A stretch of 64,000 nucleotides of DNA. Source: Cymodocea nodosa (Eukaryota > Streptophyta > Magnoliopsida > Alismatales > Cymodoceaceae). The stretch lies in NCBI GenBank assembly GCA_036874045.1, contig CM072335.1, positions 7,956,001-8,020,000 of the forward strand, read 5' to 3'. Of the stretch, positions 1 through 64,000 are shown one piece after another; within the stretch, counting starts at the first letter, position 1, and each line of letters begins with the position of its first letter. Under the pieces are notes generated by a model that was given only the letters and a program-made list of their open reading frames with translations, did no database searches and was not told the DNA's origin. The translations under genes were made by a program, and so were the position numbers.

Positions 1-2815
1 TGCAAAGAAGGGTGCTGCCTGGCTTAATTGAATTCCTCCTTCACACCCCTTTTCACCAAATTGAATGAGAAGTCCAAGGTGTTCAAATCTTTCTAGTGAC
101 AAAACCTACAAAAAAATTATTCTTGAGAATCAAACACAAGTTAAAGCATTCATATGTTAAAAATCTAAAATAAAAATTGGAAAGAGAGAGAACATTCATG
201 GAAGACAAACATCTGAATTGTCCATGGTGGAAATATCAGTTTTAATATTATAAATTTATAATAATTCACAAAGTGGAATAATATAGTTTTTGTTGGACTT
301 ATTAATTAAGTGTTGTTAGGCTTAATTAGGCTCATGTAATCTTAAATCTTAATTATATTTTGCCCATGGTAAGTCCTTAAAACACTTAATTAATAAGTGC
401 TAAATATTTAAAAGGAAATTCCAAAGTTAGAAGTCATGATGAGAAAATTGTGTTGTGCATGGACAATGGTACTCAATGTTAAAACCCACATCGTTGAGTA
501 TGCACAATAGCCTTATTGCCTAAGAGCTCTAAAACAATTGTTCTCAAGAGTTTAAGGTGGGCATGGATAACCAAACTTGAGATTGAGCTTCAGGAAATGG
601 TCCCTGATCTCCAATTAAATTTTTCATAAAATTACATTGATTAATTGTGATTAACTAAGATAAAACTTAACTAACCTGTAATTTACCTGGTCTTAGTCAA
701 CAAGTATCCCCTTAATTCTCTCCAAATGGGGTTGTAAATGGAGTCAGCATTGGTATCAATGGACATTGAGGGTGCTTAGTGGTCATCAAGGGGTAGTGTT
801 AGTGCCCTTTCACTACCGATCTCCTCTTCTTTTGTCCACCATCCCTTCTCCTATGGCATCTCTACACACATGTCTCTCACTTCCAGCAAGGATTCCCTAT
901 GCTCCTCCAATTAACTGACAACTGAGGTGTGATAGATGTGCAGTACAAGTCTCAATACATGCTCAAACCATTTGGATGGCAAGTCACTGATTTCTCTAAG
1001 ACAAAGTCCATTTGATGCCCAAACTGTTTAGTTCTAAGCATTTTTTTCCCAACAGTTTTAATTTATAATTTAATGGAATAGTAATAGAAATTTTTATGAG
1101 ATTATTAAGCTATAAACTCAGACCCTCGAGTATCTGAAAGAAAAAGGTAAAACTTCTTGCTTCCCAAGTTAAACCTCCAAATAGTTTATAGAGATATAGC
1201 TTTCAAGGTAGTGCTTGGGTATCAAAGACTATGTGCACCATAATATTGTGTGCCTAGGCATGATCCAGGAATTCACATCTGCTTTAGTTTTTTTCTACTT
1301 CAATTTGAGAATATAATGTATGCTAAGCATAATCTCTACTCTGAAAACTTTATGCATAAAATGGTTTTATACATTAACAGTAAAACAAATGCAAATCAAT
1401 CATACAGTACCTACAACAGGAAACCCATACACTGCAATAATAAATGAAATGGCTTCTATAGTAGTTGTAGTTGCAACTTATTATCAGAAATGAAAACAAA
1501 AGATGAAAGTAAATATAAAGATAGTTACCAACCAGAGAATCATCACCCTCACCCTCCACAGATTCTGCCAAAAGGCTAAGCATGTTAGCCATATGCTTCT
1601 GTAAATATGACAATTGATGAGCTTCTTCATCAGCTTGTGATGGCATGGAACGACGACTATTGGTTCGTACAAGCTGTGTAATTGCATATCAAATTTCAGA
1701 TGCTGAAGAATAAAACTGAATTATGCAATTGCATAATAAGAGGATTATATGATGCTGCATGATTTTGAATATAAATGCACAACAAATTAGGCAGAAGAAT
1801 CTCAAAAAGATCTTTCTCACCACTACAAATTTAGTTTAATCGTTTATGTTGAATCAAGAAGCTTACCCACCAGTTCGATGGTTATGCTAATTTGAAAAGA
1901 GGGAGAGTTTAGGGCGCCCCTAAAAGGTACTTAAATTTTGTTAAATACCAAAATCTTTAAATCTACTATAACAAGAAGTTAGTTATTTTATTTACAACGA
2001 AGACAATGAATGCCATAGAATTCCCCGAAAAGAAAATATTTCTCGGGTCAAATACCCACTTGACTATGTGGGGAACAAGAGCATGACGCTCAGGATAAAA
2101 AGAAACCGCCATGGAAAGCACACGCAATATACTTAAATGACAAAATCAGAAACACTTTAAATGTAAGCACACTGCGACTGTACGTTTATAACATGGATTG
2201 TCGTTCATTGTCCGGCAACAACTACAGAATTCGCATGGTCAAGGCACGATCCCACCAAAATTCCATTTCAATCAAACAAAACCCTCAGATAAAAAACTGA
2301 AACCAGCAAACCTGCAGGGGCGAGAGTGCTGATAAGTACCCATCGAACGCCGAGGTGGACGGCCACACATCGGTGACGGCAATGGAATCCTTGTGAGTCC
2401 TAGGCAGCAACCTCTTGTAAGTCTGTATATAAAGAAAGAGAATCAGGTCACACACATCCGCGGTGGCCTCGGTCATCATGCCGTCCCCCACATTGACAGA
2501 CGCGAGAGTATCAATCACGAGGGCAGCCTGGTCGATGGGGATCTGGAGCACATCAGCGAGGACCGGGGCATCGATGCGGTGGGAATGGGAGAGGAGCTTC
2601 TGCTTAACGGAGTCAAGGATTAGGGTTCCATCGGTGAAGATGAGCTTAGGAATGGGGAGGAGCCCGTGCTCGAAGGACTCCCGGCGGGGGTGGAGGAGAA
2701 AGGGAGGTGTGGATGAGGAGGACGTGGGGAAGGCCGGTGATGGCTGAACGGCGGCGTCTGTGGTCGGGGTGGAGGTCGATGGCTCCATGTGGTCCTCGTT
2801 CATCATCCCCCTCAT
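1..2815 (-). CDS. TBCCD1: TBCC-domain protein (TBCCD1-like), exons 1-3, partial
   Basis: Left-edge gene, N-terminal part only. Exon 1 is 2312-2815 (168 codons). It has a Ser/Thr/Pro-rich start, then LHPRRESFEHGLLPIPKL, and ends at SALSPLQ before a CAG|GT donor. Exon 2 is 1533-1673 (47 codons, LVRTNSRR to EGEGDDSL). Exon 3 is 1-105 (35 codons), contains FEHLGLLIQFG and SQAAPFFA, and runs off the window. All three join in phase 0 with AG acceptors (TACAG, TTGTAG) and no stop. From memory of the family, this matches the N-terminus of plant TBCC domain-containing proteins (cofactor-C/C-CAP fold, linked to tubulin and centrosome or cell-division-site organisation). The TBCC domain itself would lie beyond the window. 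The start at 2815 is the most upstream Met; one at 2806, 2803 or 2788 is also possible. The intact frame inside a TE-rich region argues for a live gene. Exon 2 donor is GTTGGT at 1532; a stronger-looking GTAACT 4 bp further on would break the exon 3 frame. Confidence 0.85.
106..1532 (-). other. intron 2 of the TBCCD1-like gene
   Basis: 1,427 bp of AT-rich sequence between exon 3 and exon 2. Short ORFs in it have no recognisable domain. No TE termini were recognised. Confidence 0.7.
1674..2311 (-). other. intron 1 of the TBCCD1-like gene
   Basis: 638 bp, bounded by GT (2311-2310) and AG (1675-1674) on the minus strand. No coding content seen. Confidence 0.75.
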
Positions 2816-3995
2816 TCTCTACGTTCTTCTGCCCTTTCCGTCACGCTCTTAATCTTCTTCTCCTGGATGCGAGATGGTGCGGTAGTTGCGGTAGGGATTG
2901 GAGAAGGTGGATCTTACGGTTGGGCAAGGGAAGGCAGCGGCGGAGCAGGAAGGAGTGTCTGAGCGGAGAATGTGGTCTGGTGGCCAAGCGAAGGTGCCTT
3001 TCGACGACTTTTCAAAAAAAAAAAAAAAAAAGGGGGGCCTTTGGACGGTGGAGGTGCGACTGCACGTGAGGAGGGAGCTGCGTGGAAAGAACGTTTCTTT
3101 TTTTTTTCCCTTTCCTAATTGTTGATTTTATGAGTATTTAATTACCACGATATCATGGAGTCAAAATAAAGAAAGATTAATGAGCCGCATGGTCAGAAGT
3201 GAGTCCAAATTTTTTTTTGACGACGTATAAATTTTGAAGAGTTACATAAGATCAAACACGTAAGAGTAGTAGTCATCAGTCATCAAGTTTACTTGTAGAT
3301 TTTAGAAGTGAGTTCAAAGTTACGTGAGAAGTAGCCTTCTTCTTTTTTTTAATTTGAATTTAATATTGTCTTTCTTTAAATATCAATTAATTATGATTGG
3401 TTAAACCAAATGAGTAGTTTAACTTGATATTTAATGTTCAAGAAAAATAGTGCCGCAAGATAACAACATAGTACCGTACACTGCTACTGCCGTGAAATCA
3501 AAACAATTTATCTATTGTAATCATCAGACTCATCGTACGATTATTGCGGCTTGAAAAAATTCCATTAACCATAATTTCCAGGATAGAAAGGAGAGTACAC
3601 CGGGTGTTGCAATTACAAAATACAAAAGTAAATATCCGCTATGTCAGTAGATTATCCTTTTATGCAACTTCTTCGTATACATTTCGAACCAGTAATAAAA
3701 AAAATTTAATCATTCATCTTGTTCTCGCTGTGTATACAATATTTTAAATAAAACACTAATTTCATCCTTTGTATCAATTCTATCTTAAAAAGAAAATAAA
3801 ATAAAAGGACGTTGGCTATTTTTCTTTTATTTCTTACACTGGAAGTAGTACCTTGAGAATCATAGAATATTTCATTGAACTTGACAACACCATGGTACCT
3901 TGAATTTTAAACTACTTACGTGTACTTTCATTTTTGATCATCAGAGGGTTACTTCAAATTTAATGCACATTTAAGTGATAAGTAACCATGTTAAC
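2816..3995. other. upstream/promoter-side region of the TBCCD1-like gene
   Basis: The first ~300 bp next to the start codon are GC-richer than anything else nearby, as expected for the 5' UTR and promoter of a minus-strand gene. They include an 18-A run (about 3016-3033) followed by a G run, and a T run near 3097-3107. Beyond 3130 the sequence returns to featureless AT-rich DNA. Plus-strand ORFs here (for example 2707-3069) are antisense shadows of exon 1 and its leader. No defined promoter element is claimed. Confidence 0.4.
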
Positions 3996-4321
3996 TTGGA
4001 TTGAGGTTTTTATCAGGGTGAACTATGGAAGATATTTAAAGTAAATTTAATACAATAATAGAAGAACCAATGGAAGATGTTGGTGGAAGAGGGAGGAGCG
4101 GAGAAATGTTGAAAACCTTATCTTCTATTTCACTGTCTCAATTTAAAATTTATTATAACATATATATACCTGTGGAAAAGAAATACAGTCATTTGATCAA
4201 ATACCAAGGCTCATCTCCACTGTCCATGACTAACCAGGTACCAAGACCAATTGAACTTAATACTCTCCCTCGAGTTGGAGTGGCATATATGTCATCTAAG
4301 TCCAACTTGCTTGCAAGAAAT

Positions 4322-4904
4322 TAGAAACGACTACAAAATATGAGTTTAGTGAAAATATCGATAATTTGTTTCCCTATAGGAACATATTACATTTCAATAA
4401 TACGTTTCTAAATGTTCTCCCTAACGAAATGACAGTCTATGTTGAAATGTTTCGTTCTTTGATGAAATACCAGATTTTTTGCAATATGTTCTACTACCTT
4501 ATTGTCCCCATGACACTTGTTGGTCCTTGTAATACAATTCCTATATTAGTTAAAATATTTCTTAACCATATAACTTCACTTTTACAATCATAAATTGTGC
4601 AAAATTCTAATTCATCCAATGATTTTGAAATAATCCCTTGTTTCTTTGCTTTCCATGCAATTGAAGACTTACCAAGAAAAACCATATAACAACTAATGGA
4701 TTTATTTGAAAATGAACAATTTCCAAAATCAACATCACAATATGCCTTTAAACTAAGATCATTTTCACAGAAAAATGTTAAACCTTTACCTAGATCCATT
4801 TTGAGATAACTGATCACTTGAAGAGCACTGTAATGTTGTTGATATGGCTTGGCCAAAAAATGATTAAGGTGGTTCCTAGCAAATGTTATATCAAGCCTTG
4901 TCAC
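4322..4904 (-). pseudogene. copia RNase H domain (pol C-terminus)
   Basis: The minus frame shows copia RNase H landmarks: a CDVDFGNC segment (family form D-A-D-W-A-G-C), FLGKSSIAWKAKKQ, WLRNIL and, past a nonsense codon near 4494, AKNLVFHQRTKHFNIDCHF and IIDIFTKL, which is the usual end of copia pol. Several in-frame stops are visible, so it cannot make a full product. Confidence 0.85.
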
Positions 4905-4969
4905 AGTAGGATAATTTAGTTACCTATCAGTTTCTTATATTTAGTTGAATCTTCAAGAAGAAACTCAAG

Positions 4970-5380
4970 TTATAAATGTTGATCAATTGGAATATGTGTT
5001 GGTTTGCTTCTCAATAAACTAGTTTCTTCAATTAGATCTAAGGTATACTTTCTCTGTGAAATATTAACTCCTATGTTTGAAGTAGCAACTTTTAATCCTA
5101 GAAAATATCTTAATTTTCCTAAATCATTAATTGTCAATCTTGTATTCAAAAAATCTTTTAATTTTTGGATTTCCTTCATGTAATCAATTGCAATTAAAAT
5201 GTCATCTACATAAATGAACACAATAACATGTGCAAACTTGTTTTTCAAAGTAAACAGAGAATAATCAAACTTACTTTAACTATAGTCAGCATCTATGATA
5301 GCTTTTGAAATAATATTAAACCAATTTCTTCCTACTTGCTTAAGTCCATATATGGATTTTCTTAGAGACCCAAATACTTG
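4970..5380 (-). pseudogene. copia reverse transcriptase, C-terminal half
   Basis: Contains the copia RT active-site motif YVDDILIA (Y-V-D-D), followed by KDFLNTRLTINDLGKLRYFLGL. Upstream, in other frames, lies SLRKSIYGLKQ-like sequence. The N-terminal half of RT (the TWxLVxLP and VFKIK-type region) is absent: upstream sequence jumps to a hinge-like stretch and then integrase. A ~48-bp inverted copy of element LTR sequence marks the gap (see 5381-5430). Confidence 0.8.
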
Positions 5381-5430
5381 GTTAGGCATGGACGATGGAG
5401 ATGAGCCTTGGTATTTGATCAAATGGTTGT
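5381..5430. repeat. inverted copy of copia LTR sequence at a pol deletion
   Basis: About 48 bp here (containing GAGATGAGCCTTGGTATTTG) match the reverse complement of 4192-4241 with a handful of mismatches. The 4192-4241 copy lies just beyond the putative polypurine tract, so it is probably LTR. The copy at 5381 is in opposite orientation within pol, exactly where the N-terminal half of RT is missing. Confidence 0.6.
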
Positions 5431-6768
5431 AATTTCTTTTCTACATTGCAAATGTAATCTTTATAATAACTAAGAGGTTTCTTAACTCTAATTAACCTTT
5501 TGAGTTGTCTATCACCATCCATGATATTTTGACCTTGACTATTTTCTAGAATAACTTCTTGTTCTTCCAAATGTGTATCAATACTTCCATTGCTATTAAC
5601 TTCATTATTAAGTTCATTTTCATTTTCTTCAATAACCGAGACATCTTGAATGTTGCCATTATTCTTGGAATTTTCACTAGATTCATTTATTTGACTCCAT
5701 GAATTCTTATCTAAGATGGCAATGACATCTTGTGAGGATTCAAGCCAAACTTCTTTAATATTTTCTTTATTATTTAAGTAAGGAAATATATGTTCTTCAA
5801 ATTTTACATCCCTACTAATAATAAATTTCCTAAGTCTAATGTTATATAACAAAAATCCTTTTTGACCTAATGAATAACCTAGAAAAACATATTTGTTACC
5901 TCTCTCATCAAACTTCTTTTTTAACCCTAAATTTGTGGCATAAACCAAGCATCCAAAAGCTTTTAATTGTTGATAATTTATTTTTTTCCATATAAGATGT
6001 TGTAAGGGCTTTTATTTTGGAGTGGTGGGTTGGCATACGATTTATTAAAAAAATTGTAGTCCTAATACATTGTTCCCAAAATTTCAAAGAGACCCTAGAT
6101 CTAAATTTTAATGACCTAGCAATGTTTAAAATATATCTATGCTTCCTTTCACCACAACATGTTGTGTTGTATAAGGACAAGTATGAAAATGCGTGATACC
6201 TAGGTCACCAAGAACATTTTTAACATCATTGTTCATAAACTCTGTACCATTATCTATTCTAATACCTTTAACCCTAGTATGAAATTGATTTTCAATAAAA
6301 TTGAAAAAATACTTTAGATGATGGAATACCTTAGATTTGCTTTTCATGAAGAAAAATCATGTATACCTGTTGAAGTTATCAATTATGGTCAACAAGTAGT
6401 GAGCATCAAAAGGCCCCCAAACATCAAGATGCATTAGTTGAAATTTAAACTTACTACTAGATGTACTTTTAGGAAAGGGTTTTCTACAAAGTTTCCCAAG
6501 GGTACATGACTCACAACTTTCAATAGAAGAAAATAAACTATCAACGAAATTTTTCAAAATGTTTATTTTCCTAACTAAAGGGTGTCTTAACCTACAATGT
6601 CATATTTCATTGAAAACAACAAAAACTTGATTAACCACACTACTATTATGTTTTTCTATGTCATATTTCATTGAAAACAACAAAAACTTGATTAACCGCA
6701 CTACTATTATGTTTTTCTCCCAAGTTTAGTATATATAGATCCCCTTGTCTATTAGCTTAACCAATTAT
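5382..6768 (-). pseudogene. copia integrase region
   Basis: Minus-strand fragments give: the pre-integrase segment (about 6768-6660, ANRQGDLYIL); CESCTLGKLCRKPF, the second half of the HHCC finger; HLDVWGPFDAHYLLTIIDNFNRYT, with the first catalytic Asp; GIRIDNGTEFMNNDV, with the second; and FWEQCIRTTIFLINRMPT of the C-terminal core. The 5382-5948 part encodes the VFLGYSLGQKGFLLYN box and an acidic linker towards RT. Frameshifts separate the blocks. A 61-bp tandem duplication at 6600-6721 adds further damage. Confidence 0.8.
6600..6721. repeat. 61-bp tandem duplication in copia pol
   Basis: Two direct copies start at 6600 and 6661 and differ at only about three positions. The unit length is not a multiple of three, so it shifts the copia frame. 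Confidence 0.9.
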
Positions 6769-6773
6769 ATAGA

Positions 6774-8546
6774 TGATATTTGTGCATATTTTTATATGAT
6801 AATTCATGCATTCTATGTCTTGAAACTCAAGTTATATGCACTTATACAAGAAAATACATGTTAATCACATTTTTATGACATTTCATGAATATGTGCAAAA
6901 ATGCACCTCTTTAATGCAATTTTCACGAAACATACTAAATGTTCATATACTTGAATGTATGATTTAATAATTCTTAGGCCAAGAAAGAGATTTTAAAGGT
7001 CATCAAGATATTGAAATAATTTGATATGGCCACATATATTTTATACACTATGGTTATGAACTTGTGGACATTAAATGCAATAATGTGACATTGGTTATGA
7101 ATAATTTTAAATACATGTTACTAATTGATGCATTCATGGATGAACTTACATTTCACATTTGTAAACATGTTAAAATGAATGTTACATACCTTAGAAATAA
7201 ATATATTTCAAGTTCATAACTAGAGTTATTTTTGGCATGTATTATTAACATTACATGCATGACTTAAATGGATTTGATTATAGGTGAATGAGGGCCCTTA
7301 GATCAAGCCTTGGATCATAAATCTTTGATGATCTAAATCTCTATAAATAGGCCTTGTATCCCACAAGTTCAGCCCTCTCTCCAACTCCAAAATTCGGAAT
7401 CCCCCTTGGTGCTCCAAGCAAGGAGGTGAAGGAGTTCCACTCATGGTGATTTCTCTTCCAAACGACTCTTGGAGGTAGGTCTCTCCCTTTCCTTGTTCTC
7501 TCCACTTCCTTCTTCGGTGTTCTTCTCCATTAGGGAGGTTGAATTACTGTTGCAATTACTCCTTGAGGAGTTGAATCCGTGGAGGAGAGAAGCCTTGGAG
7601 AAGACAAGTTGAGGTGTAGTGAAGTATCTTCAAGAGTACACTCTCTTGTTCTACACGTTGCTACATTCCTTTCGACGTTGGACCTCCAATCTGTGGAAGG
7701 AACAAGCTACATTAGGCGTGGAGAATTGGTGGAGAAGGTAGACATCTTTGGTGGCTGAAGCAAGGAGGTGACGTCCCTTATGGCAAGATCATTGGAGATG
7801 TGAGCTTAAGGTGAGGAGATGAACTACGAGTTGAGATGAAGTTGTTTGTATTTCCTGTTTTGATGTTGTATGTTTGTTAATTGTTGTTGTTTGTGTTGTC
7901 CACGTGTTTCCCCTTATTGTAATGTTGAATTCTTGTGTTAGTTTCAATGAATTTCAATTCTAAGTTTAGTTTGAGTTTTTGCCTCTTATGTGTTTGATTT
8001 TATGTGTCCTTGTGTGAATTCTTCTCAACTGTTTGTTCCTCTAACTCTACAATAGTTTAGACATTTTTTTACTTGACTCTAACCTCCTGATTTACTTGGT
8101 TTTGATTGTATAAAGCTTGTACTTATTAGATTAGAGCATACATGGATGTAGATGTATGGTTATAAGTCCATGTATGCTAGTTTTATAGTAGAATTAGTAG
8201 TTTGATGTAGTGTAATTTTATTTTCTATGTTTGTAGTGTAATAATTATTATGTGATGTTTTCTCTTAAGTGATGGATAGAGAGGGACATGAATGAGGTTT
8301 CTCGTTATTGATTCAACTCTATATAAAGTCATTTCTAACATTCACATGATTGTTAAGGCAAACATGTGATGAGAATGCATTTACACAAGGCATATCTATA
8401 AACTCTAGTGAATTTTATGTTTAATTGTTGATCCCTATGGACTCGACCCGTTCTTGCATGCTTTCTATAATTGACTATGTGTGCTTGCGGTTATAAATAT
8501 TAAAACTCGGTTGTGTGTTAATTTCATAATATATAAACTCCGAACA
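6774..8546 (+). repeat. 5' LTR of gypsy element B
   Basis: The end is well placed because the primer site follows six bases after CGAACA, the same spacing style as the family-A element at 37.8 kb. The start is set between 6774 (TGATATTTG) and 6781 (TGTGCATAT), because copia coding similarity runs to about 6768. A TATA-like TATAAATA lies at 7342-7349. No second copy exists in the window to confirm the limits. Confidence 0.6.
7342..7349 (+). promoter_or_regulatory. TATA box of the LTR B promoter
   Basis: TATAAATA in a CTATAAATAGG context, about 570 bp into the LTR, followed by CT-rich transcribed-leader-like sequence. Typical for a plant pol II promoter in the U3/R region. Inferred from sequence only. 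Confidence 0.55.
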
Positions 8547-8552
8547 AGTTTT

Positions 8553-8570
8553 TGGTGCCATTGCCAGGGA
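8553..8570 (+). promoter_or_regulatory. primer-binding site (tRNA-Asp type), CpG-decayed
   Basis: TGGTGCCATTGCCAGGGA. It equals the intact primer site at 39632-39649 except at three positions, each of which turns a CpG into TG or CA. It sits six bases after the LTR end. Confidence 0.85.
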
Positions 8571-9398
8571 TTGTGCCAATTTTCTATTTGAAATTTTCTA
8601 GAGTTTTTTATATGTTTCTTCTTTTGGAATTCTGATTTCAAAGTGTTTTGATGTAATAATGGTGTATTAGTATGTCTTAATGCTTTGATTTCATGAATAT
8701 AATGTCATATGCTTTATTTGATTTAAGTTTCTTATGGCATTTGTGGACTACATGTTAGTAGCAGAATTTTCAGAGTTCTAAATTTTTCATCTCTATTCCA
8801 CGTGATTTTGCTACCAAAGAGCTTTTCAATGTAATGAGTTTATATTTTTCTATGAAAGAAGGTTTTATTAGCTTTCAAGATTGTGTTTAAACACTAGAAT
8901 TGGATTTTTAGAGATTTTTGTATGAATTTTTGACATTCAGGTTGTTCACAGATTACAGAACAGGTTTTTCAAAAGAATTTTTGAGGTATTGTTGATTCTG
9001 TTGTGATTGGAGTTTATGAAACGTTGATTTGATATTTTTACTTGAAAGTATGGAAGTTAAGATACAGGGTATGATGCAAAGTAGTTTCCAGAATTTTGTT
9101 AGTTACATGCTCTTTATTTGGAAGTGCTTGCATAACCACTGCACATTTTTTTTAGTAGATATTTTTGTTGAAATCCTTGATGAATTAGCTTTCCAAGTCA
9201 TATTTGCATGCTCAATTCTGATGTGTATACATTTCTGAGTGAATTTTTTAGTACTGTTATGCTTAAACTGCAATAGTGAGTGATGCAATTGAAATGATTG
9301 TAGTTATTTTATTATGTGCAGATTATTAATTGCTCTTAATTGAAGATCTTAATAAAGCACCCTGTAGGTTAGCCTAAGATTAAGATTTTGATCTGATT
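8571..9398 (+). other. non-coding leader of element B
   Basis: About 830 bp of T-rich sequence between the primer site and the first ORF. No capsid (gag) coding similarity is visible in any frame. The ORFs at 9029-9238 (+) and 9103-9288 (-) show no domain. Confidence 0.6.
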
Positions 9399-12300
9399 AT
9401 GGATAGTAATTTCAATTACCATAGTTCATATGATGCTTCATTTATGGTATTTTGTGCTAAATGTGGTTTAAATGATCATATTCTTGAGGATTGTCCTTTT
9501 TATATGTTAGATGATGATTTTAAAGTGTATAAGCATCCTGATTTATCCATATCAGAAAATGAGAATTTGAACTTTAATGTACAAGCATTGCATGCTAAAT
9601 TTCCTGCTAATAATGTTGCCAATGCCAATTTTTATGATGTTATTACTATTGATGATGATAATGATGGTTATGGTGCTAATGTTGAGCTCAATAGAGCTAT
9701 TGAAGAGGCTGAATTAGCTTTTCTAAACTTAGAGTTAGCAAGATGCTCTAATGAACGCCTTAAGCCTAAAGCCCAAGTGGATGCCTTTGCAACTCTAAGA
9801 AGTGGTAAAGAGTGTATAAGTTCTAAGGTTGTTATAGAGCCATCTTCTAATTCTATTAGCGATCCTAAGCTAGTGGTGATAGAGGATAAAGGTAAAGAGG
9901 TCTTAGATGATATGTCTAGTCCCTTAGACAATGTAACTCCATTTCCCCAAAGGCTTAAGTATACTAGCAATAACCATATAGAAGGAGGTATTAAAGAAAT
10001 TTTTGAGCAAGTGAAGATTAACATTCCACTATTAGATGCAATCCAACAAATTCCCTCCTATGCAAAATTTCTAAAAGAATTATGTACAAGGAAAAGGTCT
10101 AGGAAATTGCCTAAGAAAGTATATTTAGTTGAAGTTATGAGTTCTTATTTTTCTGATAGCATTCCTAGAAAATATGGAGATCCTGGTACACCAACTATTT
10201 CTTGTACAATAGGAAACAAGTATTTTGACAAGGCCTTAATAGACTTAGGAGCTGGGGTTAATGTCATGTCTTCTAGTGTTTATGTGGACTTAGGATTGGA
10301 TGGATTAAAGTCAACTAGCATTTTTATCCAATTAGCTGATAGGTCCATAAGAACCCCCTTAGGCATAATAGAAAATCTATTAATTAAAATTAAAGACTTT
10401 ATCTACCCTACAGATTTTATAGTTTTAGAAAATCAACCATCACATAGAAAGAAAGATTTTGTCCCTTTGATTTTAGGATGACCATTTTTAGCAACATTTG
10501 ATGCTGTGATAGGTTGTAGAGATGGATCATTACATATTTCATATGGTGACTCTAGGGTAGAGTTGAACATTTTTAGTTCCGAGTCTAGTTCCTCAAATGA
10601 TGGAGTAAGTGTAAATTTAATAGAGATTTTAGATGATAATATTTTAGATGAAGACTCTACATTAGATGACATTGTAGACAATTCTTTATTAGTCTTTAGA
10701 TTCTATAGAAGATGTGGTCAGTATAGATAGTATTCACAATGTAGATTTAGTATGGTCTAATGAATCATTAGGAGATAGGCTAGAAAATATTTTGAAATCG
10801 TCAATTATAGAACCACCTGTACTAGAATTAAAACCTCTACCTAAAAATCTTAAATATGTTTATTTAGGAGACAATGAGACTCTCCCTGTTATCATTTTTG
10901 CTGAGTTATCTAGTGATCAGGAGAGGGCTTTATTAGTGGTTCTAAAAAGACATAAGGAGGCCATAGGATGGACCATGGCCGATATTAAAGGATTAAGTCC
11001 TAGTATAACTCAACATAGAATTAAGGTGGACCTTAATATAATTCCTACTAGAGACTTTCAAAGAAGATTAAACCCTGCCATGAAGGAGGTAGTTAAAAAA
11101 GAAATTCTTAAGTGGCTTGACCATGATATCATTTATCCTATTTCTGATAGTCCATGAGTTAGTCCCCTTCATGTAGTACCCAAGAAATCAGGAATAACCG
11201 TAGTTGAAAATAGTCAAAAAGAATTAATACCTACTAGATTGCAAATTGGGTGGCGTGTGTGTGTGGATTATAGGAAGTTGAATGCTGCCACTTGGAAGGA
11301 TCATTTTTCTTTGCCTTTTATAGATCAAATGTTAGAAAGATTAGCAAGGCAAGAATTTTATTGCTTTCTAGATGGTTATTCTGGATACAATCAAATTCTT
11401 GTAGCTCCTAAGGATTAAGAGAAGAGTACATTCACTTGTCCTTTTGGTACGTTTGCATTCAAATGCATGCCGTTTGGTTTATGTAACGCACCAGTAACCT
11501 TTCGAAGATGCATGACAAGTGTCTTCTCTAATATGATTGATAGATTCTTAGAGATCTTCATGGATAATCTTTCAGTCTATGGGGATTCTTTTGATTCTTG
11601 TTTGTCTTACCTGGAGATAGTTTTGATTAGATGCAGGGAGAAATGCTTCGTTCTGAACTGTGAGAAATGTCATTTCATGGTTTAGAAAGGAGTTGTTTTA
11701 GGACATATAGTGTCTAAGAAGGGTTTGGAAGTAGATCAAGCCAAAATAGATGTTATTTTAGGTCTACCATTCCCTCAAAATATTAAGGATGTTAGAGCAT
11801 TCCTTGGGCATGCAGGTTTTTATAGAAGGTTTATTAAATACTTTAGTAAAATTACTCGACCTTTGACGCAGTTGTTGACTAAGGACCATAAATTTGAATT
11901 TACATTAGAATGTAGAAAGGCCTTTGATCAACTTAAGCTTGCATTGTCGTCTGCACCTATTGTCCATCCTCTGCGATGGGATTTGCCTTTTGAGCTGATG
12001 TGTGATGCATCAGATTTTGCATTAGGTGTAGCTTTAGGACAACATATAGATAGCTTGCCTCGGGAAGTTTACTATGCTAGCAAAACTTTAAATTATGCCC
12101 AATTGAACTATATAGTGACGGAGAAAGAATTTCTAGCCGTAGTTTATGCATTAGAGAAATTTAGACCATATTTGCTAGGTTCTCATGTTATAGTATATAT
12201 TGACCATTCTACAATTAAGTATCTTCTTGCTAAGAAGGATACGAAAGCACGTTTTATTAGATGGGTCCTTCTATTGCAAGAATTTGATATAGAGATTATA

Positions 12301-13715
12301 AATAAGAAAGGATGTGAAAATGTTGTAGTAGATCACTTGTCTAGAATAGTTTTACCACAATATGAGATAGTGATAGACGATGCTTTTCCTAATGAGCAAG
12401 TTATGGCCATCAGTGTTTTTCCTTGGTATGCTGATATTGTCAACTTTTTAGTGACAAATCAAATGCCTAGTAAGTGGTCGATTCAAGAGAAAAAGAGATT
12501 TTTAGCCAAGACTAGAGAATATTATTGGGATGATCCATATTTGTTCAAGTTTGGGCCTGATTGTGTGCTAAGGAGATGTATTCCTAACATTGAGGTCGGT
12601 AGTGTGCTTTCCTTTTGCCATGATCAAGTTGCAGGTGGTCATTTAGGTTCAGGGAAAACTACTACAAAGGTACTTCAGTGTGGTTTCTATTGGCCTACAT
12701 TATTCAGGGATGCACATTCATTTGTTAAGTAGTGTGGTGAATGCCAAAAAGCAGGTAGACTTACCAGAAAAAGTATGATGTCGCTTTCACCTATTATAGA
12801 AGTTGAGTTCTTTGATGTGTGGGGATAGATTTTATGGGACCATTTTCAAATTCTAGGGGTTATCTATATATCATTTTAGCCATAAATTATGTCTCCAAGT
12901 GGATTGAGGCTATTCCTACCTGCACCTGTGATTCAAAAGTAGTGATATCCTTTCTTAAGTCCAACATCTTTACTCAATTTGGTATTCCTAGGGTTATAGT
13001 GAGTGATAGAGGAACCCATTTTTGTAACAAGAGCTTTGAGGTTTTAATGAGAAAATATGGGGTTACACATAAAATGGCTACTCCTTATTACCCATAAACA
13101 AATGGACAAGTTGAGAATGCTAATAGACAAATCAAAAGTATCTTAGAAAAGACTGTTGGACCATCTAGGAAAGATTGGGTAGATAGATTAGATGAAGCTT
13201 TGTGGGCTTACAGAACTACCCATAAGTTTGTCCTAGGTATGTCTCCTTTCAAGATTGTATATGGTAAAGCTTGCCATTTGCCCATAGAATTAGAACATAG
13301 AGCTATGTAGGTAATAAAAAGATTTAATTTGGATTTAGAGGCAGCAAAGAAGAAGAGGAGACTAGAATTATCTAAATTGGAAGAAATCTATCATGAAGCA
13401 TATGAGAATTCTAGAATTGCAAAAGAAAAGGCCAAAATATTTCATGATAAGCATATCCTGAGGAGAGAATTTGTGATAGGCCAAAAGGTTCTATTATATA
13501 ATTCAAGATTGCACATTTTTCCTGGGAAGTTTAGATCCCGATGGACTGAACCTTATTTAGTTAAGAAAGTTTATCCCCATGGTGCAATAGATATAGAAAA
13601 TATGAAAAGGGGGGATATTTTTAAGGTTAATGGTCATCGGTTGAAATTATTCTTATCTGATAAGAAGACTCCTAGTGGTGACGATATTACTTTAGATGAG
13701 CCTTCTTATACTTGA
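9399..13715 (+). pseudogene. zinc knuckle-PR-RT-RNase H-integrase polyprotein of element B
   Basis: Starts with a 360-codon open segment. A CCHC zinc knuckle (CAKCGLNDHILEDC, residues 19-32) opens it, followed by an acidic linker, INIPLLDAIQQIPSYAKFLKEL, and an Athila-type protease with the DLGA active site (ALIDLGAGVNVM) and QLADRS. After a nonsense codon (10479) come RT blocks (RVCVDYRKLNA, FLDGYSGYNQI, MPFGLCNAP, and IFMDNLSVYGDSF, where the usual FMDD box reads FMDN), RNase H ([26 protein letters not shown]) and integrase (a HHCC finger around 12640-12760, [16 protein letters not shown], and GQVENANRQIK carrying the DDE Asp, Asp and Glu). About seven stops and at least two frameshifts (near 10.70 and 12.75-12.82 kb) kill it. 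The FMDD to FMDN change is a G-to-A transition. The capsid-type gag that should precede the knuckle is missing. Confidence 0.9.
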
Positions 13716-14625
13716 GCTAGGTTTAAATGTTTAAATATTTTAGCTCATTCTATATTAGTAGTTTTATTTTTCTTGTTTTTTTGTGTGTAGTGTGTTTGTA
13801 GTTTTATTTTATTTATTTATTTTTTTTCCACTTCTGGTTGATGTTCTTTTATTTGTTTTGCTGTATTTGTGTTTGTCTTTTTACATTTCCTTTTATAGAA
13901 TTGTTTGATGTGTTTGTTCATGTTTTCAGTTACGAATTCTTACTACAACGTAGGTATGCATTTCGTTCTCCTTATATATTTTTGTGATTAGAATGTCCAC
14001 TTTCATATTGGTTGCATGCATGTAGGAGTCTGCTGCGATACTATCCTACGTTTGTTGTGACTATTTGTGCTCATTTTGTGTTGCTTGTTGTTTTTGTTTT
14101 ATTTTTGCTTCACAGGTTTACCAATTTCATACTTACGAGTACATTGGGGACAATGTACAAGATAGGTATGGGGGGGTGGTTGTGAAGTGTATTTTGCATT
14201 TTTGTGATTGACAATTTTCCTATTAACAAGCTACTCAATCTCCATTGCTTGTTCATAGGAGTGTTATTAGTCGCATCTTTTGTCGATTTATTTTTGGTGT
14301 TTGGTGTCTTTTGTTGGCATACCTAAGGTCTTAATTAATGAAGTGCTTATTTAAGGTTTATTAGTTGAACTTTAGAGTTAACACTAATAGGATAATACCC
14401 TTGAACTTAAAGGTAAGAACTTAAGAGTAAATTCAATTTTCATTCATATGTTTATTATATATAGGTATTGCACAACCACGAGGCCTTAACTACGAAAGAA
14501 CATAATTAGCTTATTCCTTTTTGAAGTGAAGCTTAAGTAATAGTCTAAAGTGCTATCCAATGGGTTGTCTCTCGAGAAAGGTAGTAAAAAGGAAATAAGG
14601 TGATTGCCTATTCTTACACTAATCT
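13716..14625 (+). other. 3' untranslated part of element B with G-tract
   Basis: T-rich non-coding sequence. At 14147-14176 an ACATTG...CAATGT inverted pair precedes a seven-G run in a GTATGGGGGGG context, a conserved 3' landmark also seen in family A (51262-51298). The remainder to about 14625 matches nothing else in the window. Confidence 0.55.
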
Positions 14626-14629
14626 CCTT

Positions 14630-15812
14630 CTATGTCACAAGATCTTGCAACAAACATTGATTTGGAAGAAAAGTGACACTATAGTTTAAATCATCAACTA
14701 TCTTAACAACAAATAAGAGATTTACATTAAAATTCAAAATATACAATATGTCTTTAAATTCTTTATTATTATCTATTAAGATTTTTCTTATTCCTTTAAT
14801 AGGTATTTTTTGATGATTAGGTAGCTTTACATTTAATTTTTGTTGAATTTTAAAGAATTCAATTAATATTTTTGTGTCATTTGTCATGTAATTCATAGCA
14901 CCACTATCCACTATCCAAGTATTTAAATCTTCAAAATTAGAGCTTGAATTCAAAACCTTAGCTACCATGTTGCATACACTCACATCTATTCCTTCATCAT
15001 TTTTTAGTAGATTCATGAGTAGTCAATTGTTGAAAACTATTTGAAGCTTTTGAAGTGTCTTTAGCATTGCATTGATTAGCACTTTTTTCTTGTTTGTTGA
15101 AGATTTTCTTATAGGACTTATAACTTGGGGGAAAGCCAATTAAGAAATAATATTTTTCTATAGTATGTCCTGACTTCTTACAATTAGTGCAATACAACTT
15201 GTCCTTTTACCATTGATCATTATTATTTTTCTATCTTCCTACGTTTAAGGCAATAGACTCAACTATGGGACTACTACAAATCTCCTTTTGCTTTTCCTCT
15301 TCAAGAATAGTGTTGTAAACATGATCCATATCTAGAAGAGGTTTAGTTCCTAACAATTGACTCCTTATAACAATATAATGATCATTTAACCTTATAAGAA
15401 AATCTATTATTTCATTCTTTTGATCCTTTTCTATAGAGTCTTGATAATTTAGGCAATTATCTCCATTATGCATTTGTTGCAAGATATGGAATTATTGACT
15501 GATTACACAGATATGTTAACTTTCCAAAATATATAGTCACACTATTATTTCCTTGTTTGAAGTCATAAAATTCTTTCCTGATTTGATATATTCTATTTAG
15601 GCTTTTTTGTTGATATCTATTTTTTAGAGCAATCCAAATATCTCTTGTTGTACATTTGCCAGCTACAATTTTAGCTATTTTAGATTCATTTCAACTATTC
15701 AACCAAGACATAACTATGTAATTGCACCTAGTCCATTTTCCATATTCAAATGGAAACATATTAGGATCAAGTACTTTAAGACTTCCATCTATAAATCTTA
15801 ATTTACTTTTGG
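14630..15812 (-). pseudogene. copia gag and protease
   Basis: Read leftward from 15812. Capsid-type gag comes first (SAKSKLRFIDGSLK, WTRCNYIVMSWLNS, TTRDIWIALKNRY, FLIRLNDHYIVIRSQLL, VYNTILEEEKQKE). A nucleocapsid knuckle follows, with CTNCKKSGHTIEKYY, where the last Cys has become Tyr. The protease has an intact DSGA active site (NTWIVDSGAMNYMTND). These define Ty1/copia gag-PR. The frame is broken by several stops. The gag start continues at 16454-16478 on the far side of the Harbinger-derived insertion. Confidence 0.85.
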
Positions 15813-15819
15813 CACTTAA

Positions 15820-16450
15820 GGGCGTGTTAGTGCATGACGGAAAATTCTGACGGAAAGGAAAAGGAAAATTCTGACAGAAAGGAAATGGAAAATTTGTAAC
15901 GGAAATGAAAAGGAAAATTCTGAGAGGGGTTTAGTGCAGGACGGAAAATTCTGATGGAAATTCTGACAAAAGTTTATTACAACTAATATTCGAAAAATAC
16001 AAATACATCTTAATTGAAATATTACAATACGAAATAATATCATCTAGTTCTTCCATCCCACATTGCCATCATCATATCTTCTCGCATCTTATCTGCCATT
16101 TCTTTTCTTTGTTCTTGAGTCATTCGAACTTGGGCATTGCTTTCTATATGTATCTCTCCCATTGGTTGTATGTCATCAATAATATTTAACTCTTCCAACT
16201 CATCTAGTAGGTCCTCAAGTAAATCTTCCTTATCAGTCTTACGAATTCCGTCAGGCATGAGAGAGGGAGAAAAATTTTCTGAATGGGGGCGATCGGAAAT
16301 TTTCTGACGGTAAAGGAAATTTTTGGATTTTATACAACGGTAAAATCTGACTTTCCTTTCCGTCAAGTGTAATGCACACTAACAGCATTCTGACGGAATT
16401 CAATAATTTTCCTTTCCGTCAGCTGAATTCCGTTAGGCACTAACCCCCCC
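15820..16450 (-). mobile_element. non-autonomous PIF/Harbinger element, 631 bp
   Basis: Flanked by the 3-bp target duplication TAA (15817-15819 and 16451-16453) characteristic of PIF/Harbinger. The terminal inverted repeats (GGGCGTGTTAGTGCATGACG left; the complement of the right end starts GGGGGGGTTAGTGCCTAACG) continue into repeated GACGGAAA-type subterminal motifs. Copia gag coding is continuous across it when one TAA is removed. Its inside keeps about 70 codons of a Harbinger transposase C-terminus (see next entry), so it looks like an internal-deletion derivative. Confidence 0.9.
16040..16250 (-). pseudogene. Harbinger transposase C-terminal fragment inside the 631-bp element
   Basis: The minus frame encodes TDKEDLLEDLLDELEELN and, at its end, MADKMREDMMMAMWDGRTR. 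It is closely similar to the C-terminus of the large Harbinger transposase at 60918-61118 (ADKEDLLEDLQDELEELN, MIMAMWDGRTI). It carries no catalytic residues. Confidence 0.8.
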
Positions 16451-16478
16451 TAAGGCTCTCAAAGCAACTAGATGAGCT

Positions 16479-18079
16479 TGTTTGTACACTCAGAATTTGA
16501 ATTCTATTGAATTTGAACTCTATTGAATTTGAATTTTAATGGAATTTGAATTCTGTGGAATTTGATAGAAAAAATTCGAAATTCAGATATTTATCTATAT
16601 TCAAGAATTTGATGGAAATTGAAATTCAAGTATTTGTGCATATAATAGAATTGATTTTTAATGACGTTAAGTAATGAATTGAAGTAAATAGTGAAAATGT
16701 AATTAATTAAGGAATTAATTACTTACATTAATAAATTAACATATTATTAAATTAAATATTTATATATCATTTATCAACTAATTAAGCATATCATTATTCC
16801 ATTTAGATCATCAATGCATTCCACTTAAATAAAAAGTTACAAAAAAAATAGAAGATCTTAGTTGTACTACATGTTTGAAATAATAAAAAGTAAATTACAT
16901 TATCAAAGTCTATATTCTATTTCAAACAATAAAAGGTAAATTACAATAAATATGCTCATTGTGGTACTTGCAATGCTTTGATTCACAACCATCCTACATT
17001 ACATTCATGATATTTTTACGAAATTTATCTATAATTTATTTCCTTTGTTCTTAAGTGTTGTTCTCAATAGTATTAACTATTTTATATTGTCCTTCTACAT
17101 TTGTAAAGTCTTGAACTTATACATCGCATTTATCTTCTTGTAGTTCATCTTTAAGATATTGACATAAGTTTGTTTTATCTGCTTTGTGAATGAAATTGTG
17201 AACTAAAAAATATGCTAGCACTATTTTTGCTTGAGTTATGAAAGGGAATGATTATATCCTTGTAATATTGCAAAACGATATTTGATGTACATTCAATTAC
17301 CATCCTTAATTACAAATGTTTATAGTTGACATTTTCCACTACATTAGTTGATTGTCGATTTCCTTTATATTCTAACAAGTGATATCAAACATTTCGAAAT
17401 AAACATATAAACTCAGGCCTATTTGAAAATCCAACATCAATTAAGTAAAACTTATCTACATATATTTGAACATCCTTTAAAATAAGTTCACTTTCGATTG
17501 ACAAGTGAAATAAAGGTAGATCACAAGTACTATATCTTGTGGTACTTGCAAACCATTGCATTGAGTTGTTACATCTTTAAAGAGTTGAGCATCAACAGCC
17601 AAGCCTTCCCACCCACTAAGAGCATAAGTAAATTCCACAACAATATTGCATACAACTAATATGTTTTGTGACAATTAACATTTCTTGTTCTTAAATCAAG
17701 CATTCTCCTTTCCATAAATTGTAGTTTTAAAGTGTGTACCATTAATAGTACCTATACAATCTTACTCATACTAAAAAGGACTCCAATTAATATAAAAATG
17801 ACTAACATAAAATAAGAATATGTAAAGTAAAGATTTAGGTCATACCTTGAAGTATAGATAAACATTATCGTCATTCTAAATTTGACTATGTATAGTAACT
17901 TCATGTTTAGCTAAAAGTATATCACCTATTTTTAATATAACATTTACCATTTCATTGAAACATGTACTAGCGGTCTATGCTAAATGATGAAAATGCTATC
18001 TAGTTAATTTATACTTATGATTTTGTTCAATTGTCACTAAAAAAATAGCAAGTTTCTCCTCTATAGTCATACTTCTACT
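16479..18079 (-). mobile_element. second, degenerate PIF/Harbinger element with transposase relic
   Basis: From 16479 copia similarity stops. A repeated GAATTTGAATTC-type terminal region (16490-16620) starts and is followed by AT-rich DNA. From about 17040 to 18079 the minus strand resembles the Harbinger transposase at 61.1-62.1 kb: the KFYLVDVGF-like block near 17410-17460, the ALSGWEGLAVDAQLFKD block at 17477-17674 (family form AGWEGSAxDxRV, with the second catalytic Asp), and the TIEEKLAIFLVT-like helix-turn-helix block near 18060. Many stops and frameshifts. It is cut at 18080 by an LTR fragment. Confidence 0.7.
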
Positions 18080-18976
18080 TGTTAGGATCAAATGGCTTAT
18101 TAGAGGGGAGTGAATGGTAATTTTTTGTGTTCTTAATGAATTTATTTTATCTTATACCAATATGATTTTTAACTATTTGAAACTTAACTAAGTACCTCAA
18201 TAAATCAATAAACTTATGCACGATAAAGTAGAAGAAATAAAACATAGAGAATTTTTAGGTGGTTTACCCCTAATGACTAGTTTACTCCTAAGGATCACTT
18301 AAGCTTCACTAAGTATTTTAGCACTTACACTTACTTTAAGGTCAAAGCAAGAATCAACTATTTACTTAAGATTTCTTGTTATAGCTCTAACCAATTAACT
18401 CGTAAAAGTTTTTAGGTTGAAACTTCAACAAACCAACAACCTTGCTTCAATTAGAGGTTTTGGCGTAGAGAGCTTTTTCACTTATATCAACTTGAGAGAT
18501 TTCTGCACTTTAACTGGTTGTAACTGTAAGGATTCTGGTTTATACTCTATAGCTCTCACTATATGTAATTGTATATATGATCTCTCTACTTTTCTTCAAT
18601 CCTTCCGACGATCTAAGAAGCCTTTTTATCTTTGTCACGTGAACATTTAACTTCATCACGTGAGATCTCTTTAAATTCTTACTACTTGTTTTGAAACATT
18701 CCAAAACTAAACTTTTAGATAGTTTCATTTGAAACCTTTTGAAAATTTCTTTCAAAGTGTTTGACTTCTTTGAATCATTATTTATGTTTTTCACGTGAGT
18801 CTTTAAGTTAGACATGTGAGATATTTTTAAGTGTAGACTGTTTATCTTGAAACCTTCTAAAATTAACTGACTTTAAGACTGTTTCATTTGAAACCTTTCG
18901 AAAAATATTCTGAAACTATCCAAAGGCTCGACACTTCTTCCTTTCATTCTTGTCACATGATTTTTTTTTAAGTTCT
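18080..18976 (-). repeat. LTR fragment of family D (antisense), truncated
   Basis: Begins TGTTAGGATC. Its first ~250 bp match the reverse complement of the right end of the solo LTR at 26158-27610 (GAGGGGxGTGAATG, then the CACTAAGTATTTxAxCACTTAC region). It is shorter than that LTR and ends where a family-A LTR begins at 18977, so it was truncated or interrupted. Confidence 0.65.
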
Positions 18977-19908
18977 TGTTTAGATTGAAAATGTACATAA
19001 TATTAATGGTTAATGAATGGTTAATTATATAATATTTAACTTATCATATAAGAATTAAGTCATTATGTCATAATTATACGATTGCATGCCTTAATTATAG
19101 AATATGCATAATTTCAAAAAATTAATGTTAATTAAATATCATTTCTAAAAGATTTAAAACCTGATTTATGTATGCTTTTATAATATTAAACATGATATGT
19201 TTTATTTACATATATTTATATCATGTACAGGTGCACAGTAACAACTCGTTGAGTTACAGGTTTAAAGGTGTAAAATTATCACATGTCAATTCGTAATGTT
19301 ATGCAGCTAAGTTTATGTACCCTCATAATGTTATTAAGGTAAGTTTACGGAACCTCGTAAAGTTAGTAATTATTTCATACATCAACTTTTGAATGATTAA
19401 TAATTACTTCTTTTACATATTAAATGTTAAATGTTATAAAAATATTTATTTTATTAAACTACAGAACTGATTGAGTTCATTGAGTTAATAACTCAATAAG
19501 GTCAGTCTGTTAAGTTATAGTTAAGTCAACGAAGTAAGTTTGTTGAGTTACACTAACTCTATGAAACAGTTATTTTCTAATATTCAACTATGAGTAATTG
19601 TAGAAACAAGAAATTTGAAGAACACGATTGCATGTATCATGTAGGATTTTAATTGTGAAATGAAGAAGAAATCACCATTGTTGAATTAAAGGAAGAAGAT
19701 CCAACCAATCATTTAGGCAGAAACAATTACTATTGAAAGAAATATAAAAAGAAAAGAGAAAGAATGAAGAATAGTGTGAAGAATCGCGCTAACTGTAGCG
19801 AAAGTCAATAGTTCCCTAAAGCTCCACCAAACACCACACCACACCACCACCAAAGTAATCACCAACCATTAGAGGTTTGTGAGGATACTTTTCGGATGTC
19901 AAGTCACT
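18977..19908 (+). repeat. 5' half of a family-A LTR, sense orientation
   Basis: Starts TGTTTAGATTG and follows the family-A LTR through the TATA-like ATATAAAAAG (~19755) to the ...AGGTTTGTGAGGATACTTTTCGG stretch typical of the LTR middle. There it abruptly meets a family-A LTR in opposite orientation. Confidence 0.75.
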
Positions 19909-21744
19909 TGTTTGAGTGAATTTCGTTTACTTCAATTATATGTTCATAATTTCTTTTAGAAGTAAACAAACAATTTTCACAAATTAGATATTAAATCTAA
20001 TTTGTTTTTTAACTACAAGTGCACAATGTCTATTGCATAAATGTGCAAGTAGAAGTTGATCTCATAGAGACTAAGTAAAAATTTTGTACTATTTTGATTT
20101 TTACAACTATAGGTTTATGTATGTTGAATTACGCACATAGTTGACTTACTACTAATTCAACAAACTTAATTCGTTAAGTTATAGTTAAGTCAACGGACTA
20201 TATTCGTGGACTTAAGTTAACTCTATAAGCTTTACTAGTAACTTCCAATTAAATATGCTATTCACAAAAGAATTTGGTTATCCATTGAGCGGTTTCACAG
20301 AATGTAAACAACATCTATTAAGTTTTTAATGTTAGTTCATATAGTATTTATCATTAATAAACACTAACATTCAAATATTTCAAACAGTAACTATATTAAT
20401 CAAGATTTTAGAATTACCCACAAACGAGTTTCAGTAATCAGTAAAACTATTTTCTATTTTCTAGAATGAAATAAACATAAATCATTCAACAATAATGATA
20501 ATACTAAACAAACGATACAACACTAATTTGATAAATATAAAAACATATAATGAGTTTTTGGTTTGTTTTTATTATGATATGTTTTTGAAGATGAGCGAAA
20601 GGTGAAATGTAAAATTCTCTATTAATAGTAAAAACTTATGTCACTACATGCAATGCAATTATATCACTGAAAACTTAATCACTTACCATCACACGTCCCT
20701 CTCCTTATAGAACTGCAAATTGAGACATGTAAGTTGATCTCTTCTTCAATATATTGACATCAACCCGAAACCAAGGCTAGAAGCTTTGTTATCTCTTGAG
20801 AGATGATTCAATGCTTGGTGAAAATGGCTTCCCTTCCTATGACATAATTACTCCTTACAATGGTTGTCAATCACTATGTTTGGTTTGGAATCGACCTGAC
20901 ATTTGGAAAGTATCCTTACAAACCTCCAATAGTTGGTGATGGTTTTTAGTGATGTTGTAGAGCTTTAGGGAACTAACGACACTTCCTTAGTTAGCGTGGT
21001 TCTTCACCCTCTTCTCCGTTCTTTCCCTTTTCCTTTTATATTTCTTTTAGTAGTAACTGCTTCCGCCTAAATGATCGGTTGGATCTCCTTCATTTGTATC
21101 AATGATGGTGATTTCTTCTTCATTCTATGACTTAAATCCTGCATGATACGTGTAACCGTGGTTTCCTTCGAATTTCTTATTTCTACAACTACTCACATTT
21201 GAATATTAGAAAATAACTGATCTGTGGAGTTAATGTAACTAAATAGACTTATCTCGTTGATTTAAGTTTAACTCAACAAACTCGTTCAACTCTATAATTT
21301 AATAAAACAAATATTTTTATAACATTTAACATTTAATATGTAAAAGAAGTAATTCTTAATCATTTAACAATTGACATATGAAATAATTCTTATGTTTACG
21401 AGAGTCCGTAAACCTACCTGTAACCTTATGAATTGGCATGTGATAATTTTTCACTTTTAAACTTGTACTCAACGAGTTATTACTGTGCACCTGTACATGA
21501 TATAAATATGTACAAATAAAACATATCATGTTTAATTCTATAAAACCACATATAAACTAGGTTTTTAATCTTTCAGAAATGATATTTAATTAACGTTAAT
21601 TCTTTGAAATTATGCACATTCTTTAATTAAGGTATGTAATCATGCAATTATAATATAATAGCTTAATTCTAATATAATAAGCTAAATATTATGTAATTAA
21701 CTATTCATTAACCATTAATATTATGCCCTTTTTCATTCTAAACA
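19909..21744 (-). repeat. family-A 3' LTR of a minus-strand element
   Basis: Its right end is CTAAACA (complement TGTTTAG), preceded on the minus strand by the family-A polypurine-like stretch (complement of 21745-21757) and the GCTAAGGGACTAGCAAAAGTTAGG motif seen upstream of the 3' LTRs at 52572 and 55143. It is roughly 85% similar by eye to the sense fragment at 18977-19908. The left limit is blurred because the expected LTR terminus is not visible there. Confidence 0.75.
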
Positions 21745-22439
21745 CTTATTCCATACCTAACTTTTGCTAGTCCCTTAGCAAAGTAATATGATATAGTTAA
21801 TTGGTTTTTCTAAAATGCTAGAACTATATTTTTTTTCTCATAAATTTGTATCTTCTTTTTCTTTGAAATTATATATTCATCTTGTATCCTCAAAATACTA
21901 AAATTATATTAATATCAAGATAGTCTTTGTAAATCAGTAATCTAATTACATTGTTCTTCCTCTCCAACTTGCAAATATATTTCAAAAATACTTAAATTAC
22001 ATACAAAATATACTTGCATAAAATAGGTGGTATTTATACTATCAATTTTTTTAATATCTATTATCCTGAATTTTCTAATATGATTTCTAGAATAAATTTC
22101 AACTGCATATGAATCAAAACACAACTTAACTTAATATGATAAAATAGGAAGAATAATGAATTGTATCTCAAATAAATAACTTCAAAAGTCTACTCTAGAT
22201 TCAATCATTAGTAGTCATAAAGAATAGAAATCATATTTGATTCAAAAGATATCTGTAATTTTAGTAAAATACTTTTATCTTTTCAACACAATATATGCAT
22301 ATTTTTACTTTAAAAGTTAATTTGAAAATTTTGAATCATACAAGAGCTTTCTAGTATACCCATGTATCAAGCTTTTAGTCAACAATCTCATATCTAATCA
22401 GGATCTTAGGTTGCCAAATTTAAAGAGTCATTTCTCAAG
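21745..22439 (-). mobile_element. 3' non-coding internal part of a minus-strand family-A element
   Basis: The complement matches 51,890-52,571 of the young element, including GGCAACCTAAGATC and GCTAAGGGACTAGC. The same sequence resumes at 24495 beyond an intervening LTR, so the two parts were once joined. Confidence 0.75.
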
Positions 22440-24494
22440 TATTTGGTTTGTTTTGTTTACTTATATATGTATATTTACTTAAAAACTTTGTTTAGGTGAT
22501 TTTCATTTGCTTTAATTATATATCGATAGTTTCTTTTAGAAATAAACAAAGAATTTTCACAAATTAGATATTAAATCTAATTTGTTTTTAACTACAAGTG
22601 CATAGTATTTATCATATTTGTGTGCAAATATAGGTTGATCACACAGAAATTGAGTAAAAATTGCGTACTATTTTGATTTTTATAACCAGATTTTCATGTG
22701 TGTTAAATTACACACTCCATTGACTTACTATTAACTCAACAGACTATTCTTGTAGACTTAACTCCACGAGCCTAACTAGTAATTTCCAATTAAATTTTTA
22801 CTATTCATAGAGGAATTCGATCATCCATTGGGCGGTTCCACAAAATGTAAATAACATCAATTAAACTTTTAATGTTAGTTAATATGAGATTTATCATTAA
22901 TCAACACTAACATTCAGATATTTCAAATAGTAACCATTAAGATATTGGATGTTTTGTACAAATCAATTTTAGTAATCACTAAAAATATTTCTTATGTTTT
23001 GAATCAAATGAATATGAAACATTCACAATACTGACAATAATAACATTAATCACAATACAAAACAAACACTACTACACATAAATGCTAACTATAAATATAG
23101 ATAATTAGTTTTGTTTTTGGGATTTTTGTTTTGATATGTTCCTGAAGATGAATGAAAGGTGAAATGTAGAAATTTTCTATTGATAGTAAAAACTTTTGTC
23201 ATTACATACGATGCAATTACACCACTGAAAACTTAATCACTTATAGTCAAGCCTCCTTTCCTTATAGAATTGCAAACTAAGACTTGTAAGTTGATCTCCT
23301 CTTCAGTATGTTGGTATCAACTCGAAACCAAGGTTAAAAGGTTTGCGATCTCTTGAGAGATGAGTCGGTGCTTGGTGAAAATGGCTTTCCTTCTTACGAT
23401 GCGATCACTCCTCACAATGGTTGTCAATCACTGTGTTTGACTCGAAATCAACCTAACATTTGAAAAGTATTCTCATAGACCTCCGATGGTTGGTGATTGG
23501 TGGTGTTGTGGAGCTTCAGGGAACTACCAACGCTTCATATAGTTAGCATGATTCTTCACTCCCTTCCTTCGTTCTTCTCCTCTTCTTTTTATATTTCTTT
23601 CAGTAGTAACTACCTCTACCTAAATGATCGATTAGATTTTCTTCATTTATATCAAGGATAATGATTTCTTTTTCATTCTGCAATTTAAATCCTACATGAT
23701 ATGTGTAATCATGGTTTTACTTTAAATTTCTTATTTCTGCAACTGCTTCACAATAAATATTAGAAAATAGCTAATTTGTGGAGTTAGTGTAACTCAACGA
23801 ACTTACTCCATTAACTTAACTATTAACTCAATGGACTTCCCTTATTGAGTAAAGCTTAACTCAACAAATTTGATATAAAATAATAATATAAAGCATGTGC
23901 AACTCACATGACATAAAGAAATACTTATACTTTAAAACAACTTTCCAATGAAAAATGATTTTTTGGATACTTACAAACTATAAGTATCCAAAACTTATAT
24001 GCATTTCGGATAGTCAGCATCCAACCTTCCGAAGGATAACTTAAGTCATGTTTTAAGGTCACGACACGTGTCCTATTAAAAACAAATATCACATTTAAAT
24101 TCAACACGTCCATACTCCTAACTTAATAATTTTTGATAGCTTTAAACATGTAACTCAACGAACTTACCTTGTTGAGTTAACTATAACTCAACGAGGTAAG
24201 TTCGTTGAGTTAATTGTAATTCAACGAGTTGTTATCGTACACTTATACATGATAAATATATGCAAATAAAACATACCATACTTAACACTATAAAACCACA
24301 CTTAAATTAAGTTTTCAATCTTCCAAAAATGATATTTAATTAATTTTAATTCCTTGAAATTATGCACATTTTGTAATTAAGGCATATAATTGTACAATTG
24401 TAACGTAATGACTTAATTCTCATATAATAAGCTAAATATTATGCAATTAACCATTACTTAACTATTAATATTATGCACTTTTTCATTCTAAACA
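22440..24494 (-). repeat. solo family-A LTR inserted in a family-A element
   Basis: A ~2.05-kb antisense LTR with right end CTAAACA. Internal-region similarity of the host element is continuous across it. Flanks are TCAAG (22435-22439) and TCAGG (24495-24499), a possible 5-bp target duplication with one mismatch. The outer left end reads TA where CA-complement TG is expected, consistent with one transition. Confidence 0.6.
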
Positions 24495-25084
24495 TCAGGT
24501 TAACAATCTTTACATACCTAAATGCTCAAGTACAAAAGACATGTGATCAAACAAATCAATAAACTCTCAAAACTTTTCACTTTATCCTCATTTTTTTCTT
24601 TTCAACACAATATATATGTATTTCATTAATACAAATTTAGTAAAGCACAAATCTCATATAATTCTACCTCTACAATCTATTGAAAAATATGAATCTACAT
24701 TAATAAGCATTTTTTAGGAATCTACATTAATAAGCATTTTCGACTTTTGATTCTGAAAAACTTTTTCATTCACAAATAAAAGTAAAACATATGACAAATA
24801 ACAATACAACATATACTGGTAGATATGTGCATTGTGTGGAACTCAGGCTCCTACGCCTTTGGTGGCTCACAAGTAAGCTAGTTGGTTTCTTAGAATAGAT
24901 ACCAACAAACTAAATTGATATTGTTGTTTTTTTTTGTAAGATAAATAAAATATAAACTAATTTTTTTTTTCTATAAGTAAATAAAAATAGAATATGCAGA
25001 ACACATAAAACATTAAAAATACAAAATCACAGTTTAAGAATAAGATTGAAAAGTAGTGACAAATGGAATGAATGTAACAGTCCA
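24495..25084 (-). mobile_element. 3' non-coding internal region of the minus-strand family-A element, continued
   Basis: The complement matches 50,800-51,890 of the young element, including the CTAGCTTGCTTGTGAGCCACC stretch (24858-24880 region), with internal deletions. Non-coding. It links the F-box relic on its right to the LTR on its left. Confidence 0.75.
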
Positions 25085-25824
25085 AGCAAAACCTTTAGGC
25101 ATTATTCTCCTTGTTAATTCTACTTTAATGCACTCTATTTGTCTTTTTAATTTATAAACTTATAATATGTTATCAATGCTAAATATGGGAGTATTACCAT
25201 TAATGAAATGAAATGTAGAAAGAGATCCTCTCATCAACCATGATGATATAGATGTTTCTATTTCTACATATATTTTAATATATTCATCTTCCCATTTCCA
25301 TTCTTTTAGGTCATTCACTATCCATATTTGAATCAAGTCATCCCACCATCATACTAAATATCAAGTAGGATTATCGGATTCATTATACCATATTCGTAGT
25401 TGAATTTTATTATATTCTGCAGATGGTGGTTCAATTATAACTTGAGGTAAAGGTAATATTTCTATACATTCATCATAATTGTCTATGCTCACTATGTATA
25501 AATTAGATTTAAGTGTAACTAATATATCAGTGACTAGATATATATATCCATCAAATATCACATGTATATTGTTAACTAGTGTTTTCTCTCCTAGATATAC
25601 CATAATATTTTCATTCCAAGATTTATTCTTAAAATTATAAACACTTAAACACAATCCTTCATCCTAATTTTCAGTTGGTCCCTAATAAAATAATTTTTTA
25701 GGAATCGTTGAATTTCTATCAAAAAATATTAAGGTTGCCTCACAATTTTCAGTTGGTACTTTAAATATATTAGATATTCCTATATTTCATTCTTCTTTAG
25801 TGATATGATTTCTAACAAAAATAT
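25085..25824 (-). pseudogene. F-box-like gene relic, minus-strand family-A copy
   Basis: The minus strand matches the C-terminal two thirds of the intact F-box protein at 49705-50796. Examples: LSVYNFKNKSWNENIMVYLG against LSVYNFLNRSWNENIIIYLG, DGYIYLVTDI, NLYIVSIDNYDE, and NKIQLRIWYNESDNPT. Several stops follow (for example at about 25361). The F-box domain itself is lost: similarity ends near codon ~115 at the 25.83-kb junction with an LTR. The terminal stop of the intact copy corresponds to TGG here, so the C-terminus differs. Confidence 0.85.
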
Positions 25825-25848
25825 CACGTGTTTTCCATGTGCGTTCGG

Positions 25849-28800
25849 TGTTATTGATGTGAAAGGTTAGATCAAACAACTGGTTTAATTTGTCTTTAGG
25901 CTTAAATCAATAATTACTTTTAGAAGTAATCTAACAAACTTCCACATAAATTAGATATTAATTCCAATTTGTATTTTAACTACAAGTGCATAGTGTGTAT
26001 TGTATTTTTGTGCAAGTACAGGTTGATCTCACAGAGATTGAGTAAAAATTGTGTATTGTTCCGGTTTTAATAATGAAATTTATGTGTTCAATAATCACTC
26101 CGTTGAGTTACAGTTAACACAACAGACTAAGTTTGTGGAATTAACGCTAACTCAATGTGTTAGAACCCGAGTATTTTGATAATGCAAAACCTATGTGAGG
26201 AAACATATTATATTTCACAGATAAGACAATGCAGCAAAAAATTAGAAGGCAGACAAACAAGCTGTAGTTAATTTCAAGATATGCTGCTGTAAAGCTACAG
26301 AAAATTAGACAGTTCCAGGCTTATGTATTTAGAAGAAAGTTAATCTTTGGTGAGTTACAGACTTAAGTATCCGAAGAATTAATTTAAAGCAATAGCAGCA
26401 TTGTCAAACAGTTAGAAGAATAACTATCCGAAATCATAAAGCCTTCGAAGAGTGGTGAAAGGCAGTTGGTTGAATGATCGAAAAGTTAAGGAGTTAACTA
26501 TCCGAAAGCTCAAGGAAAATCAGAAAGTTAGAAAGACTATCTAAAACTTAAGTCATTCAATTAACCACATGCAGAAATCCAGAACAGAAGCTTAAAAAAC
26601 TTTTCGAAGAGTTAGAAAGATAACTATCCGAAATTTGAAGGATTTCGGTGAGTTACAGGTATAACCATCCGGAACTTACCATCGGTGAGTTATCCTATTA
26701 CGCCCATGCAGAATTAAAGAGACAGCAGTCAGAAGCTTAAAGAAAAATTGGAGAGTTACTGTAGTTAACTATCTGGAAGTCAAGAGTTTTTCGGTAAGTT
26801 AAAACTACAAGTCTCCGATCACTTGACACCTCACGTGAGTAACTTAAAATCCTCACGTGACACAGACAACAGGATGTAAGTGAATGTTCGATAAGTTATA
26901 AACGCTCTTCGATGAGTTATTCATATAACCATCCGAAAATCAAAGGAAATTGGAATGTTACTTATTGAACATCAGATAGAACGGTAACTTACCATATTTA
27001 GATCTGATTATTTAGCAAGTACAGCAAAATACATCCGTTGGAAGAAAAATGTGATCGTTATACCTTTTAGTATAAATATGAGAAGTTTAAGAGAAGATCA
27101 AATAGAGATAACGAGTATACATTATACAATGAGCTACACATAATTCCTGATACTCTCTCAAGTCTGCAAATAGTTAAGTTTACTCTTAAAGATTCACTAT
27201 AGAAAAGCTCCATGTGCCAAAACTCTGATAGAAAAAGTTCAAAGCTATTGGTTCGTGAGTTTCAACCTGAAAACTCATTGTTGGTTGAGAGCTTCAACCT
27301 GAAAGCTCGAAAGAAAGGTTGGTTATTGAGCTTATACTTGAAAACTCTAAGTGTTGGTTCTTGCTTCAACCTAAAAGCAAGTGTTGTAAGTATTTGAATA
27401 CTTAGTGAAGCTCAAGTGTATCTTGGGGGTGGACTAGCCAAGTTGGTGAACCACCTAAAATTTGCTGTGTGGTATTTTCTTACTGCTTTACTTATATTTA
27501 ATTCATCTCATTTAATTGTCTTGAAGAATCAATCAATTCTAACTTAAAAGAATTAAAACTTACACACCTTCATCATTCACCCCCCTCTGGTGAGCCTATC
27601 GATCCTAACACAATGGACTAATATCGTGGACTTAAGTTAACTCCACGAGCATATCTTTCCAGTTTAATACTGCTATTTACAGAGGAATTTGACCAACCAT
27701 TGGGCGGTTCCACAGATTGTAAATAACATCAATTAAACTCTTTAATGCTAGTTAATATTAGATTTATCATTAAGCAACTCTAACATTCAAATATTTCAAA
27801 CAATAACCATTAAAATCTTGAAGTACCTGAAATGAATCAATTTCAGTAAACTATAATACTATTTTCTATTTTCTAAATCAAACAAACATAAAACATTCAT
27901 AATACTGACAATGATAACTTTAATCACGATACAAAATAAACAATACAACACTTAAATACTAAATATAAAAAAAATAGATAAGTTGTTGTTTTTGGTATTT
28001 TTGTTTTGAGATATTCATGAAAATGGGCGAAAGGTGAAATGTAAAAATCTCTATCGATAGTAAATACTTTCGTCACTACATGCTACGCGATTACACCATT
28101 GAAAACTTAATCACTTACAATTCTACCTCCTCTCCCTATAGAATCACGAGTCCAAAATTGTAAGATGATCTCCTCTTCAGCATACTAGCATCAACCTGAA
28201 ACTAAGGCTAGAAGCTTTATGATCTCCTAAGATATGAGTCGGTGCTTGGTGAAAATGGCTTCCCTTCCCGTAACGTGATCACTCCTCACAGTGGTTGTCA
28301 GGCATCGTGTTTGGCTCGAAATCGACCTGACATCAGGAAAGTATCCTCACAGAACTTCGATGGTTGGTGATTATGGTAATGTTGGTGATGTTAGTGAATT
28401 GTTGGTGATGGTGTGGATGCTTTAGTGAACTTCTAACGCTGCCTGCAGTTAGCGCGGTCCTCCACCTTTACACACACCGCCACACACCACCAACCACACT
28501 TCTTTGTTTTTTCTCCTCTTCTTTTATATTTCTTTAGTAGTAACTACTTCTGCTTTAGATGATCGATTGAATTTCCTTCATTTAGATCAACGATGGTGAT
28601 TTCTTCTCCCTTCCACGAGTGAATTCCTATGTGATATGTGCAATCGTGGTTTTCCTTCGAATATCCTATTTTTGTAACCGCTATAGTGGCATATTAGGAA
28701 TTAAATGGTCCGTTGAGTTATAGATAACGCAACTTACATACTTTATTGATTTAACTATAAAACACGTGCAATAAGGAAATAAGCTGCTAACATAACACAT

Positions 28801-29337
28801 TATCTTAGTGTGTATTCATGTAACTCAACGCGTATAGTTATGCTAACTTAACGAGTTAAATATATGCATTTCACGTGATATACTAAAGCATTTAAATTCA
28901 ACACGTACATAATTCTAACTTAACAAGTTCAAATATTTAAGACACTTACAAACCTAATTATCCGATGCCCAAATGCATTTCGGATAGTTAATAGATAACT
29001 TACCAAAAATCCACTTAAGTCATGCATTATGGTTTCAACACGTGAACTTTAGGAAATAATAAAATATTCTTTAAAACATAACTGTTCAGTACATTAAACA
29101 TAATTTTCCGAAATAACAGAAAATTTGAATACTTAAGAATTTCACAACCTGCAATTTACCGACAGTTCAGAAATGTACTAAATTAACATTAATTCCCTGA
29201 AATTATGCAGATTCTTTCATTAAAGTATATAATAGTGCAATTATAACATAATGACTTAATTCTCATTTGATAAGCTAAATATTATGCAATTAACCATCAT
29301 TTAACTATTAATATTATGTACTTTTTCATTCTAAACA
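25849..29337 (-). repeat. family-A LTR (antisense), interrupted by a solo LTR
   Basis: The two halves, 25849-26157 and 27611-29337, together form a ~2.04-kb family-A LTR. The 3'-end region with ACTACAAGTGCATAG is on the left and the CTAAACA terminus on the right. A family-D solo LTR lies between them. The left limit is uncertain (25.83-25.85 kb). Confidence 0.75.
26158..27610 (+). repeat. solo LTR, family D, with target duplication CAATG
   Basis: 1,453 bp starting TGTTAGAACCC and ending GATCCTAACA (TG...CA with a 6-bp inverted terminus). It is flanked by the perfect 5-bp duplication CAATG (26153-26157 and 27611-27615) and contains a TATAAATA at about 27070. Nothing internal to an element remains, so it is a solo LTR from recombination between two LTRs. 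The ORF at 27212-27397 inside it has no recognisable product. Confidence 0.92.
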
Positions 29338-30873
29338 TATGGCTACTGGATATATAGGATGAAAGTATTCTTTCAGTCAATTGATTTCAAATTATAACAT
29401 ATAATTAGCAATCCTATAGTGTTAGTTATGACTCCATATGATACTTGAACTTTTGATGAAAAGGAGCGAATGACATCTAAGTTTTTCATATTGTTATGTT
29501 TTACTCTTCTACATACTCGAATAGTTAGATTTCTCTTTGAGTTTCTATTTTAAATTCTTATATTTTATCATTTTAAGAAACTCGAACAGTTATGCTTAAG
29601 TTTTCAACTTTTTCACATATCCATCCGAAAAACTCAAACAGTTAACTTAATATTATTATATTTTTATGAAAGACTTAAGATGTGACAATAACTATTCTAG
29701 TTTGTCATATAGTTAGGTGTTTTACTGCTCATAAAACTCGAATAGTTATCATAAGTCTTCGAGTTTTCTCATTTTTACTTAGCTAGTAGTTATTTTCTTT
29801 ACACAAACAATTACGCTAAGTCTTCTAATTTTATAGGTGGTAAACTCGTACAGTTATTGTAAGCATTCGAGTTATTTATCAGTAACAGATCTTATATTTA
29901 TGATGTCAATGATTGAATCTATTTATAAACTCAAAGAGTTATAAATGTTTTACTCACAACCTTTCGTGTTTCTACCTTAGTAAAACCCTAGTTTCATAAT
30001 CTTTACTTCCACTAAGTTCTACAATGAACAACGAAGATTAATTGACAATATCAAGATGTGGAAGAAGACATGGTAGAATGACAAAAGTGTAGAAATGAGA
30101 GATGAAACTTCAAAAGATAGAAAGTGAGATCAATGACATTTACTTAAGGTATAGTTTTTCTAATGAAGTACTACATGAAATTCAAAAAGCTGTTTAAGAC
30201 GAGAAAAATTTCTTTTAGAAATTTATTAGAAACTATGCTGAAACACAGTTTAGACTAAAATAGACTGAACTTTCTACATTACAAATGTGGAAAAGAACAT
30301 TACAACCTAACCCTAAGGTTGTTACACGTTCTAGACAAGTACCTGAAAAATCGGTACAGTCTATTACTTATTATGGAAAGAAATGGAGACCAATGATAGA
30401 AAATGCCAACAAGGAATAAGAATCTTTGTATTCTCAACATTATTTTTCCCCGGCTATTTTAGATGAAATTCAAAAATTTATTAATGAATAGAAAACTGCC
30501 ATTTAGACAATGGGCCTTCGAAGTGAACGACAAAAAGTTTATCAACTAAAAATAGCAAAGGTTGAGAGCTTAAAACTCTATATTCTATTGTTGCAACCTA
30601 GGCATCATGGTGAAGGACCATCAAGACCATAGGTGCCTTTAATAGGAGAAATTAAGAAAACTTTAGAACCTCTTGAATAACTAGAAACACTACAGACATA
30701 TAGTCGGAAAAAGAAAAAAACATTAGAATATTTTGGACTGATTACTAGTGTACAAGGCATATTGTAGCAAATAGAGGAATCGTTAAAAAATGGATAACTA
30801 TGTTCCATTGCACAAGCTGGACAAGATTTTATTTCAAGAATCCTAGCAAATGTGACAAATATTAGATTACAAG

Positions 30874-32403
30874 TGTTCAGGCTTTAATTTTGCCCATTTT
30901 TAATGAATTTTATAAGTAATTTTGCATGATATTATCTATCTATGGGGGATAAATGATATTAATTGTGGGTAATATAAGTCTTGAAATATAGTGCAATATA
31001 GAAATTTAATTAACAAGTGCATCCCCCATTGGATATAATTTTACATGGAACACATTGATTTTATTTTGAATGTCCTTTGTTGGCTAACGTCTCTTGGAGT
31101 TCAATTTCCATTAATTGTAGGTAACACACATATGGAAGGAGCTTAATGCAAAAGACCAAAAGAAGATGTAAAGAATCAAAAGTTGGTGGACTAAACTTTA
31201 AAGAAGAGGACATGCCAACACCTTATTGGCCCTCCTAGATCTATGGCATCCTATTGGCTTGGTGATAAAACCAAGGTGTCACATCAAAGAGAGAGAACAC
31301 ATGCCAACATAAATGCAAGGGGAGAGGAATTTCGTAGGCCAACTTGGTGCTTCCAACGAGAGAAAGAAAGAAGAGAAGAAAGCTTGGAGGTGAGGCTTAT
31401 GCTTGCAAGGAGACCATCCATTGATGCTATTCACCATTCCAAGGGCTAAGGAGAAAACGTCTAGGCTTGGAGGTGAGCTTGCTACCAAGTTCCATTGAAT
31501 TCAAAGCTCTAGAGATGAAGAGAAGAAGCTCTTAAGGTAGTGACAACCCTTAGAGTTTATTATTTTCTTGTATAGAAGGAAGAGTTGATGAGAAATGGTG
31601 GTGAACATCTAAATTATATGTCTTCTTAGATAGATAGAGTTCTAATGAATGTATAATTCTTCTTTTCAACTTCTAAATTGCAACCTCTATTCACGTGTAT
31701 TGTTGGGGCTGTTGGTGGGGCTTTCACACGAGTGAATGACACTCATCAATGGTGGCTTGGCACATTTGAGTGGGAGGTGTGAATTGAAAGAAGAAGAAAC
31801 TAAGTGTTGATGTTCATTTGAATGAAGAACCTATCATTTATCTCTAGTTGTTAATTTTAATTTCAGTAGTTAATTGAGTTTGTTATCTCTTATATTGATC
31901 ACATTTTATCCAAATCAATCCCAAAAAGAATTTCTAATGCAAGTAGTATAGTATAGTTTAGCTAGATTAGCAAATAGCATAGTTGCATGCACTTAGTATA
32001 AATTAGAAAAGAGTAGTGTAGTGTATTTTTTCTTCATATTCTATTTTTTTTCTCTTATTTTCTTTTGCATATATCTTGCTTCTAAACTCACGTGGAATTG
32101 GTGTGGATTTCATACTTGAATGGCTTGATAGATTTACAAGTAAAGAAATTGATTCACATCACCATTTTCCACTACACATTGCCTTGAAACTACATGATTT
32201 GTGAGCTTGTGCTATTTTTGATTATTCTACATTCACATGTCATTAATTTACTGAAGTATACCTAAGAGCTTAAATAGCAAAGTTGAGTAATAATTGATTA
32301 AGTCATAAACACAATCCTTGTGGAAGAATGACCTGTATTTGCCATGTACACTAAAGGAATTGTGCACTTGCAATAAAGCTTGAGCTAAAAAAATAGCTCA
32401 ACA
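30874..32403 (+). repeat. solo LTR, family E, with target duplication ACAAG
   Basis: 1,530 bp starting TGTTCAGG and ending GCTCAACA, flanked by the perfect duplication ACAAG (30869-30873 and 32404-32408). Its right end has the CTTGTGG...TGTGCACTTGCAATAAAG wording common near the 3' end of Athila-type LTRs. Family E occurs nowhere else in the window. ORFs inside (31243-31449 and its antisense) are not recognised. Confidence 0.88.
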
Positions 32404-33814
32404 ACAAGCATACACTTTAAGGTATTATGTCACATTAGTGCATAATGTCTCTTTTAATACAATGGACAGTTTTTCACATCATGCTGCAAGCCAACATTCT
32501 TTTCCTATAGAAAGAGAACATGTAGGAAATTTTGATGATATATATACAGATGATATCAATTTTGATGACATTTTTGATGACATAGACATTGAGTTTAGGA
32601 ATTTGAAGATATTTCATCTAAAGAGGAAAGTACAGATATTTTTCCTCTTACTGTATCTCAAATAGAGATTTTTGGTATAGTTGCTTATACTACATTTTAT
32701 ACATGTAGTTATGTTTATTACAGTATACAATATATTTGTTGATAAATGTATATAACAAGCAAACTACACAGTTACAAATAGAATATGGCATTGCTAATGT
32801 CTCAATTATAGAAATTTCTGAATTACAGAATGACTCCGTTACACAAATAGAGATAGTTGTTGTATAGACCAATTATAGAAATAAATGTTGCTGACAGATA
32901 GAATAGTACACAGATTGTTGATATTGATATGTTTCACGAAGATCATACAAAGGAAACTCAATAGATTATTGATATGACAATAACAGATATTTTAGACATT
33001 TATACTAGCTTTGATAGAAATTCCATCAGTTTTGGAAGATTTGAAAATATAGATGTTGTTGATAATATTGAAACAAGTCCCAAGTAAGAAAATCATGACA
33101 GGAAAATACCTAATCCTAAACAGAATTTAGACGAAAATACATTATTATGGTTCAGAAATAGTTCATGTTATGAAAAATTTCAAACATATAAAACTTTTAT
33201 AGTATTATATTCAAGACCAATTGACTTTGAAGGGATGACACATATACGAGAAATGTTTGAATTTCAAGGCTTGTTGACTCTACTTCCACAACAGCCAAGT
33301 CATCTTGTTATACCAGAACTTGTAAGTTGTTTCTACTCTAACTTAACAATGGAAGCAAGTATTCCTGTTTCAAATATACAAGAATACGATATATATTTAA
33401 CTCTAGAATTACTTTATTAAGTACTTGGTCTGAAAAATGAAAGAGTTAAATTATTAGAAAGAAAATAGGTTTATCAATTGGGATGAGACATTAAAAGTTT
33501 AGCCAAAGATTCGACTGCCAACAATCAAATGAGATTACTAAATGATTTAAATGGCCAGGCACATTTTATTGCAAAAATACTACATGCTTCACTATTTCAA
33601 AGCTTTGGTCATGGTGTAGTGGTTAGCAGATGTTGTCTTTATGCTACATATGCATTAATTAATCATATACAGGTGAACTAGTATGATATTTTTGATTATC
33701 ATATTTTAAACTTGTAGAGTAAATTATTTTTTGGTGATACACTTTTAAGAATTGTGGCAAGTCAAACAGATATTACACCTTGGCTACAGAAAAGATTAAA
33801 GTCAAGATCTTTCT

Positions 33815-34035
33815 CTACAAAAGAACTACAAAAATACCAGGAAGTAGATACACCTGTAATTCAATAGTAACAACAACAATAGGATCGGCAAACTCAGTCA
33901 CAACAACAACAGTAACAGTCAACACAACTTTCAGAACAACAGCAACATATAGTACATGAACAATATACAAGTATACATATAGATACAAATATAAATATAC
34001 ATACAGATACACATACAGACATAAATACAGAATTT
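33815..34035. repeat. CAACAA and ATACA simple-repeat tract
   Basis: Degenerate CAACAA repeats (Gln codons on the plus strand) followed by TATACATA/ATACAGATAC repeats. The long minus-strand ORF over it (Val/Leu/Tyr-rich) is a by-product of low complexity. Confidence 0.8.
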
Positions 34036-34492
34036 TTATAGCAATCATCACAAATTTCACTAGTTGATTTAGATTAAGCAATAATTGATGAGATCAACAA
34101 TGTAAGTACAGAAATTGCAAGGCAAATTTCTAATACTTTGCTAAATATTTTTCGAAGAAAAAAAGACTTGTGATTATACAAATTATGTATGGCATGTTTA
34201 TTCATTGTAATTTATTACCGAAAATTACTTATGTAAAGAAATTGCATTATGTAAATTGTTTACTGCATTTAATGTCATACACTTGTTTTTGACAATTTTT
34301 GTTTCAAACACTTTTATTTAAACAGTTTATTCTTATCCACGATTATGCATGTTTAAAAATTTCTTTTTGAACGATATATACTTAGTAAATTTTTCTTCCT
34401 TACATTTTATTTTCTTTTTTATAATGCCAAAAAGGGTGAGAAGATAGATTATTTGACTTATTACGTTTTGACATCATCAAAACTGGGGAGAT

Positions 34493-35797
34493 TGTTAGGA
34501 ATTTTATTTTGATGATAAATACTTTATTAATGTTTTTAATAAGTTTAAATAATATTTTCTAAATATAATAGTCACGTAATTAGATGTTGACAAGTTATCA
34601 GAAAGTTTCATTTAAAATTTCAGATAGTTAAATTTTTCGAATAGTTAAAGTTTTCAGATAGTTAGATTTTCAGACAGTTAAACTTTCGGATAGTTAACAT
34701 TTCGATTTAGTCGAAGAGTTATGTTAAAAACTTGTATAGTAAAGTTATCTACATGTGTGTTTTTAATATTTTAAGTTGTCACGTGTTTTCCATGTGCGTT
34801 CGGTAATGAAAATTAAAGAGTTAGATAACTGTTTGAGTTTTTATACGTTTGGATAGATAATTTTTTGAGTTTTATAAAATGACTAACGAACAAATAAGTT
34901 TTCTTTGTTCAGTCATGTGTTTTGCAGGAGCAAAAACTTGAAGAGTTACAGATAAGTATTTAAGTTTTTATAGAACTTAAAAGATAAGTGTTCGACTAAA
35001 ATAATGACTTAGAAGATATTATACAAATCTCTAGGAAGATAAAGTTTCAGTGAATCTACAAGTGGAAATCGTGAAAATTCAAAATGATAGTGGAGAAAGT
35101 GGAAATTTCAAAATGATAGTGGAGAAAGTGGAAATTTCAAAATGATAGTGGACATAGTGGAAATTCAAAAAGATAGAGGAAATCATGGATAATTTGAATT
35201 TGAAATTAGTACATGGATTATGGATTATAGATTAAGTAGATGAACATGTTGAACGTGAAGTTAGAGTTCGACTACTAATAGAGAGTACAAGCTGCATTAC
35301 TATCATCCTAATCATAATTTGAAAAATCAAGTCTGAATATTCAATTCCAAAATCTTAAATATCAAGTTTGAATATTCAACTGCATATCAAATCTAGAAAA
35401 ATTCTCCAACATCAGAAGAAGTTCAGAATTTCAAGTAATTTCAGAAAAGGAGCTGCAAATGTAAGAAGTCTGGAAATTCGACAACTAGAGAAGAAGAGAT
35501 ACAGAAGCTGAGCAAAAAGAAGGAAAAGGAGCTACGTGCATAAAGATCAGGTTTTATACAAATCGAAATTAGCTTTGAATAAGGACTTCATTTTCTATTT
35601 GAATTGTATATCGGACATTACTGTATCAAAACCGACAAGAAGGGAAATGAGCTGAAAAGATATTGTAAATTCTTTCTTTAAAGTTTATAAAGAATAGAAT
35701 TTTATTTATGAGTGTTTTGTGCTCTTGTTTTATCCGCTGGTAATTGTAATTGCTAAAGACACAATTCACTCTCCTTTTGTGATACAACGATCCTACA
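34493..35797 (+). repeat. 3' LTR of the related element (family C)
   Basis: 1,305 bp from TGTTAGGAATTTT to GATCCTACA, directly after a polypurine tract. Termini resemble solo LTR D (TGTTAGAACC...GATCCTAACA), so C and D are related families. It contains a 29-bp tandem array (35073-35188). It ends against a reverse-transcriptase fragment, which suggests insertion into a family-A pol. Confidence 0.8.
35073..35188 (+). repeat. 29-bp tandem array in LTR C
   Basis: Three near-identical units starting at 35073, 35102 and 35131 (GAAATTTCAAAATGATAGTG core), plus a degenerate fourth. Confidence 0.9.
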
Positions 35798-36211
35798 CTT
35801 TTACTGATTTAGGTTCTGGTAGATTAGAAATTACTTCTATTTTAATTTTATCTACTTCGAACCCTTTCTTTGAAATAGCCTGTCCCAAGACTATTCCTTG
35901 TTTAACCATGAAGTGACATTTTTCCCAATTTAGAACCAGATTTTTTTCCACAGAACGTTTTAATACTTGGTCTAAATTGTTTAAACACACTTCTTGTGAA
36001 GTTTCATATACAGTAAAATCATCCATAAATATTTCTAAAAAAACTTCAGTCATTCTAGTGAATATGCTCTGCATACACCTTTGAAAGGTAGTTGGAGCAT
36101 TACATAATCTGAATGACATCCTCTTAAAAGCATAAGTTCCATTAGGACATGTGAAAGTTGTTTTCTCTTGATCTTCTAATGCTACTAGAACTTGGTTATA
36201 TCCTGAAATAG
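35798..36211 (-). pseudogene. family-A reverse-transcriptase fragment, antisense
   Basis: The minus frame 36119-35798 is open and encodes [26 protein letters not shown] (RT catalytic FMDD), [15 protein letters not shown] and [11 protein letters not shown]. It is nearly collinear with 42.16-42.47 kb of the young element. Upstream blocks (SGYNQ-like) continue to 36211 in the same orientation. Both ends are abrupt: LTR C on the left, a sense F-box fragment on the right. Confidence 0.9.
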
Positions 36212-36578
36212 TTGAACCACCATCTGTAGAACATGATAAAATTCAATTAGGAATGTGGTACAATGAATATGATGGTCCTACATTATGTTTAGTAAGATGG
36301 TGGGATGAACTAATGAAATTTCAAATATAGATTATAAAAGACCTAAATGAATGGAAGTGTGAAGAGGAATATATTGAACTATATGTAGAAATAGAAACAA
36401 CTACGTTATCGTGGAATAGAAAAGGATCTCTTTCTGCATTTCAATTCATTAATAGTAATACGCTTGTATTTAGCATTGATAACATATTGCAAGTTTACAA
36501 GTTAAAAAGGAAAGCAAACTGCATTAAAACAGAATTAATAGCAAGGAGAATGATGTTTAAAAGTTTTTGCTTGGACTG
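36212..36578 (+). pseudogene. F-box-like gene 3' fragment, older plus-strand family-A copy
   Basis: The plus frame matches the last ~120 codons of the 49705-50796 protein (NKIQLGMWYNEYD, LCLxRWWDELMKFQI, EEYIELYVEIETT, WNRKGSLSAFQFINSNT). The N-terminal two thirds, including the F-box, are missing because the sequence switches at about 36211 to antisense RT. It belongs to the older element that the young element entered. Confidence 0.85.
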
Positions 36579-37784
36579 ACACGTTTATTCCATTTGTCAC
36601 AACTTTTCAATCATGTTCTTAAACTGTGATTTTGTATTTTTTATGTTGTGTGTATGCTGCATTTATTTTTAGAAAAAAAACTTTTAGTTTCTATTTTATT
36701 TATCAAGAAAAAGAAAAATATCGATCTAGTTTGTTGGTATCTGTTTTGAGAAACTAACTAGCTTGCTTGTGAGCCACCAAAGGCATAGGAACCTAGGTTC
36801 AACACAAGACACTAATTTAACAATTTATGTTTTATTGTTAGTTATTATTTTGTTATATATTTTACTTTTATTTGTGAATGAAAAGTTTTTCAGAATGAAA
36901 AGTTTTGTCAAAATGAAAAGTTGGAATATATTAAAGGAGATACAAAAAAACAAGGTATGTAATTGATTACTTATCCTGAATTTACATTCCAGCACAATTC
37001 ATAAAGTTATTCATTAACTCAACGAATTAAGTTCGTTGAGTTAGGTGCTAAGTCAACAAAACATCATTCATGTCTGCTAATATTTACTGTATTTATTGTA
37101 AAATCTTTTACATTGAGGATAATGCAAAATATAAGTATGGGAGGGAGGCAATTAGATTAAAATCCAAGTAATTTTGTTAAATAAAGGATTTAGGATTATG
37201 CTGCAAAATTTTTGTGGAAACTGAAAATTTTTATAAACTTTGTTGTAACTTTTCAAAATTTCTAAAAACTTTTTGAAACCTTCCGATAATTGAAACTGTA
37301 AAATATTTTTTTTGAGAACTGTAACTACTTGAATGTTATATAATATGCTACAAAATATTACTATTAATACAAATTTGAATATAGAATCTTATGTTTTTAC
37401 TAAATTTTATGAGTTTAATAATTTCATGATTTTAAAGAAATCAGAATGCTTAATTGAAACATAGGAAATGATCTGAAATCCTAAAAGAGCTGAAATGTTG
37501 ATTTTTGGATTAAATGAGATACATATGATCAAGGATACTTTTAATTTAATTGATTAAACTTGTAGAATGATTTACGTGTAAATCTTATTAAATTACAGAA
37601 AAAGCATGAGCTTATTGATATAGATTCATATTTTTCAGTAAATTATATAAGCAGGATTATATGAGATTTGTGTTTTATTACATTTGTATTCATGAAATAC
37701 ATATATATACTATGTGGAAAATAAAAAAAACTCTAAGAGTTTATTGATTTATTTGATTACGAGCCTTTTGTATTTTAGCAAATA
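36579..37784 (+). mobile_element. 3' non-coding internal region of the older family-A element, left part
   Basis: Collinear with 50.8-51.92 kb of the young element (ACTAGCTTGCTTGTGAGCCA, then a GTATGGGAGGGAGG tract at about 37136). It holds a TAACTCAACGA/TTCGTTGAGTTA palindrome at 37017-37045. It is interrupted at 37785 by the young element and resumes at 54431. The ORF at 36763-36966 is not considered real. Confidence 0.8.
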
Positions 37785-37789
37785 AGTAT

Positions 37790-39624
37790 TGTTTAGAATG
37801 AAAAAGTGCATATTATTAATGGTTAAATGATGGTTAATTGCATAATATTTAGCTTATCATATGAGAATTAAGCCATTATGTTATAATTGCACTGTTATAT
37901 GCTTTAATTGAAGAATTAATGTTAATTTAGTACATTTATGAACTGTCGGTAAATTGCAGGCTGTGAAATTCTTAAGTATCCAAAAATGCATCTGAGCATC
38001 AGATAGTTATACCTGTAACTCTCCGGAATGTTATTTTATGTTTAAACTACTGCTGACACGTGTTGAGAGCTGGTAGATTTACTTATATTATAACTCGTTA
38101 AGTTAGTATAACTACATGCGTTGAGTTACATGAAAATACACTAAGGCAACGCGTTAGGTTAGCGTTATAAACTTAAGTTGTTATTTTTGCACGTGTTTTA
38201 TAGTTAATTCAATGAAGGAAGTCCGTTGAGTTATCTGTAACTCCACGGACTATATATTTTCTAATATGCCACTATAGCGGTTGTAGGAACAGACAGTTGG
38301 AAGGAAAAACCACGTTTGCACGTATCACGTAGGAATTCAATCGCGTAGGGAGAAAGAAATCATCGCCGTTGATCTGAAGGAAAAAAATCCAATCGACCAT
38401 TCAAGCAGAAGCAGTTACCACTGAAGAAATATAAAAGAAAAGAAGAAAAAAAAGAAAGGGTGTGATCGATGGACGACCAATGTATACAGAGGAGGAGCAC
38501 CGAACTTTCTGTAGACAGTATCGGCAATTCTCCGAAGTATCACACCAACCATCGTATCACCACCATAATCACCAATCATCGGAGGTCTGTGAGGATACTT
38601 GCCTGATGTCGGGTCGATTCCGAGCAAAACACAGTGCCTGACAACCACTGTGAGGAGTGATCGTGTCGCGGGAAGGGAAGACATTTTCACCAAGCACCGA
38701 CTCATATTTCAGGAGATCGTAAAGCTTTTAGCCTTGGCTTTGGGTTGATGCCTGTATGCTGAAGAGGAGATCATCTTGCAATTCTGGACTCGCGATTCTA
38801 TAGGGAGAGGAGACAGAATTGTAAGTGGTTCAATTTTTAGTGGTGTAATCGCGTTGCAAGTAGTGTCGGAAGTATTTACTATCAAGTGAAATTACTTTAC
38901 ATTTCACCTTTCGCCCATCACATCAAAACAAAAATACCAAAAACAATTTATCTTTGTTTGTATGTTGTATTTGAGTGTTGTATTATTGGTGTTGTATCGT
39001 GATTAATGTTATCTGTATCAATTTTATGATTGTCTTATGTTAGTTTTAATTTTACAGTTTACTGAAATTGGTTCGTACAAAACAACTTAAAGATTTTAAT
39101 GGTTACTGTTTGAATCATCTAAATGTTAGTATTGCATAATGATAAATCCAATGTCAATTAGTATTAAAAAGTTTAATTGATGTTATTTACAATCTGTAGA
39201 ATCGCCCAATGGTTGGCCGAATACCTCTGTAATTAGCAGTATTATAAAGAAGGGACAGGCTCGTGGAGTTAACTTAAGTCCACGAGGATAGTCTGTTGAG
39301 TTATCAATAACTCAACGAACTTAGTCCGTTGAGTTAATTGTAACTCAACGGAGTGCTTATTGAATATAAATTTGAATTGTTCACAATCAAACATTTCTTA
39401 AATTCGTCAGCAATTCCCTGTGAGATCGACCTGTACTTGCACACTGATACAATAGACACTATGCACTTGCAGTTAAAGTACAAATTGGAATTAATATCTA
39501 AATTGTATTAACGGTTGTTTGTTTACTTCTAAAAGAAAGAATAGGCATAAAGATAAATTAACTAAGTAAAAATAGAAGTAACAAATCCAAGTTTTTCTAG
39601 TGTAGTGCTGGGAAAACACGAACA
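37790..39624 (+). repeat. 5' LTR of the young family-A element
   Basis: 1,835 bp, TGTTTAG...CGAACA. TATA-like ATATAAAAG at 38429-38437, in a position conserved in the other family-A LTRs. It contains G-box-like CACGTG-type words, TAACTCTCCGGA/ATAGTT motifs and a TAACTCAACGAA palindrome cluster near 39290-39355. It lacks 19 bp present in the 3' LTR (after 52687). Confidence 0.95.
38429..38437 (+). promoter_or_regulatory. TATA-like element of the family-A LTR
   Basis: ATATAAAAG, also present at the equivalent place in the 3' LTR (about 53230), in the older 3' LTR (about 56228) and as ATATAAAAAG in the sense LTR fragment (about 19755). Conservation between diverged LTRs supports a promoter role. 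No transcript data. Confidence 0.5.
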
Positions 39625-39631
39625 AGTTTTA

Positions 39632-39649
39632 TGGCGCCGTTGCCGGGGA
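39632..39649 (+). promoter_or_regulatory. primer-binding site, tRNA-Asp type
   Basis: TGGCGCCGTTGCCGGGGA, beginning seven bases after the 5' LTR. It is complementary to the 3' end expected of plant tRNA-Asp, the primer commonly inferred for Athila-type elements. All 18 positions look intact. Confidence 0.9.
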
Positions 39650-39729
39650 ATTGAATTGAACTGAATTGAATTGAATTGAATAGATATAAGCAACTGTTAG
39701 AGCTGTTTCATTTTAATAGTTAGAGTTGT

Positions 39730-42700
39730 GTGTTTTCTTCTGTAATTGAGAATATGGCATATGCTTATGCTCAAAGATTTCTGAAACCTTTAATTAGCAT
39801 ATGTGAATTCTGTAATTTTGAAGGACATGACAATTCTGATTGTTTGAAATTGAGACATTTACAGATTGATAGAACCCATGAACAACAAATGAATTATTCT
39901 CAATTTAATAGAGCCGAGTATGAGAATCCTATAGTTTACCCAACTGATGGTCAGTATAGAATGTGTAATATGATGAGAGACACTGAACTTTGGGATAGCT
40001 ATGACAGACTGGAGCATAGTATAGAGCAAAATCTAGACAAACTGGAATACTTTGTGTGTCAACAACAAGAAGTCAACCAATTAAACTATAAGGAGGCATA
40101 TTCATAACCTAAACAGGATATAATTTACGAAACTTAAAAAGCCATAAAGGAAATTGATCAAAAATTGAATGCAATGAAATTAGATAATCTGGAAACAAAA
40201 TTAAAAGCATTAGATAAAAATGCAATGAAAATACAAGTTTTACAATAGGACAATGAAAATTATAATGTTATAAACCTGCACAACTTGTAAAATATACAAC
40301 AAACAGAAAACACAAATGTAAGAGAATTTAAAGAATGCACTTTAAAACTAAAAACAATTGAAGATCATAATCACGAAAATGATATACAAAAACATCATGA
40401 AAGTAACGAAAATCTAGAAGATGTATGTGTAACATTAAGATTTGGAACTGATATACCACCAAGAACTCAAAATGAAAATGATATGAAGGTAGACAAGAGT
40501 AAAAATCAAAATGATAATGAAAATGTAATAGCTGAAAATCTAGAAATCACTGAAGAACAATCTGAATCTGCAATTGAAGCTAAAAATTATCAAACAAATC
40601 AACTGAAAGAAAAAGAGTCTTTGAAATCAAAATCTTTAGCACCCTATCCTGAAGGATTACAACAAACAATTCTTGAAAAACAAGAAAAAAAAAGAGAAAT
40701 TTTTGAAAAAGTACAAGTTAACATTCCTTTGTTAGATCTATTGCAGAATATGCCACCTTGTGTTAAATTTCTGAAGGATTGATGTACTAAGAAAACAGAG
40801 CGAAAAGTTCTTAGAAAGGTCTTTTTAGCTGAGCAAAGTAGTTACCTATTTCTGCCAGAAATTCCTAAAAAGTTATCTGATCTTGGAATCCCTGTTATAT
40901 CATGCACCATAGGAAATACCATTCTAAAAAGAACCTTAATAGACTTAGGTGCAGGTATAAATGTTATGCCAAGTGATATATTTGCATCCTTAGGATTAGA
41001 AGGCTTAACTCCTACTAGTACAATTATTCAATTGGCTGATAGAAGTATAAGATACCCTAGAAGAAAAAAAGAGGATGTCTTAATTAAAATCAAGAATTTT
41101 ATATATCCTATTGATATTGTAATTCTGGATTCCCAACAAATTAAGCATAAAAATAGTGATACATCTTTAATTTTGGGAAGGCCATTTTTAGCAACATCAG
41201 GGGTTGTTATAAATTGTAAAACTGGAGTAATGAAGTTAGCATATGGTAATGAGGATACTCAATTAAATATTTTCAAACCAGAAAGGTTTGAGGAGTTAGA
41301 AATGCCCTTACATACCATAGACTTTTTAGAGGATGAAGGAGATATGTTAGATGATGTGATTTAAGAAGAATTAAATAGGCAAATCAATTTTGAAACTTTA
41401 GAAGAAAGTGAAAGCATAAATATAGAAGGAGATCAGGAAGAAATTAATTTAAAAAATGATGTTCAATTAGGAGCTCTAGCTTCTGATAGGCAGCATTTAG
41501 AATTAAAACATTTACCTTCTAAATTAACCTATATATTTCTGGAAGATAAACGGACCTGTCCAATCATTATTGCTTTAGATTTGAAAGAGGATCAAATAGC
41601 TAAATTAAAAGAGATAATAAAAAGTTATAAAGAAGCAATAAGATGGACTATGACTGATATAAAAGGGTTAAGTTCAACTTTATGCTGTCACCACATATAT
41701 TTAGAAGAGAATGCTAAACCTGTTAGAATTCCTGAGAGGAGATTAAATCCAAACCTTAAGGAAGTAGTCAGGAAGGAAATAGTTAAATGGTTAGATAATG
41801 ATATAATATATTCGATTTTTGATAGCTCGTGGGTTAGTCCAATCCATGTAGTTCCCAAGAAATCAGGATTAACAGTTATTAGCAATGAAAGTCAAGACTT
41901 GATACCTACTAGAATTCAATCAGGCTGGAGAGTATGTATAGACTATAGAAAGCTGAATGCTGTGACTAGGAAAGATCATTTTCCCTTACCTTTTATAGAT
42001 CAAATGCTGGAAAGATTAGCAGGGCAAGAATATTTTTGTTTCCTAGACGGGTATTCAGGGTATAATCAAATTCCAGTAGCATTAGAGGATCAAGAGAAAA
42101 TAACTTTAACCTGTCTTAATGGAACTTATGCTTTTAAAAGAATGCCATTCGGATTATGCAATGCACCAGCTACCTTTCAAAGGTGTGTGTAGGGCATATT
42201 TACTAGAATGACTAATGAATTTTTAGAAATATTTATGGATGATTTTACTGTATATGGCAACTCATATGAAGTGTGTTTAAGCAATTTAGACCAAATATTA
42301 AAACGCTGTGTGGAAAAAAATCTGGTTTTAAATTGGGAAAAATGTCACTTCATAGTTAAACAAGGAATAGTCTTAGGGCATGTTGTTTCTAAAAAAGGGT
42401 TGGAAGTAGATAAAGCTAAAATAGAAGTAATTTCTAATCTACCAGAACCTAAATCAGTAAAAGATATTAGATCATTCATAGGACATGCTGGTTTTTATAG
42501 AAGATTTATTAAAGACTTTAGCAAGATAGCTAGACCTTTAACTAATCTATTAAAAGATGTTCCATTTAACTTTGATAAAAATATCAAGGAAGCATTTTTT
42601 AGACTTAAAACTAGCTTAATTTCAACTCCTATAATTCAAGCACCTAATTGGAACCATCCCTTTGAATTAACGTGCGATGCTTCTGATTTTGTTGTAGGAG

Positions 42701-44397
42701 CAGTGTTTGGACAGAAAATAGAAAAATCTCCTAGAGTGATTCTTTATGCAAGCAAAACATTAAATGATGCTCAAGTTAATTACACAACTACTGAAAAAGA
42801 ATTATTAGCTGTTGTGTTTGCTTTAGAAAAGTTTAGATCATATTTGATTGGAGCTAAAGTAATAGTATACACGGATCATTCAGCTCTAAAACATCTAATA
42901 AAGAAAAAAGAAACTAAACCTAGATTGATACAATGGATATTATTATTGCAAGAATTCGATCTAGAAATTAAAGATAAAAAAGGTTGTGAGAATGTAGTAG
43001 CAGATCATTTATCAAGATTAGAAATAGAAAAATCAAATATTGAAATTAAGGATAATTTTCCTAATGAACAATTAATGACCATCAACACAATGCCTTGGTA
43101 TGTAGACATAGTTAATTACTTAGTTACTGGTTTAACACCTAAGGATTGGAATAGATAGGATAAGAAATTGTTTTTCTCAAGAGTAAAATATTACTATTAG
43201 GAAGACCCTTACTTATTTAAGAAATGTCCTGATCTGGTTTTAAGGAGGTGTGTTCCAGAAACTGAATATTCGAGCATATTGTCTTTCTATCATGACTAAG
43301 CTTGTGGAGGACATTTTGGTTCAAGGAAAACTACTGCAAAAATTATGCAATGTGGGTTTTATTGGCCAACACTATTCAAAGATGCTTATAAATATTGCTT
43401 AAGTTGTTTAAGATGTCAACAAATAGGAAGAATATCAAAGAGGAATATGATGACTCTAAATCCTATTGTTGAGGTTGAAATCTTTGATGTGTGGGGAATA
43501 GATTTTATGGGTCGATTTCCTATATCTAATCAATTTAATTACATATTGTTGGAAGTGGATTATGTATCTAAATGGATAGAAGCTATTCCTACAAAAACTA
43601 ACGATAAGAAAGTGGTAATACAATTTATAAGAACAAATATATTTGCCAGATTTGGAATACCTAAAGTTATTATCAGTGATAGAGGAACTCATTTCTGTAA
43701 TAGAATTTTTGAAGTCTTAATGAAGAAATATGGAGTAAACCACAAAATTGCAACATCATATCATCCGCAAACAAGTGGACAAGTAGAAAGTGCAAACAAA
43801 CAAATTAAATTAATCTTGGAAAAAGTAGTAAATCCTACTAGAACAGATTGGGCTATTAGATTGATTGATGCACTTTGGGCTTATAGAACTGCTTATAAAA
43901 CGAGCTTAGGTATGTCACCTTTTAGGCTAGTATATGGAAAAAGTTGTCATTTACCTGCTGAAATAGAACATGAAGCTTATTGGGCATTAAAAACTCTATA
44001 CACTAATTTAAATCAAGCTGTTGAAAATAGGAAAATGCAACTAATTGAATTAGAAGAATTTAGAAATGAAGCTTATTCAAAGATTGTAAGAGAAAAAGAG
44101 AAAATTAAATTTTGGCATGATAGAAAAATTATTCCTAAAAACTTTGAAATAGGACAAGAAGTATATCTTTATCTAGCTAGACTCCATAACCATTCAGGAA
44201 AATTAAGATCTAGATGGGCAGGACCTTACATAGTTCGAAATGCTTATCCTTATGGAGCTATTGAAATTGAAAATCCTAAAAATCAGAATATATTTAAAGT
44301 AAATGGACAAAGACTTAAACCTATTCTGAAAACACCAAAAAGCTCCTTTGGAATTATAGAAGAAATCAGAGTAGAGGATTACTCAAGTTTTACTTAG
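39730..44397 (+). pseudogene. zinc knuckle-PR-RT-RNase H-integrase polyprotein, family A
   Basis: One frame of about 1,555 codons with ~10 in-frame stops (40105, 40135, 40246, 40288, 40780, 41362, 42190, 43156, 43198, 43297) and no frameshift. Domains: CCHC knuckle (CEFCNFEGHDNSDC, residues 25-38 from the Met at 39730; the Met at 39754 is an alternative start); acidic Asn/Glu-rich linker; VNIPLLDLLQNMP; protease with DLGA (TLIDLGAGINVMP), QLADRS and LILGRPFLAT; RT (VCIDYRKLNAVT, FLDGYSGYNQIP, MPFGLCNAPATF, catalytic FMDD in [11 protein letters not shown]); RNase H ([24 protein letters not shown]); integrase with a CLSCLRC finger, [14 protein letters not shown] and [11 protein letters not shown] (Asp, Asp, Glu) and a C-terminal chromatin-side region. 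It would copy and integrate the element if intact. It starts only ~80-105 nt after the primer site, leaving no room for a capsid gene. Confidence 0.93.
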
Positions 44398-44986
44398 TAG
44401 GAAATCAGTTTTTATGTTTATATATATATATATAAAACATTAAAAATATATATAACATAAAAATAGTTGCAGTTAAATCGATTGGATCCATCGGTATGGC
44501 TAGAAAATTAAAAAATATTTAGGTCTGACCGAAGCGTAGCATCGGTATGGCCGGAAAATTAAAAAAAATATTGGTTTTACCGAAGCATAGTATCAGTTCA
44601 ACCGAAAGAAAGATAAAAAAATAAAAAAATATTTAGGTCTGACCGAAGCATAGTATCGGTTAAACCTTTAAAAAAATAGAAAAACTATTCTCTGTAATAT
44701 TTTTATTATTATATTTGCTTGTACGGGGAGTCCATTGAGTTTCGCTTAACTCAACGAGCTTACTCCGTTAAGTCTTGAGTTAGTCAACGAGCTTATTTCG
44801 TTGAGTTACCTGTAACACAACAGAGTACTGTAGCTAAGACCGCGGATAAAATAGTAATAGTTGGTTCAGGAAATGACCCGATTACTCCCCTAAACTTAGT
44901 GCTTATTTAAACTAAAACCTAGGGTTTTGGGGGCATTATCTGACAAATCATTTAGAATCTAGAACAGTAGAAATCAAAGCGATTTC
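44398..44986 (+). other. spacer between integrase and env-like ORF
   Basis: Non-coding. TATATA run at about 44420-44440; a tandem array of ~51-63-bp units with ATCGGT and ACCGAAGC words (44489-44668); then a TAACTCAACGAGC...TCGTTGAGTTA palindrome cluster (44733-44825). Confidence 0.7.
44489..44668 (+). repeat. ACCGAAGC/ATCGGT tandem array
   Basis: Units start at about 44489, 44541, 44592 and 44655. Each begins ATCGGT or ATCAGT and ends ACCGAAGCATAGT, separated by A-rich tracts. Confidence 0.8.
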
Positions 44987-47194
44987 GTGCTGTTGTGTAA
45001 CTCCATGATGATGAAGATGACGCCTGAATTCTGGGAAGACATTGTTGATACATCAGAATTTTTGAAGGAATCGGAAGAATGGCAGACGCGGCAGAAGATC
45101 AGAAATACGACAAAAGAGAAAGAGCTACAGAAGGTAGAATTAGAACTTTTCAAGTTGAGAAGAGATTTAGTAGATATGGATATACGAATACCTCAAATGA
45201 TGGAAACACGAATCAGAATAGCAATAGAAATAGTAGTAAGTAAAGAAAGAGAAATAAGGCCAAGTAACGAAGTTGCCCTAGAATTAATCCAGCGTAAGCC
45301 CTGACTCTGGTTCTAAAGACGAATCTGTAGACAAGCTAAATGGGTGATCTGGGAGCAAGAAAGGAAAGCAAATGAAGAGGCAACTAAATAACGGGAGGAA
45401 CCAACTGCTGAAAGACCTGTTCCTGAGGAGTAGTAGTCTAGACCTTCAGTTCCACCATTTAAGTCATTGACACGAGCAGAAATGATGGGGCCTTCGACAG
45501 AAGAAGAAATAAGAGAATTTGCAGAACTGGTTCAAGTTGGAAAAAACCAACAAGAATCAGAAGATTTGGTTGTGGCTAAAGCACACCTAATGTTTGATGC
45601 ACTGTACAAAAAGAGGGCTACAGAAAAGTTGAAAGCCCAATATAAAATCAAAGTGGAACAACATCACGCAGCTACTGCCAGAACTGTTGCCAAACCTACT
45701 GCAAAAGAAAATGAAGCTGGTCCTTCGAGACTAGTAATTATAGGAAAAGTTAAACAGGAAGAGCCAGTACCTGTGGCTCGAAGGCCTGCAGAGCCTACTT
45801 TTGTAGATTTAATTTCAGAAGATGAAGAGGAAGAACATGCATAACTAATTAGAAAAAAGAAAGGAAAAGAAAAAGTGCCTGAATTTGAGGAAATTAAATC
45901 TGAAGTACCAATTTTTACAGGGCTTGTGGAGCAGATTTTTATTAACCTGCTATCCGATTCTGAGGAGGAGCAAAGAAAAGAAAAAAATCAGGCTGAAATT
46001 AGTCTACACCCTGTACAAGAAGAAATAGAAATTAGGGCAGAAACTGAATTGCCCGTGACTCCATCCTAATTTGTTACAGAATTAGAAAGAACAGTAACAA
46101 AACAGATTGGTAGTCAGGAGGAAGAAGAAAGAGTAGAAAATGTAGAGGCTGAAAGAAGCCATTTGGACAAAAATAAATTCACAAATTCCACTGAAGAGCA
46201 AGAAACTCTTTAGCAAATTATGGAAAGAATTCAAGATAGAGTGGAGAGTTCTCTCGGCTCACCACCACAGACAGAATCAAAAGTAAAAATTCAGGAATCT
46301 GATGAGAATGTCCAAATGCAGCCTATGATGGAGGAAGAGCAAGAGCAAACCCCTCTGGAGCAACAAAGTCACCTTCCTGACCCGACTGAAACAACAATTT
46401 TGAATGAAGTACATTTTTGTAGTCAGGAAGCTTATATCAAATACCAAGAAATAAGGGGTTACGATATTATTTACAGTAGACTAGTAAATTGGGATGGAAT
46501 GCAAGAAATCAATGATCTATTTGAATTCCAAGGTCTACTGCAATTTATATCTCAAGATAGAGGGCATGCAGTATATGAGAATTTAGTGCCCTATTTTTAT
46601 GCAAATTTAAGAGAAGGAGAAGGAGAATTAATTTCAAACGTGGAGGAAGCTAATGTACAGATAACACCAGAGCTTCTCCACAACATATTTGGTTTAAAGA
46701 ATGAAGGAACAAAAATTTTGGAGGATACAACTGTAGTTGAATGGACTGAGTAGCAAATTAAGGATTGTTTAGCTATCAATCCTGGTGTGCCATTATTAAA
46801 AAGATTGAAGCATTTAAATGGTAAAGTACACATGGTAGCTAACATTCTAATTAAGAATGTCTATCAACGACAGGGCCATGACATAGAATTAAGTCAATTT
46901 GTCAAATGGGCCACGTATGCAGTTGTAAATAAAATTCAAATAAATTGGTCTGCAGTTTTTGTCTCCAAGCTGAAAACAGTAAAGAAGAAATTATTTTATG
47001 GAGATTTGATTCCACTGCTGATGGTGGATAGTATTGATTTCACTAAATGGACATCAAAAAGGATAAGATCTAGAACTATTTCAGTGAAAGAATACAGAAA
47101 TTTTGTAGTTGCAGAATTAGCTGTACCTTCTAGAGAAATTGTAGGAGCTGTAGAGAGGATTAATCAATTAGAACATCAATTAGAAAAACTCTAG
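44987..47194 (+). pseudogene. Athila-type downstream (env-like) ORF, family A
   Basis: One continuous frame of ~736 codons with about ten stops (45302, 45314, 45389, 45431, 45434, 45842, 46067, 46211, 46751, 47192). The N-terminal half is charged and Glu-rich, probably coiled coil. The C-terminal half has LFEFQGLL, LVPYFYANL, VQITPELLHNIFGL and HMVANILIKNVYQRQGHD. That pattern resembles the 'putative plant transposon protein' domain found 3' of pol in Athila-type elements (from memory, not searched). No signal peptide or membrane segment is evident, so 'env-like' refers to position only. Homologous relic at 30.0-34.2 kb. Preceded by a palindrome-rich spacer. Confidence 0.6.
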
Positions 47195-47903
47195 AAGGAA
47201 GTAGATGAACTTAGGCATAGAGATTAAATTGTATTATTCGTCTACTTGTGTAAAATTGTATGAAATTGTATGATGTACTTGTATTGTAATTGATTCATAT
47301 TAATGAATGTGAATTTTTCAGATGCAATTTTCATACGTGTTTTGAATGTGAAATGAATGAAAATTATTGAATATTATGTTATTGTGAAACTTTATGAATG
47401 AATTTGTAACAGATTTACAATTTGCTGATTGACAGGATAACTGCTTAAAAATTTCTGCATGTTATAAGGTAAAATGCAAATTCTGCATAACATAAAATGA
47501 CCTGCAATTTAAATCTTTATATAATGTTCAGATTTAAATATATTTTAATCAAGATGCATAGAGATTTATTACAGTTAGCAGAATGACAAAGAAAAATAAA
47601 AAAAAACAGAATAGAAAACTTACAAGAGTGAAACTTAGAAGTTGCTAAGTGTTAACTCAACGAAGTAAGTCCGTTGAGTTAGCCGTAACTCCACGAGGTC
47701 AGTAATATAATATAAGGTCACTCCGTTGAGTTATCTGTAACTCAACGAAGTTAGTCCGTGGAGTTAGCAACAGTAACCGACTATGTTTTGTTGAGTAATC
47801 TGTAACTCAACGAGGTTAGTTCGTGGATTAAGCAGAATGGTTATTCTTTTAACCACAAACGAAACTTCGTCGATTTAGCGGTTACCAAAATCTGAAATTA
47901 GTA
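47195..47903 (+). other. spacer between env-like ORF and gag
   Basis: AT-rich non-coding DNA ending in the densest cluster of TAACTCAACGAA/TCCGTTGAGTTA palindromes in the window (about 47650-47830, at least six copies in alternating orientation). Confidence 0.7.
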
Positions 47904-48197
47904 GTGGTACATGTACCCATTAAAATAGGAACTACGATGCACGTTGCAAGACACGTTCTTGCAACGAGATTTATTCACTTTATGGATGCGCAGTATATAT
48001 ATGAAATAGAATGTTATTTACGAGTTACCAGCACTTTTAAGAGAAAGGAGAAAGCGTTGGAGGAATTGGAAGGAGAAGCAGCAGATTCAACCTTCATTCG
48101 ACAACAAATATTTATAGAATGGAAAGCTTCAGACTGGTATGTAATTAATCTTCTGTTATTTATTTATGAGCGCATGGACTCGTTCTCTAAGCACTAA
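47904..48197 (+). CDS. unknown 97-codon ORF upstream of gag
   Basis: No recognised domain. The start (TTMHVARHVLATRF...) is basic and hydrophobic, and the middle (about residues 47-60) is charged (KRKEKALEELEGEAAD). It overlaps the gag frame start by 32 nt in another frame. A GTATGT near 48137 could be a splice donor joining its first ~78 codons elsewhere. It may be a gag leader exon or chance. Confidence 0.3.
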   Translation: MVHVPIKIGTTMHVARHVLATRFIHFMDAQYIYEIECYLRVTSTFKRKEKALEELEGEAADSTFIRQQIFIEWKASDWYVINLLLFIYERMDSFSKH

Positions 48198-49509
48198 ACG
48201 ATTAGTAAGAACACCTATCCAGGAATTTTCATTGCAGAGGGGTATTGAAAAATTTTCTGAACTGAACTTTAACGAAATTCTTTGGGGTGTAGCTAACTTT
48301 TCTTTGAAAGAGAACGTAGAGATGACTGCTCCAGTAGAAAAACCATTAGAAGAGATTTTGTATCCTGAATTAATTGATGAACCTTCATGTATTCGATTGC
48401 CAAACTTTGAGGGAGATAGGTTTGAACCGAAATCTAATTATATTAGTCAATTGCCACATTTTCATGGATTAGAAAGAGAGGATGCCTATTATTTCCTTAC
48501 AGAATTTAACGAAGTTTGTCAAATGATGAGAATGCCGAACATGAGTATAGATGCTATTAAACTTAGATATATTCCTTTTGCTTAAAAAGATACAGCTAAG
48601 AGATGGTTATATACTTTGTCGCTTGATTCAATTTCTACATGGACTGAATTTTGCTCTATTTTTCTGGAAAAATACTATCTAACACATCAAACAATTAAAA
48701 AGAAGAAAGAAATATTAATGTGTAGCCAAAAACAGGGTGAATCATTTTGAAAATATTTTGAAAGATTTAAAGATTTACTGACTCAATGTCCACATCATGC
48801 AATGAGTAAAGCACAATGAATAGGCATAATTTATGAAGGCATAGATGTTTCAACGAAATCTTAATTAGAATCTACTTGTCAAAATGGATTTTTAAAATTA
48901 TGTTGTGAAGAAGTACGGGCATATTTAGAAAATTTTGCAAAAAGAAGTACACAGTGGGAAAATTCAGCTGAAGCTATTGCAAATAAAAGATTATTGCCAA
49001 GAGGAATGCATGAAATAGATTCCAATACTATGCTTGAGGTGAAATTAAATGAATTAACAAAGAAAATAGAAGAGTTATCATTAAATCAAAAGCTAGCAGA
49101 AAAGAATACAAACATAAATGACTTAGATATTATTTATGTTAGAAACCAGAGAGATAACTTGGGAAATTATTATAATCCTAATTGGAGAAATCACCCGAAT
49201 TTATCTTGGAGAAACAACAATTTCCAAGGAGGAGAAAATATAAATGAGAAGAACATAAGTTATGAAGTATTAATTGAACAAGGAGCTAGAATAGAGAAAT
49301 TATAAAAGATAATCCAACAAGTAAACAATCGTCCAGAATTTATATTTGGAAATGCTGTAAATCAAAATCAGAATAGAAATATACCACTTAGACAGAAGGA
49401 ACCAATGGAAGTTAGACCTACTGGAGGATTGCCAATACAAGCTATACCTAATCCTGTCAATAGAACGGTTAATGAAATTGATACCTCTTCAAGGAGGGTA
49501 ACTGAATGA
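48166..49509 (+). pseudogene. retrotransposon gag (capsid region), located 3' of pol
   Basis: One frame, ~448 codons, six stops (48583, 48748, 48817, 48862, 49303, 49507). It matches the Athila/Ty3 gag capsid pattern: LPHFHGLEREDAYYFLTEF, then AIKLRYIPFA, AKRWLYTL, SISTWTEFCSIFLEKYY, YFERFKDLLTQCPHH, IYEGID, and the tail NYYNPNWRNHPNLSW. It would form the virus-like particle. The zinc knuckle normally fused to it is instead at the start of the pol frame at 39.8 kb, so gag is split across the element. Same strand as pol, no LTR or target duplication between them. Confidence 0.85.
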
Positions 49510-49704
49510 AGCAGCATATTTGAAGCAACTATCTGTATGTATATATGTTTTTATTTTTATTTTAAGTTAATAGTATCGTAGAGTTAATTTTTAACTCAAC
49601 GAACTTAGTCCGTTGAGTTATGCCTTAACTCCATGAGGGTGTGCAGTAGTTATGTTAATTTTTGTCTCTGCTAAATTTTTGTTTTTATTTTACAGAATCG
49701 ACAA
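49510..49704 (+). promoter_or_regulatory. gag/F-box spacer with palindrome and splice-acceptor-like end
   Basis: Contains AACTCAACGAACTTAGTCCG followed by TTGAGTTA (about 49583-49620), then a T-rich run ending TTTTATTTTACAG at 49695, nine bases before the F-box ATG. The last part fits a plant 3' splice site, so the F-box ORF could be reached by splicing from an LTR-driven transcript. Inferred only. Confidence 0.45.
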
Positions 49705-50796
49705 ATGAAATTAATGCAATTACCATTGGATGCACAAAGGGAAATACTAAGTAACTTGTCAGCTAAAGATCTGTGCAAGATGTGTTGTGTATCAAAGGAA
49801 ATTAAAGACTATATCGAAGAAAAATATTTTCAGGGACTACAAGCTGCAAAAATGACTAAGTTCAGAGATGGATTCATATGGAGGTCATTTAATCGTAGTT
49901 CAAATACCCATGAAAATCTGGCTATGGAAGAAACTATTGGAATTCCAACTAATGCATTAGAAGGAATGAGTCATATTATGGGGATAGATGAAGGATTAAT
50001 CATATACAAGACAAGACCAAGGTATGCAAGTTTATCATTACCTGAAATTTTGATAAGAAATCGTATAACTGGAGAAGAATGTAATATAGGAAGACCTAAT
50101 ATATTTGAAGCACCAACTGAAAATTGTGGGTCAGCTTTAATATTTTCTGATCAAAATTCTGCAATTCCTGAAAAATTATATTATTTGAGACCTATAGGAA
50201 ATTTGGGTGGAGATTTACGCTTAAGTGTGTATAATTTTCTAAACAGATCTTGGAATGAAAACATTATAATATATCTAGGACAGAAATCATTAATTAACCA
50301 AACACATCTCATACTTGATGGTTATATTTATTTAGTCACGGAGATATCAATAGCATATAGATCTGATTTATACATAGTGAGCATAGACATTTATGATGAT
50401 TATACAGAAATTTTACATGTACTGAGTGAAATAGCTAAACCACCATTTGAAAAATTTAATAAAATTCAAATAGGAATGTGGTATAATGAAGAAGATGATC
50501 CTACTTTATGTCTGATAAGATGGTGGGATGAACTCATGAAATTTCAAATATGGATTATGGAAGACATGAATGAATGGAAGTGGGATGAGGAATATATTAA
50601 AATAGATGTAGAAATAGAAACTTCTACATTACCTTGGAACCAAAAAGGATCCCTTTCTGCATTACATATCATTAATGGTAATACACTCGTATTTGGAATT
50701 TATAATATATTGCATGTTTACAAATTAAAAAGGACCAAGAACTGCATTAAAACAGAATTAATAGTAAGAAGAACTATGCCTAAAAAGTTTGCTTGA
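49705..50796 (+). CDS. intact F-box protein carried by the family-A retrotransposon
   Basis: 363 codons, uninterrupted. Residues 6-37 (LPLDAQREILSNLS, then KDLCKMCCVSKEIKDYI) are a good F-box: LPxD, EILSxL, the L-C-VSK core. F-box domains bind SKP1 in SCF ubiquitin ligases. The rest (about 85-345) has repeated aromatic/hydrophobic strands (LRLSVYNFLNRSWNENII, HLILDGYIYLVTE, DLYIVSIDIYDDYTEI, IWIMEDMNEWKWDEEY) like a plant F-box-associated or kelch-type substrate-binding region. The subtype is not certain. It lies between gag and the 3' non-coding region of the element, with a splice-acceptor-like ACAG nine bases before the ATG. Relics exist in two older family copies (25085-25824 minus, 36212-36578 plus). 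It is the only long ORF of the element without stops. Origin from a host F-box gene is inferred. Confidence 0.85.
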   Translation: MKLMQLPLDAQREILSNLSAKDLCKMCCVSKEIKDYIEEKYFQGLQAAKMTKFRDGFIWRSFNRSSNTHENLAMEETIGIPTNALEGMSHIMGIDEGLIIYKTRPRYASLSLPEILIRNRITGEECNIGRPNIFEAPTENCGSALIFSDQNSAIPEKLYYLRPIGNLGGDLRLSVYNFLNRSWNENIIIYLGQKSLINQTHLILDGYIYLVTEISIAYRSDLYIVSIDIYDDYTEILHVLSEIAKPPFEKFNKIQIGMWYNEEDDPTLCLIRWWDELMKFQIWIMEDMNEWKWDEEYIKIDVEIETSTLPWNQKGSLSALHIINGNTLVFGIYNILHVYKLKRTKNCIKTELIVRRTMPKKFA

Positions 50797-52571
50797 ACTG
50801 ATACATTTATTCCATTTGTTTCTACTTTTCAATCATGTTCTTAAGCTGTGATTTTGTGTGTTTAATGTTGTGTATTATGCATTTATTTTTAGAAAAAAAA
50901 ATAAAAATTTTGAAGTTTTTCATGTTCATTTTATAAATAAAAAAAAATAAACAAAACAAAATATCAATCCAGTTTGTTGGTATCTGTTCTGGGAAACCAA
51001 CTAGCTTGCTTTTGAGCCACCAAAGGCATAGAAGCCTGGGTTCCACACAAGACACTGATTTATTAATACCTGTTAAATGTTATTTTGTTTTATATTCTGT
51101 GTTTATCTGGGAATGAAAAATTTTTCAGAATCAAAAATCGGAATATGCAGAAAGAGATACAAATGGAATAAGGTACGTAACCAATTACTTATCCTAAATG
51201 TTAAATCAAACAAAACTTTATTCATGCCTGCTACAATTACTGTACTTATTGTCAAATCTTTTACATTGAATACAATGCAAAATGTAGGTATAGGGGGGAG
51301 GTAATTAAAGTAACAGTCATGTATGTTTGTTAATTAAAGGAATTAAAATGGTACTGCAAAGTTTTGAAGAAATTGAAAATTTTTATGAACTTGCTGTAAC
51401 TATCCGATAATTGAGACTGTAAAATTTTTATAAACTGCTTGAATGTTATATTTAGAAGGCTATAAAAGATGCTATAGAATTTATTATTTATGTAAATCTA
51501 GATATAGTTTAACAGTTTCAGGATTTTAAAATGAAATCAGAATATTTAATGCTTAATCAGAAAATTATCTGAAGTCTTGAAGGAGCTGAGATGTGAATTC
51601 TAGATTAAATGAAACACATATGATGAAAGATACATTTACTTTGAATGATTGAACTTGTAGAATGATTTTTGTGTAGATCTTATTAAACTACAGATAAAGT
51701 ATGAACTTATTGTTATGGATTCATATCTTTAGTAAATGATAGAAGTAGGATTATATAAGATTGGTGTTTTATTGCATCTGTATTAATGAAATACATGCAT
51801 ATACAGTATGTGATTAATGCTTTGTTTTGTGTGTGCATTTATTTTTAGAAGAAAAAAAAAAAAAAACCTTGAGAGTTTATTGACTTGTTTGATCACGAGC
51901 CGTTTGTACCTGAGCAGATAGGTTTGTAAGGATTGTTGACCTTAAAAAGGACTCTGAAAATCTAGCAACCTAAGATCTTGATCAGATCTGGGATTGTTGA
52001 CTGAAAGCTCGTTACATGGGTACATTAGAAAGCTCTTGCATGATTAAGCTTGTCAAATTAACTTTTAAAGTACCCAAAAAAAAAAAACATATACTGTTCT
52101 GAAAAGATACAAGTGTTTTGTGAAATACAGATATCTTATGAATCGAGTATATTTTTTGTTATCTAGAATTGCTGAAATATGAATCTGGAATTGACTTTTG
52201 AAGTTGTTTAATGGAAATACAATTCCTTATTCTACTTGTCTTAATCAGATTGAATTGGATTGTACTTTAATTTGTATGTTGTTGAAATTTCTTTTGGAAA
52301 AACTTATTGGAAAATTCAGGATTACAGATGATGAAAAGAAGAACAAACGATAATATAATTAACACCTATATGAAGATGATATTCTTTGTATGTAATTTAC
52401 ATATATTCTAAATATCTTTGCAGGTTGATTACTGAAATATACAGAATATATGTTTATGCTAAACAGAAAAAAAAAACAAAAGGGGAAGAATTAATTCTAG
52501 CACTTTTTGAAAGACCAATTAATTAGATCTTAGTTTGCTAAGGGACTAGCAAAATTTAGGTATGGTGGAAG
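50797..52571 (+). other. 3' non-coding internal region of the young element
   Basis: 1.77 kb, no convincing ORF. Landmarks shared with the older copies: CTAGCTTGCTTTTGAGCCACC near 51000; ACATTG...CAATG and a GTATAGGGGGGAGG tract (51262-51301) resembling the one 3' of pol in element B; GGCAACCTAAGATC-like wording near 51965; and a purine stretch (TAGGTATGGTGGAAG, 52557-52571) abutting the 3' LTR, which is the likely polypurine tract. Confidence 0.7.
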
Positions 52572-54425
52572 TGTTTAGAATGAAAAAGTGCATATTATTA
52601 ACGGTTAAATGATGGTTAATTGCATAATATTTAGCTTATCATATGAGAATTAAGCCATTATGTTATAATTGCACTGTTATATGCTTTAATTGAAGAATCT
52701 ACTTAATTTTGGGGAATTAATGTTAATTTAGTACATTTATGAACTGTCGGTAAATTGCAGGCTGTGAAATTCTTAAGTATCCGAAAATACATCTGAGTAT
52801 CGGATAGTTATACCTGTAACTCTCCGAAATGTTATTTTATGTTTAAACTGCTGCTGACACGTGTTGAGAGCTGGTAGATTTACTTACATTATAACTAGTT
52901 AAGTTAGTATAACTGCACGCGTTGAGTTACATGAAAATACACTAAGGCAACGCGTTAGGTTAGTGTTATAAACTTAAGTTGTTATTTTTGCACGTGTTTT
53001 ATAGTTAATTCAATGAAGGAAGTCCGTTGAGTTATCTGTAACTCCACGGACTATATATTTTCTAATATGCCACTGTAGCGGTTGTAGGAACAGACAGTTG
53101 GAAGGAAAAACCACGTTTGCACGTATCACACAGGAATTCAATCACGTAGGGAGAAAGAAATCATCGCCTTTGATCTGAAGGAAGGAAATCCAACCGACCA
53201 TTCAAGCAGAAGCAGTTACCACTGAAGAAATATAAAAGAAAAGAAGAAAAAAAAGAAAGGGTGTGATCGATGGACAGCTAGTGTATACAGAGGAGGAGCA
53301 CCGAGTTTTCTGTAGACAGTATCGGCGATTCTCCGAAGTATCACACCAACCATCGTATCACCACCATAATCACCAATCATCGGAGGTCTGTGAGGATACT
53401 TGCCTGATGTCGGGTCGATTTCGAGCCAAATACAGTGCTTGACAACCACTGCGAGGAGTGATCGCGTCACGGGAAGGGAAGACATTTTCACCAGGCGCCG
53501 ACTCATATTTCAGGAGATCGTAAAGCTTTTTGCCTTGGCTTCGGGTTGATGCCTATATGCTGAAGAGGAGATCATCTTGCAATTCTGGACTCGCAATTCT
53601 ACAGGGAGAGGAGACAGAATTGTAAGTGGTTCAATTTTTAGTGGTGTAATCGCGTTGCAAGTAGTGTCGGAAGTATTTACTGTCAAGTGAAATTACTTTA
53701 CATTTCACCTTTCACCCATCACATCAAAACAAAAATACCAAAAACAATTTATCTTTGTTTGTATGTTGTATTTGAGTGTTGTATTGTTGGTGTTGTATCG
53801 TGATTAATGTTATCTGTATCAATTTTATGATTATTTTATGTTAGTTTTAATTTTACAGTTTTCTTAAATTGGTTCGTACAAAACAACTTAAAGATTTTAA
53901 TGGTTATTGTTTGAATCATCTGAATGTTAGTATTGCATAATGATAAATCCAATGTTAACTAGCATTAAAAAGCTTAATTGATGTTATTTACAATCTGTGG
54001 AATCACCCAATGGTTGGCCAAATTCCTCTGTAATTAGCAGTATTATAAAGAAGAGACAGACTCGTGGAGTTAACTTAAGTCCACGAGGATAGTCCGTTGA
54101 GTTATCCATAACTCAACGAACTTAGTTCGTTGAGTTAACTGTAACTCAACGGAGTGCTTATTGAATATAAATTTGAATTGTTCACTATCAAACATTTCTT
54201 AAATTCGTCAGCAATTCCCTGTGGGATCGACCTCTACTTGCACACTGATACAATAGACACTATGCACTTGCAGTTAAAGTACAAATTGAAATTAATATCT
54301 AAATTGTATTCAAGGTTGTTTGTTTACTTCTAAAAGAAAGAATAGGCATAAAGATAAATTAACTAAGTAAAAATAGAAGTAACAAATACAAGTTTTTCTA
54401 GTGTAGTGCTGGGAAAACACGAACA
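52572..54425 (+). repeat. 3' LTR of the young family-A element
   Basis: 1,854 bp, TGTTTAG...CGAACA, followed by target duplication AGTAT. It pairs with 37790-39624. The ORF at 53216-53506 (-) and its 5'-LTR twin at 38415-38705 are antisense ORFs of the LTR and share no known domain. Confidence 0.95.
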
Positions 54426-54430
54426 AGTAT

Positions 54431-55142
54431 GTACAGATTGTTGACCTGAAAAAAGGCTCTTTAAATTTGGCAACCTAAGATCTTGATTAGATTTGGAATT
54501 GTTGATTGAAAGTTCAATACATGGGTACACTATAAAACTCTTGTATGATTCAAACCTTTCAAATTAACTTTTAAAGTAAAAATATGCATATACTATTTTG
54601 AAAAGATAAAATTGTTTTGTGAAGATACAAATATCTTTTGAATCGAGTATATTCTATATTATTTATGATTACTGAAGTATGAATCTAGAATTAGACTTTT
54701 GAAGTTGTTTGTTTGAAATACAATTCATTATTCTTCTTGTGTTAATCATATTGAGTTGAATTGTGTTTTGGTTCGTATGTAGTTGAAATTTATTTTAAAA
54801 ATCATATTGGGAAATTTAGGATAACAAATGTTTGAAAAGAAAAAAATTGATAATATAACTACCACTTATGTGATGTTAATATATTTTGTATATAATTTAC
54901 ATATGTTTTAAATATATTTATAGGTTAGAGAGGAAAAAATAATGTTGAATTAAATTACTAAAAAATACTAAATATCTTTATATTAATCTAATTTTAGTAT
55001 TTTGAAGATATAAAATGAAGAAATTTTTTCATAAGGAATACTGATTTATGAAGAAAGAAATAGCTCTAACACTTTAAAATGACCAACTAGTTAGATCTTA
55101 GTAGTTTGCTAAGGGACTAGTAAAAGTTACGTATGGGAGAAG
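54431..55142 (+). mobile_element. 3' non-coding internal region of the older family-A element, right part
   Basis: Continues the sequence broken off at 37784 (GTACAGATTGTTGACC, TTGGCAACCTAAGATC) and ends GGGACTAGTAAAAGTTACGTATGGGAGAAG before the older LTR, the family's usual polypurine-side wording. Confidence 0.8.
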
Positions 55143-57355
55143 TGTTTAGAATGAAAAAGTGCATAATATTAACAGTTAAATAATGGTTAATTACATTATA
55201 TTTTGCTTATCATATGAGAATTAAGTCATTATGTTATAATTGCACTATTATATGCTTTAATGAAAGAATCTATATAATTTCAAGGAATTAGTGTTAATTA
55301 AGTATATTTTTGCACTATCGGTGAGTTACAGGCTTTGTAATTCTTAAGTATTCGAATTGTATATTATTTCAGAGAATTACATTTCATGTACCGGATAGTT
55401 ATGTTTTAAACGCTTAAAAGAATACTTTATTATTTCCTGGAGTACAAGTGTTGTAAACTTAATTTATGACTTAAGTGAATTTTTGGTAAGTTAGATGATA
55501 ACTATTTGAAATATGTCTAAGCATCAGATAGTTAGGTTTGCAAGTATCCAAAATACCTTTTTATCATAAAACTTACTAAGGACATGTGTCATGATATGAA
55601 AACCTGATTTAAGTGTGGTTTTATAGTATTAAGCATGATCTATTTTATTTGCACATATTTATATCATATGCAAATGCATAGTAACAACTCATTGAGTTAG
55701 TGTTATTTTTGTTGAAAGATCACTTGCCAACTCATTGAGTTACAAGTTTAAAGGTATAAAAAGATCATGTGAGAACTCGTTGAGTTAGCGAGTAAAAATT
55801 GTAAGTTGTATATTTGAACTCGTTAAGTTAGAATTATGCACGTGTTGAAATTAAATACTTTATTGTATCACGTGAGGTACACATGTTTAACTCGTTCAGT
55901 TAGCATAACTATACACGTTGAGTTACTTAAATATATACTAAGGTAACGCATTGTGTTAGTGTTATAAGCTTATAAGTTATTTCTTTATTGCACATATTTT
56001 ATAGTTAAGTCAACGAAGTAAGTCCGTTGAGTTACACTAACTACACGGACCATTTATTTTCTAATATACCACTATAGCAATTATAGAAACAAGAAATTCA
56101 AAGAAAAATCACGATTGCATGTATCATGTAGGAATTAACTCGTGGAATGAAGAAGAAATCACCATCGTTGATATGAATGAAGGAAATCCAACTGATCATT
56201 TAAGTAGAAGTAGTTACTACTAAAAGAAATATAAAAGAAGAGGAGAAAGATGAAGAAAAGGTGTGTGTGTGTGTGAAGGTGGAGGACCATGCTAACTGCA
56301 GGAAGCGTCGGAAGTTTACTGAAGCTCCACAACACCACCAAAAATCACCAACCAACCATCAAAAGTCTGTGAAGATACTTTCTAGATGTCGGGTCGATTC
56401 TGAACCAAACACGGTGACTGACAACCACTGTGAGAAGTGATCACTTCGTAAGAAGGAAAACCATTTTCACTAAGTACCGACTCATATCTCAAAAGATCAT
56501 AAAGCTTTTAGTCTTAGTTTCGGGTTAATGCTAATATACTGAAGAGGAGATCAACTTATAAGTCTTGGTTTGCAATTCTATAGGAAGAGGAGGCAAGACT
56601 ATAAGTGGTTAAGTTTTCTGTGGTGTAATCGCATCGCATGTAGTGACAGAAGTTCTTATTGTCGATAGAGATTTTTACATTTCACCTTTCGCTCATCTTT
56701 AGAAACATATCAAAACAAAAATACCAAAAATAACTAATTATCTATGCTTATATTTAGTATTAATGTGTTGTATTATTTGTTTTGTATCGTGATTAATGTT
56801 ATCATTGTCAGCATTGTGAATGTTTTATGTTTGTTTGATTCAGAAAATAGAAAATAGTTTTATTGTTTACTGAAATTGATTCATACAAAAAACTAAATAT
56901 CTTAATGGTTACTGTTCGAAATATCTGAATGTTAGTGTTGATTAATGATAAATCTTAGATTAACTAATATTAAAAAGTTTAATTGATGTTATTTATATTC
57001 TATGTAACCACCCAATGGATGAACGAATTACTCTGTGAATAATAATATTTAACTAAAAAGGTAGACTCATGGAGTTAACTTAAATTCATGATGTTAGTCC
57101 GTTGAGTTAGCTATAACTCCACGAACTAGGTCCATTAAGTTAATAGTAACTCAACGAAGTGTTTAATTGAATACATATAAACTTTGGCATAAAAATTAAA
57201 ATAGTATATAATTCTTACTTAATCTTTGTGGAATCAACCTATACTTGCACACAAATACAATATACACTATACACTTGCAATTAAAAATATAAATTAAACT
57301 TAATATCTAATTTGTGTGAAAAGTTATTTGTTACTTTAAAAATTTTTATTAATAT
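55143..57355 (+). repeat. 3' LTR of the older family-A element
   Basis: Starts TGTTTAGAATG. Aligns along its length with the young LTRs but is much more diverged, with extra blocks (about 55360-55560). TATA-like ATATAAAAG near 56228; palindrome cluster at 57095-57160. The right end is unclear (57.34-57.36 kb) because the terminal ~80 bp do not match. Confidence 0.8.
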
Positions 57356-57449
57356 ATACAATAGACAAGGTTTGATTGAATAATATTGGTTTACTAATTT
57401 AACTTCACAAACAACCGAACAATACTCATAAGCATGGATTTTAATATGA

Positions 57450-57845
57450 TGATTCTATTTCCTAGACTTAGGCATTTGCTCTTCCAGCTTGCCAATCATG
57501 TATTGTTGTAAGTGTTGGTCCGACTCACCAAACTTTTGATGAAATTTACCTTCAAACTAGATATCATCTTAAAACTTCCAAGGAGAAATTTCACCTTGTA
57601 TATGTGTACTTATGAAACTTTCACAAACATCAGCATATTTGAGGATGGAAACAGGGAACTTTAGATCTCCCCATGTGCCTATAGTCTAATCAAGTACAAT
57701 TTGCATGGTTGTGATGGACAACTCACTCATAGACTGGTTGAAGAGCAATGGGGACAAGGGCTTGCCTTGTTGAACTGCTCTATGATAAAAAAATCTTGCA
57801 TAGGACTTACCATTGACAAGGATTGATCCACTAGTGGAAGAGAGG
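57450..57845 (-). pseudogene. LINE (L1-type) reverse-transcriptase fragment
   Basis: The minus frame gives ILVNGKSYARFF, RAVQQGKPLSPLLFN (family form RGLRQGDPLSPLLF), LKYADVCESF (family YADD, here damaged) and FEGKFHQKFG (family LKVNxxKS). These are consecutive plant LINE RT motifs. Stops and motif changes make it a dead fragment. No other LINE domains flank it. Confidence 0.8.
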
Positions 57846-57915
57846 ATTTTTTTCTTTTCTTTTGATGCTCCCTATCATTAGTCAAGTGATACAAAATGAA
57901 ATGTAGAGTACCTTA

Positions 57916-58116
57916 TCATAAAAAGCCAACAATTCTAAAAATCCTTCTGTTGACAATATCTACAGATATACATTCTATGAAGTGTAGAATGGTATGAATA
58001 CATGCTTCTGCAGTAGTGACCTGTTTAGGTTGAGCTGCTGGTGGCAATGAAGCCGCAACATATTTGGAAGAGGTGCACTGCATTAAATTATGTATCACAT
58101 GTGAATCACGCTTCAT
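57916..58116 (-). CDS. unknown 66-codon ORF, possible first exon
   Basis: MKRDSHVIHNLMQCTSSKYV start, then an Ala/Pro-rich SLPPAAQP segment and a His/Ile-rich end. I do not recognise it. Its composition is more gene-like than neighbouring random ORFs, and the sequence upstream of the Met (58117-58260) is less AT-rich, as a 5' UTR might be. A small host-gene exon or relic is possible. Confidence 0.3.
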   Translation of the reverse strand: MKRDSHVIHNLMQCTSSKYVAASLPPAAQPKQVTTAEACIHTILHFIECISVDIVNRRIFRIVGFL

Positions 58117-58260
58117 GGTTGAAAAAAGGATGAAACTGTCGAATGGATCAGGAAAAGAGAGTCGTTATCCAGTCTAGATGAGACCACAGGCAAGCAACAG
58201 TGCTGTCGGGGAAATGGAAAAGAGTCCTTCAAAACAGTAGACTGATAGCTAAGAGTAATC

Positions 58261-58805
58261 TAGAATCCCAAATTCCATATGAAAAGGGTCAATATATCAA
58301 CATCTTTTGATTGCATTTTCCCCTGTGGCTATTTTGATGGCAGTGGTGGAAGCTTCTCTAAAAGGAATGCTCAATATATCATGTTTGTTCAGAGAAAGAG
58401 GTAATGGGATTGATTCCCCTAATTGTCAAGGTGAAAAGCAATGCCGAGGTGAGACCTCACCCTAAGACCCTTAAGGTGAGAGGTGTGGTGCCTGACAGAT
58501 CGAAGCAAGGTGATGATTTATGAAATTTTAATAAAATATAATATTCCCTTAATGAGGCAGTGACAGTGGATTCGTGCCTACATATTGGCCTTACTGATAA
58601 TTGAATGTTTGTATACAGGGACAGTCCCAACTTAGACCAATTCTACCAATCCTTTGGTTACCCATCGAACAACCAATCATTTTCTGCAAGCCATTCAGAT
58701 AGACTTCAGTTTCTATTTGCAAAATCTTTTAGATTACATATTGTATTATTGTAGTTTGGCCAGCTGTGTTACACTTATTCTATTTTCATTGCGTTTGTGC
58801 TGCAG
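58261..58805. other. intergenic/intronic sequence before the UTP25-like exons
   Basis: No ORF or domain recognised. A GAGGTGAGACCTCACC inverted repeat lies at about 58448-58465. The last ~60 bp are T-rich and end TGCTGCAG, the acceptor of the following exon. Confidence 0.4.
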
Positions 58806-59057
58806 ATTCGAATCTGCATCCAGAATTTGATCTTTTATTCACTTCCCGAGAGAAAAGAGTTCTATCCTGAAGTAATATTCTTCCATCAAAAATATAAGTA
58901 TTAGCTATCTGTTGCAATTAGGATTTTTATATGTAAATTAAACGTTTGAATTCATGAAGCTTACTGATGGTTTACTTTTTTTCAGATCATAAATATGCTT
59001 GATGGAGCCAAAACCATGTCCTGCTATGTGCTTTTTTCACTTTTTGATAATCTTCAA
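58806..59057 (+). CDS. UTP25: UTP25-like nucleolar protein, two exons, partial
   Basis: Exon 58806-58871 (22 codons: IRICIQNLIFYSLPERKEFY plus PE), preceded by TGCAG and followed by GTAATA. Exon 58986-59057 (24 codons, IINMLDGAKTMSCYVLFSLF plus DNLQ), preceded by TTTTTTTCAG and followed by GTAAGA. They join in phase 0 with no stop. YSLPERKEFYPE-(I/V)NML-CxVLFSxFD is, from memory, the C-terminal signature of plant UTP25/DEF-type proteins, which act in the small-subunit processome (pre-rRNA processing, nucleolus). Upstream exons and the last ~30 residues are not seen. They may be separated by large TE-filled introns, with the 3' part beyond the Harbinger element, or this is a stranded relic. 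Confidence 0.7.
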
Positions 59058-59397
59058 GTAAGAGAAGATGAAATTATCATCCTTAGATTTACTAGAATTT
59101 CTTGATCTGTAAGATTATGAAATTATTTTTTTCTTGTACTGTCATAGCAACAAAATTAATCTCATTGGATTGGATTATTGGACATGACCTGTTGTTTGTT
59201 GAATTAGATATGAATGCAATTGGACAAACTGCCTGTATTTATATTTTTCTTTTCGTTAAGGTGTTGGAACAAGAGATATTATCGTTGTTTTTCCTTAATT
59301 TACGTGACATCACAACTTTCATTGTTCAAGAATAGCTTTTTCCTATTATGCAAGTCCTGTATTTTGTATTAATGGCATTTCTCATTTTTTATTACTA
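59058..59397 (+). other. sequence between the UTP25-like exon and the Harbinger terminus
   Basis: T-rich, begins with a GTAAGA donor, and is probably intronic. A 77-codon ORF at 59102-59335 shows no domain and is not called as a gene. Confidence 0.45.
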
Positions 59398-59589
59398 GGG
59401 GCTATTAGTGCACATTGGAAAGTTCAGATAGAAATGAAATGAAAAGTTCAGAAGAAAATGAAATAGAATGTCTGGAATATCAGAATTTCCATAGGAATTT
59501 AGTGCACCTATCAGAAAGTTTAGAAAGTTAGAATTCTTATGGGATTTTAATGCACGCCAGAATGTTTAGAAATTGAAAAGGTAATGAAA

Positions 59590-60765
59590 TAAATTCTAAT
59601 ACACTACTTAAAATTGTGTAATTGATACATTAATTTGTAATTTTATATTTACACCTAAAAATAATATTAATGAATTGAAAATAATATTAATTTATTTGAT
59701 GTTTAAATATAATTATGTACATTAAATCTTTTTAATTGTACATTAGGAAATATAGAATAATAATCATCAAAATGCAAAAGGTCCCTAAAAGATAAGCATA
59801 CTTTTAATATTAAAAATTTACAACTTCATTTTTTCTTTGTAAATTTAATTTTATTATTATTATTATTATTAATTCTTAGATATATATGTCTAATATTATT
59901 CTCTCTTTTTCTTAAATTTTTTATATTATTATAATTATTTTATTATATTTTATGTGTATTTATAATTTTTTTAAAAATAATATAAAGATGTTATATCATT
60001 ATTAATCCATTGTTTACCATTATTATTTTAATATATATGTATGTATATTTACTTAACTTGGCAAAATCAAGAATGTCTTTGTTGAGTAGAAGAACAAAAT
60101 ATTTACTGATATATTATTATTATTTACATATTTAATTATTGGAAAACGGTTGAACCGTAAATATATTGGTTCAACCGATAGATTATAAACTATTAATATT
60201 TATTAATATTGAAAATGGTTGAATCGATGATCTTTCGGTTCAACCGATAATTTATGTTATATATGTATATATATTAATCGCTTGAGTAGAGGGTTCAATA
60301 TATTTGTAATTTTTTATGATATTTTTGAATTGGTTGAACCGAATATGTTCGGTTCAACCGATACTTTTTATATATATAAATATATATATATATGTATATA
60401 TATTTTTTGAATTGGTTGAATCGATCATGTTCGGTTCAACCGATACTTTTTATATATATAAATATATATATATGTATATATATTTTTTGAATTGGTTGAA
60501 ACGATCATGTTCGGTTCAATCGATACTTTTTATATATATAAATATATATATATGTATATGTATGTATATATGTATATGTATTTTAAACTAAATTGTATTT
60601 AAAGATTAAATAATAATAATAATTTATAATCTATGGTTTTAACTAATAGATTTATGATTTCAACCAAAATATATTATAAAACACTACCTAAAATTGTGTA
60701 ATTAATACATCAATCTGTAATTTTATTTTTAAAATTTAAAATAATATTAATGACTTGAAAAAGTA
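59590..60765. repeat. ~90-bp direct duplication flanking an AT-rich insert
   Basis: 59600-59700 (CACTACTTAAAATTGTGTAA core) recurs at about 60680-60765 (CACTACCTAAAATTGTGTAA) in the same orientation. The ~1 kb between holds ATT microsatellite (about 59850-59870) and the GGTTGAACCGA repeats. Confidence 0.6.
60141..60565. repeat. GGTTGAACCGA/TCGGTTCAACCGAT hairpin repeats
   Basis: Two dispersed copies (about 60145-60180 and 60215-60250), then a tandem array of three ~80-bp units starting near 60322, 60403 and 60483. Each unit has ATTGGTTGAACCGA...TCGGTTCAACCGAT, able to fold as a hairpin, plus a TATATA tract. The ORF read through it (60316-60591) is an artefact. Confidence 0.8.
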
Positions 60766-60917
60766 TACATGCTCAAATTATTACAACATAAATTTAAAAA
60801 GTAGTCTAAAAGTACAAAGCATTCAAAGTATTACAACATCAATCTACATAATAGTCCAAAGATACAAAGCATTCTACTTATTACTTATTAAGATCCAAAG
60901 TTATAATATAAATGGAC

Positions 60918-62329
60918 TTAAATAGTCCTTCCATCCCACATTGCCATTATCATATCCTCATGCATCTTATCAGCTAATTCTTTTCGTTGTTCTTGGCTCG
61001 TTCCAACCTGTGAATGTCCATCCATATGCACTTCTCTTGTTGGTTGTATATCATCATTAATATTTAATTCTTCTAACTCATCTTGCAAATCTTCAAGTAA
61101 ATCTTCTTTATCAGCCAATCAAATGAAATTGTGAAGTAAAAAACATGCGATCACAATCTTCACTTGTGTTTCATATGGATATGGCATCTAACCTCGTAAG
61201 ATTGAAAAACGATGTTTCACAACTCCAAATGTACGCTCAATGACTGTTCTTAGTTGTGAATGCTTGTAGTTAAAGTTTTCTACAATATTACTAGGAAGTC
61301 TATCGTTAACATAATCAGATAAATGATAGCGTACACCTCGTAATGGGCAAATATACTCTAGTCGATTGGGATATCCAGCATCTACCAAGTAAAACTTACC
61401 TATATAAGAATAGAAATTAGTATGATAATGTGCATATTACTTGAAAATATACTAATTGCATTTACCTGGAGGAACTTTGAAACCATTAGGTCTACTAATT
61501 GCATCTTGAAGGATACGAGCATCAACTACTAATCCTTCCCAACCAGCTAAAATATATGTAAATCTCATATCAAAATTACATGATGCCATCACATTTTGAG
61601 ACAATTCACCTTACCTATTTCTAAATCTAGCTGTTTCTTGTCCAAAAATAGTTACTTTGATATGAGTACCATCAATAGCTCCAATGCAATCCTATACACA
61701 TTAAACATCATTTAATCTTATTCCTTAAATAAGATAAAAACTACAAGGACATTACAAAAGTGAATACATACCTTAAAATATAGATAAACATTTACATCAT
61801 TTGTAATTTGACTTGGTGTTGAAGATAAAGGTCTTGCTATAAGCACATGATGTAGACGTATTATAGCATTTAATACTTCATTAAAGTATTTGCTAACACT
61901 CCAACTTGAATGACTAAATCGCTCAACTATTACTCCATACCTTTGATTTTGCCCTACTGTGACAAGGAACATGGCAAATTTCTCTTCTACACTAATGTTG
62001 TTGGTATCAGTAATAACTCCTTCATTTCTCATTAAAGAACAAAAACTTTTAAACACACTTTGACTCATTCTATAAATCTTCCGACAATTGTAAGCTTGAT
62101 GAGGTTGACAAGGATCTAGTAATCTCTTAATGTAATCTGCACCTTCTTTACTATATATACAACTTGTGTTATTGTATAGTAATAGTGACGTACTTGCCAT
62201 TTTTGCTAAAATTGTCCATGACATAAATAGACGTAGTCGCCTTATTCTAGCCACTTCTTTTTCATCCATTATGAATGAAATTGCATTATCAACTGTAGTA
62301 GTAAACATGTCACTGGGATTCATCCTCAC
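60918..62329 (-). pseudogene. PIF/Harbinger transposase (HARBI1-like, DDE)
   Basis: Read right to left. The first exon (from 62329) carries the helix-turn-helix region (CRKIYRMSQSVFKSFCSLMR, NISVEEKFAMFLVTVGQNQR, ERFSHSSWSVSKYFNEVL). After an intron comes 61620-61692 with the first catalytic Asp (CIGAIDGTHIKV; the exon ends AGAAATAG|GTAAGG). A further exon carries ILAGWEGLVVDARILQD (second Asp, about 61500-61580). Then 61388-61188 follows (VDAGYPN, and QLRTVIERTFGVVKHRF with the catalytic Glu), and finally HNFI and DKEDLLEDL to the C-terminus. All three catalytic residues are present. A stop near 61189 and another just before ADKEDL (about 61118) interrupt it; the latter looks like CGA to TGA. 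It would cut and paste the element; family target site is TWA. Confidence 0.85.
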
Positions 62330-62647
62330 CTACAAAATAACAAGAATATTACGAATTTACCATTTCACATTTCAATATATAAAAGACATTTCACATTTTT
62401 AAGAAAATAAAAGACATTCGATGTTTCAACTAATAAAAAGCATTTTACATTTCATAATGATAAGTCATTTCACATTTCAATATATAATATCCATTTTACA
62501 TTTTATCCATATATGACCTTCCACAAAAAGATTTCATCCATAAAAGATTACATTCACGAAAACACTTCATAAACACAAGAAGTTCAAGATTGGAAAGAAA
62601 GTGAATTCATGCACAAAACAAACATTTCATCCATTATAATCATATGC

Positions 62648-63683
62648 TCACTTCCTAAACCTCAACCATTCATAACACATTTCTGCTAGTAAACTTAAGA
62701 ACATTTTACATAATTCTAGCTTTTGGAATAACTCCATAGCTTCATATTGTTCTTCTGTAGAAAGACCTTCAATCTAAAGTAACGTTGCAACAACATGATT
62801 TAAATAGTTTTCAGTCTTTTCTTTAATATCAACCAACCTTTCCTGTACTTCAACTATTTTTTTTTGTATATCAACCAACTCTTTAAATTGTTCGTTCTAT
62901 GTAGCTTGATTTTGTTGATCTATTTCACACATATGCATAATGGCTTTTGATGCATCTTTAAATGAATCTGCTATGATTTGATGGGACACTACATGAGGTC
63001 TTGCTCATCTCTTCCTCTTCTCAATTGTCACCCTTGAACTTCCTCCTGATGAAGGAGGTAAATCAGAATCCATGTCCATTATTTCCTGAGTGGTATTGAA
63101 AGTGTTCATTTCCACATCTTATGTGTTTGGTACAAACTCTACCTCATCACCTTGTTTAGCCATATTCCCAGTGGCCATACTACCTTCAAATATTTGTTGC
63201 AATTGCTTAAATATCAAGCATGGTTTGCCTTTGTAGCTTTCACACTCTAGATGTGCCCATAAAAAGAAAATTGTAGTCAAAATAAAAAAAGATAAAGATT
63301 ATAATATTTTATAAGTCATAAGTGATTAAAAAATTAACCTTAACGAACTCTTTCCAAATCTCATCATCAATGTTAGTGTAACCTTGGATGAAATTCTAAC
63401 CCCATCCACTCTGGTTGGCAATTTTGGAGTAATTTTGATACATTAGTCGCCAAGTTTTTAAGCGACTTTCTACATTCTTCCTTGTGATACTTGTGTTTCT
63501 TCTAATATTGTATTTTTCAATTACTTCATCCCAAGTGCTACCTTTGATTTTTCCATCATGAGTTTTCTTATTTCCTTCATTCAATACTTCTGCTAAAATA
63601 TCTAAGAAATATGCATCTACTTCAGCATTCCAACTAATGTAACTTCTACCTCCACCTGTCCTTCCCCTGTCAGGAGTACTCAT
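62648..63683 (-). pseudogene. Myb/SANT-like DNA-binding protein (Harbinger ORF1)
   Basis: The exon at 63683 down to ~63340 has a Trp-containing Myb/SANT-like domain (SYISWNAEVDAYFLDILAEV, GSTWDEVIEKYN, RKNVESRLKTWRLMYQNYSK), with a stop at 63396 that looks like TGG to TAG (SGWG followed by N). After an intron, 63235-62648 gives an acidic linker, RKR basic stretches and a coiled-coil-like KELVDIQKKIVEVQERLVDI, ending at a natural stop at 62648. Two or three more stops occur. In PIF/Harbinger elements this partner protein recruits the transposase to DNA and the nucleus. Confidence 0.8.
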
Positions 63684-64000
63684 TTTCTACACAAGCACAG
63701 TTTCAACAACTACAATAAAACATATGGAATAACAACAGTAATAAAAATATTCATATGCATTTTCAAATACCATTACATTCATATTTTTGTCAAAATCATA
63801 TAATAGAATTGCAAAAGTAAAAACAAAGTAAAACAATTAATCATTGGACATGCTACACAAGTCATGTAAAATGAAATTTGTGGGAGTTCTACACAAAAGA
63901 TTGGTCAAATCTTCTATGTGATGTTTGACAAAGGTTTAATTGATTCTTATAACTAATGTGCATCTATTGAACAAAGTGACATTTGAAACTCATAACATAA

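What the first reader, a model, noticed from the sequence alone, without database searches (positions are those of the whole stretch)
49705..50796. LTR retrotransposon family that carries its own F-box protein gene
The only intact long ORF of the young gypsy element is a 363-residue F-box protein with a clear LPxD...CVSK F-box and a propeller-like C-terminal region. Remnants of the same gene lie at the same place, next to the 3' non-coding region, in two older, independently inserted copies (25085-25824 and 36212-36578). The gene was therefore in the family before these insertions. SCF adaptors direct ubiquitination of chosen targets. Plant polerovirus P0 proteins use an F-box to remove ARGONAUTE, so an element-encoded F-box might act on host silencing factors or on element proteins. 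That role is speculation; the gene's presence in the family is seen directly.
Basis: partly seen in the sequence, partly recalled or inferred. Interest (0 to 1): 0.88.

Follow-up and report, generated by a model that had tools for sequence, protein, structure and literature searches.

The report
Plant retrotransposon carrying an F-box gene
A very abundant plant jumping gene carries its own F-box protein, the kind of part that tells a cell which proteins to destroy, and keeps its coat-protein gene behind its enzyme genes, the reverse of the usual order; this gives a concrete candidate for how such an element could act on its host.

Summary
The 363-aa ORF is an F-box protein (PF00646, E=6e-9) inside an LTR element with a 5-bp target duplication. 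It is no private capture: the genome search scored 112 near-full-length copies, 90-93% identical apart from the query itself; diverged subfamilies (67-76%, one 53% copy) and a second family (33%) carry it too. Of 20 copies chosen by Gag, 19 have it. Between subfamilies dN/dS is 0.40-0.65 (neutral simulation 1.02); within the recent burst 0.80, i.e. decay. My first within-burst value (0.5) was an ascertainment artefact.

The whole gag ORF sits inside a predicted intron whose donor follows a conserved TATA box and whose acceptor is 9 nt before the F-box ATG. I propose that unspliced RNA makes Gag and spliced RNA makes the F-box protein, an SCF substrate receptor. Targets, SKP1 binding and expression are unshown. 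My searches found no paper on F-box-bearing or pol-before-gag plant LTR elements.

The parts
37785..37789 (.). target-site duplication AGTAT, left
37790..39624 (+). 5' LTR (TG..CA), about 95% identical to the 3' LTR
39632..39649 (+). primer binding site TGGCGCCGTTGCCGGGGA
   Evidence: that this is a tRNA-Asp type is recalled
39724..40104 (+). short ORF with zinc knuckle (read by eye), about 75 bp after the PBS; no capsid here
40783..44397 (+). protease (by position and eye), RT, RNase H, integrase in one frame; five in-frame stops inside this span in this copy
44748..44807 (.). inverted-repeat motif cluster also found in the LTR
45482..45844 (+). small ORF o45, unknown
46220..47194 (+). ORF o46a/o46b (a stop between them in this copy), weakly like PF20167 (putative plant transposon protein, below cut-off)
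47654..47824 (.). inverted-repeat motif cluster ahead of gag
47994..48002 (+). TATA-box-like TATATATAT, present in all ten aligned copies; TATAAATA at this place in two older subfamily copies
48137..49695 (+). predicted intron: donor CTG|GTATGTAAT, acceptor TTTTACAG|AATC; contains the whole gag ORF
48166..49509 (+). gag (capsid) ORF downstream of pol, with in-frame stops in this copy
   Evidence: PF03732 E=4.5e-19 in a sister copy
49593..49619 (.). inverted-repeat motif ahead of the F-box gene
49705..50796 (+). F-box protein ORF, 363 aa, intact
52564..52571 (+). short purine-rich tract next to the 3' LTR (GGTGGAAG here, GGGGGAAG in most sister copies)
52572..54425 (+). 3' LTR
54426..54430 (.). 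target-site duplication AGTAT, right
36205..36570 (+). F-box remnant (aa 242-363) of the older copy into which the young element is nested; its 3' part continues at about 54431-57358
25085..25825 (-). F-box remnant (aa 114-363) of a third copy

Best explanation
This is a standing gene of an Athila-like LTR retrotransposon lineage with a pol-before-gag layout. SHOWN by sequence: the F-box gene is a regular component of a high-copy family, is older than the split of its subfamilies, is also present in a second family, has evolved between subfamilies under purifying selection, and sits beside a gag gene that lies downstream of pol. INFERRED from sequence: gag and the F-box form a 3' expression unit; a TATA box ahead of gag starts a transcript whose unspliced form gives Gag and whose spliced form, which removes gag as an intron, gives the F-box protein. 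INFERRED from family knowledge: the protein joins the host SKP1-CUL1 complex through its F-box and uses its C-terminal FBA-like domain to choose a target, which favours element replication by removing a host restriction factor (silencing or capsid-binding protein) or by tuning turnover of element proteins.
For: 112 copies scored of 6806 candidates; 19 of 20 gag-picked copies have the F-box; in ten F-box-picked copies read in context it always lies between gag (or, in e1, o46b) and the 3' LTR; 29 gag/F-box pairs across the two hit lists (122 and 112 places), all on the same strand, spacing 1378-1545 bp, 0 on opposite strands within 6 kb. Different 5' flanks in 8 of 8. Selection: gag-picked copies against older copies met by chance: dN/dS 0.50 (0.36-0.80), 0.43 (0.33-0.66), 0.40 (0.28-0.54), and 0.65 (0.43-0.98) against the window's minus-strand remnant; neutral simulation 1.02 (0.715-1.53) with 9.6 stops expected and 0 of 400 stop-free at 14% divergence. 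Gag as yardstick (6 copies): 1.02 within the burst, 0.22-0.48 between subfamilies. Second family, one copy read (L059): IN, then F-box at 33% identity, then gag. Signals: 9 of 9 sister copies have TATA and donor, 6 of 9 an acceptor AG; 8 of 8 subfamily-2 copies have an AG there; only 2 acceptor-like sites in 12,944 bp, one 9 nt before the ATG; the second family has one 11 nt before its F-box ATG.
Against: No expression, splicing, SKP1 binding or target data. Within the recent burst dN/dS is 0.80 (0.56-1.09), not different from neutral, and only 6 of 19 gag-picked copies lack a stop, 3 of those 6 with gaps. One of three thresholds for fixed differences was not significant (P=0.57; others 0.018, 0.006). 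Three of nine copies have lost the acceptor AG. The FBA domain is below the TIGR01640 cut-off in this copy, FBA_1 and FBA_3 are below cut-off where seen; the single-sequence AlphaFold model is useless (pLDDT 35), and no solved structure matched by sequence. The acceptor criterion was set after seeing the site. The neutral simulation was made at 3% and 14% divergence only, with a spectrum from F-box-picked copies.
Confidence: 0.66

Rival explanations
1. Passenger: a host F-box gene was captured once and has been copied ever since without function, like other transduced gene fragments.
For: dN/dS within the recent burst is 0.80 with an interval that includes 1, and only 6 of 19 gag-picked copies lack a stop (3 of these 6 with gaps); no expression data.
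Against: Between subfamilies dN/dS is 0.40-0.65 using copies not chosen for the F-box. Copies 68-76% identical still have open frames (6 of 8 stop-free, but all were fetched because the matched stretch was listed as stop-free). The gene is in a second family at 33% identity with swapped order.
Confidence: 0.15
2. The F-box protein acts inside the element's own economy: it marks Gag or Pol for turnover and limits copy number or sets Gag levels, rather than attacking the host.
For: F-box and gag are neighbours in both families and, in the main family, would share one transcription unit.
Against: The copy number is high (112 scored of 6806 candidates), which does not suggest strict self-limitation. 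No direct test.
Confidence: 0.2
3. The copies are non-autonomous: a canonical element supplies all proteins, and the pol-gag-F-box order is a frozen rearrangement that is mobilised in trans.
For: Many pol, gag and o45 frames of the copies read have stops; within the burst gag dN/dS is 1.02 and PR, RT-RH and IN give 1.11, 0.97 and 1.21 on 5, 5 and 2 copies.
Against: Gag dN/dS between subfamilies is 0.22-0.48; gag then F-box is kept in an older subfamily copy.
Confidence: 0.12
4. Host F-box genes that happen to lie in a duplicated, retrotransposon-rich region.
For: Plants have many F-box genes and three copies lie within 26 kb here.
Against: TSD and LTR ends enclose the gene; copies on many contigs; 8 different 5' flanks in 8 copies.
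Confidence: 0.01

Closest known systems
Athila-type Ty3/gypsy elements (OTA group)
   Same: Large, long LTRs, PBS of the type I recall for Athila, extra ORFs between integrase and 3' LTR; RT, RNase H and integrase in Ty3/gypsy order.
   Different: Reported order is GAG-PROT-RT-RH-INT (PMC6317226, passages seen); here capsid is a separate ORF after INT. That survey removed elements with unexpected domain order as likely mispredictions. 'F-box' does not occur in its main text.
Phalaenopsis Gypsy elements with an AlkB (m6A demethylase) ORF
   Same: A plant Gypsy family that kept an extra host-like ORF through several subfamilies (PMC9289625, passages and section 12 seen).
   Different: RNA demethylase, shown active in vitro; here an F-box protein, untested. 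Their screen of 121 angiosperm genomes reports 15 extra domains; 'F-box' does not occur in the main text; their supplementary chart was not seen.
Polerovirus P0 silencing suppressor
   Same: A parasite-encoded F-box motif used with plant SKP1 (PMC6593998, start of abstract in the listing).
   Different: P0 is described there as having an F-box-like motif; this is an F-box plus FBA-like protein. No relation by sequence was tested.
BARE1 spliced Gag RNA (barley)
   Same: Splicing used to separate Gag production from the full transcript (PMC3735527, abstract and outline).
   Different: In BARE splicing favours a Gag-only RNA; here gag would itself be the intron and the spliced form would give the F-box protein. 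Prediction only.
Plant LTR elements with additional ORFs (Grande, Retand, RIRE2, Bagy2)
   Different: 'F-box' occurs 0 times in that review and 0 times in the Retand paper PMC11963269.
F-box genes that captured a Tc1/mariner HTH domain in nematodes
   Same: Link between F-box genes and transposons (PMC12062965, passages seen).
   Different: There a host F-box gene takes a transposon domain; here a transposon carries an F-box gene. The passages seen name no plant LTR element with an F-box.

Membership tests
Athila lineage of Ty3/gypsy | Domain order GAG-PROT-RT-RH-INT | tested here: not met
   Capsid lies after INT in 8 of 10 context copies; 1 of 10 (e1) has no capsid match and 1 of 10 (e7) has lost pol; none has a capsid match before its own pol. 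PF03732 identifies the downstream ORF in one sister copy tested.
Athila lineage of Ty3/gypsy | RT, RNase H, integrase of Ty3/gypsy type | tested here: met
   Pfam RVT_1, RT_RNaseH, rve in gypsy order.
Athila lineage of Ty3/gypsy | Placement in the Athila clade of the RT tree | not tested
   No named plant reference sequences on hand; the name Athila-like rests on PBS, size and extra ORFs, partly recalled.
LTR retrotransposon | LTR pair, PBS, purine tract, 5-bp TSD, copies at independent sites | tested here: met
F-box protein | F-box domain | tested here: met
   PF00646 35.8 bits against cut-off 20.5.
F-box protein, FBA class | F-box-associated domain over the curated cut-off | tested here: inconclusive
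   TIGR01640 23.4 bits against 37.9 in this copy; related matches elsewhere in the genome, such as those cut out as L029 and L030, reach 49.8 and 41.8 bits.
SCF substrate receptor | Binding to SKP1/ASK | not testable with these tools
   Needs a binding assay.

The most novel reading that the evidence does not exclude
A plant retrotransposon lineage has reorganised itself into an early pol module and a late gag/F-box module with its own promoter, in which gag is the intron of the F-box gene, so that one splicing decision switches between making particles and disarming the host through a self-encoded SCF receptor. It would be a retrotransposon with a virus-like accessory gene and temporal gene programme, and it may have seeded its host genome with thousands of F-box sequences (6806 first-look candidates, of which 112 were scored).
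Probability: 0.3. Interest if true: 0.93.

Novelty: new variant of a known kind. Interest (0 to 1): 0.82.

Why it matters
It would be the first LTR retrotransposon family known to me that encodes an F-box protein as a standing gene, and it offers a direct test of whether transposons, like plant viruses, recruit the host ubiquitin system. The pol-before-gag order would break the rule used to classify and to filter plant LTR elements, so similar families may have been dropped from surveys as artefacts. The gag-as-intron prediction can be checked with long-read RNA.

Tried and rejected
Within-burst dN/dS as proof of selection: first values 0.52, 0.45 by the codon model and 0.47, and the shared/singleton contrast (P=0.02, 0.047, 0.14 at three thresholds in the 34 copies, 0.28 with subfamily 2 added) came from copies ranked by F-box similarity to the query, many picked because stop-free. 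With 19 copies picked by gag the value is 0.80 and the contrast is not significant (P=0.28; 0.11 when all 53 are pooled). I withdrew it and rely on between-subfamily comparisons, where copies e6up, e7up and e8up were met by chance beside other copies. The subfamily-2 set (8 copies, L030-L036 and L038; L037 was dropped because its match is broken in two) was fetched because one search listed those matches as stop-free.

Donor gene: none found. F-box searches of the large protein collection with one sequence and with a 12-row alignment gave nothing; it may hold few plants. In the own genome 10 of the 145 TIGR01640 matches were cut out and all 10 are relatives of the element gene. One search lists, below the second family (61-85%), one decayed match at 48% (C11:5441907, not looked into) and then the main family at 33-37%; only the best candidates are scored, so this is no proof that a host donor is absent. 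A PF00646 search scored 150 of 4219 candidates, most in short frames, and was not followed up. Viral-contig scans with F-box and integrase: no relative. Rfam: no match. Literature searches for F-box in LTR elements and for gag after pol; no title or abstract start listed describes either, but the library holds open-licence papers only.

Full report
WHAT IS THERE. The ORF at 49705-50796 is open for 363 codons and encodes an F-box protein with a weak F-box-associated domain. It lies inside an LTR retrotransposon at 37790-54425 with TG..CA LTRs, PBS, a short purine-rich tract and the target duplication AGTAT. This young element sits in the 3' non-coding part of an older copy (36205-37789 and about 54431-57358), and a third copy lies on the minus strand (29.3 to 19.9 kb) with an LTR nested at a nearby but different site.

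HOW COMMON. The window is 64 kb of a 374.6-Mb genome. A search with the F-box protein scored 112 matches out of 6806 candidates, all over nearly the whole length: the window copy itself and the rest at 90-93% identity; by my count of the list about 46 of the 112 have no stop. Eight copies whose 5' LTR start was held have eight different 5' flanks, and the first 1000 bp (214 bp in one) of their LTR pairs are 93-96% identical, so this looks like a burst of independent insertions. Of 20 copies picked by their gag, 19 have the F-box at the expected spot.

GENE ORDER. Ten copies picked by F-box were read in context. The order is LTR, PBS, zinc-knuckle ORF, PR, RT, RH, IN, o45, o46a/b, gag capsid, F-box, 3' LTR, with some parts deleted in single copies. 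Pol lies upstream of gag in 8 of 10; one copy (e1) lacks a capsid match and one (e7) has lost pol; none has a capsid match before its own pol. The downstream ORF is Gag: PF03732 E=4.5e-19 in a sister copy. Across hit lists 29 gag/F-box pairs are all on the same strand with gag 1378-1545 bp upstream, and 4 RT/gag pairs all have gag downstream. An older copy of the diverged subfamily keeps gag then F-box (e7up). A second family (L059, one copy read) has integrase, F-box (33% identity), then gag: F-box and downstream gag go together although their order differs.

SELECTION. Copies picked by F-box similarity gave dN/dS about 0.5 within the burst, but this is biased. In 19 copies picked by gag it is 0.80 (0.56-1.09), as expected for copies that decay after insertion; gag itself gives 1.02. 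Between subfamilies, comparing the gag-picked copies with older copies found only as neighbours, dN/dS is 0.50, 0.43 and 0.40, with the eight subfamily-2 copies 0.50, and with the window's minus-strand copy 0.65 (0.43-0.98). Neutral simulation gives 1.02 (0.715-1.53) at 14% divergence; no simulation was run at the 20-30% divergence of the oldest copies. Gag against e6up and e7up gives 0.22-0.48. Fixed differences between subfamilies against singletons: P=0.018 and 0.006 at two thresholds, 0.57 at the strictest. So the F-box gene seems to have been kept as a protein gene, about as well as gag or somewhat less.

EXPRESSION SIGNALS. Nine nt before the F-box ATG lies a T-rich tract with ACAG; by my criterion only 2 such sites occur in 12,944 bp. 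An AG preceded by a T-rich stretch is there in 8 of 8 subfamily-2 copies, six ACAG and two ATAG, and the second family has a site by the same criterion 11 nt before its F-box ATG. Twenty-nine nt before the gag ATG lies CTG|GTATGTAAT, and about 140 bp further up TATATATATG; both are in 9 of 9 sister copies, and two older subfamily copies have TATAAATA and the same donor. The acceptor AG is lost in 3 of 9 copies. Together they would make the gag ORF the intron of an F-box mRNA. The second family has no such donor that I saw ahead of its gag (by eye). A motif of inverted repeats (CTCAACG/CGTTGAG) occurs 20 times in the element (0.6 expected), 11 in the LTRs and 9 in the non-coding gaps behind IN, before gag and before the F-box, never in an ORF; its role is unknown.

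HOW IT MAY WORK. Shown: presence, position, age relative to subfamilies, between-subfamily constraint, gene order. Inferred: internal promoter, splicing switch. By analogy only: SCF receptor function. Plant parasites do use F-box motifs (polerovirus P0 and SKP1, PMC6593998, listing only) and a host F-box protein, FBW2, targets AGO1 (PMC9035678, listing only), so a silencing factor is a sensible first target, with element Gag as the main alternative.

COMPARISON AND NOVELTY. [quoted passage not shown] 'F-box' does not occur in the main texts of the four LTR-element papers I searched. The main survey of plant LTR elements reports GAG-PROT-RT-RH-INT and removed elements with unexpected order (PMC6317226). 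I therefore call it a new variant of a known kind, and do not file it as a canonical Athila element since the defining gene order is not met.

LIMITS. One genome, unnamed; no expression data; no RT tree with named references; counts are lower bounds set by the tool's scoring limit; literature limited to open-licence papers.

Noticed in passing
39309-39335, 44748-44807, 47654-47824, 49593-49619, 54110-54136: An inverted-repeat motif (TAACTCAACG..CGTTGAGTTA) sits in the LTRs and in three non-coding gaps of the element, never in an ORF; 20 core 7-mers against 0.6 expected.
   Followed up: partly
8553-13715: A second, diverged Athila-like element (67% nt) with PBS-like site, protease, RT and integrase but no capsid match between PBS and protease; other gypsy families may share the displaced gag.
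   Followed up: partly
L059 (G000:C7:17062366-17069590): Second, small element family with the order integrase, F-box, gag; about seven matches in the genome including itself, mostly decayed.
   Followed up: partly
46220-47194: The o46a/b ORFs show dN/dS 0.53 and 0.44 within the burst (7 and 11 copies) although copies were not picked for them; they may also be under constraint, or their alignment differs (o46b dS 0.107 is high).
   Followed up: no
whole genome G000: The best TIGR01640 match has only 49.8 bits and the 10 of 145 matches cut out are element relatives; no high-scoring host FBA gene appeared among those scored, which from recall is odd for a flowering plant.
   Followed up: no
33061-33837: A diverged relative (35% aa) of the o46 ORFs on the plus strand, from another element.
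   Followed up: no
35798-36207: An inverted RT fragment (89% to 42054-42463) abuts the older copy's F-box remnant: local rearrangement.
   Followed up: no
5385-6011 and 14633-15022 (minus): Remnants of other retroelement polyproteins: SH3_retrovirus E=2e-22 and Pol_BBD E=5e-13.
   Followed up: no
60300-60563: Tandem repeat of about 81 bp spacing, three copies, two at 83-85% to the first.
   Followed up: no
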